From: Strigamia acuminata
Lineage: Eukaryota; Arthropoda; Chilopoda; Geophilomorpha; Linotaeniidae
Direction of reading: 5' to 3'
Length of the DNA stretch: 64,000 nucleotides
NCBI GenBank assembly: GCA_949358305.1
Contig: OX442315.1
Span: 5,605,875 to 5,669,874, forward strand
Shown here one piece after another: positions 1 to 64,000 of the stretch. Each line of letters begins with the position of its first letter. The stretch's first letter is position 1. A model generated the notes under the pieces. That model saw only the letters and a program-made list of their open reading frames with translations, ran no database searches and was not told where the DNA came from. A program made the translations under genes and the position numbers.

Positions 1-3000
1 CGACACGAAGGCGATAATGTCCAGCTTCACATGGAGTTGATGATGAATTTATTGCTGACTATGCAAACTGAGGTAGAATAATAATTGCAAAGACAGTTAT
101 CATAGTTCTTCGAATTAACGTCGCCCATGATTACAAGTCGCGGCAAAATTTCACTAATTCGGATACAAGTCACCCTCAATTCTATACTTCCAGTATCTGG
201 GCTGTTTTCAAGTCTCGGTTTTCCGAGACGAGATCCGAATGTCCCACGACGAGATCTTGTACGAGATCAGACGTGCTATCAGCCTGGCTTTTGAAAGAAA
301 CCGACATTTTTTAGGGTAAAAAAAAATTTACAATGTGCTTTATAGCACAAAGGAACGTAACAGGCTGCGCACGAGAAACCCGAGGTGCGCGAGAGCTGCA
401 CTAAGTGCCTTGTATTGCGGGTGAGTGATCAGCCTGTGGGGGCAGCTGGTCACAAAGTGAACGTTAAAGGTCTTAGCCGTTAGGAGAAACAATAAAAAAT
501 GTACAAATCACGTTATGACTCGTAATGTGAATTGTACATTTTTTATTATATCTCGTAATAATGAAATCTCGTTTTGCCGTGACCAAGATTACGAGAATTG
601 AATGTAGAATTTTAAAGCCGCGACTTTTAATCAAAGAAGTGCGGTATTTTTGGTTCAACTTGTTTGTGTTTCAGCAATTGAGTAATGCATCTATGTTAGC
701 ACGCTCATTTAACGAACTTATGGCTCATAAAGATGTGATTAACAGTGTTCAGGTATTGGTGTTGAGAAAATGGAAGGTTTAATCAAGTGAGATAGAATTT
801 AGTTTGTTTGAGTGTAGTGTAAAGTGGATAAGAGCAGCGTTAGTAGTCGTAGAGCTGAACAGAACGAGTGCTGTGCGAAACTGAAATTAGTCCAAGGTAT
901 AATTAAAAAGTTTTGTCCATTACATTATTTAATTGGGAATATTTCACTAGATAATTTGGAAGAAACACTAAAACGCCAAGAAATGGTAATTAATTTCTCC
1001 AAACAGCGGATAATACATCTCGAAAAAACCTTAGGTAAAAATTAGGCGGTGGCTACGTTCATGTCCGATGTGAACGTATTATTTTCATGACGCGCTGTGA
1101 TTGGCTGAGACCCATTGATGTCGATTCGTTTCCTCGATGTAAGTTTTCTCAAATTTGATGTTCTCGAGGTTTTAGCTTCTCCCTTGACCCCCCCCCCCCA
1201 GACCTAACCTTATCCGTTTTTAGCAAAGTCGACGAAATGAGAATTTTCATCAATGTATTTCAATGCGTCTCTCAACCAATCACGCCGCGTCATGAAAATA
1301 ATACGTTCATGTCGGACATGAACGTAGCCACTTCGTAAAAGGCACGTAGAAATTATTCTTGAGAAAAGGCTTATTTGTGCTGTGTTTACATATGCATGCA
1401 GATGATTTGAAGAAGACTGTAGAAACCGACGGTGTGGAAAGGAAACAGCAGTTCAATGATCTGGAAATGAAATTAAACGCGAAGATGGAAGAATTTATAT
1501 CGCGAAACAGTCACTCACAAGACCCTCAGTTGGCACTTAATTGTGGTAGTGATCCTTAATTAATTTTTGATAATTTAAAATTTTTCGTAAACATTTTTTT
1601 TACTTAAAGAATCGTTGAATCAAACAACGAAAATGACAGAGATGAATTCGCAAACGTTCATCGTCAGCGCTGCTAAGAGTACGTATTGTATGGGGTGAAA
1701 GTAGAAAAAATGTCTATCCGGAATGCCACAGTCGTGTTCAAAAAACTGGACCCTCAGACAAGGTTATGCAAGTATTATCACCTGTTGATGTCTGGTGTTT
1801 AACCTAGTGGCAAAACACGAAATTACTCACAATTTCAATTGCCAGCCTAGAGTGAGGGTCCAGTTTTTTTGAACACGACTGTAAGTGCTGCGTAAGTGAA
1901 CTTTTTATCTATTTCTGAAGAAATTGAAGAACTGAATACAAAGATGAAGGAGTTTGAGAAAGACATGGCTGACCAACAGCAGTCATTAAGTAGGTTTCCT
2001 TCATTTTTCGTATATTTGAGCTTCACTTGTGATTTTGGCATAGGTTTACTGACTAAACAACATAATAAGCAATCTGGTAAAATGAAGCAATATACAGACC
2101 AGATATCCGCTTGGATTACAGCAAATAGTAAGTTAATCAAACGTAGGAATTTGTTTTGTGATTAATTAATTGCATAATTTTTATACTTTGTAGCTGAATT
2201 GGTTAAATCTGTGGGTAAGTGCATTTTCACATTTAAAATTTCAACTAGTTTTTAAATAAATTTAGTTTCTTTTGCCATGCCATTCCGTGTGTTGCAATAA
2301 ATTGCGATATCTTGCGATATTGTGATATTTTGCAATATTGCGATATCTTGCGATATTGTGATATTTTGCAATATTGCGATATCTTGCGATATTGTGATAT
2401 TTTGCAATATTGCGATATCTTGCGATTTTGTGATATTTTGCAATATTGCGATATCTTGCGATTTTGTGATATTTTGCAATATTGTGATTACTTATTCTAA
2501 CAGGTAAGTATTATATCGCAAATGCAATATATCGTAAAAAAATTGCCAAACTGCACTATCGCATTTGCATTCGCTTCTAAGAGTAATCATACAGTCCTGC
2601 TCAAAAATAAGCATATAAAAATGTTCAGGTCTCGAATAAACACTTGGGGCATTTATAACTTTTTTTGGCTTGGCGCTTATTCGTGGCCGCGCCTATCTAA
2701 AAAATGGTGATTTTTTGCAAAAATTTCTAAAAATGCATTTTCGGACCTAAAAATCCATTTTTGGACCTAAAAATGCATCTTTAGGGAAAAAGGGCACCAT
2801 TATCTTATGTCACACATAAATTTTGATTTTCCATTTCAGATGAAAATAAAAAGAGGTTAAATGCTAAAATTGATGCAGTAAAGAAGTCATGTCTGGAAAG
2901 TGACAAACGTTTTGGTAAATTTCTTTCCGCGCTTCTTTACTATCGATATTGATAGAGATGAATTGTAGGTGCTCTTCAACGAAAACAAGACGACTTGCTG

Positions 3001-3930
3001 GCGCAAGTTACAGACACAGGGGGTGCGATAGGTAAGCGCTATCGAAGGGTATATGAAAATAAGCGCAAGAGCGCAGAGCCTTTCAAAATATTCAAAAAAT
3101 TCAAGATTTGTTAATTTAACTCAAAATCAACGACAATTATCGGATTACAACGTTGATTCAACGAGATAAAGTTCAAAAACTGTGGCACCAAACAGGCCCT
3201 AGTGATGGTAGAAGGTAGGCTTGTGCGCAGAGCATTATTTTTTTTCACGATAACGCAACGCATTATTTTAAAAATACTGCTTGCGTTATTTCGCAACAAC
3301 GCAACAACGCAAAAAAAATTTGGTTATGTTAGGTTATGTTAGGTTAGGTTGAAACTACTAAAAGTTGGTAATACGGTATTTGTATTCATTCATCTAGATG
3401 GAATGGAAACGATGTGTATGAAACGAGACCAAGAATTGTCAATTTTGAAGAATGAACTAGCATTGAATCGTTCCGCATTCGAATACATCTGGAAAGTGGA
3501 GAAGTTCGCAAAGATTCAAGCGAAGGCAAAATTGGGCACTCAGACGCATGTCGAGAGTGAAGCTTTTTATAGTAATAAGTATGGTTATAAAATGAAACTT
3601 ATGCTCTATCCGAACGGTATTGCTGATGCGCAAGGAACTCATTTATCGATTTGTCTGCAAGTGATGAAAGGTTCGAATGATGCAATTCTTAATTGGCCGG
3701 TAGAGTATTCTGCAGAAATTAGTGTGTTGGATCAGTTGGAACATAAGGATAATTATACTTGCCGCTTTAAATCTGATTTAACTAAAGGCATAAGTTATTT
3801 TGTCAAACCACAGACTGAATTAAATGGAGGGTGGGGAAAACCAATGTTTATTCCGTTGGACAAACTTAAACCATTATATTTAGTGGATGATACTCTTTTT
3901 ATCAAACTAGATTTAACTGTCACCAGTTAA
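1..3930 (+). CDS. TRAF-type gene A, 3' part (zinc-finger end, coiled coil, MATH domain)
   Basis: Cytoplasmic TRAF adaptors couple receptors to ubiquitin signalling; this copy lacks its 5' end because the window starts inside exon 6. Exons I can place: 1-72, 818-896, 951-1034, 1402-1545, 1921-1989, 2044-2076, 2098-2127, 2194-2214, 2840-2914, 2969-3031 and 3398-3930. All have AG/GT borders, and from 951 on every internal exon is a multiple of 3 with phase-1 introns, so the frame stays open to the stop at 3928-3930. The middle exons encode a charged heptad-like coiled coil. The last exon is a MATH/TRAF-C domain starting near FEYIWKVEKF, with the typical DAILNWPVEYSAEI and LDQLEHKD stretches. The same exon pattern is seen in gene B. 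The donor after exon 6 (GAG|GTAGAA) is weak; if unused, the protein would stop two codons later. Domain call is firm, exact exon set likely. Confidence 0.85.
1049..1331. mobile_element. MITE with about 45-bp terminal inverted repeats
   Basis: The ends are inverted copies starting GTGGCTACGTTCATGTC and running through a shared ATTATTTTCATGACGCG stretch. There is no coding capacity. It sits in an intron of TRAF gene A. No clear target duplication, so the superfamily is open. Confidence 0.75.
1729..1881. mobile_element. Short MITE, Tc1/mariner-like
   Basis: A 153-bp element with about 28-bp inverted ends starting CAGTCGTGTTCAAAAAACTG. The CAGT start resembles Tc1/mariner/pogo ends, but only the right flank has the expected TA. 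It lies in an intron of TRAF gene A. Confidence 0.6.
2295..2488. repeat. 36-bp minisatellite, about 5 copies
   Basis: A tandem array built from a 36-bp unit made of GCGATATC/GTGATATT/GCAATATT blocks. It is open in several frames only because the unit is a multiple of 3 and lacks stops. It lies in an intron of TRAF gene A, between the exons ending at 2214 and starting at 2840. Confidence 0.85.
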
Positions 3931-5219
3931 ATTAATCGGCAATTTTGAACGCTGTAATTGTAACACGTTTTTCACAACATTAAAAAATATATGTATTATT
4001 CTTCGATACTTTAATTTTGGAGTGCAATTAATGGAACACTAGTTTTACTTCTGTTTTAACTAAACATAATTTATTTCCACTATGGTAAAAGAACAGACTT
4101 GTGGTCACGTGTACTGTCGCAATTCAAATAAAGTAAAATTCTGGTGAAAAACTAACCATACTCTGGCTCATCATTAGAGGGTACCCAGTTCCTATTGGCC
4201 GAGCCATGTCACTGGTGTAGTTATACGTAAAAATAGGCCAAAATACATGTTGAGTGCTTGCTAGACAAAACAATCATTCATAAAATTCAAAAATTGCTTG
4301 CTTTCCTGACAAAACAACCAATAAACTGAACTAAATGAACAAACATGTATTTTGAAAAAATAACAGCATAAAACAATTGCTTCAAGATTTTTTAAAACAT
4401 TTTATTATTGAATAAAAGTCAATTAACTTCATTTCAACCATTACAATAAGCAAACAAATTAAAAATGCAACAAAACTACATTTCCTGGTGGTAGTATAAA
4501 GGCAACAGTTAGGAGTAAACAGGCAGGTTGGGGAATATTGAAAGTCATGGATTTACATGATCGTGAAACTTCTAAAGCTTATTTAGTAGATTATAATATC
4601 ATGTACATCGTACTGCTCTATAATTTTCTATTGTTTTTTTTTATTGTATAATCAAAATGCAATCTTGTACTCATAATAACCAAGTAATTTTTTGTCAACT
4701 ATATTTGCTAGAAGTTGATAAAATAATTGAGAAACTATAGTAAATTAATTGATTAAAATGAATCTAATCTAATGTGTGTGCAAACAGCTTTTCCGCCTCG
4801 ACAAAACCTTTGACATACCGCATTGCTCATTCTTAAATCTTATTGTACGGTTGCTATGCAAGAGAACTTAGCAACCACACTCGGTTTCGACATGTAAATA
4901 AAAGTAGTCGACGAGAATTACAAATCCGTGAGAAGCTTTATTTCAACTAAATTAATAGATACAATGACAACTGGCTAACTTTACCTTTACAGACTGATGT
5001 TCATCAGTCTGTAAAAGTATTTGTTAGAAGTAGATATAAAAATTTAACAACTATAGTAATTTAATTGATTAAAACGTGGGTGTACATTATTGATCTCTTC
5101 TGTCAATGTGACAGACTCTAATCTAATGTGTGTGCAAACAGTTTTGCCGCCTCGACAAAACCTTTGAGACACCACACTGCTCATTCTTGAATCTTATCTC
5201 CAAAGCAAACAAATAATTT
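3931..5219. other. Intergenic AT-rich DNA with a degraded direct repeat
   Basis: No gene is supported. About 110 bp at 4731-4842 recur in diverged form at 5049-5197 (shared TAATGTGTGTGCAAACAG and CCTCGACAAAACCTTTGA). A perfect 14-bp-arm hairpin with a TT loop lies at 4986-5015. A RING relic at 4091-4120 is listed separately. Confidence 0.6.
4091..4120 (+). pseudogene. Relic of a TRAF RING exon
   Basis: This 30-bp stretch reads EQTCGHVYCR, nearly the same as the RING core in exon 2 of TRAF genes B and C (EQACGHVYC). The flanks do not match that exon and the frame soon closes. It looks like a leftover of an extra tandem TRAF copy. Confidence 0.55.
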
Positions 5220-5262
5220 GTATAAATAAGTAATGACTTCAAAGCCACTATTCACTGTTTTA
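5220..5262 (+). promoter_or_regulatory. Candidate TATA promoter of the signal-peptide MATH gene
   Basis: TATAAATA begins near 5220, and a TTCACTGT initiator-like motif lies about 30 bp downstream. This is arthropod core-promoter spacing, about 40-60 bp before the ATG at 5304. Inferred from motif spacing only. Confidence 0.5.
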
Positions 5263-5303
5263 AGGAACAGCTTTCAATCTGTATCGACTTATTCGTTGTA
5301 GAA

Positions 5304-7582
5304 ATGTTTATTTCAACTGTTTGCTGTCTTTTCTTCATTAACATTTGTGCCATTACGACCGGTGTTTATGGTATGACTATTTATGTAGTTATTTACTTGA
5401 AATTATATTTTATTCTACTATTAATAATAGCACCAATACAATCAAAGGAAATAATGGAAATAAACAGACAGTATGGTGAAAACAACACGAGAGAAGAGGA
5501 TATTCAATCATCAAAAAGGTAATGACCACCTAATTGAACTTTTTGGATCCATTCCTGTTATTTACACTTTAAAAATCAAATTAATAATTTGATTTTTAAA
5601 GTGTAAATAACAGGAATGAATAACATTTTTTTTGTTTAGATTCAAAATGAATGTTACCAGTGAGAATGAAGAACGAAGAACTGGTTCTAATACCCACTGG
5701 ATCCACAAGACCCAGTCGTCTATGGTTGAATCTGAGTGGAAAAGTACAAACTTTATTCAAATTGTATTCATTTCTCATTAGAAACAGTTTCTAACTGCTA
5801 ATTATCATTGTAGTATTCACTAGTGACGTTAATAGCAATCCAGAGCAGAAATTTATCACTGTGAGTAACCTAGAGGATTCATTGAAAAATCAAGAGATGA
5901 AGATTAATTCATATACAAATCAAACGATGCTTGCTTTGCAATTGGAACAAGAAAAGAAGATGGAGGAATTGGAACAGAATTATGGTAGTCTTGGCAGTAG
6001 TGTAATAATTTGTGAATTCTGCTCATACGAAAATTGTTTCAGCCAAGGATAAACAAATATTGGTAGATCAAATGAAGAAAGTACACATGGAGAGTGACAA
6101 AAAATTAGGTAAAATTAGTTTAAATAATTGCCACTGCGTGAATTGTTGGATTTAGTTCAATCTAGGACGATTAACTACAGGAATTCACATCCGCCATTTT
6201 TTTTAAATCTAAGTTGTCCCGTAGAAATGTAAAGAAGGAGCCATCTGTTGTTGCAATGTTAAAATATTTTGCGGGCAAATGGCGGACAATCCCGCATTTA
6301 CATTTTTGGCGGACGTTATAACATAGTTCAATTTTATTTAACATTTGATTTAAAAATAATTAAAAATAATTAAAAATAAAATATAAATGTCCTCTAAAAA
6401 TGCAAATGCGGAATGTCATGTTAGTTGTCAGCCATTTGCCCGCAAAATAACGTCATTTTGTGCCATTTCGGCCGGATGGCGCCACGATCACAAGACAGAA
6501 TCGCTTTACAGTCTTACAATGAAATTGTGCTAGAAGTGAAGTCCTGTAGTTAATCGTCCTAGGTCCAATGTAAATGTTGGAATCCTAGAGGTCGGTTAAC
6601 ACTTGTGTTGCTGCGCATTGCATTGTTGGAATCCTTTTCTGCAGTGAAGTCTCATGATACGTTCATGTGCAGCTACTGCAAACCTAATTTTCATTTACTG
6701 TATATTTATAAATAGCGCACCCGCGCGGTATTAGAGGCCAGTTGGCCGATGCTGGGTTTTTTTAACGTATCAGCAACGAAAAACACCTAAAAGTGACAAT
6801 TGAGACATTTTCCATACGTTTTCCATACGTTTCGGTAATTTTCTGCTGAAACATATGCAAAATGTGTCATTTGTCATCCTTTTTTGGCACATTTCGGGCC
6901 TCCAATTGTGTACCCGCGCGCAATTCGAGGTTCGCGCGTTATTGGCAAAAATAAAATTTGCCCCGCGGGCTATTAGAGGCCCGCGTAGTAATCGGTAATA
7001 TACGGTATTTATCTGAAAACTGCGTTTACTTTTCAAAAGCTAATCGTATTTTCTCATCTACTAGTAGATAAAATGGAAAAACTGTACAACAAACAAAACC
7101 AAGAAATAACTGAGCTGACAAACAAACTGGCAGCAAATTCAAAACATTCACCATTTGAATTCATCTGGAGAATTGACGAAACTCTTCACCGCTTAAACAT
7201 TACAGTATTCCGCAGTGAATTTATGACCTCAACATATGGTTACAGGCTGCAAATATTACTACGTGGATATTTTTTCAACAAAGGGAATATCAGTTTTTCT
7301 TCACATCTTACCGGGTTGCCTGGTAGTTATGATGGAATTCTTAATTGGCCCTTGCAGTATACTGCTGAGCTTAGTTTAATGGATCAAAGTGGAAGTAAGG
7401 ATCCTAATGCTTACCGTTTTAAATCTGGTAATGAAAGCTTAGCCAGAGTTATACCACCTAATACGGTGATGCACGGCTGGGCAGTATCAAATGTTATAGA
7501 TATGGATTTAGTTGAATTTACCAATGCTTATCACACAAATGGGGTGATGTACATCAAACTGCTTATGAAAATACATTCATAA
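5304..7582 (+). CDS. Signal-peptide coiled-coil MATH protein (TRAF relative without RING)
   Basis: Six exons join in frame: 5304-5370, 5431-5518, 5640-5743, 5814-5984, 6043-6108 and 7068-7582 (or 7065), giving about 336 aa. The start is the only ATG in exon 1 and follows a TATA-like promoter. Residues 1-22 are a hydrophobic leader (start MFISTVCCLFFINICAI) that reads as a signal peptide. Then come a charged region with several N-glycosylation sequons (NNT, NVT, NQT), a coiled coil, and a MATH domain from about residue 195 (FEFIWRIDE, ILNWPLQYTAEL, LMDQSGSKD). There is no RING or zinc finger. The later introns are phase 1, like those of the neighbouring TRAF genes, so it probably arose from one by swapping the N-terminus. 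Leader plus sequons suggest it enters the secretory pathway; its partner is unknown. Confidence 0.75.
5551..5617. repeat. Perfect 32-bp hairpin in an intron
   Basis: Two perfectly complementary 32-bp arms (5551-5582 and 5586-5617) are separated by only 3 bases. It lies in intron 2 of the signal-peptide MATH gene, just before exon 3 at 5640. It may be a tiny transposon remnant or a hairpin RNA source. Confidence 0.85.
6163..6561. mobile_element. MITE with GGACGATTAACTACAGGA inverted ends
   Basis: About 25-bp inverted termini bound a 0.4-kb non-coding segment in the last intron of the signal-peptide MATH gene. The flanks allow a TA or a CTAG target duplication, so the family is unresolved. The interior repeats GCGGGCAAATGGCGG-like motifs in both orientations. 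Confidence 0.7.
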
Positions 7583-8279
7583 TTTGCTGTCGTTTTTTGT
7601 TATATTATAGTAAATTGACATCTCACAGTTTACTTATACAGTCGAAACTCTTTATAACGAATCGCAAGGGACCCGAAAAATCAATTCGTTATAAAGAGAA
7701 TTCGTTATATCGAAATTTTTTAACATGTGTTCTATGGCCAGCCAACCAAACCGGACATTTTTAGGTATTCGTTATATCGATAATTCGTTATATCGCGATT
7801 GGTTATAAAGAGTTTCGACTGTACTAATAATAGTCAGATTGAATAAATGCTTTTCTATTAAATTTATATACAAGTTATTATCACAATAAATTTGAAATAA
7901 ATTTGTGATTTGTCAATAAATTTATTTTTTATTTATAAACAACACCGTATATGAAAACCGCAATGCAAAACTAAGAATAAAACAGAATAAATAAATTGGT
8001 TAAATTAATTAATTTAAGATTTTACAACAACAATTTATTTTTATTTGTAATAAATTTTAATCACGTTTAACATTCCAATCTGAGTTGTTGTATTAAAAGT
8101 TACGTTCCGCGCACACGCAATAACATTAAAAACCTCATTTCTGCCCCAAAAGGAATTTGAAGTTTTAAAATTACCTAATTTGTCGGATAGTCAAAGTCAA
8201 AGTAATAGTGAGCTTGAATTATTGAAAGGAATTAACATTTGGCGTTTACTTCGTGAATTTCAAAAACCATTTTAATCTA
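7583..8279. other. Intergenic DNA between convergent genes
   Basis: AT-rich sequence between the MATH gene (+) and the channel gene (-). Apart from the MITE at 7639-7821 I see only A/T-rich low-complexity sequence. Confidence 0.6.
7639..7821. mobile_element. Pogo/Tigger-like MITE
   Basis: A 183-bp element flanked by TA on both sides. Its inverted ends start CAGTCGAAACTCTTTATAAC, and the interior repeats the motif TTCGTTATA. The CAGT start and TA target are typical of the pogo branch of Tc1/mariner. No coding sequence. Confidence 0.85.
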
Positions 8280-11200
8280 TTATTTATATATTCTATCATC
8301 GATGAAGTGGCACAGAGTTTGCAATAATTTTAAGCAAGAGACAACTGACACTCCAAGAAAAAATCCTAAAATTGACCCACAGTCACTGATGAATTTTGCA
8401 AACGGCTTAACAAGTTTCTGCTTAAATATTTCGTTTATATTGCTTTCCATCCGAAGTTTTGTGAGTATAAAATTCATAAGTTCGTATATTTGCATGTATT
8501 CACTCAATTGCGTGTAAACCGTCTGATTGCAAGCGGGATGACAGTGGCAGTCACGAATAACGTCAACATTGGAATAAACATTCAAATAGGACTTTCTGGA
8601 TTGCTTAGCTGAAGCCGATGTGTTGCAGAGAGGTACAGTTGTTGAATCCATGAAGGGCAATCTTTGAGGTTACGATTCAATAAAAAGAATTAACAGTTTG
8701 AATGAAAGTCATTGCAAAACACATGTGTTTCACCTGCACTTGATGTTTTCTTCCGACATTTTCTTTTCGAGACAATCAGTTTCGCAACTTTGCAACACTT
8801 CTTTCGACACGCATGGGTTTATTGGCGAGTTTATCCTTACTATCTACAATTACAATACAATATATTATGTTATTAAAGTGGGCGACATTGCATTGTCATG
8901 TTGCTTTGGATTAACTGTTTGCTTCGTAAATTCCACCATCATCAATGAGTTATGAGGCTGAATTGCACACATTTTCGTATTGATCCTGTTGTGGGTTTGC
9001 ACAAAAAAAAACTGAAGGGATAAAGTGTTACTGTTAAAGCGATTTTAAATAATGTCACGCATTCTTAATTATCCCTCGTAGGCATAAGGGTAAAATGTGC
9101 CGTTCTGGTATAAGGCATTACGGATTAGGTAAAGCAACTAATTTTATAGAGGGCGCTAGTTATGAAGAGTGAAAACTATATTTTTTTACCAACTAGTGAT
9201 TGGTAAATGCAAAAAGCTAATAACTGAAGCGCTTTTTCTTAGGCTGCAAAGCCAGCATAATAGTTTTGCTGGAGTTTTAAGGGGCAGAAAATTTGCATTT
9301 AGCATAATTAATTAATTAAATAAATGACCAATGACTTAAAATTTCACCTGAGTTAAGGTTCAGTATGATATAAACAAAATCGCAAATTTTCAGCAAAAAA
9401 AATGGATAGAAAAAAAATTTTCCTATTCAAGAAAGAGCTTGTCCATAAATCCGTATAGCCTTATGCCTCCAAGGGTTATTGCTTCGTACTTTCGAATGAG
9501 AGTTGCATCTTAATCCTCCCGATTGATAATATACGTATATTCCACTGTCACGTGGCAAGTATTTTGACTTATCTAGAATATTAAATAATTGGTTACTTCC
9601 TGTTTTACACAAAATTGAATCCCGTATCAATCATTTCTGATTTGACCAGATTGTATACAAATAAGTAATGAAATGAGTAATCATGATTAATCTCAATATT
9701 TATTTTATGATATTCAGGGCCGACTCAAGGTTGAATCGAGCGATGCAACGGCAGTAATGCGTCCAAAATCTATTGACTAGCATTGAAAACATGAACGATG
9801 GAGCGCACAAAAACAATTGCACCAGCCACTGATTGACCTTATGCCAGCCCTTATTCATTAAATACAATTGTCTCATTTGAACTATTAGGGGAGTACAGTG
9901 TAGTGAGTTAAACAGAAATTATTAGGTACCTGAATGCAAGAGAACGCATTGTCCAAAAACAGTTGTCATGATTGACTTTTGTGGGTATTCCTGTAGGAGG
10001 TTTGAAAAATCGCCAAACGCCTTTATTATCATCTTAAAAAAAAACAATATTTTTAATGTATCATAGTTTGTAGTTTGTAGTTTAATTTCATGACTAGAAA
10101 CGAGGAGAATATTTGTGCGTGGGCGAGTACCCATGGCACGAAGAATACTGTGTTTAAGAATACAGTGTTTAAGGCCAGGGCCGATGTGTGGAGAGAGGAT
10201 ATTTTTGTTTAGTGTTGTATTTTAGTGCTCCCTTGTTGCATAGATGTCATTTACAAGCTCCCTTGACCCGCTTTTGTCTTACCAGCTTAACTGGCAAACT
10301 CAAGCTACAGTAGCTAGGTACCTAGCCAGAAATTCCCGCCAAAATCTCCTCCAAGAATTTCCTCACGATTCCGACTGGCTGTCAAAGTTACATGACCAAA
10401 ACACCAGCAAGGTTGAAGGTGGTAAATCAAACTCGGAGCTGGTGCGTACAAGCTCACTTTAAAGCAAAGCTTTGAATAAAAACGCAAGCTTGTGTTTGCG
10501 CAAGCGGGCGAGTTTTTGGCCGCATTTTCAAGTAAAAGCAAGCTTTTAAATCTTACCCGCTCCCGTGTGTTTCCATCTTAAAACAGCCAATTTTTGATCC
10601 AAAACAGCCTCAGGCATTTCAATCTATTGGAATTAAAGCAAATACTTTTTCACGTCACAAATTAGCATACACTTCAAACTGGAGTACGGAGACTCAATAA
10701 GTCTCACTACTTATGACTTATCGACATATCACTTGCCTTCGCATCAGAAATTGCACTCGTTGCATTTTTCGCTGAGTTGAAAATGAAAACACGTGCGATT
10801 TTTTTATTGCTTTCTAAAGCTCGCGTGAGATTTGTGAAAAAATCGCAATTGAAAAGTATAAAAAACCCACCTTAACGGTATAGACTTTTAGCACAAGCAA
10901 GTTCTTACTTCAGCAGTATCATAATCCTCCATGTCTTCAGTTTCTTGCCACAAGAGCGTAGCATTTGCAGCAAATTCGGATGTTTCATCAAGTAAATCCA
11001 AAATATCGATATCTTCCACACACGAATCATTCAGCTGTTTCTTTATTTTGATTATTTCTTTTTCTTTATATATTGCTTCTGGTTCTGTGCACACAACAAG
11101 ATCTGGTATTTGTATATATTCTTCTTGTTCAAGTTCAATAGTTTCATACGTATTATATGCCGTAAACGCCTTGATTTGTTCATAGATTAAATACAAACAG

Positions 11201-13169
11201 AGACCACACAAAACACACTTGAAAGTTGTTCTTAATTTGACAATAAAATAAAATTGTATCTTAGTTGAACTTTGTAGTTGTTGTTCTTGATTTAAAATTT
11301 TTTTTACTCTGGAAATCACAGCAATTTCAAACCGATTTGTTTTCTTCAAAAAGAGCGAAATTTTTTTGTTTTGCTTACGAATGATTTGTACAATGAGATC
11401 GACAATTGACAAACAAGATGCACCCACATAAAAACACATGAAACCACCAATGTCACACAGAAGAGCAATAAAGTCGTAGAAAAAGTATTCGGATAATCCA
11501 CGAATCCGATTGCTAAATGAATAGACTTCTAATGACTTTTCTCTCGTGTCGCTAAAAGAATAATGCGAAGTGAACACGGATTTTTCACATTCTGTTGGGC
11601 AATGGCAATCAAAAAGTGCATTGAATGTTCTTTCTATATCATTTACTCGGCGATAGTAATCGCATGCCAATGCATCTGAAAGGCAGTGATTTTTTTGTTC
11701 GTTTGGCAGGGAAGGTAATCTGAAAAAAAATTTTAATTTCTGATTTCAAAAGCTTTTATAAGAAGGTTAGTGTCATTTTATATCTGAGTGCTAGGATCAT
11801 TTTGATTGTTTTCGGATTATCAGTATCAGTATTAGCACATGTGCAGCTAACATAAACTCTATTTCAGTGTAATGCTAGGTTCCCACTCGACTGAAACAGA
11901 GCAGAAAATCCAGTTTTGACGTCACTTCCTCTTATTTGGGCAGAAAGTAGGGGGCAGAAAAAATAGACTTTATTCCTATTTTTTTCTGCTGCAGAAAACC
12001 TCACAAGGCAATCAGACGATTTTCTGCCCAGTGACGTCGTATTGACCTCTGGCCAAGACAAAAGAATTTTAAAGAAAATGGCTCTCGATCTAAATTAATT
12101 GTTGCCAGATATGGTGGTATTTTTTTTTTAAATTTCGTACGATTATCGAAGAGGATTTGGACACTTTTAGGCCACTTTTTTGACCGCTGAAATGCGGCCA
12201 AAAAGTGCTTAGTTTCCCGTCGAAACCAACCACTGGTAATCGGCCGAACGACCGAATACTCGTTTGTTCGGACGGACGTTCGGACAAGCGTTCGGCCGTT
12301 TGTTCGGCTGGGCGTTCGAACGAACAGGCAGGCGGGCGGACGAGATTTTGGCCGTTCGTTCGTTTGTTTGACCGTTTGTTCGGTCGTTCGACCGTTCGGA
12401 CAGGCATTCGGACGTTCGGGCGGGTAGACAGACAAGCGTTCGGCAATACAGCCGATACTGGGCCGTTCGGCTTTTACCCAAAATTGTCTTTCGGTTTTTA
12501 GTGTACCTTTGTTTACTACAAATAAATCAGTGTTTGCATTGTTGGTATCCATTTTTAAATGCTGTAAAATAAATTCTACGATACTTTTCTGCCCACTTTT
12601 CTGCCAGATGGGAACCAACAGCAGAAAAGATAAATTTTCTGCCCTGAAAATTTTCTGCTGACTAAATTCAGTCGAGTGTGAACTTAGCATAAAGATGCTT
12701 TTTCATGTGCAATTTTTTTTCATCACACCACTTTAAAAATAGAATTAAGAAAAGATTTTATTCAAAAGGTATCCATGTGATGAAAAATCTTAGCCAAAAC
12801 TCAAATTCCCGTTGGCCCAAGATAGTCATTTCCGCATTTCCCACAAAAAGATGTTGCATATACACTTACATATTTATGAAATATAAAGAGATAATAATAA
12901 GTGTATTATTTTTAGATTTTTTAAAATTAGTCTTGTTGTTTTTTTTGGTGAGGGAGGAGCCCAAAAAGTTTTTTGCTTGGGGCCCCGCAAGACCTAAATA
13001 CCGCCCTGCCCAGCCATCAGGTGTTTGGTTCTTGTTGCAAGTGAGAATATTAAACTTACTGGCAAGTGAAATTTTGTAAAGCGATTTTATCAGAATAACA
13101 CAGACTTCGGCAGCGTTCCATTTTGCGTTCGTCAACACAGGCAGCTGACTTCCGGTTAAGAAATTTGTA
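8280..13169 (-). CDS. Tandem-fused DEG/ENaC (pickpocket-like) sodium channel, 3' part
   Basis: DEG/ENaC channels are sodium channels of the plasma membrane with two membrane helices and a cysteine-rich ectodomain. Exons on the minus strand: 13169-13060, 11719-10909, 10032-9930, 9599-9490, 8843-8734 and 8661-8280. They join in one open frame of 541 codons plus stop. The 811-nt exon encodes CHCPTECEKSVF, then TM2 (GGFMCFYVGASCLSIVDL), a short basic linker, and directly a new TM1 (FKCVLCGLCLYLIYEQIKAF) with the following VVCTE. No stop separates them. Later exons give a second ectodomain (FGQCVLLHS; CETDCLEKK...KCRLPF; CHCHPACNQTVY) and a second TM2 (GSILGFFLGVSVVSCL). The two cysteine exons (13169-13060 and 8843-8734) are both 110 nt in the same phase, matching the two units. 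Exons 10032-9930 and 9599-9490 are weaker calls. Upstream exons of unit 1 were not found. Confidence 0.8.
11873..12689. mobile_element. PIF/Harbinger-like MITE with a GTTCG-rich core
   Basis: The ends are 23-bp inverted repeats (TGCTAGGTTCCCACTCGAC and its near copy), flanked by a TAA duplication at 11870-11872 and 12690-12692. Further inverted TTTTCTGC motifs lie inside. The core at about 12235-12440 is a degenerate tandem array of GTTCG/GTTTGTTCGG units. Long open frames here come from that array and I do not treat them as genes. It lies in an intron of the DEG/ENaC gene. Confidence 0.8.
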
Positions 13170-14442
13170 CTGTGTAGAATAAAAACAAATTCTCTAAAAT
13201 CTCCATTTAAAATATAATACTGTACACCAATACAGGTCGAACATCGCTATTACGATTACGGTATGTCATGTCTACATGGCTTCTTACATGCAATTTGAGT
13301 TTTTGTAGCAAAATCTATTATCATAGGTTCAGGTAAACAACTGATCATCAGCTGTTGGGATAAGAATTTTTTTTAAATTTTTGCAGTTAGCATCCCCATT
13401 TACAGTGCTTCAGATGAAACACAATTTCCCTGTTCAATGTTTGTACAAAAGTAAAAAAATTAAATACAACAAATTACAGAAAACGTTCAACATGTCTGCC
13501 ATCATAGACAATTCAAAACTGGGCTTTTTGCGTGAAAACAGCCACTTACCCTTTTTAGTGTAAATGTGACCACATTGTATTTAAATAAGTGTCCAAAATG
13601 ATATGGTGGTGTAATCGTGGCAATATTTTTTTTTGTTTTAGATGTTAGGGTTATCTAGAATATAAAATTTGAAAATATTAATTGTCATGAAAAGGTTTTT
13701 GGGAGTGTCTCGGACTCCATTGGTCATTCTTGACCATTGTTTTATATTGTGACACTGACCATCTCAGCGCCACCTATATGTCAACCTGTAATAAAATCAC
13801 TCATATTACCACATTTCACAATGACAGTCGCACATTAACTCGCTCTCAACTTTCAAGAAACATAGATCTTCAGTTTGATCTGTGTTAAAAAATTTACTTT
13901 AAAATTATTTCAGAGCAGCGCAGTAGTAAGTTGCACTCGCATTCTTATTTTATTGATTTTCAAAACATAAATTCATTTTGTTATTCGTTTAGTGTTTCAA
14001 AACAATTTGGTGTCATTTGTTATCATTCCATCTACCACTTTACTCATGTTAATTTACTTACCAACAGTACATGATAATCCTGGAAACTCATATTAGTCTG
14101 AAATTGAATTTTTATACGGTTTTCTGGTCCAATTTTCATTTGTTTTACTAAGTATAAAAAACAATAAACGAATAATTATTTTTATACAACTTCAATATTC
14201 AACGCTACCATATTTTATCGATTAAGAGCCGTGGCTCGCCAATTCTACCAATTTTGCCAATTTTGCCAATTTTGTCAGCAATTACAATTTCGGTTTTTCG
14301 TTTGTTACATTTGTTTAATGTAATAAACGAAGTCAAAACGTCACGAACGAAGCATATGTTTATCGTTCGTGAGGAACTTAATAGCATTCAAATAGGAATT
14401 CTGATACTGTATAACATTCTAACAACATTCAACCGGTTAGCG
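13170..14442. other. Unassigned DNA upstream of the channel exons
   Basis: It should hold the missing 5' exons of the DEG/ENaC gene (minus strand), but I could not assign any with confidence; a short open stretch with plausible splice borders lies at about 13290-13360. Small AATTTTGCC repeats occur near 14240-14275. Confidence 0.4.
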
Positions 14443-14712
14443 TCATTTTAGCGACGCTCATTTTAGCGAAAAAGTTCCATTTTAGCAAACATGTCATTTT
14501 AGCGACACAAAAACCAAGGTTTTAGCGACGGGACACGATAAAAAAGTGGTTTTCATCAAAAAACCAGTAAGGTTAGGTTCGCAGGGGGTCCAGGGGGGGC
14601 GCAGCCCCCCCTTGTTAGCCCTTCTTAGGAATTAAACCTAGGTTTTTGTGTCGCTAAAATGACATGTTCGCTAAAATGGGACTTTTTCGCTAAAATGAGC
14701 GTCGCTAAAATG
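14443..14712. mobile_element. Foldback-type MITE with reiterated CATTTTAGCGA ends, copy 1
   Basis: Each terminal inverted repeat (about 75 bp) consists of four spaced copies of CATTTTAGCGA rather than unique sequence. The centre holds a GC-rich hairpin (GGGGGGGCGCAGCCCCCCC-like) and TTAGCCCTTCTTAGGAATTA. No coding capacity. Confidence 0.75.
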
Positions 14713-14812
14713 ATGGAGATCCCATTCAACGGATGAAATGATAAATAGGCATCTTATGAAATAGCAAAACCATGAACCAAGGATAACGAGGACAAGTATC
14801 AACCGGTTATAG

Positions 14813-15095
14813 TCATTTTAGCAAGGCTCATTTTAGCGATTTTTACCAAAAAAGTCCCATTTTAGCAATAACGTTTTAGCGACACGATTTATCGTGACAA
14901 GCCGGCTCAAAAAAGTGGTTTGCATAAAAAAACCAGCAAGGTTAGGTTTACTGCGCCCCCCGTTGTTAGCCCTTCTTAGGAATTAGTGTTAGTATTAGTG
15001 CCGTTTTGTGTCGCTAAAATGACACGTTTGCTAAAATGGTGTGTCGCTAAAATAAAGTCGCTAAATTGAAATCGCTAAAATGAAATCGCTAACAT
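14813..15095. mobile_element. Foldback-type MITE with reiterated CATTTTAGCGA ends, copy 2
   Basis: A diverged second copy of the element at 14443. It has the same reiterated motif in both ends, the same AACCGGTTA just outside the left end, and the same central CCCTTCTTAGGAATTA. The right end has extra motif copies. Confidence 0.7.
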
Positions 15096-15418
15096 GCAGT
15101 ACATCCGTATCAACATGTTCAATGCGTTTTGCCTCTAATGGCGCTAAGTAATATAGCTACACTGTATTCTGGGATAACAACAGGTAACAAATAAGCTTAA
15201 TTGACAAGCAATGCACGACTTGTGACTGTTGTCTTCCAATCAGCGTACAGAGTAACGAATCAATAGGAAATAACAAACGGATATTTGACCATTTTCTATT
15301 CTTGAACACATCGAGTTAAATAAGTATGTTTCCTGTGTTTTGAATCCATCGGAATACAGTCTTGATCCCTGCAAGATAAATTTAAATATTTTTGCGAACA
15401 AAAGTTAAAAATTAATAG

Positions 15419-15837
15419 ATGTTGAAAGACACTTGGATAGTAAGGAATATTGTGGTGAGAAATGTGCTGCCCTTGCACATGCACTGGTAGCTGAAAACCA
15501 TTCTGTCGAGTTATTCAGTCAAGTTAGGGGTGTCATTGCTATTGATTACTTGCACTTACTTACGGAAAAGTTGGTTTTTTTTCAAAAAATTCCGAATAAA
15601 CTTTTGTTGGTTTACAACGTTAGGAGCGATGTTTGGAAGGTGGTGCCGGCGCCGATGATTACTGGGGAGGTTGTTTTGTTTGTTTGTTACGACGAGGACT
15701 GTTTGATATTCGAGAGAAGAAATTCGGTGTGTAATGTTTATTCGTTGGAGACGATGGCGGTGGTTAGAGAGTATGCGGTGAAGAAACATGGGCACGGTTG
15801 CATCCATTTTGACGCGAGTCTGAAAAGTAAATGTTGA
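15419..15837 (+). CDS. Last exon of a kelch-like gene (partial)
   Basis: An exon opens after an acceptor (AATAG at 15414-15418) and runs 139 codons to the stop at 15835-15837. An AATAAA follows at 15893, so this looks like a 3' terminal exon. One stretch, LLVYNVRSDVWKVVPAPM, resembles a kelch blade, and another, DCLIFERRNSVCNVYSLET, fits a following beta-propeller strand. I could not place upstream exons. It could also be an F-box-associated or WD-type propeller end, or a gene fragment. Function unknown. Confidence 0.5.
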
Positions 15838-16018
15838 GTGATGTCTGATGTGTTTTTTTTTTTTTTTTTTTTTTTCTGTGATAAAACAGTAAAATAAATT
15901 GCAGTTTTTTTTTTTTGATGGAATCTGGTAGGAATTTATTTTATAATTTTTAGCGAACCCTGGTGATAGAATAGAGAAACGTGCGGTAACAACATTTGAG
16001 GATTTTACTGCTGCCACC

Positions 16019-16841
16019 TGTGGTGACCCAGTTGGATAAGTGTCCCCCCAGGGCGGATACTTGCCCTCTGAGTCACTATGATGGAAGAGTCGTTCCCCCC
16101 TGAGTTGGCTCCACCTCCCCATGGCAGGTGTGTCCCCCGAGGGGGAGGAAGCGGCTGGTGGTCAGCCCCCATTGGTTGATCGCCGGCCCTTCACCCCACT
16201 GCATAAAAGGCGGTGTTTCCCGCCAACAAGACAGAACTTACACAAACGACACCAAGAACACAGCAACTACCTCACCGTCAGGCCAACTTCAACTACAAGT
16301 TAGGATTGATCGAGGATCGCTGAGTAAAGTGCAAACTGTAACTCTCACGAAGTCACTTGCGAGCTATTCCTGCGAAAGCACGAGAATAGCCCTTGTGAAA
16401 TCACCCAGAATAATCGCCCAGTCGATTATTCGCCGAAGTAAGTGTCCGAGTGCTTTGTAGGGAACCCCAAAGTTCCTAGACGAGGCCTCTGCGACGCTAA
16501 ACCAAACCCTAGACAACAGGCACGGATAGAAGACTCGAAAGAGCATTCCACCGCGTCCGTGAAGACGAATCCGTGACGAATTAACGACAACTCGAGACGC
16601 CGCCTTTGTTCCGCCGACCACGCGGAACCGACGACGCCATCTTGAGAAATCCTTTGTTCGACGCTGACCACGTCGACTCTAGAATTATTACTGAGTGTAT
16701 TTTAAGGCCTTCAAGCCTACTGAATAAATTACTTGTTCATTTAAATACATTTGGTATTCATTTGGGTATTTGCATAATTGATCACAGGTAAAGTATTACA
16801 CGTTAGCGCTATTTAAACCTATCACCAGGTAGGACGCGACA
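16019..16841 (+). mobile_element. Solo LTR of the Gypsy-2 family
   Basis: An 823-bp copy of the Gypsy-2 LTR (start TGTGGTGACCCAGTTGG, end GACGCGACA) with no internal region. It is flanked by CACC (or CACCT) at 16015-16018 and 16842-16845. It carries CCATTGGTTGAT, a TATA-like CATAAAAGG near 16202 and an AATAAA near 16722. It probably formed by recombination between two LTRs. It ends 272 bp before the TRAF B start codon, in the same orientation. Confidence 0.93.
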
Positions 16842-17113
16842 CACCTTTTGCCAGTTTGAGCATTTAAGAATCAATGTAAGACGCTATGTTGTGCAGGTCT
16901 CTATCTCGGCATTGACTCGACTCGTGTCGACCGAAATACACGCGTTATTTGTTGTTCTCTGAAGTAACTTTACTACAAGGTACTCAATGTATCGAGCGTG
17001 CAGTCATAGAACTGCGCCAATTGCACCATCATGTGGCTCGCCCTAACGGCAGATATCTGAACGAAGCTTCGATAGTCATGTGTTGTCACGCTTGGAGTTT
17101 GTGTTCAGTTGTC

Positions 17114-20100
17114 ATGGACTCGCTGTCAGAGATCGCCAGTTGTATGAGGTAATTCCGTGACGAGTATTGTTTTGTACGTTCTTTTCTTAGATTTGTCATT
17201 CGCTCGAGGTAATTTGTTAGACGTTGATACAACAAATTGGTCAGTGAGTGAGTTGTTTCGGAAACCAAGTGCAACTCGCAGTGCGTCACTGGCAAAACTA
17301 ATCAATAACAAGTTTTAATGTTTGTCAAATCAATTTATGTGCGAACCTTTTTTTTATTCCTTTATTAGATGTGGTTTGGAGAGCCGAAATGTAACAGAAC
17401 AGGCTTGTGGTCACGTGTACTGTCACAGATGTGTTTCAAAAGCAGAATCTAGTGGGCAACCAGTTTGTTCTCTTGATCATTCCAACTTGGCGTGTTTTGT
17501 AAGTATACCCAGGGCCGGCCTGCTGAAGGCTGATCGGCGCCTGCGCGATTGCTTTTGTGCGCCCCGTCGGGGATTTATTTGATTAATTTTTCAATTAATT
17601 CTTGTTTTAGGACAATGTTGCCGGTGCCTGGTTGTCGGAAGACGATGTTTGTTGTTACTGCAATATTCCACTGGATTTGGATGACATTAAAGTAATTTTT
17701 ATATTATCAATTAATACCACACTCTTAAAAATTAGGACTCGATTTCTTTGTATAGAATTGAATTAAACATCACTTCTTTCTGTTGCAAACATTTTTCATT
17801 ATTTGTTTCCTTTTTTTTGTTACTAGGGACATTACGCTAAGTGTGACATGTATCCAATCAATTGTGACTTCTGCAACAGGAAATATATCCGTCAGACTGT
17901 AAGTTTATACATGAATATTATTGAAAAACGTGTAAATAATCACACATTTTATCCAGATGAAGATCCATGTGCAAGAATGTGGCCGAAATTTCCTTTGGTG
18001 CAAGTTCTCTTCAATTGGTTGTAAATTTCAAGTGGGTCGTTTACTACAATTAAACAAACGATAGAATGAATGATATTATTAACATTATCATTGCAGGGAA
18101 CTCGATTGGAACTTGAACGCCACGAAGGAGATAATGTCCAGCTTCACGTGGAGTTGATGATGAATTTATTGCTGACTGTAGAAGCTAAGGTAGAATAATA
18201 ATTGTAAAAACAGTTATCGTAGTTCTTCGAATTAACGTCGCCAACGATTACAAGTCGCGGCAAAATTTAACTACCTGGTGGCCCACATAAAAGCGGCCCG
18301 ACAATACACGGAGGGTTACGAAGGGTGACTCAAAAAATGTACAAGTATACATGCACAAAATTAAATATACATTAATCATTAGCTATGCGCAGTGTTGTTT
18401 AATTAACGTTTCTAGTGCAGTTTTTTCCGCCCTTTTGTTTGGTGTTTAGTTTTTAACAATCCGAGCTTTTGTTCTCGAGATATTTGCATTTTTCATCAAT
18501 TTTTGTCTGAATTTTCTAAATTTGATGGCACTAGTCAGCTTGAATTTTAGATTTTGTGGTAATTTTGTGGATTTCTTCAGTAGTACCGGTACCAGTATAG
18601 GTACACAGTACTTATCCAAAAAAACACCAGGCTGAAGTTGGCACCACATTCACATTCGTCCAAACTACAGATAGACCAAATCCCATTTTTTTTACCACAA
18701 ATTTTAATGGTTTTCACACGAAAAGAAAGAGGTCTTTCTCTTTAACAAACCCTGAAAAGCACAAGTCTCTATCCCTCTGTTGTGACCCGACTGGACCGGG
18801 GTCAACGAAGAGTTTCTCTCGTGACCTCGTTTCGGGTGTAAGGGGAGCCGCAAGCGCGTCTCCCTTCCCTCAGTGCATTGACATCTAGTCAATGGACAGG
18901 CGTCTGCCCTGAGGGAGTGGGGATGGCTCGTCCACCCCACCATTGGGTGATTCCGGTCACCTGTCAACCTCGCTTTGTGCAAAGGAATGTGCCTTGCACT
19001 GAGCGGGCAGAACCAACACAACCATCAAACGAGAAACACACGTAAACCCGTCGTCCTACAAGATCAGGCCCAAGTAAAATATACTGGGATTGACCAAGGA
19101 CAAAGGACAATTTACCGTGAGTACGTTTGGTCAGTGTCAAACTCCGCAGAGTAACCTGCGAGATAAGATTACCACACTATTTTAGCACACCAGCTAGAAA
19201 TAGTAAAAACCACTCCAGTTTAGCGAGTTGTGCAGACAAACGGTCGCACAAGCCTAAACTGCAGTTAAACCACGACGAGCGTTCCCGCCGCTGTGTGATC
19301 GCCGGGAGCCAGAAGAGTCCGCCGCTGTGTGATCGCCGGACACCACACAAAAACCTAGACAACAGACCGAAGTAAGCCTTTTAACTAAGCATTCACTCGC
19401 GCCCGACCAGCGTGAGCCCGAAGGACCAGCCAGAGACGAGCCGAGGACGCCATATTGCCACGCCGGCCCAAGACGACATCGCGTTGCCACAACGACGACG
19501 CCATCTTGGACGCGAACGAAACAACAGACGACCTCGCCGGTTCCAGCCAGCTTTCATCATACCTTTACCTTTCCATTTCCCTTCACCCATTCCGATTTAC
19601 CTTTTACCTACCTTTCATATATATATATAAGATATATCTGTACATTGTCCCACAGAATAAATCTATATTATATTTTACCTTTTATATCTGTGTAATCATT
19701 TCTTTGGGTAAACCGCTTGAGACAAAGCGGTAGTGAGTTAGTCGAATTAAGTAATCAACCCACGAGTTAGCGACGGTTAGAGTTGAGCGCGACACGTGGG
19801 GGCCTGTCCGGGATCAAGTTGAATAACTGATTCTAACCTGTGATTACATCATACCCAAAGCAAGAAATGGCAGATAATACTCGAGTAACAGACTCCGACT
19901 CAGACATTAACAAACGAGCCGGTAGTCGCAAAGGAACCGACTATCATTTGAGGTCGGGAGGTCCTTTGCCCAAAGCCTCAGCGCACGAGTCTAGGCAAAA
20001 ACGCCGCAAGGCCAAGCCAGACCGACGAAGCGCTTCGGAGGCATCGCACCCGTCTCACGCCGAGACGAGGCCGCGATTAGACGAGACGGAGCGGAGTGAG

Positions 20101-23100
20101 GATCCGTCCCACCCCAAACCGCCGCGTCCCAATCGTGACGGCGAGACGAGCGGAAACGAGGTTTTATCCCGTAACCAATCGCCTCGTCTAACGCACGATA
20201 CCGAGGTGAGCGATCCGAGAGCGACGTCTTCGATACAAAGGACGGCGTCCGACACGACAGCGAATTCAGCGCTAAACACGCCAATTACGCACAGTCGACC
20301 AGCCTCGGTAATGTCTGAAGGACACAAGTCCAACTCATCCTCTGTCAAGCGTGTTTCGAGCCAGCCTTACAGCGTCTCGGGCACCTTGATTGATGCGATG
20401 CAATTGGCACAGGCGGAAGGAGTGAGATACACCCTTCCGACGGGGAAAATTACAGTGTACGAAACGTTACAAATCGTACGTGCAGCTTTAAAAGCGCACA
20501 GTGTATCCCCACAAATCACCATTGTTGAAGGTGCACACGCTCAACAATTGGTTGATTCCGCTCAATTTGAAGCAGATGCAGAGAACGAGGCTCGACAAGC
20601 CATTCGCGAGAGACGGAGGAAGCTGGCGGAAAGAGAAGCGCAAGCTCTCGAGTACGGCAGAACCCAGCCCAATCCGACTACTCCCGAGGAGGTAGAAATA
20701 GTTGACCGAGCCCTCAGAGCACATCGATATGCTTTCCACTCGCAACAAGAAGCAGAGCAAGCATTTATGGCCAGATTGCGACGAGATGACCCGAAATCCG
20801 TTCGCAAACCAGAGGTCAGTTCATCCGAGCTGTCCGACGAGAGCCTAGAGGGAGACCCAAAGCGCACGCCGAAGGCCAAACCCAAACCCCAGCTGGAGAG
20901 GGCAACACCAGCTACTCCGCGCAAGAGAGATGCGTCGGCCAGAGAACAACAAACTCGGCCCCGCATGCAAGCTCTCGATTCGGCCACAAATAATGCGATA
21001 ACGCGGTTAATCAACGCTAATAATGCTAGGCGAAATGAAGAGCAAGCTCTCACAAGCCAACAGCATGATGATCCGCAAGGGACTGAGTGGCAACAACCAG
21101 TGCCCATCCTTAAAGACGACGAGTCGTCAAGGAGACAATCGCATGATCGCACCTCTTCGCGAGAAGAAGGCAAACGCGATGAAAGACCGAAATATTATCA
21201 CTACGGAAATAGTGATTCGTCGTCAGATGGACTGGAGTCAAATGCACCCAGTCATCACGATTCGGAGAGAGGTTCCGGAGAAAGACGAAGGGAAAGAGAA
21301 CGCGATGAACGCAGAGAAAGGGAACGTGACGACCGTCGTAGGGGCCGGAAAGAGTCAAACTCTTCACGGCGCAACCCGCCACGCCGCTCACCGTCTCCCG
21401 ACCCCAGCTCCGACCCCTCATCCAACGACGACAGACGAAAGGATAAATCAAGTAATCGCCGGAAGAGATCCAACTCTCCGCGCGATAGAGAGAAACGACG
21501 TCGATCGGAAAATAGCGACCACCGACGGGAGGAGTTTCAGGACCCTCCCCGACAAAGCGCGTTTACCGATTCGACGGGTCGGCAGTATACGATGGGAGAG
21601 CTTGGAAGAGCACTACTTGGCTCGTTAAAAGCCGAGGGAATCGATCTGAGCAAACGAAACGATCGTAATCGTAGCACTGGTGACCGCGTAAAGAAAAAAT
21701 ACGCTGTCTCCCGACGTGACACCATGAGTGTTACCGGGAATATTAGGTGGCAATTTTATATTCAGAACCGTTTCGACGGGTCATGGAAAGCGGGAGATCG
21801 CTTCCTTGACGAAGTAATTCGAATTAAGACCGCCACTAAAGCCACCGTAGGAGACATGCTCACCCACGGTATTGTCGAGCTAATGACAGGCTCGGCACGT
21901 GAGTGGTACCAAGGATTGAAAGGCGTCAATTGGGACGACTTTTTAATGAGATTCGACCTGCGCTACGGCGAGACACCCGAAGAGGTGAGCCGAAAGATGC
22001 GAGGTCTTCGCCAGATGCCTGGTGAAACCATAATGGATTACGACATTCGCGCCAGATTGTTGTTCGAAAAGGCCCCGATGGAATTTCATGCCACGGGATT
22101 CAACCTTTTCTTTCTCGGCGGTTTGTCGGAGTACTCGCAACGGGTGCTACTTGAAGAAAGGGCACCGACAGGAGGTAGCTACGAGGAGATGAGCGCCTTC
22201 CTGTTCGAGAACACGATAGATATCGAGAAGAGATATTATTCCGCTTTACCAGAAGCGGAGAAAGCAGCAACCGCTAAACGTCTCAAGTTGAGTGCGGAAA
22301 GATATGGGGCGACAGATAAGATTATGCGCCCTACTGAATATCTTAGCGGTATAATGGAGCTGGCAGAAGCTAGCGTTGGTTTACAAATAAAAAATAAACT
22401 GACATCCACGCTGCCTTCCAACCCTTTGGCCGCCCCTAAAAAGGCACCGACAGCGTCAGCCATGCAAGCGACACTGGAGGAGGTCAAGGAGGGGGAGGAA
22501 GCCGAACAAAATGTCGGAAAATCAGACGAAAAAGAAGAAAAAGACGATTATTCGACGGACGAAGAAATACGAAGTTATCGCGATACCTTATCAACGGGTT
22601 GCGATGAGGAAGGACCGCTAGTACATCTCATCCATCGAGATAGAGCGGTAGAAGAATTTCGCGCCAGGTTAAAACCAAATGCCGGCCGAATTCCGAAGTA
22701 TTTTCGAAAAAATTACACGCCACCGTCGAAAGCAGACCCTGAAAAGAAAAAATCGATTGAAGCCCCAAGAGACAAATCAAATATTCGTTGTTTTAAGTGT
22801 AACCAACCGGGTCACTATTCCAATGAGTGCCCAAGAACAGCGAAAGAAGACGCTAAGTTTGACGCAATAATGAAGCAGATGGCAGAGATTAAACTCGCCA
22901 TGGCAAAAAACGAGTCAAAAAACGAGTCAGCGCAGGCGGCGAAGAAATAATTTCTCGACCGTCTGCGCCATTCATGAAGAAAAAGGGGTTTAACAAAGGG
23001 TTCGATAAGCCGCCACCAGTCAAAGAAATGGGTAGTGACATAGCTAACGCCCAAATTCAAGACAGGGCCAACAACGCTTTGCAGGTAATTACCGCAAACG

Positions 23101-26100
23101 CTGAGGCTGAGGCGGAAGAACCGAACCTACTGCTTGAAGAATTACCTCAAGTAGTCGAAGACACAGAAGAATTTCGTGTTTTCATGTGCAACGTGGCGGT
23201 CGAATACACCAACCGCCTATGCATGTTGCCCATGACAATAGAACGTGAAAAAATTATGGGACTGCTAGACTCGGGAGCAGATCGCTCGTTCGTTTCCGAA
23301 GACATAGTAGCATCATTGGGTCTCACCGATAAGATAAAAGGCGTTAATAAAAATATACGTCTAAAAACCGCCAACGGAATGGCGCGTCCAAAAGGAGTTA
23401 TATTATTGACCATGGAGTGGCTCGGAGGAGTAGAACAGCACCCTTTCCTGGTCCTGCCCACATGCGACAGAATTTTTCTGTTGGGCTTAGACCTCATGGC
23501 GTCAATGGAAATACAACCAAATCCAATAACGAAATCTTGGAATTATATCAGAAATGATAAGGAAAGACCCGCAATTGTCGTGCCACCAGCTCTTGTAAAA
23601 GAAGCGGCCGACAAGACACAGTGGGAGAAAGGCCTAAAGAAATTCGTTCAAGACTACGATTTTAAAGCATTCGTAACAGAATTGCAACGGGACAATGTAG
23701 TGGAAACGCTTGTCGCCGACGCCGCTTTAGAATTAAACGAAGCGGCAGCCCTACGAAGGGTCCTACTTAAATATGAGGGGATCCTGTCGAAAAAACCGGG
23801 CCGAACGAATAAGGCTATTCACGAAATTAAATTGACGGATAATAAACCTATACGAGTTGCGTATAAGGGAATGAACCCGCAAAAACGTGAAATAGTGCAA
23901 AAAATGTGCCAAGAAATGCTAGACAGTGGCATTGTCTCCGAGGCCCAGGGAGAATACGCGACGCGAGTTGTACTCGTGATGCGCCCGGGCTCAGACCCAC
24001 GCCTATGCATTGATTACCGCCCATTAAACGCGGTGACAGAAATAGATCCCATACAGATGCCGTCTATCGAATCCATTTTGAGAGAGCTTAGCCCCTTTTC
24101 TTGGGTTACGACGATGGATCTGTCGAAGGGATACTGGCAAGTTGAGATGAGGCCAGAGGATAAGATAAAAACAGCATTTTACTCGCCAATTGGACGGTTG
24201 ATGTTCAACGTCATGCCATTTGGTTTAGTGAATGCTCCCAGTACCTTTCAGAGGCTAATCGAAAGCGTATTGGGTGATATCCTGCATCAGTTTGTATGGG
24301 CATACCTAGATGACATAGTTATTGCCTCCAAAACATTCGAAGAGCACATTGAGCACATCGACCAAGTGCTCACCCGGCTGGCAAAAGCTGGGTTACACGT
24401 GCATCCGGGCAAGAGCAAGTTCTGTCGAAAGGAGCTTGCCTTCCTGGGTTATCGCATTGGAGTCAATGGTTTAGCTATTGGCCCCGAAAAAATCGATGCG
24501 ATTAATCGTTTCCCACCACCCGAGGACGTTAAAGGTGTCCAACGGTTTATGGGAATGATAAACTTCTTCGGCAGGTTGCTACCGGGTCTAGCTGAAGTGG
24601 CAGCCCCAGTTACCGACCTCCTGAAGAATGAAAACGAATTTGTATGGTCAAATGAGTGCAACATCGCATTTAATGCGATAAAGAGGATGCTGACGGAAGT
24701 CGGCGTAATGCCTCTACCCGACCTAAACCGGCCGTTCATATTACATACGGACGCCAGCAGAGTTGGGTTGGGAGCCGCGTTGCTTCAAACACACGTGCGC
24801 GACGGAGTCGAACAAGACCTGCCGTGCATGTTTATAAGTCGCAAACTCCAAGGCGCTGAAAAAAATTACAACGCCACAGAGTTGGAGTGTTTGGCCGTTG
24901 TGTGGGCCATAAGGAAATTCAGAGATTATCTCGAATATACCAAATTTGTAGTCCACACAGATCATCAAGCGTTACAATGGCTGATGAAATTAAAGGAGCC
25001 AGCAGGTCGACTAGCCAGATGGCAGTTAGAACTGATGGCATGCGACTTGACCATTCAATACAAGCCCGGCAAATATAACGTCGTGGCTGATGCTCTGTCA
25101 CGGGCACCAGTGTCAGATCCTATCGACGCTGACGATGATGGCGAGGATGATTCCCGCATCATTTACTGCCCGACGAGTTGTCACCGTTGGGATTTAAGGA
25201 AGATGAATGAAATTCCCACCGCGTCTCCGGCAGATGTAAAATTCTGTGGATTTTGGACGCGGTTATACCAACCAGCTGCTGACAATTACCCAAATGCAAA
25301 GAAGGAATTTAAGCTAGAGCGGAGAATAAATGACCCGCTTCTAAGCGCCTTCCACGCTCATGTCGGCAAGCAGATGCAAAGCAATCCCCCAACAAGGGAG
25401 GAAATAATTGTGCAACAAAAATTAGACAAAAAATGTCAGGACAGAGCTAGATTCGTACTGACAGGAAAATATCCGCCCGACTTAACCAGAAGGCAGAAGC
25501 GTCGTTATGCGCACGAATCCATAGATTACCTATTGGATGACGGCCTTTTGGTGAAGCATCACCCAAATCACCAAGATGACTTGAGTGAATCGGACACCGC
25601 AGTAAAGGTAGTAATACCTGCTTCCTTAATCGGTCGCGTGCTGTGGTTGTTACACGGGCACCCGCTTGCGAGCCATGCGGGAGTAAGCAGAACACTCTAT
25701 CGTGCTACACAGCTTTTTCACTGGACAGGGATGAAAAAAGATATCGCTCTTTTTGTCCACCAATGTCAGCGATGTCAAGCGTGTAAGCCGAGGAGAAAAT
25801 CACCATTCGAAACTATCTTCTTAGGGCCTTACGCGCCTTTTGATTGTTTAAGTGTCGATGTGATGGGCCCAAAACCCGTTACGGGAAATAAAAATGCGTA
25901 CATTATCGTAATAATGGACGTGGCGACTCGTTGGCCCGAGTTGTACGCCGTCGCTAGACCTTCAGCAGAGAAAATCGTTGAATGTATCTACGACGTGGCG
26001 TTACGTTACGGATTTCCACGTAAAATAATATCCGATAACGGACCCCAATTTATCTCGAAAATTTGGGGTAAGTTTTGTGAGAAATTCGGGATTGTGGCGT

Positions 26101-29100
26101 CACATACTTCGACCTACAATCCCAGAACAAATCCCGTTGAGCGACTCAACAGGGACATTAAATATGCACTAAGCATATTCACTGACATCCACAATAGGTG
26201 GGATGAATACTTGAGGGAGATCGCGTTCAGCATACGAACAACAGTCTCGAGGACGAGAGATTTTTCTCCGGCCTACCTCAACTTCGCCCGAGAGCTACGA
26301 GTGCCTTGGGACCCACGAGTGGCAGAGTCGGTAAATGTGGTGGACCCAGAGAAACCACATGAGTATGTGTATAAATTGGAGCAAACAATTTCGAGCACAT
26401 ACAAACATATGATGGCGCACATTTTTAACATGCGCGACCGCATTTTACAAGATAAAAGCGGTGGAAAATTTGTGAATTTCGAGAACAATGATTTAGTGTG
26501 GAAGGACACACACATCCTCTCAAATGCAGCGAGAGGAATCACCGCCAGCTTGGCCGACAAGAGAGATGGTCCGTATGTGATCATCGGCAAGCATGGCGGT
26601 AACGCGTATAAATTACGCAAGCTCGAGGACAACACCGAGTATAAGTCGATACAAGTACGAGAGTTAACTCCGTACATTCCGGAATTCCCGCAAGAAATGT
26701 GGGCCAAAGGCCAAGTCAAGTCTAAAACTGACGGCCAAATCGTCGATATGTTCGCTGGCGAGTTGGAAAAAGCACCGCCAAGTGACAACGAGGAGTATTT
26801 CGACGCCCCTTCACCTCCGGTAAACGAGATAGTTGAATCCGTTCCGGATCCAATTTTGGTCGGGGGGGAAACAGGAGAAACTCCTGAAACAAACACAAAA
26901 AACACGGATAAAAAAGAAAACAATAATGAGGAGGTACAGACACAAAAAACAACAAAAAATATCGTACCTGCCTCGATCCGTAACCTGCGACCAAAAAGAG
27001 ATAATCCGTTTATAAAAGGCGGAAAGGTCGTAGGAAAAAAGTAAAATAAATTACGAGTCGATGGCGGCACTAAAAATAAATGTAATCGACCGATAGTGCA
27101 AGCCATCACGTCGCAGAAAATTTCGCTAAGTCCAACAAAGCGGATATCGGTCGAATTCGCGTCACGAGATGGCGTGGAAACGCGGGACCCGTAGCAAAAT
27201 TATCGGCACGGGTCGGATACCGCGTGCAAAAGACCCCGTAGCAGCAATCGCGCACGGGAGTGAGAACAAAGGAGACCCGTAGCGTAACATGCGCACGGGT
27301 AGGTGCGCACTAGTCTCAAACACCCGGGTTCTGGAGTATATTACCCAGAATCCATCGCGATTACCTCGTGTTCACACGGACTTCCGCTTTTCACAGCTGA
27401 TCGCTGCATTCGTGCGTGATCCTCGTTTTTAACGTTTTACCGAGTTTTTTTTTGAGATAGTTTTATCATCCTTTTTTCAATCGTGATTGAGCTTTTTGTG
27501 CGCGCTCCTCGCCATGGACGAGGAAGAGAACGACGTGCTTGCCATCGAGCACGATGACGAGGAAAACTGGGACCGCGATGTAAACCAAGTCCAACCCGAT
27601 CAGGTAGAAGTCGGCATCGGCACATGAGAATTAGTTCCGTGCTGCTGAAGAAGAAATTTTGTTGACTAATACCTGACATGAGTGCTTTGCACTCGAAATA
27701 GTGTATAATTAATTATTAACCGCGATCGCTCACACGATCGTATTTTTTCCTTGTTAATTTGTTTTCGGGGTGCGAGCGCAGACTTCACGTCGCCTCGCGT
27801 CTCGAAAATTCCTCATGACTTGAGTCACGAGCGAGACAATGGGCTCGAGCCATAAATAATTTTATGACAAGGGGAGAATATTCTGTAAAAGAATATTTTT
27901 CTCCACAAGTAATTTGACGCATCAAATTGATGCAACTTAACATTCGTACGATGAATTTTTCGGTGTGTTGGATGAATTTAATTTGACTTTAACTTTTTTA
28001 AAAAAAAAAATTAGACAAAGTCCGACTTCGGAATAATTCTTTATTAGGTTTATTTATTTAATAAAATTTCGACAAGCACATTTATTGTGCAATTTTAGTA
28101 ATAATTTACACCCGACGAATTCTTTTTACGAATGACTGATAATTATTAATTTAATTATTAGTAATGTCCTAATTAATGTTAGAATTAATTTGAAGTAAAA
28201 TCTGATGATAAGAATCCAGATTAAAGGCTCGATTCCGTCTCGCTGTGCGTTTTGGACATGAGACAGATTTTTACGTGATGACTTCCCTTTTTCTATCCGA
28301 CGAGGGACAATTCGTCCTACGTTTGCACCGATAGACAGGAATCGGTCTCGACGGACGGCTGCACGTATCGGCAACGTCCCTCGAAACCAACCATTTATCT
28401 ACGTATTTAATATTAACTTTTTATTAATCATTTATTTCTCCACCCTTCCAGATGGCATTACGTAAAACATGGGGACCATTAGACCCCGCTTGCATCACTC
28501 GTGGCGGGATATTTCGAGGCGCGCTGCCCGATTTTTACCGACGATGTTTCGGCGAAGACGCCGACCCTTGGCGCCTGCGAATACTACATTCCCGATGCAT
28601 CGCCCGACGTTGGGTACGAGACTGCACGCTCCTGGATACGTTCCCGGAGGGAATGCGCGAAGGCATCGCCACAGAGTTAGCTCGTGACGATGACCCGAAA
28701 TCGCCAATTTTCCACCCCGGATTGTCAAGTCAGTACACTGGCAACCCGGCGGAGGAACACGTGCTGCATGCGTGGCGAGCAGCCGAGACAGAAGAGGCCC
28801 GTGAGGCCATCTATCAGCATTATAGACAACAGCTGGTGGATACCGCTACGGCAGTGGCCGAGCGCATCCTCCAAAACGAGGGGATGACCGCGGATGATAT
28901 TCATCTGTGGTTTGAGAGGCTGCGATTGGGAGAGAGTACGCCCCAGTGGAGACCTCGGATGGGAATTTTAACATCCCAAGCCGAGATGTGGCAGCTCCAC
29001 TACCTGGGGATTTTGGGGCCCAAGAGCAGCTACCCGCGGAAGCGCAAGCGCTCCAAAGGCGCCGGGGACAGCCAGTCGCGTTCCCCGGCGACAACCAAGA

Positions 29101-32100
29101 AGCAGCGTGTCGCTCAAAACACGACTGAAGGCAACGAAGCTGGGCCATCCACTAGTACGGTGCGTGACCCTTCGCAGTATTCCCGACCGCGAATTTTCGT
29201 AAACCGTCAGATTAAAGACGGTAAGGAGTACAAGGAGGTTTGGATGTCTGGTGACGAAGAGCGAGTCTCTCGTCCCAGCACTTCTAGACGTCCGCTGACT
29301 CATCGCGAGCAGCGGAAAAAAGATCGCAAAGAGCGATACTTCGCGAGGTGCGAAGCTCGGGGCCGTCCCATCCCCGAACCCGCCTACGTCTCCAAGAGAG
29401 CGGGTCGACGAAGTGGTAGCCAGTCAGGTGAGCGAAGCGTCCCAGCGGCAGATACGCGGGACCTTCGCGAGATTCTGACTCAGATGAAGCGGACGAAACT
29501 GACACGTTTCGATCCCGCGATGAAACACGCCAGGAAGATGGGTGTTGTCACCGACGGGAAGGTGACCCCACACGAGGTGGCAAGGTGGCTCGCAGACTAC
29601 ATAAATTCGCGACCACGACCCGATGGCATGCCAACCGCCATCGTGCAGCCTTCGGGCTCCGGACAACATCTCCCGGCGCCCCAAGTCGCAATGACTGGGG
29701 TGCAGACGACGGAGACGCCACCACCGCCGACGCAGCCAACACCACCGCTGCCGACGCCAACGCTGCCGACCAAGACGCAGCCGCCTCCGAACCTGCCGCC
29801 GCCGTCGTTGTTAAATTCGAGCGATCCGCCGGATTTGCACACCGACCGCTCAGTCCCTCTCCCCGTTGGACAGAGCATTGCGCAGGAATGTCGAGCCAAT
29901 TTGACCGGCATTTACAGGCCGAGCCAACCCCGACCCGGTTCCTCGGCCCTGTTTTTCGAGAGGCGAGACGAAGAAGCGCGACTCGCGAGAGAAGCCGCCA
30001 ACCCGACTATCTCCGAGCTCTCAGCGTTCCGCTTCGTGATGGAAGACCCAAGAGTCTCCGCACCCGCCTTGCGAGGTGTGGATCAGGCCCAGCGATATTT
30101 CATCGAATGGGCAACGGCGATGATGAGTAAGCTCTCGTGTGCCTTCACTGCGGATTCGGAGCGATCGAATCCAGTGAATCGTCGCAGCCTACAGCTATCA
30201 TTGACCAAGGTCATGATGCAGCTGCTAACCCCAGCACTCTTCGGAGAAGGGCGTCAGGCGATGGCCGCATGGTCTGTCGTGGACAGAGAGGGTGTACAGG
30301 TTCCCCGTGCACTCCTCGCAGAGTGGAGCTCCATTCTGCCCGACCCTGTGTTGACTCGGTACGAGCTAACCAGGGATGTGGTAAACCCCGAATTTGAGGG
30401 GTACAAGTTGCGAAGCACGGCGTTTCGCTATACCTCCGCCACCTGGACAGCGGCGCCTACCCAACAACTGCGCGCCTTGACCATCCAGACGGAAGAATCG
30501 GCAGAGGATGTAGAAATGGTGATCTCGCCGACGAGCGGAGTTCCGATTCCGCCACCGATGCCTGCGGAGATATCCCCGCAAGGACCCGCCCTGTTCGAAG
30601 TGGCGGGTAAGCCAAAGCGCTTACTGTGCCGAACGCCACCCGTCAGGTCCGTCGAGCAAACGAAGCCGACACCGCCCGGGACCCCACCGGCCCGAGCGGC
30701 GACAACGACGCAAGCCGTGATTCCCGCGGCCACCCAGAAGCCGAAGCCGGCACCGCCTCCACCAGACTATTACGGGCGAATCATCGAAGAGTTTCCCCAT
30801 CTTTCGATGACAACGGCGACCAGGAGGTTTATCCTCGCACAACGGGATAAAGGCAAATCAGTCTTCATCTGGCTTCACAACCAGATCCGGAAGACTAGAG
30901 ACCTCATCTTCCACCAGAGGTTGCTGAGAGCCCACCGTGTGCCAGTGACGCCAGCGGAAGCCAATGCCATCCGGCATACGAACACCGGCTTCTCCGCCTA
31001 CATCCCGAGCGTTTGGTTACACGAGAGGACGCGTGCCCCGCATGAGCCAGTTGACGGCCATGCATTATGCTTCATTACGGAGCATGAGGACCCCCGAGAT
31101 CGGTCCTCGGCGTTAGTAGGCGATCTACCCGCGCCACCCGGCACTCAACCGCCTGTCCCTGGAGTGAGTTACGCCCAGGTGACGGACTCAGTGTCGGGTC
31201 CCCCAGGAAAGAAGTGATCGCTCAGCCCCACGGTCTGAGCTCGGAGGGGGAAGTGTTGTGACCCGACTGGACCGGGGTCAACGAAGAGTTTCTCTCGTGA
31301 CCTCGTTTCGGGTGTAAGGGGAGCCGCAAGCGCGTCTCCCTTCCCTCAGTGCATTGACATCTAGTCAATGGACAGGCGTCTGCCCTGAGGGAGTGGGGAT
31401 GGCTCGTCCACCCCACCATTGGGTGATTCCGGTCACCTGTCAACCTCGCTTTGTGCAAAGGAATGTGCCTTGCACTGAGCGGGCAGAACCAACACAACCA
31501 TCAAACGAGAAACACACGTAAACCCGTCGTCCTACAAGATCAGGCCCAAGTAAAATATACTGGGATTGACCAAGGACAAAGGACAATTTACCGTGAGTAC
31601 GTTTGGTCAGTGTCAAACTCCGCAGAGTAACCTGCGAGATAAGATTACCACACTATTTTAGCACACCAGCTAGAAATAGTAAAAACCACTCCAGTTTAGC
31701 GAGTTGTGCAGACAAACGGTCGCACAAGCCTAAACTGCAGTTAAACCACGACGAGCGTTCCCGCCGCTGTGTGATCGCCGGGAGCCAGAAGAGTCCGCCG
31801 CTGTGTGATCGCCGGACACCACACAAAAACCTAGACAACAGACCGAAGTAAGCCTTTTAACTAAGCATTCACTCGCGCCCGACCAGCGTGAGCCCGAAGG
31901 ACCAGCCAGAGACGAGCCGAGGACGCCATATTGCCACGCCGGCCCAAGACGACATCGCGTTGCCACAACGACGACGCCATCTTGGACGCGAACGAAACAA
32001 CAGACGACCTCGCCGGTTCCAGCCAGCTTTCATCATACCTTTACCTTTCCATTTCCCTTCACCCATTCCGATTTACCTTTTACCTACCTTTCATATATAT

Positions 32101-35100
32101 ATATAAGATATATCTGTACATTGTCCCACAGAATAAATCTATATTATATTTTACCTTTTATATCTGTGTAATCATTTCTTTGGGTAAACCGCTTGAGACA
32201 AAGCGGTAGTGAGTTAGTCGAATTAAGTAATCAACCCACGAGTTAGCGACGGTTAGAGTTGAGCGCGACACCTCTAACAAGGGAACCACATGAATAAGTC
32301 ATTTTAGATTTTGGCCAAATTTTGACCAAATGATGTCTAAAGTGAGCTTAATAATTGCCTAAATTTTTAAATCTCCATGGTCAGCTGATTAACCATGGTA
32401 ATTATCCCAAATCTGTACTCTTTTTGGGCTCTAGTAGACATTTTGAGTGAAAAGGCTGTGTAGGGATATGGTAAACAACTGGTTGCTGAGCAACAACTCC
32501 AGGAAAATAGTTCTGGAGCACTGATCCAGAACTATTTTTTCTGGAGTTGTTTTCTGGTCACATGGTCACATCCAGGAATTTTATGACTGTCTTCATGAAG
32601 ACAATAATAGTTTGTAGTTGTGGTCCAGTGGTTAAGACAATGGACTAGGAATCTTTCCACACAGGTTCAAATCCTGGTGTGTGTGTGAAAATTTTTACTT
32701 TTATTTTTGAATTTTTTTAGCAGTAATTTTAATGTTTGTAATTTTATGTTTGTTTTTAGAAAACTTTAATCAATTAAATTTAATTTTTTAACAAACATAA
32801 AATTACAAACATTAAAATTACTGATAAAAAAATTAAAAAATAAAAGTAAAAATTTTCACACACACACACCAGGATTTGAACCTGGGTGGAAAGATTCCTA
32901 GTCCATTGCCTTAACCACTGGACCACAACTACAAACTATTATTGTCTTCATGAAGACAGTCATAAAATTCCTGGATGTGACCATGTGACCAGAAAACAAC
33001 TCCAGAAAAAATAGTTCTGGATTAGTGCTCCAGAACTATTTTTCTGGAGTTGTTGCTCAGCAACCAGTTGTTTACCATAAACCTACACAGCCTTTTCACT
33101 CAAAATGTCTACTAGAGCCCAAAAAGAGTACAGATTTGGGATAATTACCATGGTTAATCAGCTGACCATGGAGATTTAAAAATTTAGGCAATTATTAAGC
33201 TCACTTTAGACATCATTTGGCCAAAATTTGGCCAAAATCTAAAATGACTTATTCATGTGGTTCCCTTGTAAGTTTTCGAGCAGCAACCATTTGAATATGG
33301 CACCAAAAAAAGTTGTTCTACAAATCCGAATCTGGTGCCACAACTTCAAACTGGAATATCTCAACAACCTGACCACGGATTTCTTTTTTTAAAAGCCAAA
33401 CGAAAGAGGAATGTCTTCTCTACAAACCCTGTAAAGGACAACACTGCAGCCCTCTTAGTTTTCGAGCGGCAACCGCTTCAATATTTTGCAACAAAACCTT
33501 TTACTGTTTGATATTTTTCATTTGGTTTTCAATATTTTTCGTTCTTTTTAATTATTTCATTTGGTTTGAATAATTTTATTTGATTTGAGCAATCCAATTT
33601 GGTTTGATATTTTTGTTAGAATGAGGAAATTCTTTTCATCTTTAGAAGAGGAGAAAATTAATACAGGTGCAATAAGGATACTGCACTTTCCTGTCAAGTC
33701 TTGTGATCCAAATCTCTTTTTCTACCCCACTTGGTATATAAGTCCCCTTGCAATAAAGAATATTCAGTCTGCACTGAGCATTCACCACAATCAGTCAGTC
33801 TCTCAAACTCAAAATTTTCCATTTGATGTTTGACTATTTTTCATTCATTTCGATTTTATTCATTTGGTTTGATTTTTTCCATTTAGTTTTCTCTGACCTA
33901 TAATCAAGCTACATTTCTGCTGAATTTTGCTTGGTTATCTGGCATTTCATTTGGTTCGATTTTAATCATTTGGTTTAATTTTAATCATTTGTTTTAATTT
34001 TAAGCATTTGGTTTGTATTTTTTTGTTGTTTTCTTAGTAATTCCAACAATCTTTAAACAATTTTCAAACGACCTTACAACAACCTTCAAATGACCTTCCA
34101 ATGACCTTCAAACAATCTTTCAATAATCAATCAACGACCTTCCAACGATCTTCCAACGACTTTTAAACAACTTTTAAAGGATCTTCAAACGACCTTCAAA
34201 CAACCTTTCAATGATCAATCAACGATCTTCCAATGATCTTCCAACGACCTTTAAACTGTTGGGTTGCAAACCCATTTTGTAGTGCTTAAATATTTGTTCC
34301 TGTGTTACGTGATTTATTGGTTACACAATTTCCGAGTATGTGTAACAAGTGTGTTGTAAATTAATGTCCCGATCCAGTGTTCAACCGATAATGATTTTTA
34401 TCAATGCTTGTTATGTACCGCGGTTGAATATTCTCTCCTTTACAGCACACGTCCCTGATGTCGTCTGCTTGAAAAAGCGATTTGTGTTTTATCCTTTTTC
34501 CTTGGTTTATCGATTATTAATGTCGGTGTTTTTACTTGCGATTGTAAAGGACAAATCATTGGAAACTTGACAATGATTTATCCTATGTTGTTTGAGAGGG
34601 CAAATAGCCTCTAACCGTGTATCACCTGATATTCTCACGAATAAAAGATGGCGCACGCATGTCGGTTTCGCGCACCGTTTCAACTGATGTTTCTTTTGAT
34701 TTCGTTTGCAGAATTGCCGGGAATAACCTCACAAGTGGTAGCAGAGGCTGTGCGACGATAAGGCCAGCAGTTTTTGGGAGTTTTCCGGAACATTTCGAGA
34801 CGAAACGAGTGCAGGACGTCGGCCGAGATCGTTGCAGACACGAATCGCCGGCGACGTGCGAAATAACTTCGCCAACTTTTTCAAATCGTCGGGATTGTGT
34901 GTGCGGACAGTACAACGGACTATTACGACAGTAAGCAGTGTCGAAATATTTATTTTCAGTGCGAAATAAGCACTTTTCCACGCCGTTACGAAGCAAATTT
35001 TCTTCGGCGGCCATTTTGGATTCGGCAGTGCGGCCGACGTAGCAACGACGTGTTTTCGGGCCGATACACGCCTAGACGCCAGTTTTTTGCCGAGACGACG

Positions 35101-38100
35101 ATTATTCTCGCCGAAACAACGAGAATCAACGTCGATACGACGCATTTTCGCCCCGAATCAGGCGAAAATTACCGAAAACGATCGGAAATCAGCAGTGGAT
35201 CGCCGGTGGAGAACAAATCCTCACCAGCGGCCATTTTTGTTTGGATTTTCATCGCCGTCGACGGTGGAAACCAATTTCGAGTGTCTCTGTACGCATAAGT
35301 CTGCGTACACGACAATATTTGACCGGAAAAGCCGTGTTTTGCACCCCGGAGTGCTACACGAAGGCGCGGACGGGCGCGACGACGATTTTGGATCGTTTTT
35401 CCCCGCTTTGCACGGACGTGTGCGAGCGGTAGCGCGTCAGCCCCATTTCCGCGCACCGATAACGTCTAAACAACGTTCTACGCTGGACGGAAGCGATTGC
35501 GACGATCGGATCCCGCAATCCGCCCATCTTAACAACGCAAAAGTGTATTTATCATTTTGTCGTGAAACTCTGTTACATTTAAGTTTTTGTTCGGGTTTCC
35601 CTCTTAGTATCGGTGCCACCCTACGTCCAGTCGGGCACGTGGCACTGTATTCTTGTCTGGGCTTGTTCACGGCCACCCAACCGATCCCGCGACCCCAGGT
35701 GGTCGGACGGAAGAGTTGGGGAACGACCAGTCAAGGTTTGCTCGCCGCTCTTATAGCGGTTTGCCCACGGGTGGAATTGTTTTTTCGCCTTCATTTTTGG
35801 TGGGTGACAAGTGTGCACTGTGTGATTTGTTTTGAGTGAAGTGTTTTTGTGCGGAATAATTTCCGAATTTAGTGATTTTTCGTGCATCCTTCATTATTAT
35901 TGTGCATTGTGTCGTCGTGATGTCAAAACACGACGACTATAAGGATATTAAAAAACTCGACGGCACGAACTATGCTACGTGGTCGGTGCAGGTCCAGCTG
36001 CTCCTCAAATACAACGGTGTTTGGGGCCACGTGGATGGTACGGAGAAAGAACCGCCTGACACCGCCACAGCAAAGGAGAAAAGGGACTTCAAAGTCCGAG
36101 AGGACAAAGCCATGTCAACCCTTTGCATGAGTTGCGCGGAACCTCAGCAAGTCATTGCCGTCTCTTGTCCCACTGCTGCAAAAGTCTGGGAAGCGTTAAA
36201 AGACGCTTATCAACCGACGACGAGGGCACGCCGCGCTCGACTGCGCCGTGACTTTTTGAACATGAAAATGTTAGAAGGCGAGGAAATGCTCGTTTTCACG
36301 GGGCGAGTCGATCGGAAGGTCACGGAATTAAAAGACGTGAAAATCGACGTCTCCGACGAGTTCCACGCTTTCCAGTATTTGGACCACTTACCCCCACAAT
36401 ATGAGAACATTAAACAGACAGCGTATCATTGGGAAGATACTGAGTTCACGGCTAAAAACGTGAAAGAGAGGTTGCTTGGCGAATACAATCGCCTTTACGA
36501 ATCAAGCAACGAATTCGGTGTCCTAACTCAACAAATGGACAATACTGCATTATTTGCCAAGCAAAAATGGAAACCACGTGGGAAACCTTCAACAGCTGCT
36601 GGGCCCTCACGGGGCACTTGTTTTAATTGTGGAGGGACGGGTCACTTCGCTAGAGAGTGCCCGTCGCCTCCAAAACAGCAAGGAACTTTTGGGACTTTTC
36701 CTGCCGCTGCTGGTTCGCCGGCCCAATTAAATCGAGGAAGTGGACGCGGCAGGGGCCGTGGAAAAGGGCAACAGAGAGCAAATCTCACACAGCTGGACCC
36801 GTATGCGGATGAGCCCCACACTTTATACTCGGCAGTATTGGAGGAAAAACCTGCGCAGCCATTATCCCTTGTGTCGCACGGCAATTGTGATTCTCAATGG
36901 TACGTGGACACAGGGGCGACCGACCATTTCTCTTTCAACCGGAGTTGGTTCTCGGACTTTAGACCGCTGTCTAACTTCAGCGTACAACAAGGTGAAGGCA
37001 AATCGAAAATCGAAGGAGTCGGAAATGTTGTCATCACCACGCTTTATGGAACCCGACATAGGGACATTACTTTGAAGAATGTTTTCTTCGCACCCAATTT
37101 TCGGAAGAATCTCATCTCACTTGGACGCACCGATGAGGCTGGGATGTGCACATTTGTCAAAAATGGGGAAATGTTTATTTATAAAGATAAGATCGAGGAA
37201 CCATCGATTACGGCAGTTCGAACTTCGAATAGATTGTATAAAGTTAACTGTCGTATCGAGGTTGGGAATGTAAACACAGCTGCATTAACTGCGCAACAGA
37301 ATGCGGCTGCTGTCCTCGACTTGATCAAATCATCTGTAAAGGATGAAAGATTTGTGCAACCGTTACTAACCATTTTAGACTATAAGAACGCATTACTAAA
37401 AAGTTTGAGTAAGTCGGATAAAGGGACGTCCGCAGCTAATTTGAGTGCGCAAGTGAGCGAGAAAACGTCAGCGCCTGCGGCGATTAATTTACCGAAAGCG
37501 GGGAATGAGGTTCAGACACCTCCTGCAAATATTCCCCAAGCTAATGCGACAGCGAAAGCTAACGGCGGAAACGCCAATGATGTGAAAGTTAGAAACCAGG
37601 AGCGGCCCCAAACCATGGACACATGGCATTCGAGGATGGGCCATCTCAATGCTAAAGGCATTTCAACATTAGAAAAGTCTGATGACGTATTTGGAATTAA
37701 CCTGTCCACTAAGGAATTGTCTACCTGTGACGCATGTGCAACCGCCAAAAGCACGAGAGCAAGCTTTCCCCCTATAGTTGCGATTTCAACCAAAGGGATT
37801 TTAGACATTGTACACATGGATGTCTGGGGGAAATCACAGGGTCCTTCCTTAGGTGGGGCTAATTACTATTTTATTCTCGTGGACGACTATTCACGGTATA
37901 TGTGGATAATTATGATGAAAACCAAAGGGGAGGTTTTGGGTCATTTCAAACGATGGCTGACTGAAGTGGAAAGAACGACTTCTAAGAAAGTCAAATGTAT
38001 TAAGACTGATAATGGCGGGGAATTTATTTCTCGGGATTGGGACACTTACGCTTCCAAGATAGGATTAAAATGCATTCGAACAAATGCATATTCTCCGGAA

Positions 38101-41100
38101 ATGAATTCCGTGGCTGAAAGGGCCAACCGTACAATTATTAGCGGGGTGAGGGCTTTGATGCTCGAGAACAGTTTCCCCTATCCCCTTTGGGCTGAATTGG
38201 CGACTTCCATCGTCTACTTAAAGAATAGGTTTCCCCACCAGGGGATTGAAGGCAAAACACCTTACTCGATATTTTTCAATAAGAAATTGTCTTTACGACA
38301 CATTAAATGCATTGGATCGAAGACTTTTGTTCATGTTCCATCCCAGACCCGCAAAGGCAAATTGGAGGGTAGAGCATGGGCAGGAGCATTGGTTGGCTAT
38401 GCCATCTCCACTAGGGGCTATAGGATCTGGGACCCTAAAACAAATCAAGTTTTTGCGTCAAAACACGTGCGGATCTTCGAGGACTCGTATTGGTACGAGA
38501 TTGGGAAGAGATTACAGACTCCAGTTCGACAACCTCAAGGGGGATCCGAAGAATTTAAGAGTTTTGGCTACTCTTCCTCCGACACCGAGGAAGATGACGA
38601 TGGTTCCGTTGTCCCTGTTGGACAGCCACCACCCTTTATGCCACCTCCTATCCCACCGCCCATTCCGCCCCCTATTCCACCTAGAACCCCAGGACCCGCT
38701 TTGAGACCAAATGTGCAGCGGACAATTGAGTTGCCTGCAATTGGAGTTGATCCTATTGGGGATGATGAGGAAATTGGTGGGGCGCAGGGTATTGATGGAG
38801 ATAATCCAGTTGAAGAAATTGGTGGGGCGAAGGGGGATGATGAAAATTTCTTAAACGTTTATCCTGACGACGATGAGGATCCAGATCTGGCACCCCCTCC
38901 TGGGGTACAAACTCGTCGTGGTTCGGGTAAAAAGGGAAAGGTGAAAGAGAAAGAAACCCCAGACCCAATGTTATTGCCGCTGGATATGACGAAATGGAGG
39001 AGAATCCAGTCTGTCCGGAAAGCCGGGGCAACGGCTGGAAAAGTTGACGTTGTTTATTTCTCGCCCAATGACGACAAACTTAGAAGTCGAACTGATGTTG
39101 CACGGTGGTGCGATGGAGAAGGTTACGCATACGATCCGAACCTTTTCGACTTCAAAACGTTAGAAGGGGAGGAACCCTTACCTTTTGCGGGGTTTTGTGC
39201 AGTTGAGCCCGACACCTACGAGGAGGCGATCGAGGGCATTAACAAACCCTACTGGGAAGGGGCGATGAAGGACGAGATTGACATTTTTGATGAACGAGAA
39301 GTCTATCGTGAAATTGACAAGCCTAAAGACGTACAGCTTTTGGGGACAAAATGGATATATAAGATGAAACGCGATCACACCGGAGCAATTCAACGCTACC
39401 GGGCCCGATTGGTGGCCCAAGGGTTTAAACAGAGGCCCGGAATTGACTTTACGGAGGTATTTTCCCCCGTTGTCAATTTCGTCCTCGTTATCGTGTTCTT
39501 CTGCACTCTGGTAGTGCTTAAGGGCTGGCGTGACGTGCACATCGATATTAAGGCCGCCTACCTCTATGGCGACCTCGATACAGTGCAATATTGTGAAGTC
39601 CCCAAGGGTTACAGGACAGCGAAAAACCGACATAAGTGTTGGATGCTGCTGAAGGCCTTATATGGCCTTCATCAGAGCGGACGAATGTGGTACCAAGCGC
39701 TCCACGATTGTCTGCTCCAATTGGGATTTGAGCCAATGCTAGGACTGAACTGTGTCTATTCTCTGGACAACGAAGCAGTAATCATTTTCTACGTCGACGA
39801 TATCGTACTCTTTTCAAGAGACGATTACGTCGAAAAATGCGTCCTGAAATGGATTCGCGGTTTCTTCGACATTGTTGATTTGGGTCCGGTGACCCTATTG
39901 TTGGGCATCGAATTCGACAGATCCGGGGGGCGAATCCGTATTCACCAGAGAAAGTACATAGAAAAGCTGTGTAAGATGTATGGAGTGGATCCGTGTCACC
40001 GTGTGCGAGTGCCAGTGACCCCTGGCACAATGATCCAGCAAGTTAAAGAGGGTGAACGGGTGAACACGGTATTTCCGTACAGGAACTTGGTCGGGAGTCT
40101 CCTTTTTATTGCGAGCAGGACTAGGCCTGATATCCTCTTTTCGGTTATAGTCCTCTCGCAATACAATGAAAAACATTCGGCGCGTCATGTTGGAATGCTG
40201 ATGCAGGTATTGCGATATTTAGGGAACACACCAAACTATGCCATCGATTTATCGAATTGTAGGAATGATTCCCTTACTGTCTACACTGACGCGTCTTTCG
40301 CCCTAGACCAAGACAAGAGAAGAAGCTTTGGGGGCCATATAGTGTACCTAGGGGGGGTTCCAATCTCATGGAACTGCCATAAGCAGACAATGACCTCCCT
40401 GTCGATCATGGAGAGTGAATTTCTGGCCGTGGTCGATGGGGTGAAGGATATTATATGGCTTCACCGACTGTACGACGCAGACATTATGTTTTGTGTCGAA
40501 CGCGCAACCCCGTGCGTATATGCCGACAGTATGCCGGCGATTCAGTATACGAAAAATAGAATAGAAAACCGCGCTAATAAACATATAGATGTCAAACTGC
40601 ATTTCGTCCGTGACTGGTTCGAAAAAGGAACGTTTTCTATTAGACACATCGCCGGGGTTCTGAACGTGGCAGATATTTTAACCAAATGGTTAGCGAAACC
40701 AAGGTTAAACACTCTTTGCGAACACATTTTTGTTATGGACAAATAGTTTAAGCAAAGGGGGATTTGTTGGGTTGCAAACCCATTTTGTAGTGCTTAAATA
40801 TTTGTTCCTGTGTTACGTGATTTATTGGTTACACAATTTCCGAGTATGTGTAACAAGTGTGTTGTAAATTAATGTCCCGATCCAGTGTTCAACCGATAAT
40901 GATTTTTATCAATGCTTGTTATGTACCGCGGTTGAATATTCTCTCCTTTACAGCACACGTCCCTGATGTCGTCTGCTTGAAAAAGCGATTTGTGTTTTAT
41001 CCTTTTTCCTTGGTTTATCGATTATTAATGTCGGTGTTTTTACTTGCGATTGTAAAGGACAAATCATTGGAAACTTGACAATGATTTATCCTATGTTGTT

Positions 41101-44100
41101 TGAGAGGGCAAATAGCCTCTAACCGTGTATCACCTGATATTCTCACGAATAAAAGATGGCGCACGCATGTCGGTTTCGCGCACCGTTTCAACTGATGTTT
41201 CTTTTGATTTCGTTTGCAGAATTGCCGGGAATAACCTCACATAAACAACCTTCAAACAACCTTCAAACGACCTTCCAATGATCAATCTACGATCTTCCAA
41301 CAATCTTCCAACGACCTTCTAACAACCTTCCAACGACTTTAAAAAGACCTTCAAACAACCTTCCAATGATCAATCAACGACCGTCCAATAATCTTCCAAC
41401 GACCTTTAAACAACCTTCAAATGACCTTCTAACAACCTTCAAACGACCTTCTAACAACCTTCAAACGACTTTCCAACAACCTTCAAACAACCTTCAAACG
41501 ACCTTCCAATGATCAATCAACAATCTGCCAACATCTTCCAACGACCTTCCAACGACCTTCAAACAACCTTCAAATGACCTTTTAATGATCAATCAACGAT
41601 CTTCCAATGATCTTCCAACGACTTTTAAACAACTTTCCAACGACCTTTAAACAACCTTCAAACGACCTTCTAACAACCTTCAAACGATCTTCTAACAACT
41701 TTCAAACGACCTTCAAACGACCTTCCAATGATCAATTAACAATCTGCCAACCATCTTCCAACGACCTTCCAACAACCTTCAAACAACCTTCAAAAAACCT
41801 TCTAACGACCTTCAAACAACCTTCAAACGACCTTCAAACAACCTTCAAACGACCTTCCAATGATCAATCAACGATCTTCCAACGATCTTCCAACGACCTT
41901 TAAACAACCTTCAAACAACCTTTAAACGCCCTTCAAATGACCTTCAAATGACCTTTAAACAACCTTCAAACGACCTTCAAACGATCTTCCCAATGATCAA
42001 TCAACGACCTTCCAACGATCTTCCAATGACTTTTAAACAACATTTAAACGATCTTTAAACAACCTTCAAACGACCTTCAAACGACCTTCCAATGATCAAT
42101 CAACGACGGGGTTTCATAAATCATAAATCATGTAATTTTAATTAATGATAAATGAACTCGCTCAATGATCAACTTGCTTGAGATATTCCAGTTTGAAGCT
42201 GGGCCATCCCAGTTGTGCCGTATTGAAACGGCTACCGCTCGAAAACTAATAAAGCTGCAGTGTTGTGCTTCTCAGGGTTTGTAGAGGAGAAAGTCCTCTT
42301 TTATTTGGTATTTCAAAAAAAAGAAATCCGTTGTCAGGTTTTCGAGATATTCCAGTTTGAAGTTGTGGCACCACATTCGGAAATTTATGACAAGTCTTTT
42401 TTGCGCCATATTGAAAGGGTCGACGCTTGATAACCAAGAGGGGTAGAGAGTTGTGCTTTTCAAGGATTGTTAAGGAGAAAGTCCTCTATCTTTTGGTATA
42501 AAAATCATTGAAATCCGTGGTAAAAAAAATTGGTATTTGTTCTATCTGTAGTTTGGGCGAATGTGAATGTGGTGCCAACTTCAGCCTGGTAAAAAATACT
42601 GCAATTTGTGGGACTGGTACAGTACCTGTAACACGTTTTTGGTACCAAACGACTTTACTTTAGCAAAATCTCAAAAAATGTAGCAAAATTTTGCAAAATC
42701 AAGCACAATCTTACAAAATCTCATAAAATCAAGCACAATCTTACAAAATCTCATAAAATCAAGCACAATCTTACAAAATCTCACAAAAACAAGCACAATC
42801 TCACAAAATCTTACAAAATCAAGCAAAATCCATAAAAGTACCATTGAAGAGATTCAAAAAGTACCACAAAATTTATGAATGACTAGTGCAATTCGGACAA
42901 TAATTGATTAAAATCGCAAATATCTTGAGAACAAAAGCTCGGATCTTCAAAACTGTAGTTTTTAGGTGTCGAAGGTTGGGACAATGATAAGACGCGTGGT
43001 TAGGTTTAACAGCAATGACTAACTTTATTCTAATTGCTAACACATTATATACAGGTGCGCTCAACCCTGATTGGTTTACGCCAAGTACGTCATCTGGACG
43101 TCGTGGGTGTGCAGGTGAAACGTTCACCTGGCGTGAAGACTGGGCACTCAAAACCAACATTTCCCCTGAGTGTCAGTCACCACATATTCCAACATTTTTA
43201 CATCTCAAAAGTTAAAATAATTAAAAACACTTTTCAATTCAATTCAATTCAATTCAAATATTAAACATATTTTTCTCAAACAATTCAAATATTTTGTTTT
43301 ACTAATTAATACTCTTCATATCGAATTCTTCCTGGTGGTTTTCCATTTCGATTTGAATACGGTTTTCGAGTTCTCGAAGATTGTCGCGGAGGCGGCCGTA
43401 CGTTTTTGATCTGGGGAGTTTCGACTTCCCCTTGTTCCGTCTCGTTCTCGACTTCGTCATTGATCTCGACTTCGACTTCATTCTCGTTCTCAGAAATTTC
43501 AACTTCGTCCTCGTTTTCTGAAATTTCAACTTTGTTCTCATTTTCGGAAAGTTCCACACTCGATTCTTTGCTTGACTGCAAAAACATACATCGCGCCATT
43601 TCCATTAATGTTCGACTTATCTGTTCTGTAACGTCGTTTTTCAGTTTCTTCAAAATTGATTCGTACTCGAGCTTCTCGTGCCATTCGCGAATTTCTACGT
43701 TCTTGGGTCTTGTCTTGTCGACTTCCGTGCACACTTTCTTGTTCTCGGTTCTCGTCTTCTTGACTCCCGTACATGCTTTCTTGTTCTCGGTTTTTGCTTT
43801 CTCGACTTCCATGCTTGCCTTTTCGGTCTTCACGTTCCCGGTTCTCGTCTTCTCGACTTCCGTACTCGTGTTCTCCGCCGTAAAAACAACTTTTCTATTT
43901 GGTTTTATAACTTCTGCGGCCTTTTTCTTAAAAATAACTTTATCGCCTCGGTCGGTAATACTTCTGACGGACATTAAATTCGTTCGTAAGTCACGTACCA
44001 GCAACGTTTCTTCCAGTTTCGAATGTAAAACGTCACTTTCGGGACCGATTTCGATCTTCACAGTTCCTTTTCCGTTGATTTTCGTGCTCGCATTACTGGC

Positions 44101-47100
44101 CAAATTCAATTTTCGGTTCTTCAATGCTTCAACGTTTTTGAATGTCGATTCGTTTGAACGTTTGTGTGAACTGGTACTGCTGCCCAAACACCATCTTTTC
44201 GATTTTGGCGCTTCACGTTTCATCGCCGTTTCCATCCATTCACAATGATACGCGTCGTGTCTGAATTTTTCGGCCCTCGACGCAGTTTCCCTCTTATTCT
44301 TGCTCCAACAATCCGCGATTTTATGTCCGATTTTTCCGCAACCGTGACATTTAAATTTAAAAGTCGGCTTTTCATCGGAATCCGATTCATCGTCGCCGTT
44401 CTTTGGTTGCCTCCGTTTTTGAAATGATTTTTTGGCCATCATTGCGTCGGATACTTCTTCTTTATCTTTTTCTTGAGAAATTGCTGCGGCTATAATTTTA
44501 GCTTTTAGCGCTTCCAGCGTCGGCAATGTGTCTCGCGATTCCATCGTGATCTTGAACGTATCGAATGATTTCGGCAAACTTTGCAACAACAGCGTCCCGG
44601 TAAGTGTCGGATGGATTTCCATATCCATGTCCAGTAGCTTATCGACCGCTTCAAAAAATCCCTTCAGATAGTCACGCACGTTTTTGTTTTCAGCCATTTT
44701 GTTTCCGCAAATTTGTTTCAGTAACATGCCCATATTTGCCGGTCCTTTCGCTTCGTAAATTTCGTCCAATTTTCTCCATAATTCGTTTGAGGTTTTACAG
44801 TTTTTCAACAATCGAATCTCCGACTGTTTTACGTGTAGCAAGATATCGTATCTCGTGTTTCTGTCTCTCACGTCCCAATTTTCGGCGGCTTTCTTGGTGT
44901 TATTGTTGCTTGGATCAACTTCTGGTCGCTTCAATGTTCCGTCCGCGTACTTCAAGAGATCGTTCTTCCCCAAAATTGCTTCCATTTGGACTTTCCAGGC
45001 ATCGTAGTTTTCTTTCCCCAGTGGTTCGATTCTAGCTGAAATTCCGCCTGCATTCACCATCGTTTCTGATTTTGTTTCTCAAAACGGTTCGTATCAAAAA
45101 CGTTTTGACTTCCTCGATCGTTTCGTCCCAAATCTCGATATTATCCGCAGTGGAAGCGTGCTGGGCCCATAACCTGTAGTTTTTAGGTGTCGAAGGTTGG
45201 GACAATGATAAGACGCGTGGTTAGGTTTAACAGCAATGACTAACTTTATTCTAATTGCTAACACATTATATACAGGTGCGCTCAACCCTGATTGGTTTAC
45301 GCCAAGTACGTCATCTGGACGTCGTGGGTGTGCAGGTGAAACGTTCACCTGGCGTGAAGACTGGGCACTCAAAACCAACAAAAACCTAAACACCAAACGA
45401 ATGAGCGGAAAAAACTGCACTAGAAACGTCAATTGAACAACCCTGACCACAGCTAATTATTTATGTATATTTAATTTTGTGCATGTATACATTTTTTGAG
45501 TCGCCCTTCGCAAGCCTCCGTGTATTGTCGGGCCGCTTTTATGTGGGCCACACGGTATTTCAAATACAAGTCGTGGCAAAATTTAACTATATTGAATACA
45601 TGTCGTCGTCATTTCTCTCATTTCCAAGCGAATTACTTGGCGCAATTATTTGTTAAATTAATTCTATACCAATTGAATTAATTGTGACATCTATATCGGG
45701 GAACCAGGTCTATTCAAAATTGCATGTCAATCCCCAGACTGTAGTGGGTAAGACCATATCCAGTCACAGCCAACACGTTGTTTGCACGTATTGTGCATGA
45801 ATTGTGCACGAATTGTTCACGTTGTTTTGACCGGTCATTTTGACCTGTTTCAGTTGTTTTAGGCTAATTCTTTCTTTTTTTATTATGAGTATTTTTTAAG
45901 AAAAATCCCATGTTTGCTAACGTAAAAAAAAAAAAAACATTGTAACCCATTGGGTTTGTTGCTACAGCTGTTTCACAAACAGTCAAAATGACCGGTCTGG
46001 CCATTCTAGTGTTAACAGTGTCCAGGTATAGGTATGGAGAAAATAGAATGTTTAATCAAGTGAGATACAATTTAGTTTGTTTGAGTTTATAGTTTAAATT
46101 GGATAATATGAGCGTTAATAATCGTAGAGCTGAACAGAACGAGTGTTGTGGGAAGACGAAATCAATCCAAGGTAACATTAAAGTGTTTCTTCCATTGTAT
46201 CATTTAATGCGTAATATTTAAGTAGATAATTCGGAAGAAACTGTGACATGTCCGGAAATGGAAATTGATTGGTGTAAACAGAGGATAATTGTCCTTGAAC
46301 GTAAACAAAGCGAACTGATGAGTTGTATTGATAAGTTGGATGAGTTGGTTAAGATTTTAGGTAAGTCATTTCATTTGAAGCGCCAAACCAAGTTGATTAC
46401 TTTGTTTTAGATGAAAGCAAGAATTTGTTCAAAGTCGAGATGGATCGTCTGACGAATGAACACAAGCAGTTGGAAAAATCTTTGGGTAAAATGTTGCCTT
46501 CTTATCTATTTCTCAGCACTTTAATTGCGATTTAAATTATTCTTAGCTACATTTGAGGAAGGTTATTCAAAAAGCAAAGGTACAGTTTACACATTGTGTA
46601 GAGAATTGGATAAATTTTGGGATTTATTATGACCATTTGGATAATTGTTGTAGACCAACTAACTGAACAATATGATAAAACGCAGGAAATTGAAAACAAA
46701 TTAGCTACTTTGATAACAGCAAACAGTAAGTTATTCAATTCAAACAATAGAATGTGTGTTTTAGTCATTAACAGAACATTCTTTCATTTTTTGTTTTTAG
46801 ATCAATTGGCTAAAACTGTGGGTAAGTGCATCACGCCTGCTAGCATCGATTGAACTTAAGTTGACCATTATGTCATCTCTATTAAGATTAAATACGCTCA
46901 CATTATTGACAGTTTCTTTACTAGGGTTTTGGTAGCGGGAAACCGGGGTACCGATTTCCCGGGAAACCCGGTGAAAAATCACGGTGCCGGGAACCGGGAA
47001 TTTTCAAAATAACCGGTTCCGTGAAAAAACGTCGTTAAAACGTCATTTTCGTCATTGAAACGTTACAACTTGATGAAAATGGCTATTTTCACCATAAAAA

Positions 47101-47997
47101 TGGCTAATATTGGCCATTTTTGACAAAATATGGCTAAAATTGGCCATTTTTTTTACGAAAAACGGCCATTTTTAGCTATTTTTTGTCGCCTGATTTTAAT
47201 TTCCGGGAGTACCGATTTCCCAGGAATACCGCCATTTTGGTATCGGGAACCGGGAATTGGAAAAGGGCGGGAAAACCGAAACCCTATTCTTTACTTCTGT
47301 AATAATTATATCATGTGACAAACTAAATTTAACATTTTGTTTCAGCTGACAACAAAAAGATGTTAAACAATAAAGTTGATGACGTGGAGAAATCACATTT
47401 GGACAGTGGCAAACTTCTCGGTAAATTTCTTACGTTTTTCCTAGTTTTAGAAACATTGATTTTAATGGAGATAAAATAATTGTAGATGTCAAACCAATGA
47501 AAGAATTAAGCATGTTGAGCTTAGAACTTGCATCAAATTTCTCCTCATTTGAATATATCTGGAAAGTGGAGAAGTTTGCAAACTGTCAAGCCCGGGCAAA
47601 ATTGGGCTTTTCCGTCTACAGTGATCCTTTTTTTCCCAATACGAATAATTATAAAATGCGACTACAACTTGAACCAAATGGGCATAGTGGTGGACTAGGA
47701 ACTCATTTGTCGATTTATCTTCAAGTGATGAAAGGTCCGAATGATGCAATTCTTATGTGGCCCATTGAGTATTCTGCAACATTTCATTTGTTGGATCAGT
47801 TGGAACATAAGGATCATTATTATAGGCAATGGGCATCTGATTTCATTGAAGATGAAGGTTATTTTGACAAACGAGTGACTGCAGTAAATGTAGGCTGGGG
47901 AAAATCACGTTTTATTTCGTTGGACAAACTTAAACCATTATATTTAGTGGATGATACTATTATTCTCAAATTAGATTTAATCATTACGAGTTTGTAA
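17114..47997 (+). CDS. TRAF-type E3 ligase/adaptor gene B (complete)
   Basis: Fourteen exons splice to 1488 nt (495 aa): 17114-17148, 17369-17498, 17611-17691, 17827-17898, 17957-18031, 18097-18189, 46093-46171, 46226-46360, 46411-46485, 46547-46579, 46654-46725, 46801-46821, 47346-47420, 47486-47997. The RING ligands are C10, C13, C25, H27, C30, C33, C45 and D48; a final D in place of C is also seen in TRAF6-type RINGs. TRAF zinc fingers follow (about 65-160; CCYC, KCDMYPINCDFC, VQECGRNFLWC). Residues 163-325 are a coiled coil for trimerisation. The MATH/TRAF-C domain (about 340-495) binds receptors or adaptors. Known TRAFs act in the cytoplasm in NF-kB/JNK signalling; that role is inferred here. 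Intron 6 is 27.9 kb because of nested transposons, yet the frame is intact on both sides in matching phase 0. AATAAA lies at 48123. Confidence 0.88.
18778..19794 (+). repeat. Gypsy-1 5' LTR
   Basis: 1017 bp, start TGTTGTGACCCGAC, end GAGCGCGACA. A TATATATAAG box near 19620 and AATAAA near 19656 fit promoter and poly(A) roles. It matches the 3' LTR at an offset of 12476 with no difference that I noticed. Confidence 0.95.
19797..19814 (+). promoter_or_regulatory. Gypsy-1 primer binding site, tRNA-Pro-like
   Basis: TGGGGGCCTGTCCGGGAT begins 2 bases after the LTR. It differs at two positions from the classical tRNA-Pro primer site of retroviruses. Confidence 0.75.
19867..22950 (+). CDS. gag: Gypsy-1 Gag
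   Basis: Structural polyprotein that forms the virus-like particle and packages RNA. From the ATG at 19867 it is 1027 aa, much longer than the 300-450 aa usual for Gypsy Gag. The first 600 residues are highly charged, with Arg/Ser/Glu-rich repeats. The retrotransposon gag domain follows (KAGDRFLDEVIRI, SAREWYQGLKGVNWDDFLMRF), then one CCHC zinc knuckle at about residue 975 (CFKCNQPGHYSNEC). An upstream in-frame GTG at 19840 is not needed; the ATG gives MADNT, matching the MSDKD start in Gypsy-2, and both share TDYHLRS soon after (SDYHLRS in Gypsy-2). Confidence 0.9.
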   Translation: MADNTRVTDSDSDINKRAGSRKGTDYHLRSGGPLPKASAHESRQKRRKAKPDRRSASEASHPSHAETRPRLDETERSEDPSHPKPPRPNRDGETSGNEVLSRNQSPRLTHDTEVSDPRATSSIQRTASDTTANSALNTPITHSRPASVMSEGHKSNSSSVKRVSSQPYSVSGTLIDAMQLAQAEGVRYTLPTGKITVYETLQIVRAALKAHSVSPQITIVEGAHAQQLVDSAQFEADAENEARQAIRERRRKLAEREAQALEYGRTQPNPTTPEEVEIVDRALRAHRYAFHSQQEAEQAFMARLRRDDPKSVRKPEVSSSELSDESLEGDPKRTPKAKPKPQLERATPATPRKRDASAREQQTRPRMQALDSATNNAITRLINANNARRNEEQALTSQQHDDPQGTEWQQPVPILKDDESSRRQSHDRTSSREEGKRDERPKYYHYGNSDSSSDGLESNAPSHHDSERGSGERRRERERDERRERERDDRRRGRKESNSSRRNPPRRSPSPDPSSDPSSNDDRRKDKSSNRRKRSNSPRDREKRRRSENSDHRREEFQDPPRQSAFTDSTGRQYTMGELGRALLGSLKAEGIDLSKRNDRNRSTGDRVKKKYAVSRRDTMSVTGNIRWQFYIQNRFDGSWKAGDRFLDEVIRIKTATKATVGDMLTHGIVELMTGSAREWYQGLKGVNWDDFLMRFDLRYGETPEEVSRKMRGLRQMPGETIMDYDIRARLLFEKAPMEFHATGFNLFFLGGLSEYSQRVLLEERAPTGGSYEEMSAFLFENTIDIEKRYYSALPEAEKAATAKRLKLSAERYGATDKIMRPTEYLSGIMELAEASVGLQIKNKLTSTLPSNPLAAPKKAPTASAMQATLEEVKEGEEAEQNVGKSDEKEEKDDYSTDEEIRSYRDTLSTGCDEEGPLVHLIHRDRAVEEFRARLKPNAGRIPKYFRKNYTPPSKADPEKKKSIEAPRDKSNIRCFKCNQPGHYSNECPRTAKEDAKFDAIMKQMAEIKLAMAKNESKNESAQAAKK
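22905..22968 (+). promoter_or_regulatory. Gypsy-1 gag-pol -1 ribosomal frameshift signal
   Basis: Two tandem A AAA AAC heptamers (22905-22911 and 22917-22923) lie in the gag frame. Six bases after the second, a 10-bp GC-rich stem pairs 22930-22939 with 22959-22968 (one G-T). The gag stop lies in the loop. The pol frame is -1 relative to gag and is open from the heptamers on. Confidence 0.85.
22974..27044 (+). CDS. pol: Gypsy-1 Pol (protease, RT, RNase H, integrase)
   Basis: Made as a Gag-Pol fusion by -1 frameshift, so the real N-terminus is in gag; an ATG at 22974 gives 1356 aa. Aspartic protease at about residue 99 (LDSGADRSF). Reverse transcriptase with YLDD near 444-447. RNase H with HTDASRVGLGAALL near 592. 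Integrase with an HHCC finger (HGHPLASHAG...CQRCQAC), then D962, D1021 (SDNGPQF) and E1056 (VERLN), spaced as a D,D35E enzyme. A GPY/F motif (KRDGPYVI) follows; no chromodomain is evident. The C-terminus is acidic then basic. No key residue is missing, so it may be active. Confidence 0.95.
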   Translation: MKKKGFNKGFDKPPPVKEMGSDIANAQIQDRANNALQVITANAEAEAEEPNLLLEELPQVVEDTEEFRVFMCNVAVEYTNRLCMLPMTIEREKIMGLLDSGADRSFVSEDIVASLGLTDKIKGVNKNIRLKTANGMARPKGVILLTMEWLGGVEQHPFLVLPTCDRIFLLGLDLMASMEIQPNPITKSWNYIRNDKERPAIVVPPALVKEAADKTQWEKGLKKFVQDYDFKAFVTELQRDNVVETLVADAALELNEAAALRRVLLKYEGILSKKPGRTNKAIHEIKLTDNKPIRVAYKGMNPQKREIVQKMCQEMLDSGIVSEAQGEYATRVVLVMRPGSDPRLCIDYRPLNAVTEIDPIQMPSIESILRELSPFSWVTTMDLSKGYWQVEMRPEDKIKTAFYSPIGRLMFNVMPFGLVNAPSTFQRLIESVLGDILHQFVWAYLDDIVIASKTFEEHIEHIDQVLTRLAKAGLHVHPGKSKFCRKELAFLGYRIGVNGLAIGPEKIDAINRFPPPEDVKGVQRFMGMINFFGRLLPGLAEVAAPVTDLLKNENEFVWSNECNIAFNAIKRMLTEVGVMPLPDLNRPFILHTDASRVGLGAALLQTHVRDGVEQDLPCMFISRKLQGAEKNYNATELECLAVVWAIRKFRDYLEYTKFVVHTDHQALQWLMKLKEPAGRLARWQLELMACDLTIQYKPGKYNVVADALSRAPVSDPIDADDDGEDDSRIIYCPTSCHRWDLRKMNEIPTASPADVKFCGFWTRLYQPAADNYPNAKKEFKLERRINDPLLSAFHAHVGKQMQSNPPTREEIIVQQKLDKKCQDRARFVLTGKYPPDLTRRQKRRYAHESIDYLLDDGLLVKHHPNHQDDLSESDTAVKVVIPASLIGRVLWLLHGHPLASHAGVSRTLYRATQLFHWTGMKKDIALFVHQCQRCQACKPRRKSPFETIFLGPYAPFDCLSVDVMGPKPVTGNKNAYIIVIMDVATRWPELYAVARPSAEKIVECIYDVALRYGFPRKIISDNGPQFISKIWGKFCEKFGIVASHTSTYNPRTNPVERLNRDIKYALSIFTDIHNRWDEYLREIAFSIRTTVSRTRDFSPAYLNFARELRVPWDPRVAESVNVVDPEKPHEYVYKLEQTISSTYKHMMAHIFNMRDRILQDKSGGKFVNFENNDLVWKDTHILSNAARGITASLADKRDGPYVIIGKHGGNAYKLRKLEDNTEYKSIQVRELTPYIPEFPQEMWAKGQVKSKTDGQIVDMFAGELEKAPPSDNEEYFDAPSPPVNEIVESVPDPILVGGETGETPETNTKNTDKKENNNEEVQTQKTTKNIVPASIRNLRPKRDNPFIKGGKVVGKK
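27514..31217 (+). CDS. Gypsy-1 ORF3, spliced third gene of unknown function
   Basis: I recognise no family. Exon 1 (27514-27603, 30 aa, acidic, contains DDEENWD) ends CAG|GTAGAAG and joins exon 2 (28452-31217, 921 aa) after CCTTCCAG, both in phase 0, giving about 951 aa. Exon 2 begins with a compact domain (IFRGALP near residue 20; SEMWQL near 178), then basic and proline-rich linkers, then a second conserved block (AMAAW near 602, DREGV) and a C-terminal block (FHQRLLRAHR near 820, WLHERTR). There is no signal peptide or membrane helix, so it is unlike Env. Gypsy-2 has the same split gene. Exon 1 starts 470 nt after pol; a poly-T tract before it (27445-27460) could be an upstream acceptor for a subgenomic RNA. 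Confidence 0.75.
27604..28451 (+). other. Putative intron of Gypsy-1 ORF3
   Basis: 848 bp, GT...AG, AT-rich in its second half, with many stops and no coding capacity. A pyrimidine-rich stretch before CAG at 28451 fits an acceptor. The equivalent gap in Gypsy-2 is 562 bp and not similar in sequence. Confidence 0.65.
31242..31253 (+). promoter_or_regulatory. Gypsy-1 polypurine tract
   Basis: GGAGGGGGAAG lies directly before the 3' LTR, as expected for the plus-strand primer. Confidence 0.8.
31254..32270 (+). repeat. Gypsy-1 3' LTR
   Basis: 1017 bp, same length and apparently same sequence as the 5' LTR, pointing to a recent insertion. Confidence 0.95.
32614..32680 (+). ncRNA. tRNA-Ser-derived Pol III promoter region, left arm
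   Basis: It starts GTAGTTGTGG, with an A box TGGTCCAGTGG (32621-32631) and a B box GGTTCAAATCC (32664-32674). The 5' half follows eukaryotic tRNA-Ser closely (GTGGTTAAG, ATGGACTAG). The variable arm and the 3' acceptor strand are lost, so it is SINE-like, not a working tRNA. Confidence 0.7.
32866..32932 (-). ncRNA. tRNA-Ser-derived Pol III promoter region, right arm
   Basis: Inverted copy of the left-arm sequence, better preserved: GTGGTTAAGGCAATGGAC and a perfect 5-bp T stem CCAGG/CCTGG around TTCAAAT. It reads toward the centre of the palindrome, as does the left copy. Confidence 0.7.
33480..34034. repeat. T-rich degenerate repeats in the foldback core
   Basis: Repeated CATTTGGTTTGATTTT-like units are interrupted at about 33640-33830 by unique sequence with a TATATAAG box at 33735 and an initiator-like TCAGTC about 33 bp later. 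No open reading frame follows. Confidence 0.55.
34035..34256. repeat. 12-bp minisatellite, left part
   Basis: Degenerate AACAACCTTCAA / AACGACCTTCCA units with interspersed TGATCAATCAACGATC. Copia-1 splits this array; it continues at 41247. Confidence 0.85.
34257..34733 (+). repeat. Copia-1 5' LTR
   Basis: 477 bp, TG...CA ends. It matches the 3' LTR at an offset of 6508, with no difference that I noticed. Confidence 0.95.
34734..35919 (+). other. Copia-1 leader
   Basis: An unusually long leader of about 1.2 kb between LTR and gag. TGGTAGCAGAGG at 34736-34747 fits a tRNA-iMet primer site. Open stretches here overlap in several frames and show no known domain. Confidence 0.7.
35920..40746 (+). 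CDS. Copia-1 Gag-Pol polyprotein
   Basis: From ATG 35920 (MSKHDDYKD) it is 1608 aa; an in-frame ATG at 35872 would add 16 hydrophobic residues and is less likely. Gag ends with a CCHC knuckle near 232 (CFNCGGTGHFARECP). Protease DTGA near 330. GAG-pre-integrase finger (HSRMGHL...CDACATAK) from about 569. Integrase D near 634 (DVWG), D near 698 (TDNGGEF) and E near 734 (AERANR). A proline linker near 905-930. RT with FYVDDIV near 1290. RNase H near 1454-1535 (YTDASF, ESEFLAV, ADS). No stop or frameshift, so probably active until recently. Confidence 0.95.
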   Translation: MSKHDDYKDIKKLDGTNYATWSVQVQLLLKYNGVWGHVDGTEKEPPDTATAKEKRDFKVREDKAMSTLCMSCAEPQQVIAVSCPTAAKVWEALKDAYQPTTRARRARLRRDFLNMKMLEGEEMLVFTGRVDRKVTELKDVKIDVSDEFHAFQYLDHLPPQYENIKQTAYHWEDTEFTAKNVKERLLGEYNRLYESSNEFGVLTQQMDNTALFAKQKWKPRGKPSTAAGPSRGTCFNCGGTGHFARECPSPPKQQGTFGTFPAAAGSPAQLNRGSGRGRGRGKGQQRANLTQLDPYADEPHTLYSAVLEEKPAQPLSLVSHGNCDSQWYVDTGATDHFSFNRSWFSDFRPLSNFSVQQGEGKSKIEGVGNVVITTLYGTRHRDITLKNVFFAPNFRKNLISLGRTDEAGMCTFVKNGEMFIYKDKIEEPSITAVRTSNRLYKVNCRIEVGNVNTAALTAQQNAAAVLDLIKSSVKDERFVQPLLTILDYKNALLKSLSKSDKGTSAANLSAQVSEKTSAPAAINLPKAGNEVQTPPANIPQANATAKANGGNANDVKVRNQERPQTMDTWHSRMGHLNAKGISTLEKSDDVFGINLSTKELSTCDACATAKSTRASFPPIVAISTKGILDIVHMDVWGKSQGPSLGGANYYFILVDDYSRYMWIIMMKTKGEVLGHFKRWLTEVERTTSKKVKCIKTDNGGEFISRDWDTYASKIGLKCIRTNAYSPEMNSVAERANRTIISGVRALMLENSFPYPLWAELATSIVYLKNRFPHQGIEGKTPYSIFFNKKLSLRHIKCIGSKTFVHVPSQTRKGKLEGRAWAGALVGYAISTRGYRIWDPKTNQVFASKHVRIFEDSYWYEIGKRLQTPVRQPQGGSEEFKSFGYSSSDTEEDDDGSVVPVGQPPPFMPPPIPPPIPPPIPPRTPGPALRPNVQRTIELPAIGVDPIGDDEEIGGAQGIDGDNPVEEIGGAKGDDENFLNVYPDDDEDPDLAPPPGVQTRRGSGKKGKVKEKETPDPMLLPLDMTKWRRIQSVRKAGATAGKVDVVYFSPNDDKLRSRTDVARWCDGEGYAYDPNLFDFKTLEGEEPLPFAGFCAVEPDTYEEAIEGINKPYWEGAMKDEIDIFDEREVYREIDKPKDVQLLGTKWIYKMKRDHTGAIQRYRARLVAQGFKQRPGIDFTEVFSPVVNFVLVIVFFCTLVVLKGWRDVHIDIKAAYLYGDLDTVQYCEVPKGYRTAKNRHKCWMLLKALYGLHQSGRMWYQALHDCLLQLGFEPMLGLNCVYSLDNEAVIIFYVDDIVLFSRDDYVEKCVLKWIRGFFDIVDLGPVTLLLGIEFDRSGGRIRIHQRKYIEKLCKMYGVDPCHRVRVPVTPGTMIQQVKEGERVNTVFPYRNLVGSLLFIASRTRPDILFSVIVLSQYNEKHSARHVGMLMQVLRYLGNTPNYAIDLSNCRNDSLTVYTDASFALDQDKRRSFGGHIVYLGGVPISWNCHKQTMTSLSIMESEFLAVVDGVKDIIWLHRLYDADIMFCVERATPCVYADSMPAIQYTKNRIENRANKHIDVKLHFVRDWFEKGTFSIRHIAGVLNVADILTKWLAKPRLNTLCEHIFVMDK
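40751..40762 (+). promoter_or_regulatory. Copia-1 polypurine tract
   Basis: AGCAAAGGGGGA lies 2 bases before the 3' LTR. Confidence 0.75.
40765..41241 (+). repeat. Copia-1 3' LTR
   Basis: 477 bp, same start and end as the 5' LTR; followed by TAAAC. Confidence 0.95.
41247..42113. repeat. 12-bp minisatellite, right part
   Basis: About 870 bp of ACGACCTTCAAA / ACAACCTTCAAA units, in a looser higher-order pattern with CCAATGATCAATCAACGATC. Open frames here are artefacts of the repeat. Confidence 0.88.
42661..42830. repeat. 30-bp tandem repeat in the right foldback arm
   Basis: About four copies of a unit containing AATCAAGCACAATCTTAC. The left arm has no equivalent, so it expanded on one side only. 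Confidence 0.75.
42954..43159 (-). repeat. Copia-2 3' LTR
   Basis: 206 bp; same sequence as 45175-45380 as far as I can see. Downstream LTR in minus orientation. Confidence 0.88.
43306..45060 (-). CDS. Copia-2 Gag fused to Pol remnants
   Basis: 584 aa, uninterrupted. N-terminal Copia Gag (start MVNAGGISARIEPLGKENY; WKVQMEAIL), CCHC knuckle near residue 240 (CHGCGKIGHKIADC), then a protease relic in which the catalytic D-S/T-G is lost (WCLGSSTSSH). A run of imperfect repeats such as ENKKACTEVEKTRT follows, then a GAG-pre-integrase relic (REWHEKLEYESILKKL), an acidic repeat (ENEDEVEISENE) and the usual pre-RT basic linker (SSRTRKP). The integrase core and everything from RT on are deleted, yet the frame is still open, which suggests selection for a Gag-like protein in a parasite of other Copia elements. 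Confidence 0.85.
   Translation of the reverse strand: MVNAGGISARIEPLGKENYDAWKVQMEAILGKNDLLKYADGTLKRPEVDPSNNNTKKAAENWDVRDRNTRYDILLHVKQSEIRLLKNCKTSNELWRKLDEIYEAKGPANMGMLLKQICGNKMAENKNVRDYLKGFFEAVDKLLDMDMEIHPTLTGTLLLQSLPKSFDTFKITMESRDTLPTLEALKAKIIAAAISQEKDKEEVSDAMMAKKSFQKRRQPKNGDDESDSDEKPTFKFKCHGCGKIGHKIADCWSKNKRETASRAEKFRHDAYHCEWMETAMKREAPKSKRWCLGSSTSSHKRSNESTFKNVEALKNRKLNLASNASTKINGKGTVKIEIGPESDVLHSKLEETLLVRDLRTNLMSVRSITDRGDKVIFKKKAAEVIKPNRKVVFTAENTSTEVEKTRTGNVKTEKASMEVEKAKTENKKACTGVKKTRTENKKVCTEVDKTRPKNVEIREWHEKLEYESILKKLKNDVTEQISRTLMEMARCMFLQSSKESSVELSENENKVEISENEDEVEISENENEVEVEINDEVENETEQGEVETPQIKNVRPPPRQSSRTRKPYSNRNGKPPGRIRYEEY
45175..45380 (-). repeat. Copia-2 5' LTR
   Basis: 206 bp upstream LTR in minus orientation. 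GGTTATGGGCCCAGC follows it at the primer-site position; I did not identify the tRNA. Confidence 0.88.
46922..47286. mobile_element. hAT-like MITE
   Basis: 365 bp with inverted ends starting TAGGGTTT and an exact 8-bp duplication TTCTTTAC (46914-46921 and 47287-47294), the hallmark of hAT insertion. The inside repeats ACCGGGAATT and GGCCATTTTT motifs. It lies in an intron of TRAF gene B between exons 12 and 13. Confidence 0.9.
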
Positions 47998-48122
47998 TAT
48001 TCGGAAATCAAGAATGCTACTCTTGTAACTTTTTTTTCATAATGTCGTGTTGTTGTATTCTGCCACAGCACTAGTTATATTATGCACTGGTCAAAGTTGA
48101 TATAATTACCTGACTGGTGTTG

Positions 48123-48128
48123 AATAAA
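48123..48128 (+). terminator. TRAF B poly(A) signal
   Basis: AATAAA 126 bp after the TRAF B stop. Gypsy-2 begins 25 bp further on, so cleavage falls at or beside the insertion. Confidence 0.7.
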
Positions 48129-48152
48129 CCTTACACCATTAACTAAAGTGGT

Positions 48153-48972
48153 TGTGGTGACCCAGTTGGATAAGTGTCCCCCCAGGGCGGATACTTGTCC
48201 TATGAGTCACTATGACTAAAGAGTCGTTCCCCCCCGAGTTGGCTCCACCTCCCCATGGCAGGTGTGTGCCCCGAGGGGGAGGAAGCGGCTGGTGGTCAGC
48301 CCCCATTGGTTGATCGCCGGCCCTTCACCCCACTGCATAAAAGGCTGTGTTTCCCGCCTAAAGTCAGAACTTACACAAACGACACCAAGAACACAGCAAC
48401 TACCTCACCGTCAGGCCAACTTCAACTACAAGTTAGGATTGATCGAGGATCGCTGAGTAAAGTGCAAACTGTAACTCTCACGAAGTCACTTGCGAGCTAT
48501 TCCTGCGAAAGCACGAGAATAGCCCTTGTGAAATCACCCAGAATAATCGCCCAGACGATTATTCGCCGAAGTAAGTGTCCGAGTGCTTTGTAGGGAACCC
48601 CAAAGTTCCTAGACGAGGCCTCTGCGACGCTAAACAAACCCTAGACAACAGGCACGGATAGAAGACTCGAAAGAGCATTCCACCGCGTCCGTGAAGACGA
48701 ATCCGTGACGAATTGACGACAACTCGAGACGCCGCCTTTGTTCCGCCGACCACGCGGAATCGACGACGCCATCTTGAGAAATCCTTTGTTCGACGCTGAC
48801 CACGTCGACTCTAGAATTATTACTGAGTGTATTTTAAAGGCATAAAGCCTAGTGAATAAATTACCTGTTTATTTACATACATTTGGTATTCATTTGGGTA
48901 TTTACATAATTGATCACAGGTAAAGTATTACACGTTAGCGCTATTTAAACCTATACCAAGTAGGACGCGACA
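48153..48972 (+). repeat. Gypsy-2 5' LTR
   Basis: 820 bp, start TGTGGTGACCCAG, end GACGCGACA. It has CCCATTGGTTGAT, GCATAAAAGG and AATAAATTACC motifs. Confidence 0.95.
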
Positions 48973-48974
48973 CG

Positions 48975-48992
48975 TGGGGGCCTGGCCGGGAT
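48975..48992 (+). promoter_or_regulatory. Gypsy-2 primer binding site, tRNA-Pro-like
   Basis: TGGGGGCCTGGCCGGGAT, 2 bases after the LTR; it differs from the Gypsy-1 site at one base. Confidence 0.75.
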
Positions 48993-49066
48993 TTAGAAAT
49001 AAATCTCAAATCTGAACTTGTGATCTCTCAATAAGATAACCCAAATCGTAGAATTACCGAAAGAAA

Positions 49067-52000
49067 ATGTCAGACAAAGACGAGCAATCCACGTCTGACA
49101 CCGAGCAGAGAATGCCCGAGAAGGGAAAAAGGACCTCCGACTACCACCTGAGATCGGATGGTCCCGTCCCCGAAATGTCCGCAAAGGCGAAAGCCCGAGC
49201 GAATAAAAGGAGAGCGAAGGCGCAGAAAGAGGAGCAAGCTGCATCGCTCGCGGCCCTAGACGGGCCAGAGCGAGAGCGGGTTCCCTTGAATATGCAACCC
49301 TTCGAAGATACCGATCCGGAAGCCATAGAAAATCGAGAAGAAATTCGCGACGTATCGCCGGGACGGGTATCGATATTAATGACCGAGGAGACGAATGAAG
49401 CTCCGAGAGAAACGGTCACGGTCGGCACAAACCCATCACCACCAACGGCTCAGACGTCCGTAGAGCAAACCCCACGGAAAAACGACGGCGGGACCCCGAT
49501 AACCCCCCGAGTTACGGCGAGTCCTGCAGTTGTTTCCTTCGAAGTATCTCACCTAATTCGGTTGACGCAGCAAGCTGCCCAGCTAAAAGCGATGATAGAC
49601 ATTCCAGTAGGAACGTCAGTCTGGGAATCGATTACCCTACTCACTGACGCTATCTGTGCGGCACAAGCCCCGACGCCGGTCGCAAGACCAGCAGCGGAGA
49701 CGCCCATGCCCCAGGTAACGCCCAGTGACACCGGAGGTTTCGCGCCAGACCCCAACCGAACACTTCACGAATCCAGAGAGAAGGCCCGCGAGGAAGCCAG
49801 ACAAGAAGCGACTAGTCGCCAACGAAGGCTGAGCGCAGAGCGGCGAGAACTCTGGAAGGAAGAGGAAGAAAGGGAGCAACGCGAGAGAAGAACCACCGAG
49901 AGAACAGAGAAACTGGTCCAAAAAATGAGGGAAGAACGAGAAGCTAAAATTCGAAAAGAATGGAACGCAACAGTAGAAGGGCGACATCGAGAAGCTCAAG
50001 AGTACGAGGACCAATTTCAAGCGCTAATAGCTCAAAGAAAAACAGAAAAACTACAAATGTTGCGAAAAGAGGCCATTCTACAACATCAGAAATGGGAAGA
50101 ACAACATCGCGAGAGGTTGAGAGAAGAGGAAGCCAGAAAAGAAAAAGAACAGTTTCTGAAAGAGAAAGAAGAGTGGGATCGAGTCAGATGGACCGAAGAG
50201 TACAAAGCGAAGAAACAAGCTATAATAGATGAGCAAAAAAGATGGGAAGCCGAAAACTGGGAGAAGGAGACAGAAAAGTTCCAGAAAGAGTACGCACAAG
50301 ACGTCTCGGACAGGAAGAAAAATGAAGAAAACCTGAAACGGAAACCAGAACCCCCCAGCGGCTCTGATACCGACACAGGAGAAGGTGCAACAAAGCCGGC
50401 AAAAACGGCGAAAAGGGGGAAATCTCAAAAGAGAGACGAGTCGGTCCCAAAAACAAAGGACCGTCACCCCTCAAAAAGATCCGAGACGGGAGCAGCCATC
50501 GACGCGTTACTCGAAAAGAAAAACGCAAATAAAAATCGGGAACGCCCCGAAAGCGAGGAAAACAGATGGCATTCTTTTTACGAGAACAACGACGGAGGGG
50601 AGCCGCCGCCATCCGGAGGCTCGAAACAGAAGAAGGCTGGCGGAGAGACCCCACCGAGAGGGCCGAGGTTTCACCCCCAAGGAGATCCCTCCGAGCCCTC
50701 CGATTCGTCGGACGACGACCATCCGAGTCGACCGTCTACAGGGAGGAGTCAAGAAGACAGCGATGGGCACCGGTCGAACCGGCCGAATGCTTCAGACCGC
50801 TCCTCCCGGAGCTCCAACCCTCGTTCGGAGGAGGGGAACTTTCAGGACTCATCTGGCCGACATTACACGATGTCTGAGCTAGGCCGAGCCCTGCTGAACT
50901 CTTTCAGAAGAGAAGGAATCGATCTAGGCCATCCAGGCGACGAACATAATCGCGCTGGAGAGAGGGTTAAGCGTAAATATGGCGTACGAAACGAACCAAG
51001 CAGCGAAGCCACGGGTAACATCCGTTGGCAACACTACATACAAACACGATTCGACGGTTCGTGGAAGGCCGGAGACCGCTTCCTAGACGAAGTAATGCGT
51101 ATCAAGAAAGCGACAAAAGCCACCGTCGCCGACATGCTAACCCACGGTCTAGTGGAGCTAACCACGGGGTCAGCTCGAGAATGGTATCAGGGACTGAAAA
51201 ACCCAACCTGGGACGATTTTCTCGTCCGTTTCGATCTCCGATACGGCGAGACTCCAGACGAGATCAGTAACAAATTACGTGGTCTACGGCAAGCCCCAGG
51301 AGAAACATTAGCCGACTACGACGCCCGAGCGAAACTCCTGTTTGCAAGAGCGCCGTACGAAATAAACCCCGCTGGTTTTACGATGATCTTTTACGGAGGA
51401 TTATCGGCCCACTCGCAAAGAATTCTACTAGACATGCGTGCACCCCGCACTGGCGATTACCAAGATGTCAGTAACTATCTTCTAACAAACACGTTAGAAA
51501 TAGAACAGCGGTATTACGCCACTCTGCCCCCGGAGGAAGCTGACGCGCACGAGAAACGGTTGCAGACGAGCGCCGAACGTCACAAGACCTCAGAGAAATT
51601 AATGAGGCCAAGTGAATATTTGAGCGGCATAATGAGTCTCACCGAAGCATCCTTCGGACGAATGCTGACGCCTAAAGCAGGCAGTATTCTTCCAGCCAAC
51701 CCGATAGCTGCCCCAAAGAAAGCACCGGCAGCAACGGCGATGCAGGTGACCTCGACGGACTCCACCCAGATGGAGAAAGTCGAAGAGACAACACCTCCCG
51801 CCACGGCTAAAGAAGAGGAGCCAGCATCAAGCGACGATCAAGGTCCCTATTTGCACCATGCACACCGGGCCTTAGCAATCGCACAATTCAGAGCACACGT
51901 GCAGGCAACAAAAGCGAGAGGGGCATTGGGAGGAAAAAGACGATTCCCGACGCCCTTCGTCCCGAAAAAACCGGGATTCACTCCCACAGGGGATAAAAGT

Positions 52001-52159
52001 AACATCAAATGTTACAGCTGCGGAGAATACGGTCACTACTCCGACAAATGCGAAAAAACCGTCAAAGAAAAAGGCATCATGCAAACCTTGATGAAAATGA
52101 TGATGGAGTTAAATACTAATCTAGCAAAAAACTCCCAAGCGCAGGCGTCGCCGAAATAA
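49067..52159 (+). CDS. gag: Gypsy-2 Gag
   Basis: 1030 aa from MSDKDEQST. The N-terminal half holds a long Glu/Lys/Arg-rich coiled coil (about residues 230-440) that Gypsy-1 lacks at this length. The gag domain is close to Gypsy-1 (GSWKAGDRFLDEVMRI, SAREWYQGLKNPTWDDFL). One CCHC knuckle lies near residue 983 (CYSCGEYGHYSDKC). It ends just after the frameshift signal. Confidence 0.92.
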   Translation: MSDKDEQSTSDTEQRMPEKGKRTSDYHLRSDGPVPEMSAKAKARANKRRAKAQKEEQAASLAALDGPERERVPLNMQPFEDTDPEAIENREEIRDVSPGRVSILMTEETNEAPRETVTVGTNPSPPTAQTSVEQTPRKNDGGTPITPRVTASPAVVSFEVSHLIRLTQQAAQLKAMIDIPVGTSVWESITLLTDAICAAQAPTPVARPAAETPMPQVTPSDTGGFAPDPNRTLHESREKAREEARQEATSRQRRLSAERRELWKEEEEREQRERRTTERTEKLVQKMREEREAKIRKEWNATVEGRHREAQEYEDQFQALIAQRKTEKLQMLRKEAILQHQKWEEQHRERLREEEARKEKEQFLKEKEEWDRVRWTEEYKAKKQAIIDEQKRWEAENWEKETEKFQKEYAQDVSDRKKNEENLKRKPEPPSGSDTDTGEGATKPAKTAKRGKSQKRDESVPKTKDRHPSKRSETGAAIDALLEKKNANKNRERPESEENRWHSFYENNDGGEPPPSGGSKQKKAGGETPPRGPRFHPQGDPSEPSDSSDDDHPSRPSTGRSQEDSDGHRSNRPNASDRSSRSSNPRSEEGNFQDSSGRHYTMSELGRALLNSFRREGIDLGHPGDEHNRAGERVKRKYGVRNEPSSEATGNIRWQHYIQTRFDGSWKAGDRFLDEVMRIKKATKATVADMLTHGLVELTTGSAREWYQGLKNPTWDDFLVRFDLRYGETPDEISNKLRGLRQAPGETLADYDARAKLLFARAPYEINPAGFTMIFYGGLSAHSQRILLDMRAPRTGDYQDVSNYLLTNTLEIEQRYYATLPPEEADAHEKRLQTSAERHKTSEKLMRPSEYLSGIMSLTEASFGRMLTPKAGSILPANPIAAPKKAPAATAMQVTSTDSTQMEKVEETTPPATAKEEEPASSDDQGPYLHHAHRALAIAQFRAHVQATKARGALGGKRRFPTPFVPKKPGFTPTGDKSNIKCYSCGEYGHYSDKCEKTVKEKGIMQTLMKMMMELNTNLAKNSQAQASPK

Positions 52160-52177
52160 ATTCAGCTTCGTCTGCGC
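52126..52177 (+). promoter_or_regulatory. Gypsy-2 gag-pol -1 ribosomal frameshift signal
   Basis: A AAA AAC at 52126-52132 in the gag frame, 6-nt spacer, then a 9-bp stem pairing 52139-52147 (GCGCAGGCG) with 52169-52177 (CGTCTGCGC). The pol frame is -1 and opens at 52120. Heptamer, spacer and stem match Gypsy-1. Confidence 0.88.
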
Positions 52178-52230
52178 CAGCCGCGGAAATTAAAAAGAAG
52201 AAATATCACACTGGACCCGCAGGTCATGCC

Positions 52231-55200
52231 TTGGCAGAAGCACAGATCAAAGATCGCATGCAGACCATTCCGAAGAAGGAAGAAACAGTGACGCTGACAA
52301 GTATGCAAGTGAGAACGAAGCCGGAGGTCGACATAGATTGGACGGACCTCCCGTTCAATCTGGAGGTTGAGCCCCAAACATTACGCGTTTTTCACTGCAA
52401 TGTCACGAAAACACATTGCGAAACTCTGTGTATGCTGCCAGTGGAGATCGAAAACCAAAAATTGTTCGGTCTGCTGGATTCAGGAGCAGATCGTTCATTC
52501 ATATCCGAAGATATAGTAAAGGACTTGGATATTGAAAAAAAGGTGGCACAAGTGAACGCGAACGTAGAATTGCTCACCGCCAACGGCTACGTCAAGCCGA
52601 GGGGCGTAGTTCGCATCATGATCGACTGGAAGGGGGGGAACCTGTCCCACCCCTTCATAGTCTTGCCATCCCACGACAAAGTATTCCTCTTAGGGATGGA
52701 TATCATGGCAAAACTGAAAATTCAGCCAAACCCGATAACCCGTTCATGGAACTGGATAAGTCCCGAGGGAGAACGGCCAGTCCCCGTAGTTCCCCAAAAA
52801 TTACTGGACGAAGCCAAGGACAAAGAGGAATACGGAAGAGGATTGCGAAAATTCGTCCAAGATTACGATTTCGCAGCCTTCACTCTGGAATTACAGAGGA
52901 GTAACGTCGTGGACACCCTGGTCGAGGAGGCAGCACTGCGTGTTAACGAGGCATCGCTACTAAGGCGAGTGCTTCGAAAGCATGAAAGAATTCTGACCAA
53001 GACACCTGGTCGAACGACGGAAGCAACACACGAAATAGTCTTAACCACAGACAAGCCGATTCGAGTGCCTTACAAGGGGATGAACCCCCAGAAAAGAGAC
53101 ATCGTGACGCAAATGTGCCAAGACATGCTCGACAAGGGCATAGTAACGCAAGCCCTGGGCGAATACGCCATGCGGATCGTCCTGGTGATGCGTCCAGGCT
53201 CGGAACCTCGACTATGCATTGATTATCGCCCCCTGAACGCGATAACGGTTATAGACCCGATTCAGATGCCGTCTATAGACTCGATCCTCCGGGAACTGAG
53301 CCCGTTCAAGTGGGTAACCACCATGGACCTGTCAAAGGGGTATTGGCAAGTGGAGCTAAAACCCGAAGACAAACTGAAAACGGCTTTCTACTCCCCGATA
53401 GGAAGACTAATGTTCAACGTGATGCCGTTCGGGCTTGTAAACGCCCCGAGCACGTTCCAGAAACTGATCGAAAGCGTGTTGGGAGATATGCTGCACGACT
53501 TCGTGTGGGCGTATCTCGACGACATCATAATAACGTCGGACACATTCGAAGAACATATAGACCACATCGATAGAGTGGTCTCTCGCCTAGCCAAGGCAGG
53601 ACTCCACATCCATCCAGGGAAGAGCAAGTTTTGCAGGAAAGAGCTTGCCTTCCTAGGATATCGAATAGGAGTCGAGGGAATCGCGATTGACCCCGAAAAA
53701 GTCAAAGCAATAAACGGATTCCCCGCCCCCGAAGATATAAAAGGTGTCCAAAGATTCATGGGCATGGTCAATTTCTTCGGCCGACTACTCTCTGGTCTGG
53801 CTGAGGTGGCCGCGCCTATAACGGATCTCTTACGAACGGATAAAGAGTTTGAGTGGACGGTCCAGTGCGAGGCCGCATTTAGCACTATCAAGCAAATGCT
53901 GGCTGACGTCGAAAAGATGCCATTGCCGGACCTAAACCGACCGTTCGTGTTGCACACCGACGCGAGTAAAATCGGACTGGGTGCAGCCCTTCTGCAGACC
54001 CACGTGTACAACGGAATCTCGCAAGAAGTACCCTGTATGTTTATAAGCAGGAAAATACAGGGCGCGGAGAAAAATTATACGGCAACGGAACTAGAATGCC
54101 TAGCCGTAATTTGGGCAGTTCGGAAATTTCGCGACTATCTGGAGTACACGAACTTCGAGGTTCAGACAGATCACCAGGCACTAAGCTGGTTGATGAAGCT
54201 CAAGGAACCTTCCGGCCGACTCGCAAGATGGCAACTGGAGTTAATGGCGTGCGATATTACAATTACGTACCGCCCCGGGAAGTACAATCATGTGGCCGAC
54301 GCCCTCTCGAGAGCCCCAGCCTCTGACCCCCAAGGACCAGACGACGACGGCGAGGACGACACCCACCTCTTGTACTGCCCGACTCCACGGAGAATATGGC
54401 GTTTGCGAAAGGCGAACGAGCTACCAGTGATGGAGCCTGAAGATAGAACGTTTTGTGGTTTTTGGACTCGAACATACCAGCCAGCTGGTACAAACAATTC
54501 AACATCCGAAATTCAATCTCCGCCCCCCGGAGAAACCCACAAAACACTACTACGCGCCTTCACAGCAAAAATTGAAGAAAAAACACAATACGCTCCACCC
54601 ACGAGACGTGAGTTCGTCGAACACCAGGCAGCAGACACAAAATGTCAAATTATAACGCAATATTTGCTGAACGGCGAATTTCCGGAAGGGATGACAAACC
54701 CACACCGCCGGAAACAGTTCGTCAAAGAAGCAACAAGCTACCTCATAGATGATGAACTCCTGGTAAAATACCACCCGACGTTTCAAGATGACCTCAGCGG
54801 AGCGGGAAACTCGGTTAAAGTGGTCGTGCCGGCATCGCTGCACACCCGACTGTTGTGGCTGATGCACGGACACCCGCTCGCCAGCCATTCTGGCGTGGCG
54901 AGGACCCTTTATCGAGTAAAACAACTTTTCTTCTGGCCGGGCGCGCGGCAAAAGATAACGAAATTTATCCGACACTGCCCCCGGTGCCAAGCGTGCAGAC
55001 CGCGAGATAAAGTGGCCAGAAACGCCATGTCTCTCGGACCCTACGCACCGTTTGACTGCTTAAGCATAGACTTGATGGGCCCCAAGCCCACAACGGGAAA
55101 CAAGAACATGTATATTCTCGTAATTATGGACGTGGCCACCCGATGGCCGGAGCTGTACGCCCTCGCGAAGCCCTCGGCTGAAAACATAGTCGAGTGCCTT

Positions 55201-56262
55201 TACGACGTGGCAATGCGATTTGGGTTTCCCAGAAAACTCATTTCGGATAACGGCCCCCAATTCCGATCAAGAATATATAAAGACTTCTGTAGGAAATTTA
55301 AAATGGATGCATCGAACACCTCCACATATAATCCTCAGACAAACCCAGTCGAGAGATTAAATAAAGATATAAAATATGCGCTGACAGTATTCACCGACAT
55401 TCACAATCGATGGGACGAATACCTGCGAGAAATCGCTTTCAGCATTCGCTCAACCGTGTCACGAACACGCGAATTCTCACCGGCGTACCTCAACTTCGCC
55501 CGCGAATTAAGGATGCCATGGGACCCACGCGTTGCCGAAGCTGTTAACGTATTAGACCCGTCGAGCCCACATGAGTACGTGTGCCGGTTGGAACAGACTA
55601 TATCCGACACGTACCAGCATATGATGGCGCATATTTTCAACATGAGAGAGAGAATCGCAGATAAAGAAGGCGATCTCGCTTTCGCGAACTTTAAAGTGAA
55701 TGATCTAGTGTGGAAGGAGGCACACACGTTGTCCAATGCAGCGAGGGGCATCGCCGCCGGTTTAGCCGACAAGAGGGACGGTCCCTACGAAATTGTGGCC
55801 GAACACGGAGGCAACGCATACCAACTACGCCGCCTAGAGGACAACAAAAATTTTCAGTCGATACATGGCCGAGATTTAAGGCCATATCTGCCAGAATTTC
55901 CACAGGAAATTTGGCTGGAAGGTCAGACACACAGCGGCCAAGGGGGCACCGTGGTCGACACGTTCCAAAAAACAAATGAAGCTGAAAATATAGCGGAGGA
56001 CGAGGATGAATTCTTCGACGCCGAATCTCCGGCCGACGAGGCTCCAGCACAGCCGGAGCAAGCAATTTCGGAGAGGGAGGAAGCAGAAGAGAGTACTTCT
56101 GAAATGGAAAATAAAAAAATTAGTAATGAGAAAAATGCCAACACATCGGAGATGAACGAGCAAGTAGAGTCACGATCTACGAGCACGTCGAAAATCAACC
56201 TTCGACCACGACGAAGCAATAATCCGTTCATTCGGGACGGCAAAGTCGTGGGGAAGAACTAA
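52231..56262 (+). CDS. pol: Gypsy-2 Pol (protease, RT, RNase H, integrase)
   Basis: 1343 aa counted from an in-frame TTG at 52231; no ATG is near, which fits frameshift expression from gag (frame open from 52120). Protease DSGADRSF near residue 83, RT YLDD at 428-431, RNase H HTDASKIGLGAALL, integrase HHCC finger (HGHPLASHSG...CPRCQAC) and D,D,E (IDLMGPKP, SDNGPQF, VERLNKD), then GPY/F (KRDGPYEI). It is very similar to Gypsy-1 Pol through RT and integrase and diverges in the acidic C-terminal tail. Confidence 0.95.
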   Translation: MAEAQIKDRMQTIPKKEETVTLTSMQVRTKPEVDIDWTDLPFNLEVEPQTLRVFHCNVTKTHCETLCMLPVEIENQKLFGLLDSGADRSFISEDIVKDLDIEKKVAQVNANVELLTANGYVKPRGVVRIMIDWKGGNLSHPFIVLPSHDKVFLLGMDIMAKLKIQPNPITRSWNWISPEGERPVPVVPQKLLDEAKDKEEYGRGLRKFVQDYDFAAFTLELQRSNVVDTLVEEAALRVNEASLLRRVLRKHERILTKTPGRTTEATHEIVLTTDKPIRVPYKGMNPQKRDIVTQMCQDMLDKGIVTQALGEYAMRIVLVMRPGSEPRLCIDYRPLNAITVIDPIQMPSIDSILRELSPFKWVTTMDLSKGYWQVELKPEDKLKTAFYSPIGRLMFNVMPFGLVNAPSTFQKLIESVLGDMLHDFVWAYLDDIIITSDTFEEHIDHIDRVVSRLAKAGLHIHPGKSKFCRKELAFLGYRIGVEGIAIDPEKVKAINGFPAPEDIKGVQRFMGMVNFFGRLLSGLAEVAAPITDLLRTDKEFEWTVQCEAAFSTIKQMLADVEKMPLPDLNRPFVLHTDASKIGLGAALLQTHVYNGISQEVPCMFISRKIQGAEKNYTATELECLAVIWAVRKFRDYLEYTNFEVQTDHQALSWLMKLKEPSGRLARWQLELMACDITITYRPGKYNHVADALSRAPASDPQGPDDDGEDDTHLLYCPTPRRIWRLRKANELPVMEPEDRTFCGFWTRTYQPAGTNNSTSEIQSPPPGETHKTLLRAFTAKIEEKTQYAPPTRREFVEHQAADTKCQIITQYLLNGEFPEGMTNPHRRKQFVKEATSYLIDDELLVKYHPTFQDDLSGAGNSVKVVVPASLHTRLLWLMHGHPLASHSGVARTLYRVKQLFFWPGARQKITKFIRHCPRCQACRPRDKVARNAMSLGPYAPFDCLSIDLMGPKPTTGNKNMYILVIMDVATRWPELYALAKPSAENIVECLYDVAMRFGFPRKLISDNGPQFRSRIYKDFCRKFKMDASNTSTYNPQTNPVERLNKDIKYALTVFTDIHNRWDEYLREIAFSIRSTVSRTREFSPAYLNFARELRMPWDPRVAEAVNVLDPSSPHEYVCRLEQTISDTYQHMMAHIFNMRERIADKEGDLAFANFKVNDLVWKEAHTLSNAARGIAAGLADKRDGPYEIVAEHGGNAYQLRRLEDNKNFQSIHGRDLRPYLPEFPQEIWLEGQTHSGQGGTVVDTFQKTNEAENIAEDEDEFFDAESPADEAPAQPEQAISEREEAEESTSEMENKKISNEKNANTSEMNEQVESRSTSTSKINLRPRRSNNPFIRDGKVVGKN

Positions 56263-56639
56263 AAATAAAAGAAAATGTGATAACATGGAGCGGAGGCCTT
56301 GTAAAATAAAAAGATTTACTTACGAGAGCTGCTGCACATGTTGAGACGCGAAAATTTGGCTAAGTCCAAACTTCGCAACGAATTGTCGCAGTCACCACTA
56401 ACAGACGAGAAGTTATGACGTATCGGGCGACCACGTGACAATGAAACCACGCGGTCGACCCCGTAGCGTCATTGCCAGCACGGCGGATCTCGCAAAATAC
56501 GAGACGCGTTCGAGACCCACAATTCTCAGCGTCGATAGGCCCAGTTTCCGACTGTTTTTAACACGACGAGACGTGTTTTTTGCTTCTCCCCAAAGAGAAA
56601 ACAAAGACCTCTCAAAAAACTTCATTTTCCTAAATTGAA

Positions 56640-59600
56640 ATGGCCGATCGACGCAACCCACGATTAGAGCCGAGCGCATCGTCGAGAGACGAGAGCGACG
56701 GCCTAATCGTAAATGCAGAAGAAGATGAGAATTGGGACGAACAACCGCCGCTGCAGGTAAATTAGTGTGATTTCCCCAGAGAAATCACATAATTCTTTGA
56801 ATCTGTTGCATCCAACCCAGATTGGAGCGTGACTTGTGACTGATATATTTCTTTCTGTTTTATTGTTGATTTAAGGCTGGCTAAAAACCCGAGAGTGGAC
56901 CCAGATTCACCTCGGAGTCAAGGCCGCCAAAAAACTAGAACAAAGGAAGTGTTCGCGGAATGGCGTCGTGGCAAACCAAAACCAAAACTAAAGGTTTTCT
57001 TTCTTTTAAATTTAAACATCGTAATAAATTAAAATACGATTAGAGTTAAAATAAAAAAGTTTAACGTAAGAAATTAAAATTTAACGATCGGTTTTGCCTG
57101 CGACCCCTTCCAAAAAAGCGGATCACCTGAGTTCAAAAGTAGTGTTGGATCAGCGCTACGACGGCGGAGATCATCGCAGAACTGCGAAACAAGAAAATAA
57201 GACCGACGGCCGCAACAAAAGAAAGGAGTTGCTGCCACCGTCGATCTTGAGCATATTTCTGATCCCCATCGTTAAACTGGGATTTATTATATTAATCTTG
57301 TGATCTAAAATTATTCAGGTCGACCCGCTAGAATCGTGGGACGCCCTGCCTTCGACGGTGTCAACCGCCAACAACATCTTTCGCGGAGCCCTGCCGATTT
57401 ACCTGCGGCAGGCCTATCCTGCAGAGACCAGCGCCTGGAAAATCCGATTGATGTATTCCAGGACCCTCGAGGAAAAATTCGAGCGATCAAAAACGCTGGT
57501 CAAGTGCATGACAAAGGAGATGAGGGAGCGAGTGGGGCCGCGGATCCCACCCGATGCGGATCCGCCGAGCCCCGTTTACTCCGGGTACCTGGAAGAGGCT
57601 TACCCAGGCACGGTGGCCGAGCTGCACACCTCCCATAGGTGGAGCGAGGCCCCGACCTTGGCAGCCCGCCAGAGAATAGTGGACGACGAGATCAAACGCT
57701 TAAAGCGCACCGAGACTCAAGGAGTAACCCGAGTTCTCGAGAGAAACGGTTTCTCCCCCGAAGAAATCCGTAGATGGCTTCGCGACATCGAAGAAGATCA
57801 TTTGACACCCAGATGGATACCACCGGCGAATTTTACGGCCACGCAGTCTGAGATGTGGCAGTTATACCACGCTGGTATCCTGGGAAGTCGCCGCCATCAC
57901 AGAAGATCGAAGCGTCCGGCGGAGTCCGCCCCACGCGGACCCGCACGAAGAAGACAGGCCGTCTCCCCAACAGAGGCCGGCCCGTCAACGAGTCGCGACT
58001 ACCGCAGCCGCTCGAGCAGCTCCAGTTCCCGAACTCGAGTTGTCGTGCGCTCGGAGTGTCGCCGAGTAGTAACGCTCGAGCCTGCCTCGCCAGACGACGC
58101 GCGGGCTGAGCGAACGGTCGAATCTTCCGCCCACTGGGCTGCGAGGACCGAGACACACCAAGATCGAGGAAAGAAAAGATCCTCGTTGTTTATGGCGATT
58201 ACCACACAGTCGTCAGATCAATCCTCGTCGCGACGAACCGTCTCATCACACCAGAGACCGAATTCTCCGACGGACGTCCCCCAGAGGACGGCCCAACGAA
58301 GATCCGTCGCAGCCAGCACCCGGAGGAATCGAAAGCGCAAAGTACGTCAGAAGTTGCGAGCACAATCCCTGATAGCTAAGGGATTAGAGAAGGAGCGAGA
58401 GATGGCCGCCGCGAAACGGTCCGAACCCCAGAGTCTCGGACCCACGGCTGGACCGTCCAGGCGCCAAGCAGAGATTGATTTGGGAGAGTTGACGGAAGAG
58501 CAAATGTCCCCAGATGAGTCGGACAAAGATGGGCCGGTTACAAAACAGGATCTGGCCGTAGCATTGAAGAACGCCTTCCGAGGATACGCGGCCAACCGGC
58601 CGTCGGGCTCAACACCGGCTGTGCCCACCGCGCTTGTGCCCCCACAAGTGCAATCGCGATGGCCGCCACTCCTCGAGGGTATAAACCCAGCCGTGACCGC
58701 TTGGACCCCTCCCCGGATGATTCCGGTGGGGGATCCAGCTCCGAAGCGGGTCAGATACGATAATCTACCCGGGCTGGGCCGTCCACCGTCACCCCCAACG
58801 CCACGAGTGTGTCGACCTTATCGCAACGCCGAATGGTACGCCCAGCGAGAGATGGACGCTCGATGCCGGCGTGAAGCGGCCTATCCCCCACTCGGCGAGC
58901 TACAAGAATATCTGGCCGAATACGAGAACCCCGCGATTGCCGAGTTGGCCATACGACAGGCCGACGCCGCCCAAACTCACCACATCAATTGGGCGATCGA
59001 ACAGATGCGGACGCTGTCACAACAATTCAGTGACAATCCGGACCGCGCTCACCCCTGCCATCGGAGCAGTTTGAATTTGGCTGTGACGAACGTACTGGCC
59101 CAGCTGCTATCCCTGGGCGTCTTCTTGGACAGTCGGCAAGCTATGGCGGCCTGGACAATCGTCGACCGTGAGGGAGTTCACCTTCCTCGGGCGTTGTACC
59201 AGGTATGGGCCGGATGGACTCCTGAGCCCGCCTCGCTGCGCTTCGACCTGGCCAGAAATACGGAAAACCCAGGCCTACAGTTTTCAAAGATGCGTTCGTT
59301 GGCATTCCGCTACCGGAACCCCGGTGTCCATCCTTCCTTGTTACGAACGATTCGGGAGGTTCCGGAGATACCGGGAACGGCGGCGAGCCTTCCACAGGCC
59401 ATCGAGACCGCCCCCCCAGAGGCGGCGGTCCAACCATACATACCGACCCCAAAGCCGGTATTCCCGAAGGAGAAGCGACACGCGAATCGACCCATATTGA
59501 TTCCGAAGCGTTCCAAGCGAGGACCCCGAACTCCTCCGCTGCCCTCTCCTTCACCACCAGCGGCAGGGCTGGCCGCTCTCTCTGCAGAGCCGGCTACGCC

Positions 59601-60105
59601 ACCGTTGGAGAGCCCAATGGAGATTCCGCTCCCACCATCGCCTCCGCCGCCCCCAGCAGCGCAGCTTTATTTGAGGCTGGGAGTGGAATACCCCTTCCTT
59701 CAGATGTCGGAGTTCACGCGACAACGCATCGTTGACTCCGATGATCACGGCGAATCGATCCTCAAATGGCTAAACAGAGAAGCCCGATCCACCATGGACG
59801 TCGTCTTCCATCGCCGTATCCTACGGGCCCACAGGAAACCCGGGTCGAGCGCCGAGTCACGAAGGATCCGGCTCGTTCCAGACCGATTCCCGGCCTCTAC
59901 CCGGATTTGGATCCATGAGCGTACGGGACTGATCGGCGAACCCGTCGGTGGTCACCCACAATATTTCATCAATGAGCGGCAGAATCCTGCGGATCTAACA
60001 ACCTCTCTGCCCCCAGATTTACCACCGCCGCCACCGGCAGTGCCACCCGTGATCCTCCGCCCATGCAGAGGAGTGCTGCCGGCTCTTCGCAGAGGAGAGC
60101 GATGA
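56640..60105 (+). CDS. Gypsy-2 ORF3, spliced third gene of unknown function
   Basis: Exon 1 (56640-56756, 39 aa, acidic, contains EEDENWDEQ) ends CTGCAG|GTAAAT. Exon 2 (57319-60105) follows TTATTCAG and has no ATG at its start, so splicing supplies the start codon. Both junctions are phase 0, giving about 967 aa. Shared with Gypsy-1 ORF3: the ENWD motif in exon 1, IFRGALP, SEMWQL, GILG, AMAAW, DREGV, FHRRILRAHR and HERT, in the same order. The middle is Arg/Ser-rich, then Pro-rich. No signal peptide or membrane helix in the spliced product. Position is that of env, but content is not. Function unknown. Confidence 0.8.
56757..57318 (+). other. Putative intron of Gypsy-2 ORF3
   Basis: 562 bp, GTAAAT...TTATTCAG. 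An open stretch at about 56888-56998 (basic, KPKPKLK) has an AG before it and might be an optional exon, but its phase does not fit a simple in-frame join. Confidence 0.65.
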
Positions 60106-60139
60106 GAAAATTGAGATCGCTCCGATCCGAGATCGAAGC

Positions 60140-60152
60140 TGGAGGAGGGACG
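60140..60152 (+). promoter_or_regulatory. Gypsy-2 polypurine tract
   Basis: GGAGGAGGGACG immediately before the 3' LTR, less pure than in Gypsy-1. Confidence 0.65.
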
Positions 60153-60972
60153 TGTGGTGACCCAGTTGGATAAGTGTCCCCCCAGGGCGGATACTTGTCC
60201 TATGAGTCACTATGACTAAAGAGTCGTTCCCCCCCGAGTTGGCTCCACCTCCCCATGGCAGGTGTGTGCCCCGAGGGGGAGGAAGCGGCTGGTGGTCAGC
60301 CCCCATTGGTTGATCGCCGGCCCTTCACCCCACTGCATAAAAGGCTGTGTTTCCCGCCTAAAGTCAGAACTTACACAAACGACACCAAGAACACAGCAAC
60401 TACCTCACCGTCAGGCCAACTTCAACTACAAGTTAGGATTGATCGAGGATCGCTGAGTAAAGTGCAAACTGTAACTCTCACGAAGTCACTTGCGAGCTAT
60501 TCCTGCGAAAGCACGAGAATAGCCCTTGTGAAATCACCCAGAATAATCGCCCAGACGATTATTCGCCGAAGTAAGTGTCCGAGTGCTTTGTAGGGAACCC
60601 CAAAGTTCCTAGACGAGGCCTCTGCGACGCTAAACAAACCCTAGACAACAGGCACGGATAGAAGACTCGAAAGAGCATTCCACCGCGTCCGTGAAGACGA
60701 ATCCGTGACGAATTGACGACAACTCGAGACGCCGCCTTTGTTCCGCCGACCACGCGGAATCGACGACGCCATCTTGAGAAATCCTTTGTTCGACGCTGAC
60801 CACGTCGACTCTAGAATTATTACTGAGTGTATTTTAAAGGCATAAAGCCTAGTGAATAAATTACCTGTTTATTTACATACATTTGGTATTCATTTGGGTA
60901 TTTACATAATTGATCACAGGTAAAGTATTACACGTTAGCGCTATTTAAACCTATACCAAGTAGGACGCGACA
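60153..60972 (+). repeat. Gypsy-2 3' LTR
   Basis: 820 bp, apparently identical to the 5' LTR; followed by TGGTT. Confidence 0.95.
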
Positions 60973-61770
60973 TGGTTCATTACAAAAATATTTTGATCTG
61001 CCATACTTTTTTTCTTTTACCTATATTGTAAAAAATGTAGAAAACCGTGCACATATAAAATCCGAAATATGTTTACAATGAAAGACAATTATGATTGGCT
61101 CACCGATCGCACTCGAGTACGTCTGGACGATGAACTTAATGAGCAGACTGCAGATGGACGATCGTTTTCATTTCCCCAAAGGTTATTCAGGGTACTGATT
61201 CAGATTTCGAATTGAAATGTTGAACAAATTAAAATATTCCGTAAATTTGACATACAGTATGATCAGCTGCGATTTCAACATTTTAGTAAGTTTGATTCAT
61301 CGCTACGGAGCCAAAGTGAAAACTTGAAACGGAATCCTTTAATAATGTTGAAATTGTGAGAGTGGACGGGCGCCATTCGAGCAAGGGAATGCCTAAACAG
61401 CGTCGGACACACGACACGTTGAATAGAAGTGACACAAGAGACTGTATTTAATGGTTTTATGGACTTTATTCAGTCTAGGGGTCAGTTTCTCATGTCTCTC
61501 CTATGCTACTGCTGCATTACTGCAGCAGACCTGAGACCACATGCGGCACAACATGTGGTTAGGGCCCGTTTGTGCAGCGTGGTCAGACAGCTGTTCATTT
61601 GGCCCATGGATGCAGGTCGGATCACTTCATCGAATCCCGTTTCATCAAATTCTATTTTTTTATCATTTTTTGAAATGTTGGAAAACGGGGTTGTTTCATC
61701 GAATTTAAATTCCGCTTGGTAAGCTTCATTGAATTTTCGGCCATCATCGGGGATGTTATTTACGTGGCTA

Positions 61771-61846
61771 CATGGTTAGGTTAGGTTGTGTTAGGTCTGG
61801 TTAGGTTAGGTCAGGTTAGGTTAGGTTAGGTCAGGTCAGGTTAGGA
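61771..61846. repeat. Degenerate TTAGG-like repeat
   Basis: About 15 GGTTA/GGTCA units. TTAGG is the arthropod telomere motif, but this is short, degenerate and interstitial. Confidence 0.75.
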
Positions 61847-62268
61847 CTCCCCAATTGCTGCAGCGCCTTGCGGAGCTTCCAACAATTGGGGAGTCCGCCG
61901 GCTCATCGGGGAGCGGCAGGAGTCGACGAACGAGGGCGGTGTGTCGTCTTGGACATTTGCGTGGCCATAGTCGTCCATGATGATGGACCCGATGTGCATG
62001 CCGAAGGCGATGTTGCGGCCGGCGAGGGGCTCCGAGGTCTTGTTGGGACTGGGTCTCGACATGTGACTAGGACCGGCGGGAGTCGACGAACTGGGAGACA
62101 CGCGACGAATGCACCCCGGGCGAACCAGCCTTCGCCGTGATGTGATGTGGCCGCCGTCGTGCAATTTTGCAACCAGAAGTGGGATGAAGGAACTTGTTCT
62201 TGTCTATTGAGCAGTACCAATGAGGCCAAGAACGTGCCTTTGGGTAAGAAAGCCGAGATGGCCTTCAT
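61845..62268 (-). other. GC-rich block, possible coding fragment
   Basis: GC and CpG content rise sharply against the AT-rich surroundings. Minus-strand frames stay open for about 110-120 codons in two registers, one reading Ser/Pro-rich sequence followed by AFGMHIGSIIMDDYGHAN. A 14-bp inverted repeat (GGACTCCCCAATTG) at 61845-61858 and 61882-61895 edges it. No family recognised; perhaps a captured exon or transposon part. Confidence 0.35.
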
Positions 62269-62728
62269 TTGATAATATTGAAAATAGTGGATGTAATTAG
62301 ATTTTTTTAGTGGGAAAGTTAGTAGTGGGAAATTTAGTTTTTTTTGGCTTGCTAAAATTAGTGGGACAAAAAAGTTGCGTTAGTGGAAAAGTCAGTGAGT
62401 TGGAAATTTAGTTTTTTTTAGTGGAAATCAAAGGACATTTATTGGGTTTATAATTTATACCCATTTCAAAACGGTTTCGCCATCCCCAGCATCCATGTGT
62501 TGAATTCTTCTCAGAAAAATTAAAAGACGGTTTATTTTTGTTGAAATTTGCAATTTACAAAGGTGACGCGCACATTTGGAGAGAAGCGAGGCATTCATCA
62601 ATGTATCGAGCGTGCAGTCATGCAGCTTGCGCCAATTGCACCATCAGGTGGCTCGCCCTAACGGCAGATATCTGGACTAAGCTTCGAGTCTTGTTTGTTG
62701 TCACGCTTGGAGTTTGTGTTCAGTTGTC

Positions 62729-64000
62729 ATGGACTCGCTGTCAGCGATCGCCAGTTGTATCAGGTAATTCCGTGACGAGTATTGTTTTGAACGTTCTTTT
62801 ATTAGATTTGTCATACGCTTGAGATAATTCTTTAGACGTTGATACAACAAATTGGTCAGTGGGTGAGTTGTTTCGGAAACCGAGAGTGCAACTCGCAGCG
62901 CGTCACTGGCAAAACTAATCCATAACAAGTTTTAATGTTTGTGAAATCAATTTATGTGAGAAACTTTTCTTTTTTCCTTTATTAGGTGTGGTTTGAAGAG
63001 CCGAAATGTAACAGAACAGGCTTGTGGTCACGTGTACTGTCGCAGATGTGTTTCAAAAGTAGAATTAAATGGGCACTTAGTTTGTTCTCTTGATCATTCC
63101 AACTTGGCGTGTTTTGTAAGTACAGCCAAGGCCGACTCAAGGCTGATTGGCGCCTGCGCGATTGCTTTTGTGCGCCCTGTTGGTAGGGTTACCATATTCT
63201 ATGATGTCTAAAAGAGTACATAAAGAATTGATTAAAAAAAACGGTATAAAATCAATTTTTTATTTTTGGCACTTCAATAAGTGTGCTACATGTACTCTCA
63301 ATGGTCATTCGCCCTGGCGCCCTGAGTACTTGTAGAGTACTACTGCAGATGGTTTTTAATTAATTTTTCAATTAATTCTTATTTTAGGACAAAGTTGGCG
63401 GTGTTTCGGTTTCGGGAGACCCTGCTTGTTGTTATTGCAATATTCTACTGGATTTGGATGACATTAAAGTAATTTTTATATTATCTAGGATTTGGTTTCT
63501 TTGAGTACAATTAAATTAAACATTACATCACTTCTTTCTGTCATAAAAATGTTTCATTATTTGTTTCCTGTGTTTTGTTGCTAGGGACATGATGCTAAGT
63601 GTGACATGTATCCAATCAATTGCGACTTCTGCAACAAGAAATATATCCGTCGGACTGTAAGTTTGTATATGAATATTACTGGAAAAGTTGTAAATAAACA
63701 TACATTTTATCCAGATGAAGATCCATGTGCAAGAATGTGGCCGAAATTTCAGTTTGTGCAAGTTCTCTTCAATTGGTTGTAAATTTCAAGTGGGTCGTTT
63801 GCTACAATCAAACAAACGATAGAATGCAATGATATTATTAATATTATCATTGCAGGGAACTCGATTGGAACTTGAACGCCACGAAGGCGACAATGTCCAG
63901 CTTCACATGGAGTTGATGATGAATTCATTGCCGACTATGCAAACTGAGGTAGAATAATAATTGCAAAAACAGTTATCGTAGTTCTTCGAATTAACGTCGC
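62729..64000 (+). CDS. TRAF-type gene C, 5' part (RING and TRAF zinc fingers)
   Basis: Six exons match TRAF B in length and phase: 62729-62763, 62986-63115, 63388-63468, 63585-63656, 63715-63789 and 63856-63948 (35, 130, 81, 72, 75, 93 nt). They encode the RING (CIRC, CGHVYCRRC, VCSLD) and the TRAF zinc fingers (CCYC, KCDMYPINCDFC, CGRNFSLC). Coiled coil and MATH exons would lie beyond the window. The exon 6 end and following intron are closer to gene A at the window start than to gene B. Intron 2 carries about 150 bp extra. The frame is intact. Confidence 0.88.

Follow-up and report, generated by a model that had tools for sequence, protein, structure and literature searches.

The window, i.e., the whole 64,000-nucleotide (64-kb) stretch of the Strigamia acuminata genome that was analysed, contains two retrotransposons, Gypsy-1 and Gypsy-2, all features of which are on the forward strand. 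Gypsy-2 has a 5' LTR (48153-48972) that begins with TG, ends in CA and is 100% identical over 820 nt to the 3' LTR (60153-60972); reading of the flanks revealed the target site duplication TGGT directly 5' of the 5' LTR (48149-48152) and again behind the 3' LTR (60973-60976). The primer binding site identified from the sequence is TGGGGGCCTGGCCGGGAT (48975-48992). The gag gene (49067-52159) is an open frame with a CCHC knuckle, for which the Pfam match to zf-CCHC (E 0.0021) is weaker than the curated cut-off, and pol (52120-56262) encodes protease, RT, RNase H and integrase, in this order according to Pfam. Gypsy-1 (18778-32270) has LTRs at 18778-19794 and 31254-32270, the target site duplication CCTC and the primer binding site TGGGGGCCTGTCCGGGAT. 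Both are Ty3/Gypsy LTR retrotransposons, as their TG...CA LTRs, short target site duplications, primer sites and pol domain order show, the latter having been read on Gypsy-2, to which the pol of Gypsy-1 is 63% identical.

Behind pol, both elements have a split open reading frame, ORF3. In Gypsy-2, exon 1 (56640-56756, MADRRNPRLEPSASSRDESDGLIVNAEEDENWDEQPPLQ) comprises 39 codons, is acidic and contains the motif DENWD, followed by a 562-nt GT-AG intron (56757-57318, GTAAAT...TTCAG; donor CAG/GTAAAT, acceptor ATTATTCAG/GTC) and by exon 2, an open frame of 928 codons with similarity to Gypsy-1 (57319-60105). The corresponding parts of Gypsy-1 are an exon 1 of 30 codons (27514-27603), a GT-AG intron of 848 nt (27604-28451) and an exon 2 of 921 codons (28452-31217), the junction being in phase 0 in both elements. 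Checking against the sequence showed the exon and intron coordinates, the junction 56756/57319 and the phase given in a preliminary description to be correct. Its observation that exon 2 has no ATG near its start holds for Gypsy-2, where the first in-frame ATG is codon 45, but not for Gypsy-1 or a third family detected in the same genome, in both of which codon 1 of exon 2 is ATG.

Comparison of the exon 2 proteins of Gypsy-1 and Gypsy-2 with SEG masking revealed three blocks in the same order, namely D1 (57331-57885 in Gypsy-2, IFRGALP ... SEMWQL; 33% identity over 185 columns, E 3e-30), D2 (58720-59313, RQAMAAW--VDREGV--PRAL; 41% over 198 columns, E 3e-36) and D3 (59668-60006, LRAHR ... WIHERT ... 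EPV-GH; 41% over 114 columns, E 7e-23), while the same program without masking gave the D1 block alone. The similarity thus extends beyond low-complexity sequence, and the shared motif order that had been proposed is borne out. The exon 1 pair aligned with a score of 49, which was equalled in 42 of 20000 shuffles, and the exon 2 frames run to 921 and 928 codons, whereas the longest in 300 Markov shuffles of each had 372 and 366. As had also been claimed, LTR and intron sequences differ between the families: the only matches of their LTR regions are one of 27 nt at the primer site and one of 16 nt, and the intervals from pol to exon 2, including the introns, gave no BLAST match. The third family has the same exon plan, with DENWD in exon 1 and a phase 0 junction. 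The acidic ENWD exon, intron position and phase are kept between Gypsy-1 and Gypsy-2. Between Gypsy-1 and the third family, dN/dS is about 0.12 for exon 2 and about 0.11 for exon 1 (29 codons).

ORF3-bearing elements are present in hundreds of genomic copies, many of them young. In Gypsy-2, exon 2 was open and without indels in 31/31 copies, a figure that overstates intactness since 30 of the 31 loci were the top protein scores of the genome search; exon 1 was intact in 30/31, and the intron ends were GT in 30/31 and AG in 31/31. The intron carried 36 indel runs across these copies, only one a multiple of three, compared with none in exon 2. Gypsy-1 copies were picked by an exact motif, and after exclusion of three partial loci out of 17 (L155, L157 and L171), exon 1 was open in 14/14 and exon 2 in 9/14 aligned copies. 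Within-family piN/piS was 0.10 (Gypsy-2) and 0.25 (Gypsy-1) for exon 2 and 0.21 and 0.18, respectively, for exon 1. In each family, purifying selection acts on the two ORF3 exons, while the intron gathers frame-breaking indels. A product that counters host defence, for instance small-RNA silencing, would fit the accessory position of ORF3, its many young copies and its faster divergence compared with pol (33-41% vs. 63% identity between Gypsy-1 and Gypsy-2); however, selection within the families is purifying rather than diversifying and there is no Pfam match to a known family, and we consider such a role quite unlikely.

Regarding removal of the intron, one Gypsy-1 insertion (G000:C6:10309427-10322084), with both LTRs and the target duplication AGTT, lacks the 848-nt intron to the base. 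This indicates that spliced Gypsy-1 RNA was reverse transcribed and that the ORF3 intron is truly removed, as the preliminary description had supposed. Since exon 1 and the intron of Gypsy-1 both end in CAG and the intron-less copy is a single one, a deletion between three-base repeats is conceivable, exon 1 then being an unrelated small ORF; this is very improbable, as the missing piece is exactly the GT-AG intron predicted beforehand, and exon 1 is itself conserved (dN/dS as above) with a phase 0 junction in three families. A search of the genome for spliced junctions detected this one Gypsy-1 case and no Gypsy-2 copy without the intron, compared with 264 (Gypsy-1) and 162 (Gypsy-2) matches to the exon 1-intron boundary, and therefore intron-containing RNA is what normally transposes.

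Thus, protein similarity, the recurrence in a third family, the purifying selection that acts on each exon, the indel patterns and the intron-less copy with the predicted junction support a conserved split gene whose shared architecture, as suggested earlier, argues against chance. ORF3 is supported as a real spliced third gene, carried in the S. acuminata genome by young elements of at least three Gypsy families. Its short acidic exon provides the start codon and is spliced in phase 0 to the second exon, which is long, basic and rich in proline and has three blocks.

Regarding the novelty of this gene, the description as an undescribed family has been tested in part: at the sensitivity of the tools, no relatives of ORF3 were detected in Pfam, PDB, a set of 5.8 billion proteins (7992 candidates scored in each run), IMG/VR viral contigs or GTDB prokaryote genomes, and no such split third gene of Gypsy elements was found in the literature searched. 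A Pfam match to Peptidase_M16_C (E 0.17) in one of the two ORF3 members was taken as chance. A search for the IFRGALP pattern with other codons gave 7 matches vs. 5 in the control. For comparison, a pol profile recovered 741 relatives, the 120 listed of which are 28-41% identical, compared as proteins without genomic context.

The ORF3 proteins of Gypsy-1 and Gypsy-2 have net charges of +28 and +39 and proline-rich linkers, both have an RSK cluster behind D1, and no cysteine column or membrane segment common to the two was found. A membrane segment is usually called at a hydropathy of 1.6. The position of ORF3 between pol and the 3' LTR and its expression by splicing recall env-F of errantiviruses, a third ORF likewise expressed via splicing (excerpts of PMC12992720), and a 19-residue stretch in D2 of Gypsy-2 reaches a mean hydropathy of 1.75, with four furin-like matches in the protein, as might be expected if ORF3 were an envelope gene joined to a leader exon by splicing. 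However, the same stretch in Gypsy-1 reaches only 1.07, lies inside a conserved block and not close to the C terminus, and is accompanied by no furin-like match; N-glycosylation motifs are few (three in Gypsy-1, one in Gypsy-2), and the short exon is found after pol and ahead of the main exon, whereas that of env-F is described in those excerpts as upstream of or within gag. Lacking a conserved membrane segment, furin site or shared cysteine, ORF3 is hardly credible as an envelope gene, and this identity was dropped on sequence features.

The interval between pol and ORF3 contains further conserved elements. A non-coding block in Gypsy-2 (56350-56369, GAAAATTTnGCTAAGTCCAA) has a counterpart in Gypsy-1 (27116-27135) with a shared 11-mer and 8-mer in register; the 25 nt around it are identical in 31/31 Gypsy-2 copies and vary among Gypsy-1 copies. 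A bulged-A hairpin follows in Gypsy-2 (56459-56485, CCCCGUAGC...GCACGG), and pattern matching revealed three tandem copies in Gypsy-1 (27187-27213, 27234-27259 and 27275-27300); such hairpins occur between pol and ORF3 in all three families, in tandem in two. The pattern has four matches in the window and none in shuffles, and 1081 in the genome vs. 3 for a reversed control, and with a model trained on Gypsy-1 only, the Gypsy-2 copy ranked first outside the training set (E 0.019). A hairpin lies 2-4.5 kb upstream at 36 of the 40 D2 places examined; no D2 match is nearby at 27 of the 100 hairpin places listed, one of which, when read, carries an ORF3. Among the 14 Gypsy-1 copies, pi is 0.007 over 27185-27364 vs. 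0.06-0.07 in the remaining interval, and the array has two to four matching units per copy. Covariation analysis found almost no variation in the stems among copies, folding of the Gypsy-2 hairpin is no better than that of shuffles (z -0.40), and an Rfam scan of the window gave no match.

The hairpins lie upstream of a candidate splice acceptor (56528-56529, AATTCTCAG, in Gypsy-2; 27395-27396, TTTTCACAG, in Gypsy-1) that is identical in 31/31 Gypsy-2 and 14/14 Gypsy-1 copies, while in the third family the AG is kept and the pyrimidine tract lost. Candidate leader donors in the LTRs (GAA/GTAAGT at 48571-48572 in Gypsy-2; GAA/GTAAGC at 19372 in Gypsy-1) were selected by consensus score only, and a search of the genome for copies spliced from LTR donor to upstream acceptor gave 0 matches. 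The intron-less Gypsy-1 insertion retains the hairpins, one of the three units having an altered core, and therefore the ORF3 intron can be removed without the upstream splice.

Hairpins in the genomic RNA would also fit a packaging signal read by Gag, with ORF3, translated from spliced RNA, as a structural or virion protein such as a second Gag-like or core protein, as its length, basic charge, proline-rich linkers and predicted helices in low-confidence models (pLDDT 35 for exon 2) might suggest. Against this, searching the window by tblastn with both exon 2 proteins recovered the two exon 2 copies alone and not gag, Pfam gave no match, and a fold search with the D2 model (pLDDT 52) had no match at E <= 0.001, and we regard a virion protein as unlikely.

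By analogy, ORF3 is a spliced third gene that most likely works like CERV of Cer1 or retroviral Rev/Rem, as an RNA regulator for export or packaging of unspliced genomic RNA, a reading that we prefer while holding it tentatively. It is based on the lack of a shared membrane segment or cysteine, the positive charge, the shared RSK cluster, the hairpin matches, the low pi over the hairpins and the CERV precedent, and we infer that ORF3 would act through the hairpins. Points that weaken it are the lack of a confident fold for D1-D3, the absence of leader-spliced genomic copies, the hairpin places with no D2 match nearby and the missing counterparts of the CERV Cys-rich loop and gag-frame exons. 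The preliminary description had put forward no function. Splicing removes the ORF3 intron from the LTR transcript, as seen for Gypsy-1 via the genomic copy, and the transcript is probably spliced a second time from the LTR donor to the acceptor just upstream of exon 1. ORF3 could then return to the nucleus via the basic cluster behind D1 and recognise the bulged-A hairpins, which would remain only in RNA unspliced at the upstream acceptor, and may thereby favour intron-containing genomic RNA. In Rev/RRE and similar retroviral export systems, a protein from spliced RNA acts on a structure in unspliced RNA. The proposed logic would be alike (cf. excerpts of PMC10309623), although no sequence match was found. 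It is possible, if doubtful, that ORF3 together with the hairpin array is an arthropod equivalent of Rev/RRE, in which a protein family that is new and has no relationship to CERV or Rev would bind a modular hairpin, of a copy number varied by duplication, and decide splicing, export and packaging of the RNA.

The closest functional precedent, by analogy, is CERV, a spliced non-Env protein of the Caenorhabditis elegans Ty3/Gypsy element Cer1 that is required for export of genomic RNA; it has 517 aa and a Cys-rich loop and is encoded by five exons, the first of which are in the gag frame (PMC10309623). According to excerpts of that source, CERV resembles ORF3 as a non-Env ORF between pol and the 3' LTR expressed from spliced RNA, here known from a genomic copy, with three domains and no evident homologues beyond its own group. 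By the same description ORF3 is set apart from CERV, as it lacks the Cys-rich loop and its exon 1 lies behind pol rather than in the gag frame; going upstream from the exon 1 ATG, the reading frame closes after two codons in Gypsy-2, with no AG inside, and after nine codons in Gypsy-1, with one AG (27491), while a non-coding leader spliced from gag is conceivable. Plant and rotifer LTR elements also carry additional ORFs beyond gag-pol (excerpts of PMC7264820 and PMC5408684), a likeness by description only. Such genes are rarely resolved, CERV being the one worked-out non-Env third gene of Ty3/Gypsy elements in the literature searched. With ORF3, a separate family that combines strong purifying selection, hundreds of copies, a genomic splice record and a conserved RNA element, the way in which retrotransposon RNA still containing an intron leaves the nucleus can be tested directly in an animal. 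The primer site of the Cer1 family starts with TGGGGGCC, as do those of Gypsy-1 and Gypsy-2.

Two Ty3/Gypsy elements with both LTRs are present in the window, one of the family Gypsy-1 (LTRs at 18778-19794 and 31254-32270, identical, with CCTC on both sides) and one of Gypsy-2 (48153-48972 and 60153-60972, identical over 820 nt, with TGGT on both sides). Both have the gene order gag, pol (in the -1 frame) and ORF3 region, with identities between the families of 53% in gag CA-NC and 63% in pol. The sequence A AAA AAC, a classical -1 frameshift site, is present in the gag-pol overlap of both elements, the Gypsy-2 copy (52126-52132) lying in the gag frame. A lone LTR-like stretch at 16019-16842 has 96.8% identity to the Gypsy-2 LTR.

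That ORF3, the third gene behind pol, is split and spliced is well supported by genomic evidence. The exon and intron positions of the preliminary description are correct for Gypsy-2 (exon 1, 56640-56756; exon 2, 57319-60105), and Gypsy-1 has the same arrangement (exon 1, 27514-27603; intron, 27604-28451; exon 2, 28452-31217), with phase 0 in both. The similarity that it reported between the families extends beyond low complexity, as the conserved blocks D1, D2 and D3 of exon 2 align with low-complexity masking on, at 33%, 41% and 41% identity, respectively (with masking off, D1 alone was reported). The exon 1 similarity, consisting of DENWD and acidic residues, was matched by 42 of 20,000 shuffles, and the ORF3 open frames far exceed the longest in Markov shuffles (300 each).

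Regarding removal of the intron, without which the split gene of the preliminary description would not stand, one Gypsy-1 genomic insertion lacking the predicted intron was detected. A junction probe (23 bases, at most two mismatches) gave one genome match (control 0), and in this insertion (G000:C6:10309427-10322084; both LTRs, AGTT on both sides, pol end 99.4% identical) window base 27603 is joined directly to 28452. The insertion is 12,658 bases long, of which about 3.8 kb were inspected, and its length equals that of the window Gypsy-1 minus the intron to within 13 bases. Since CAG ends both exon 1 and the intron of Gypsy-1, the exact breakpoint is ambiguous by three bases, and one of the placements so allowed corresponds to the GT-AG intron as predicted. 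The insertion is most simply explained by reverse transcription and integration of an RNA that had been spliced at the predicted sites; the pol-ORF3 interval was retained. The genome contains 264 Gypsy-1 and 162 Gypsy-2 exon 1-intron boundaries but one spliced junction for Gypsy-1 and, in the genome search, none for Gypsy-2, and thus the transposing RNA normally retains the intron.

A search of the host assembly (237.5 Mb) with Gypsy-2 exon 2 gave 2684 candidates, among which 49 places were scored, each with an identity of 98-100% and an open frame of 933 codons or more. A degenerate DNA motif for D2 had 350 matches genome-wide and its reversed control none. In 31 Gypsy-2 copies, picked mostly by protein score and hence biased towards intactness, exon 2 is open in all without indels, exon 1 is intact in 30, and the intron keeps its AG in all 31 and its GT in 30. 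Indel runs in the intron number 36, the sole multiple of three being part of a 119-nt deletion at one locus (L146) that spans the exon 1 end and the splice donor. For Gypsy-1, exon 1 is open in 14/14 copies and exon 2 in 9/14, GT and AG are present in all 14, and multiples of three account for 4/4 indel runs in exon 1, 2/4 in exon 2 and 8/47 in the intron. Diversity was piS 0.043 and piN 0.0043 in Gypsy-2 exon 2, and 0.024 and 0.005 in exon 1; piN/piS in Gypsy-1 was 0.25 for exon 2 and 0.18 for exon 1. Constraint is strongest in D2 and D3 of both families (Gypsy-2, 0.07 and 0.06; Gypsy-1, 0.14 and 0.10). The Gypsy-2 intron (56757-57318) has a pi of 0.0053 among copies, lower than the 0.043 of synonymous exon 2 sites, which may reflect constraint or recombination. 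Over a stretch of 200 bases in D3 of Gypsy-2 (59804-60003), the difference of the window copy from every one of five copies compared is 12%, against 0-9% for other exon 2 stretches; this is likely a recombination patch.

Between pol and ORF3, both families have a hairpin, CCCGUAGC-loop-GCACGG, in whose stem an A bulges out two base pairs below the loop. The pattern, defined after copies had been seen, has four matches in the window (three in Gypsy-1, one in Gypsy-2) and none in 100 shuffles, and a covariance model of the Gypsy-1 hairpins alone had the Gypsy-2 hairpin as its best other match (E 0.019). Folding was better than in shuffles for the Gypsy-1 hairpins (z -3.0, -3.5 and -3.2) and not better for that of Gypsy-2 (z -0.4). 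The stems are almost invariant, and therefore pairing rests on complementarity, not covariation. Genome-wide there were 1081 matches (control 3); among 100 listed places, 64 have a listed D2 place 2-4.5 kb downstream on the same strand, nine are otherwise within 12 kb of one and 27 are not near one. Of 40 D2 places, 36 have a hairpin upstream. Gypsy-1 copies have two to four matching units, and their hairpin stretch (27185-27364) has a pi of 0.007 against 0.06-0.07 elsewhere in the interval.

Inspection of one of these 27 places, a hairpin array without a nearby D2 motif match, located a third family (G000:C1:12755301-12759400). Its exon 1 is MDEEGGDEEMLEIQHHDENWDPDINVVPPDQ, its intron has the donor CAG|GTAGTA and the acceptor TTGCAG|ATG in phase 0, and its exon 2 has no stop across the 926 codons read, ending beyond the stretch read. 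At the exon 2 start, identity is 70% to Gypsy-1 (359 columns) and 31% to Gypsy-2 (229 columns). Comparison with Gypsy-1 gave dS 1.69 and dN 0.21 over 352 codons of exon 2, and dS 1.85 and dN 0.21 over 29 codons of exon 1. Residues invariant in all three families number 51/192 in D1, 64/181 in D2 and 44/119 in D3, and 42/296 and 15/112 in the linkers. A further locus, L152 (G000:C1:45352000-45361900), has an open frame of 654 codons (4112-6073) whose closest relatives among 68 scored places are Gypsy-1 ORF3 copies (51-53%); it has a gag-like start and a preceding LTR-like sequence (69% to the Gypsy-1 LTR over 412 nt), and protein matches to gag and pol were not detected. It is a relic, a rearranged element or a candidate host-adopted ORF3.

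A good candidate acceptor lies 117 bases (Gypsy-1) and 110 bases (Gypsy-2) upstream of the exon 1 ATG, with no intervening ATG, and is identical in 14/14 and 31/31 copies; the third family keeps its AG but not the pyrimidine tract. With the candidate donor GAA|GTAAG in the LTRs of Gypsy-1 and Gypsy-2, this acceptor could form a leader splice, by which the hairpins would leave with gag-pol and remain in genomic RNA alone. No genomic copy of such a junction was found in the genome search.

The proposal of an undescribed gene family is supported to the extent that ORF3 has no match in the collections searched (Pfam, PDB and the protein collection). No cysteine is common to the Gypsy-1 and Gypsy-2 proteins, a hydrophobic stretch of D2 exceeds the usual membrane cut-off in Gypsy-2 and not in Gypsy-1, and AlphaFold models were unusable. 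Third ORFs of D. melanogaster Metaviridae are env-F, in which splicing joins the main exon to a short exon ahead of gag, to an AU dinucleotide or to a site inside gag (PMC12992720). Cer1 encodes CERV, a non-Env protein made from spliced RNA and required for genomic RNA export (PMC10309623). The primer site of the Cer1 family starts with TGGGGGCCG (PMC10309623), and here with TGGGGGCCTG. CERV and ORF3 are alike in plan; because the gag-frame exons and Cys loop of CERV are absent from ORF3, the latter is a candidate analogue in function rather than a member. An RNA regulator is the best-supported guess for ORF3.

Elsewhere in the window, a (GGTTA)n array at 61774-61845 suggests an arthropod host, as TTAGG is the telomere unit in many arthropods. 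A copia-like (by eye) 1628-codon frame (35860-40746, within 34257-41064) is bounded by two identical repeats of 300 nt, which begin at 34257 and 40765, and 77 copies of an 11-nt repeat form a large array at 41243-42089.
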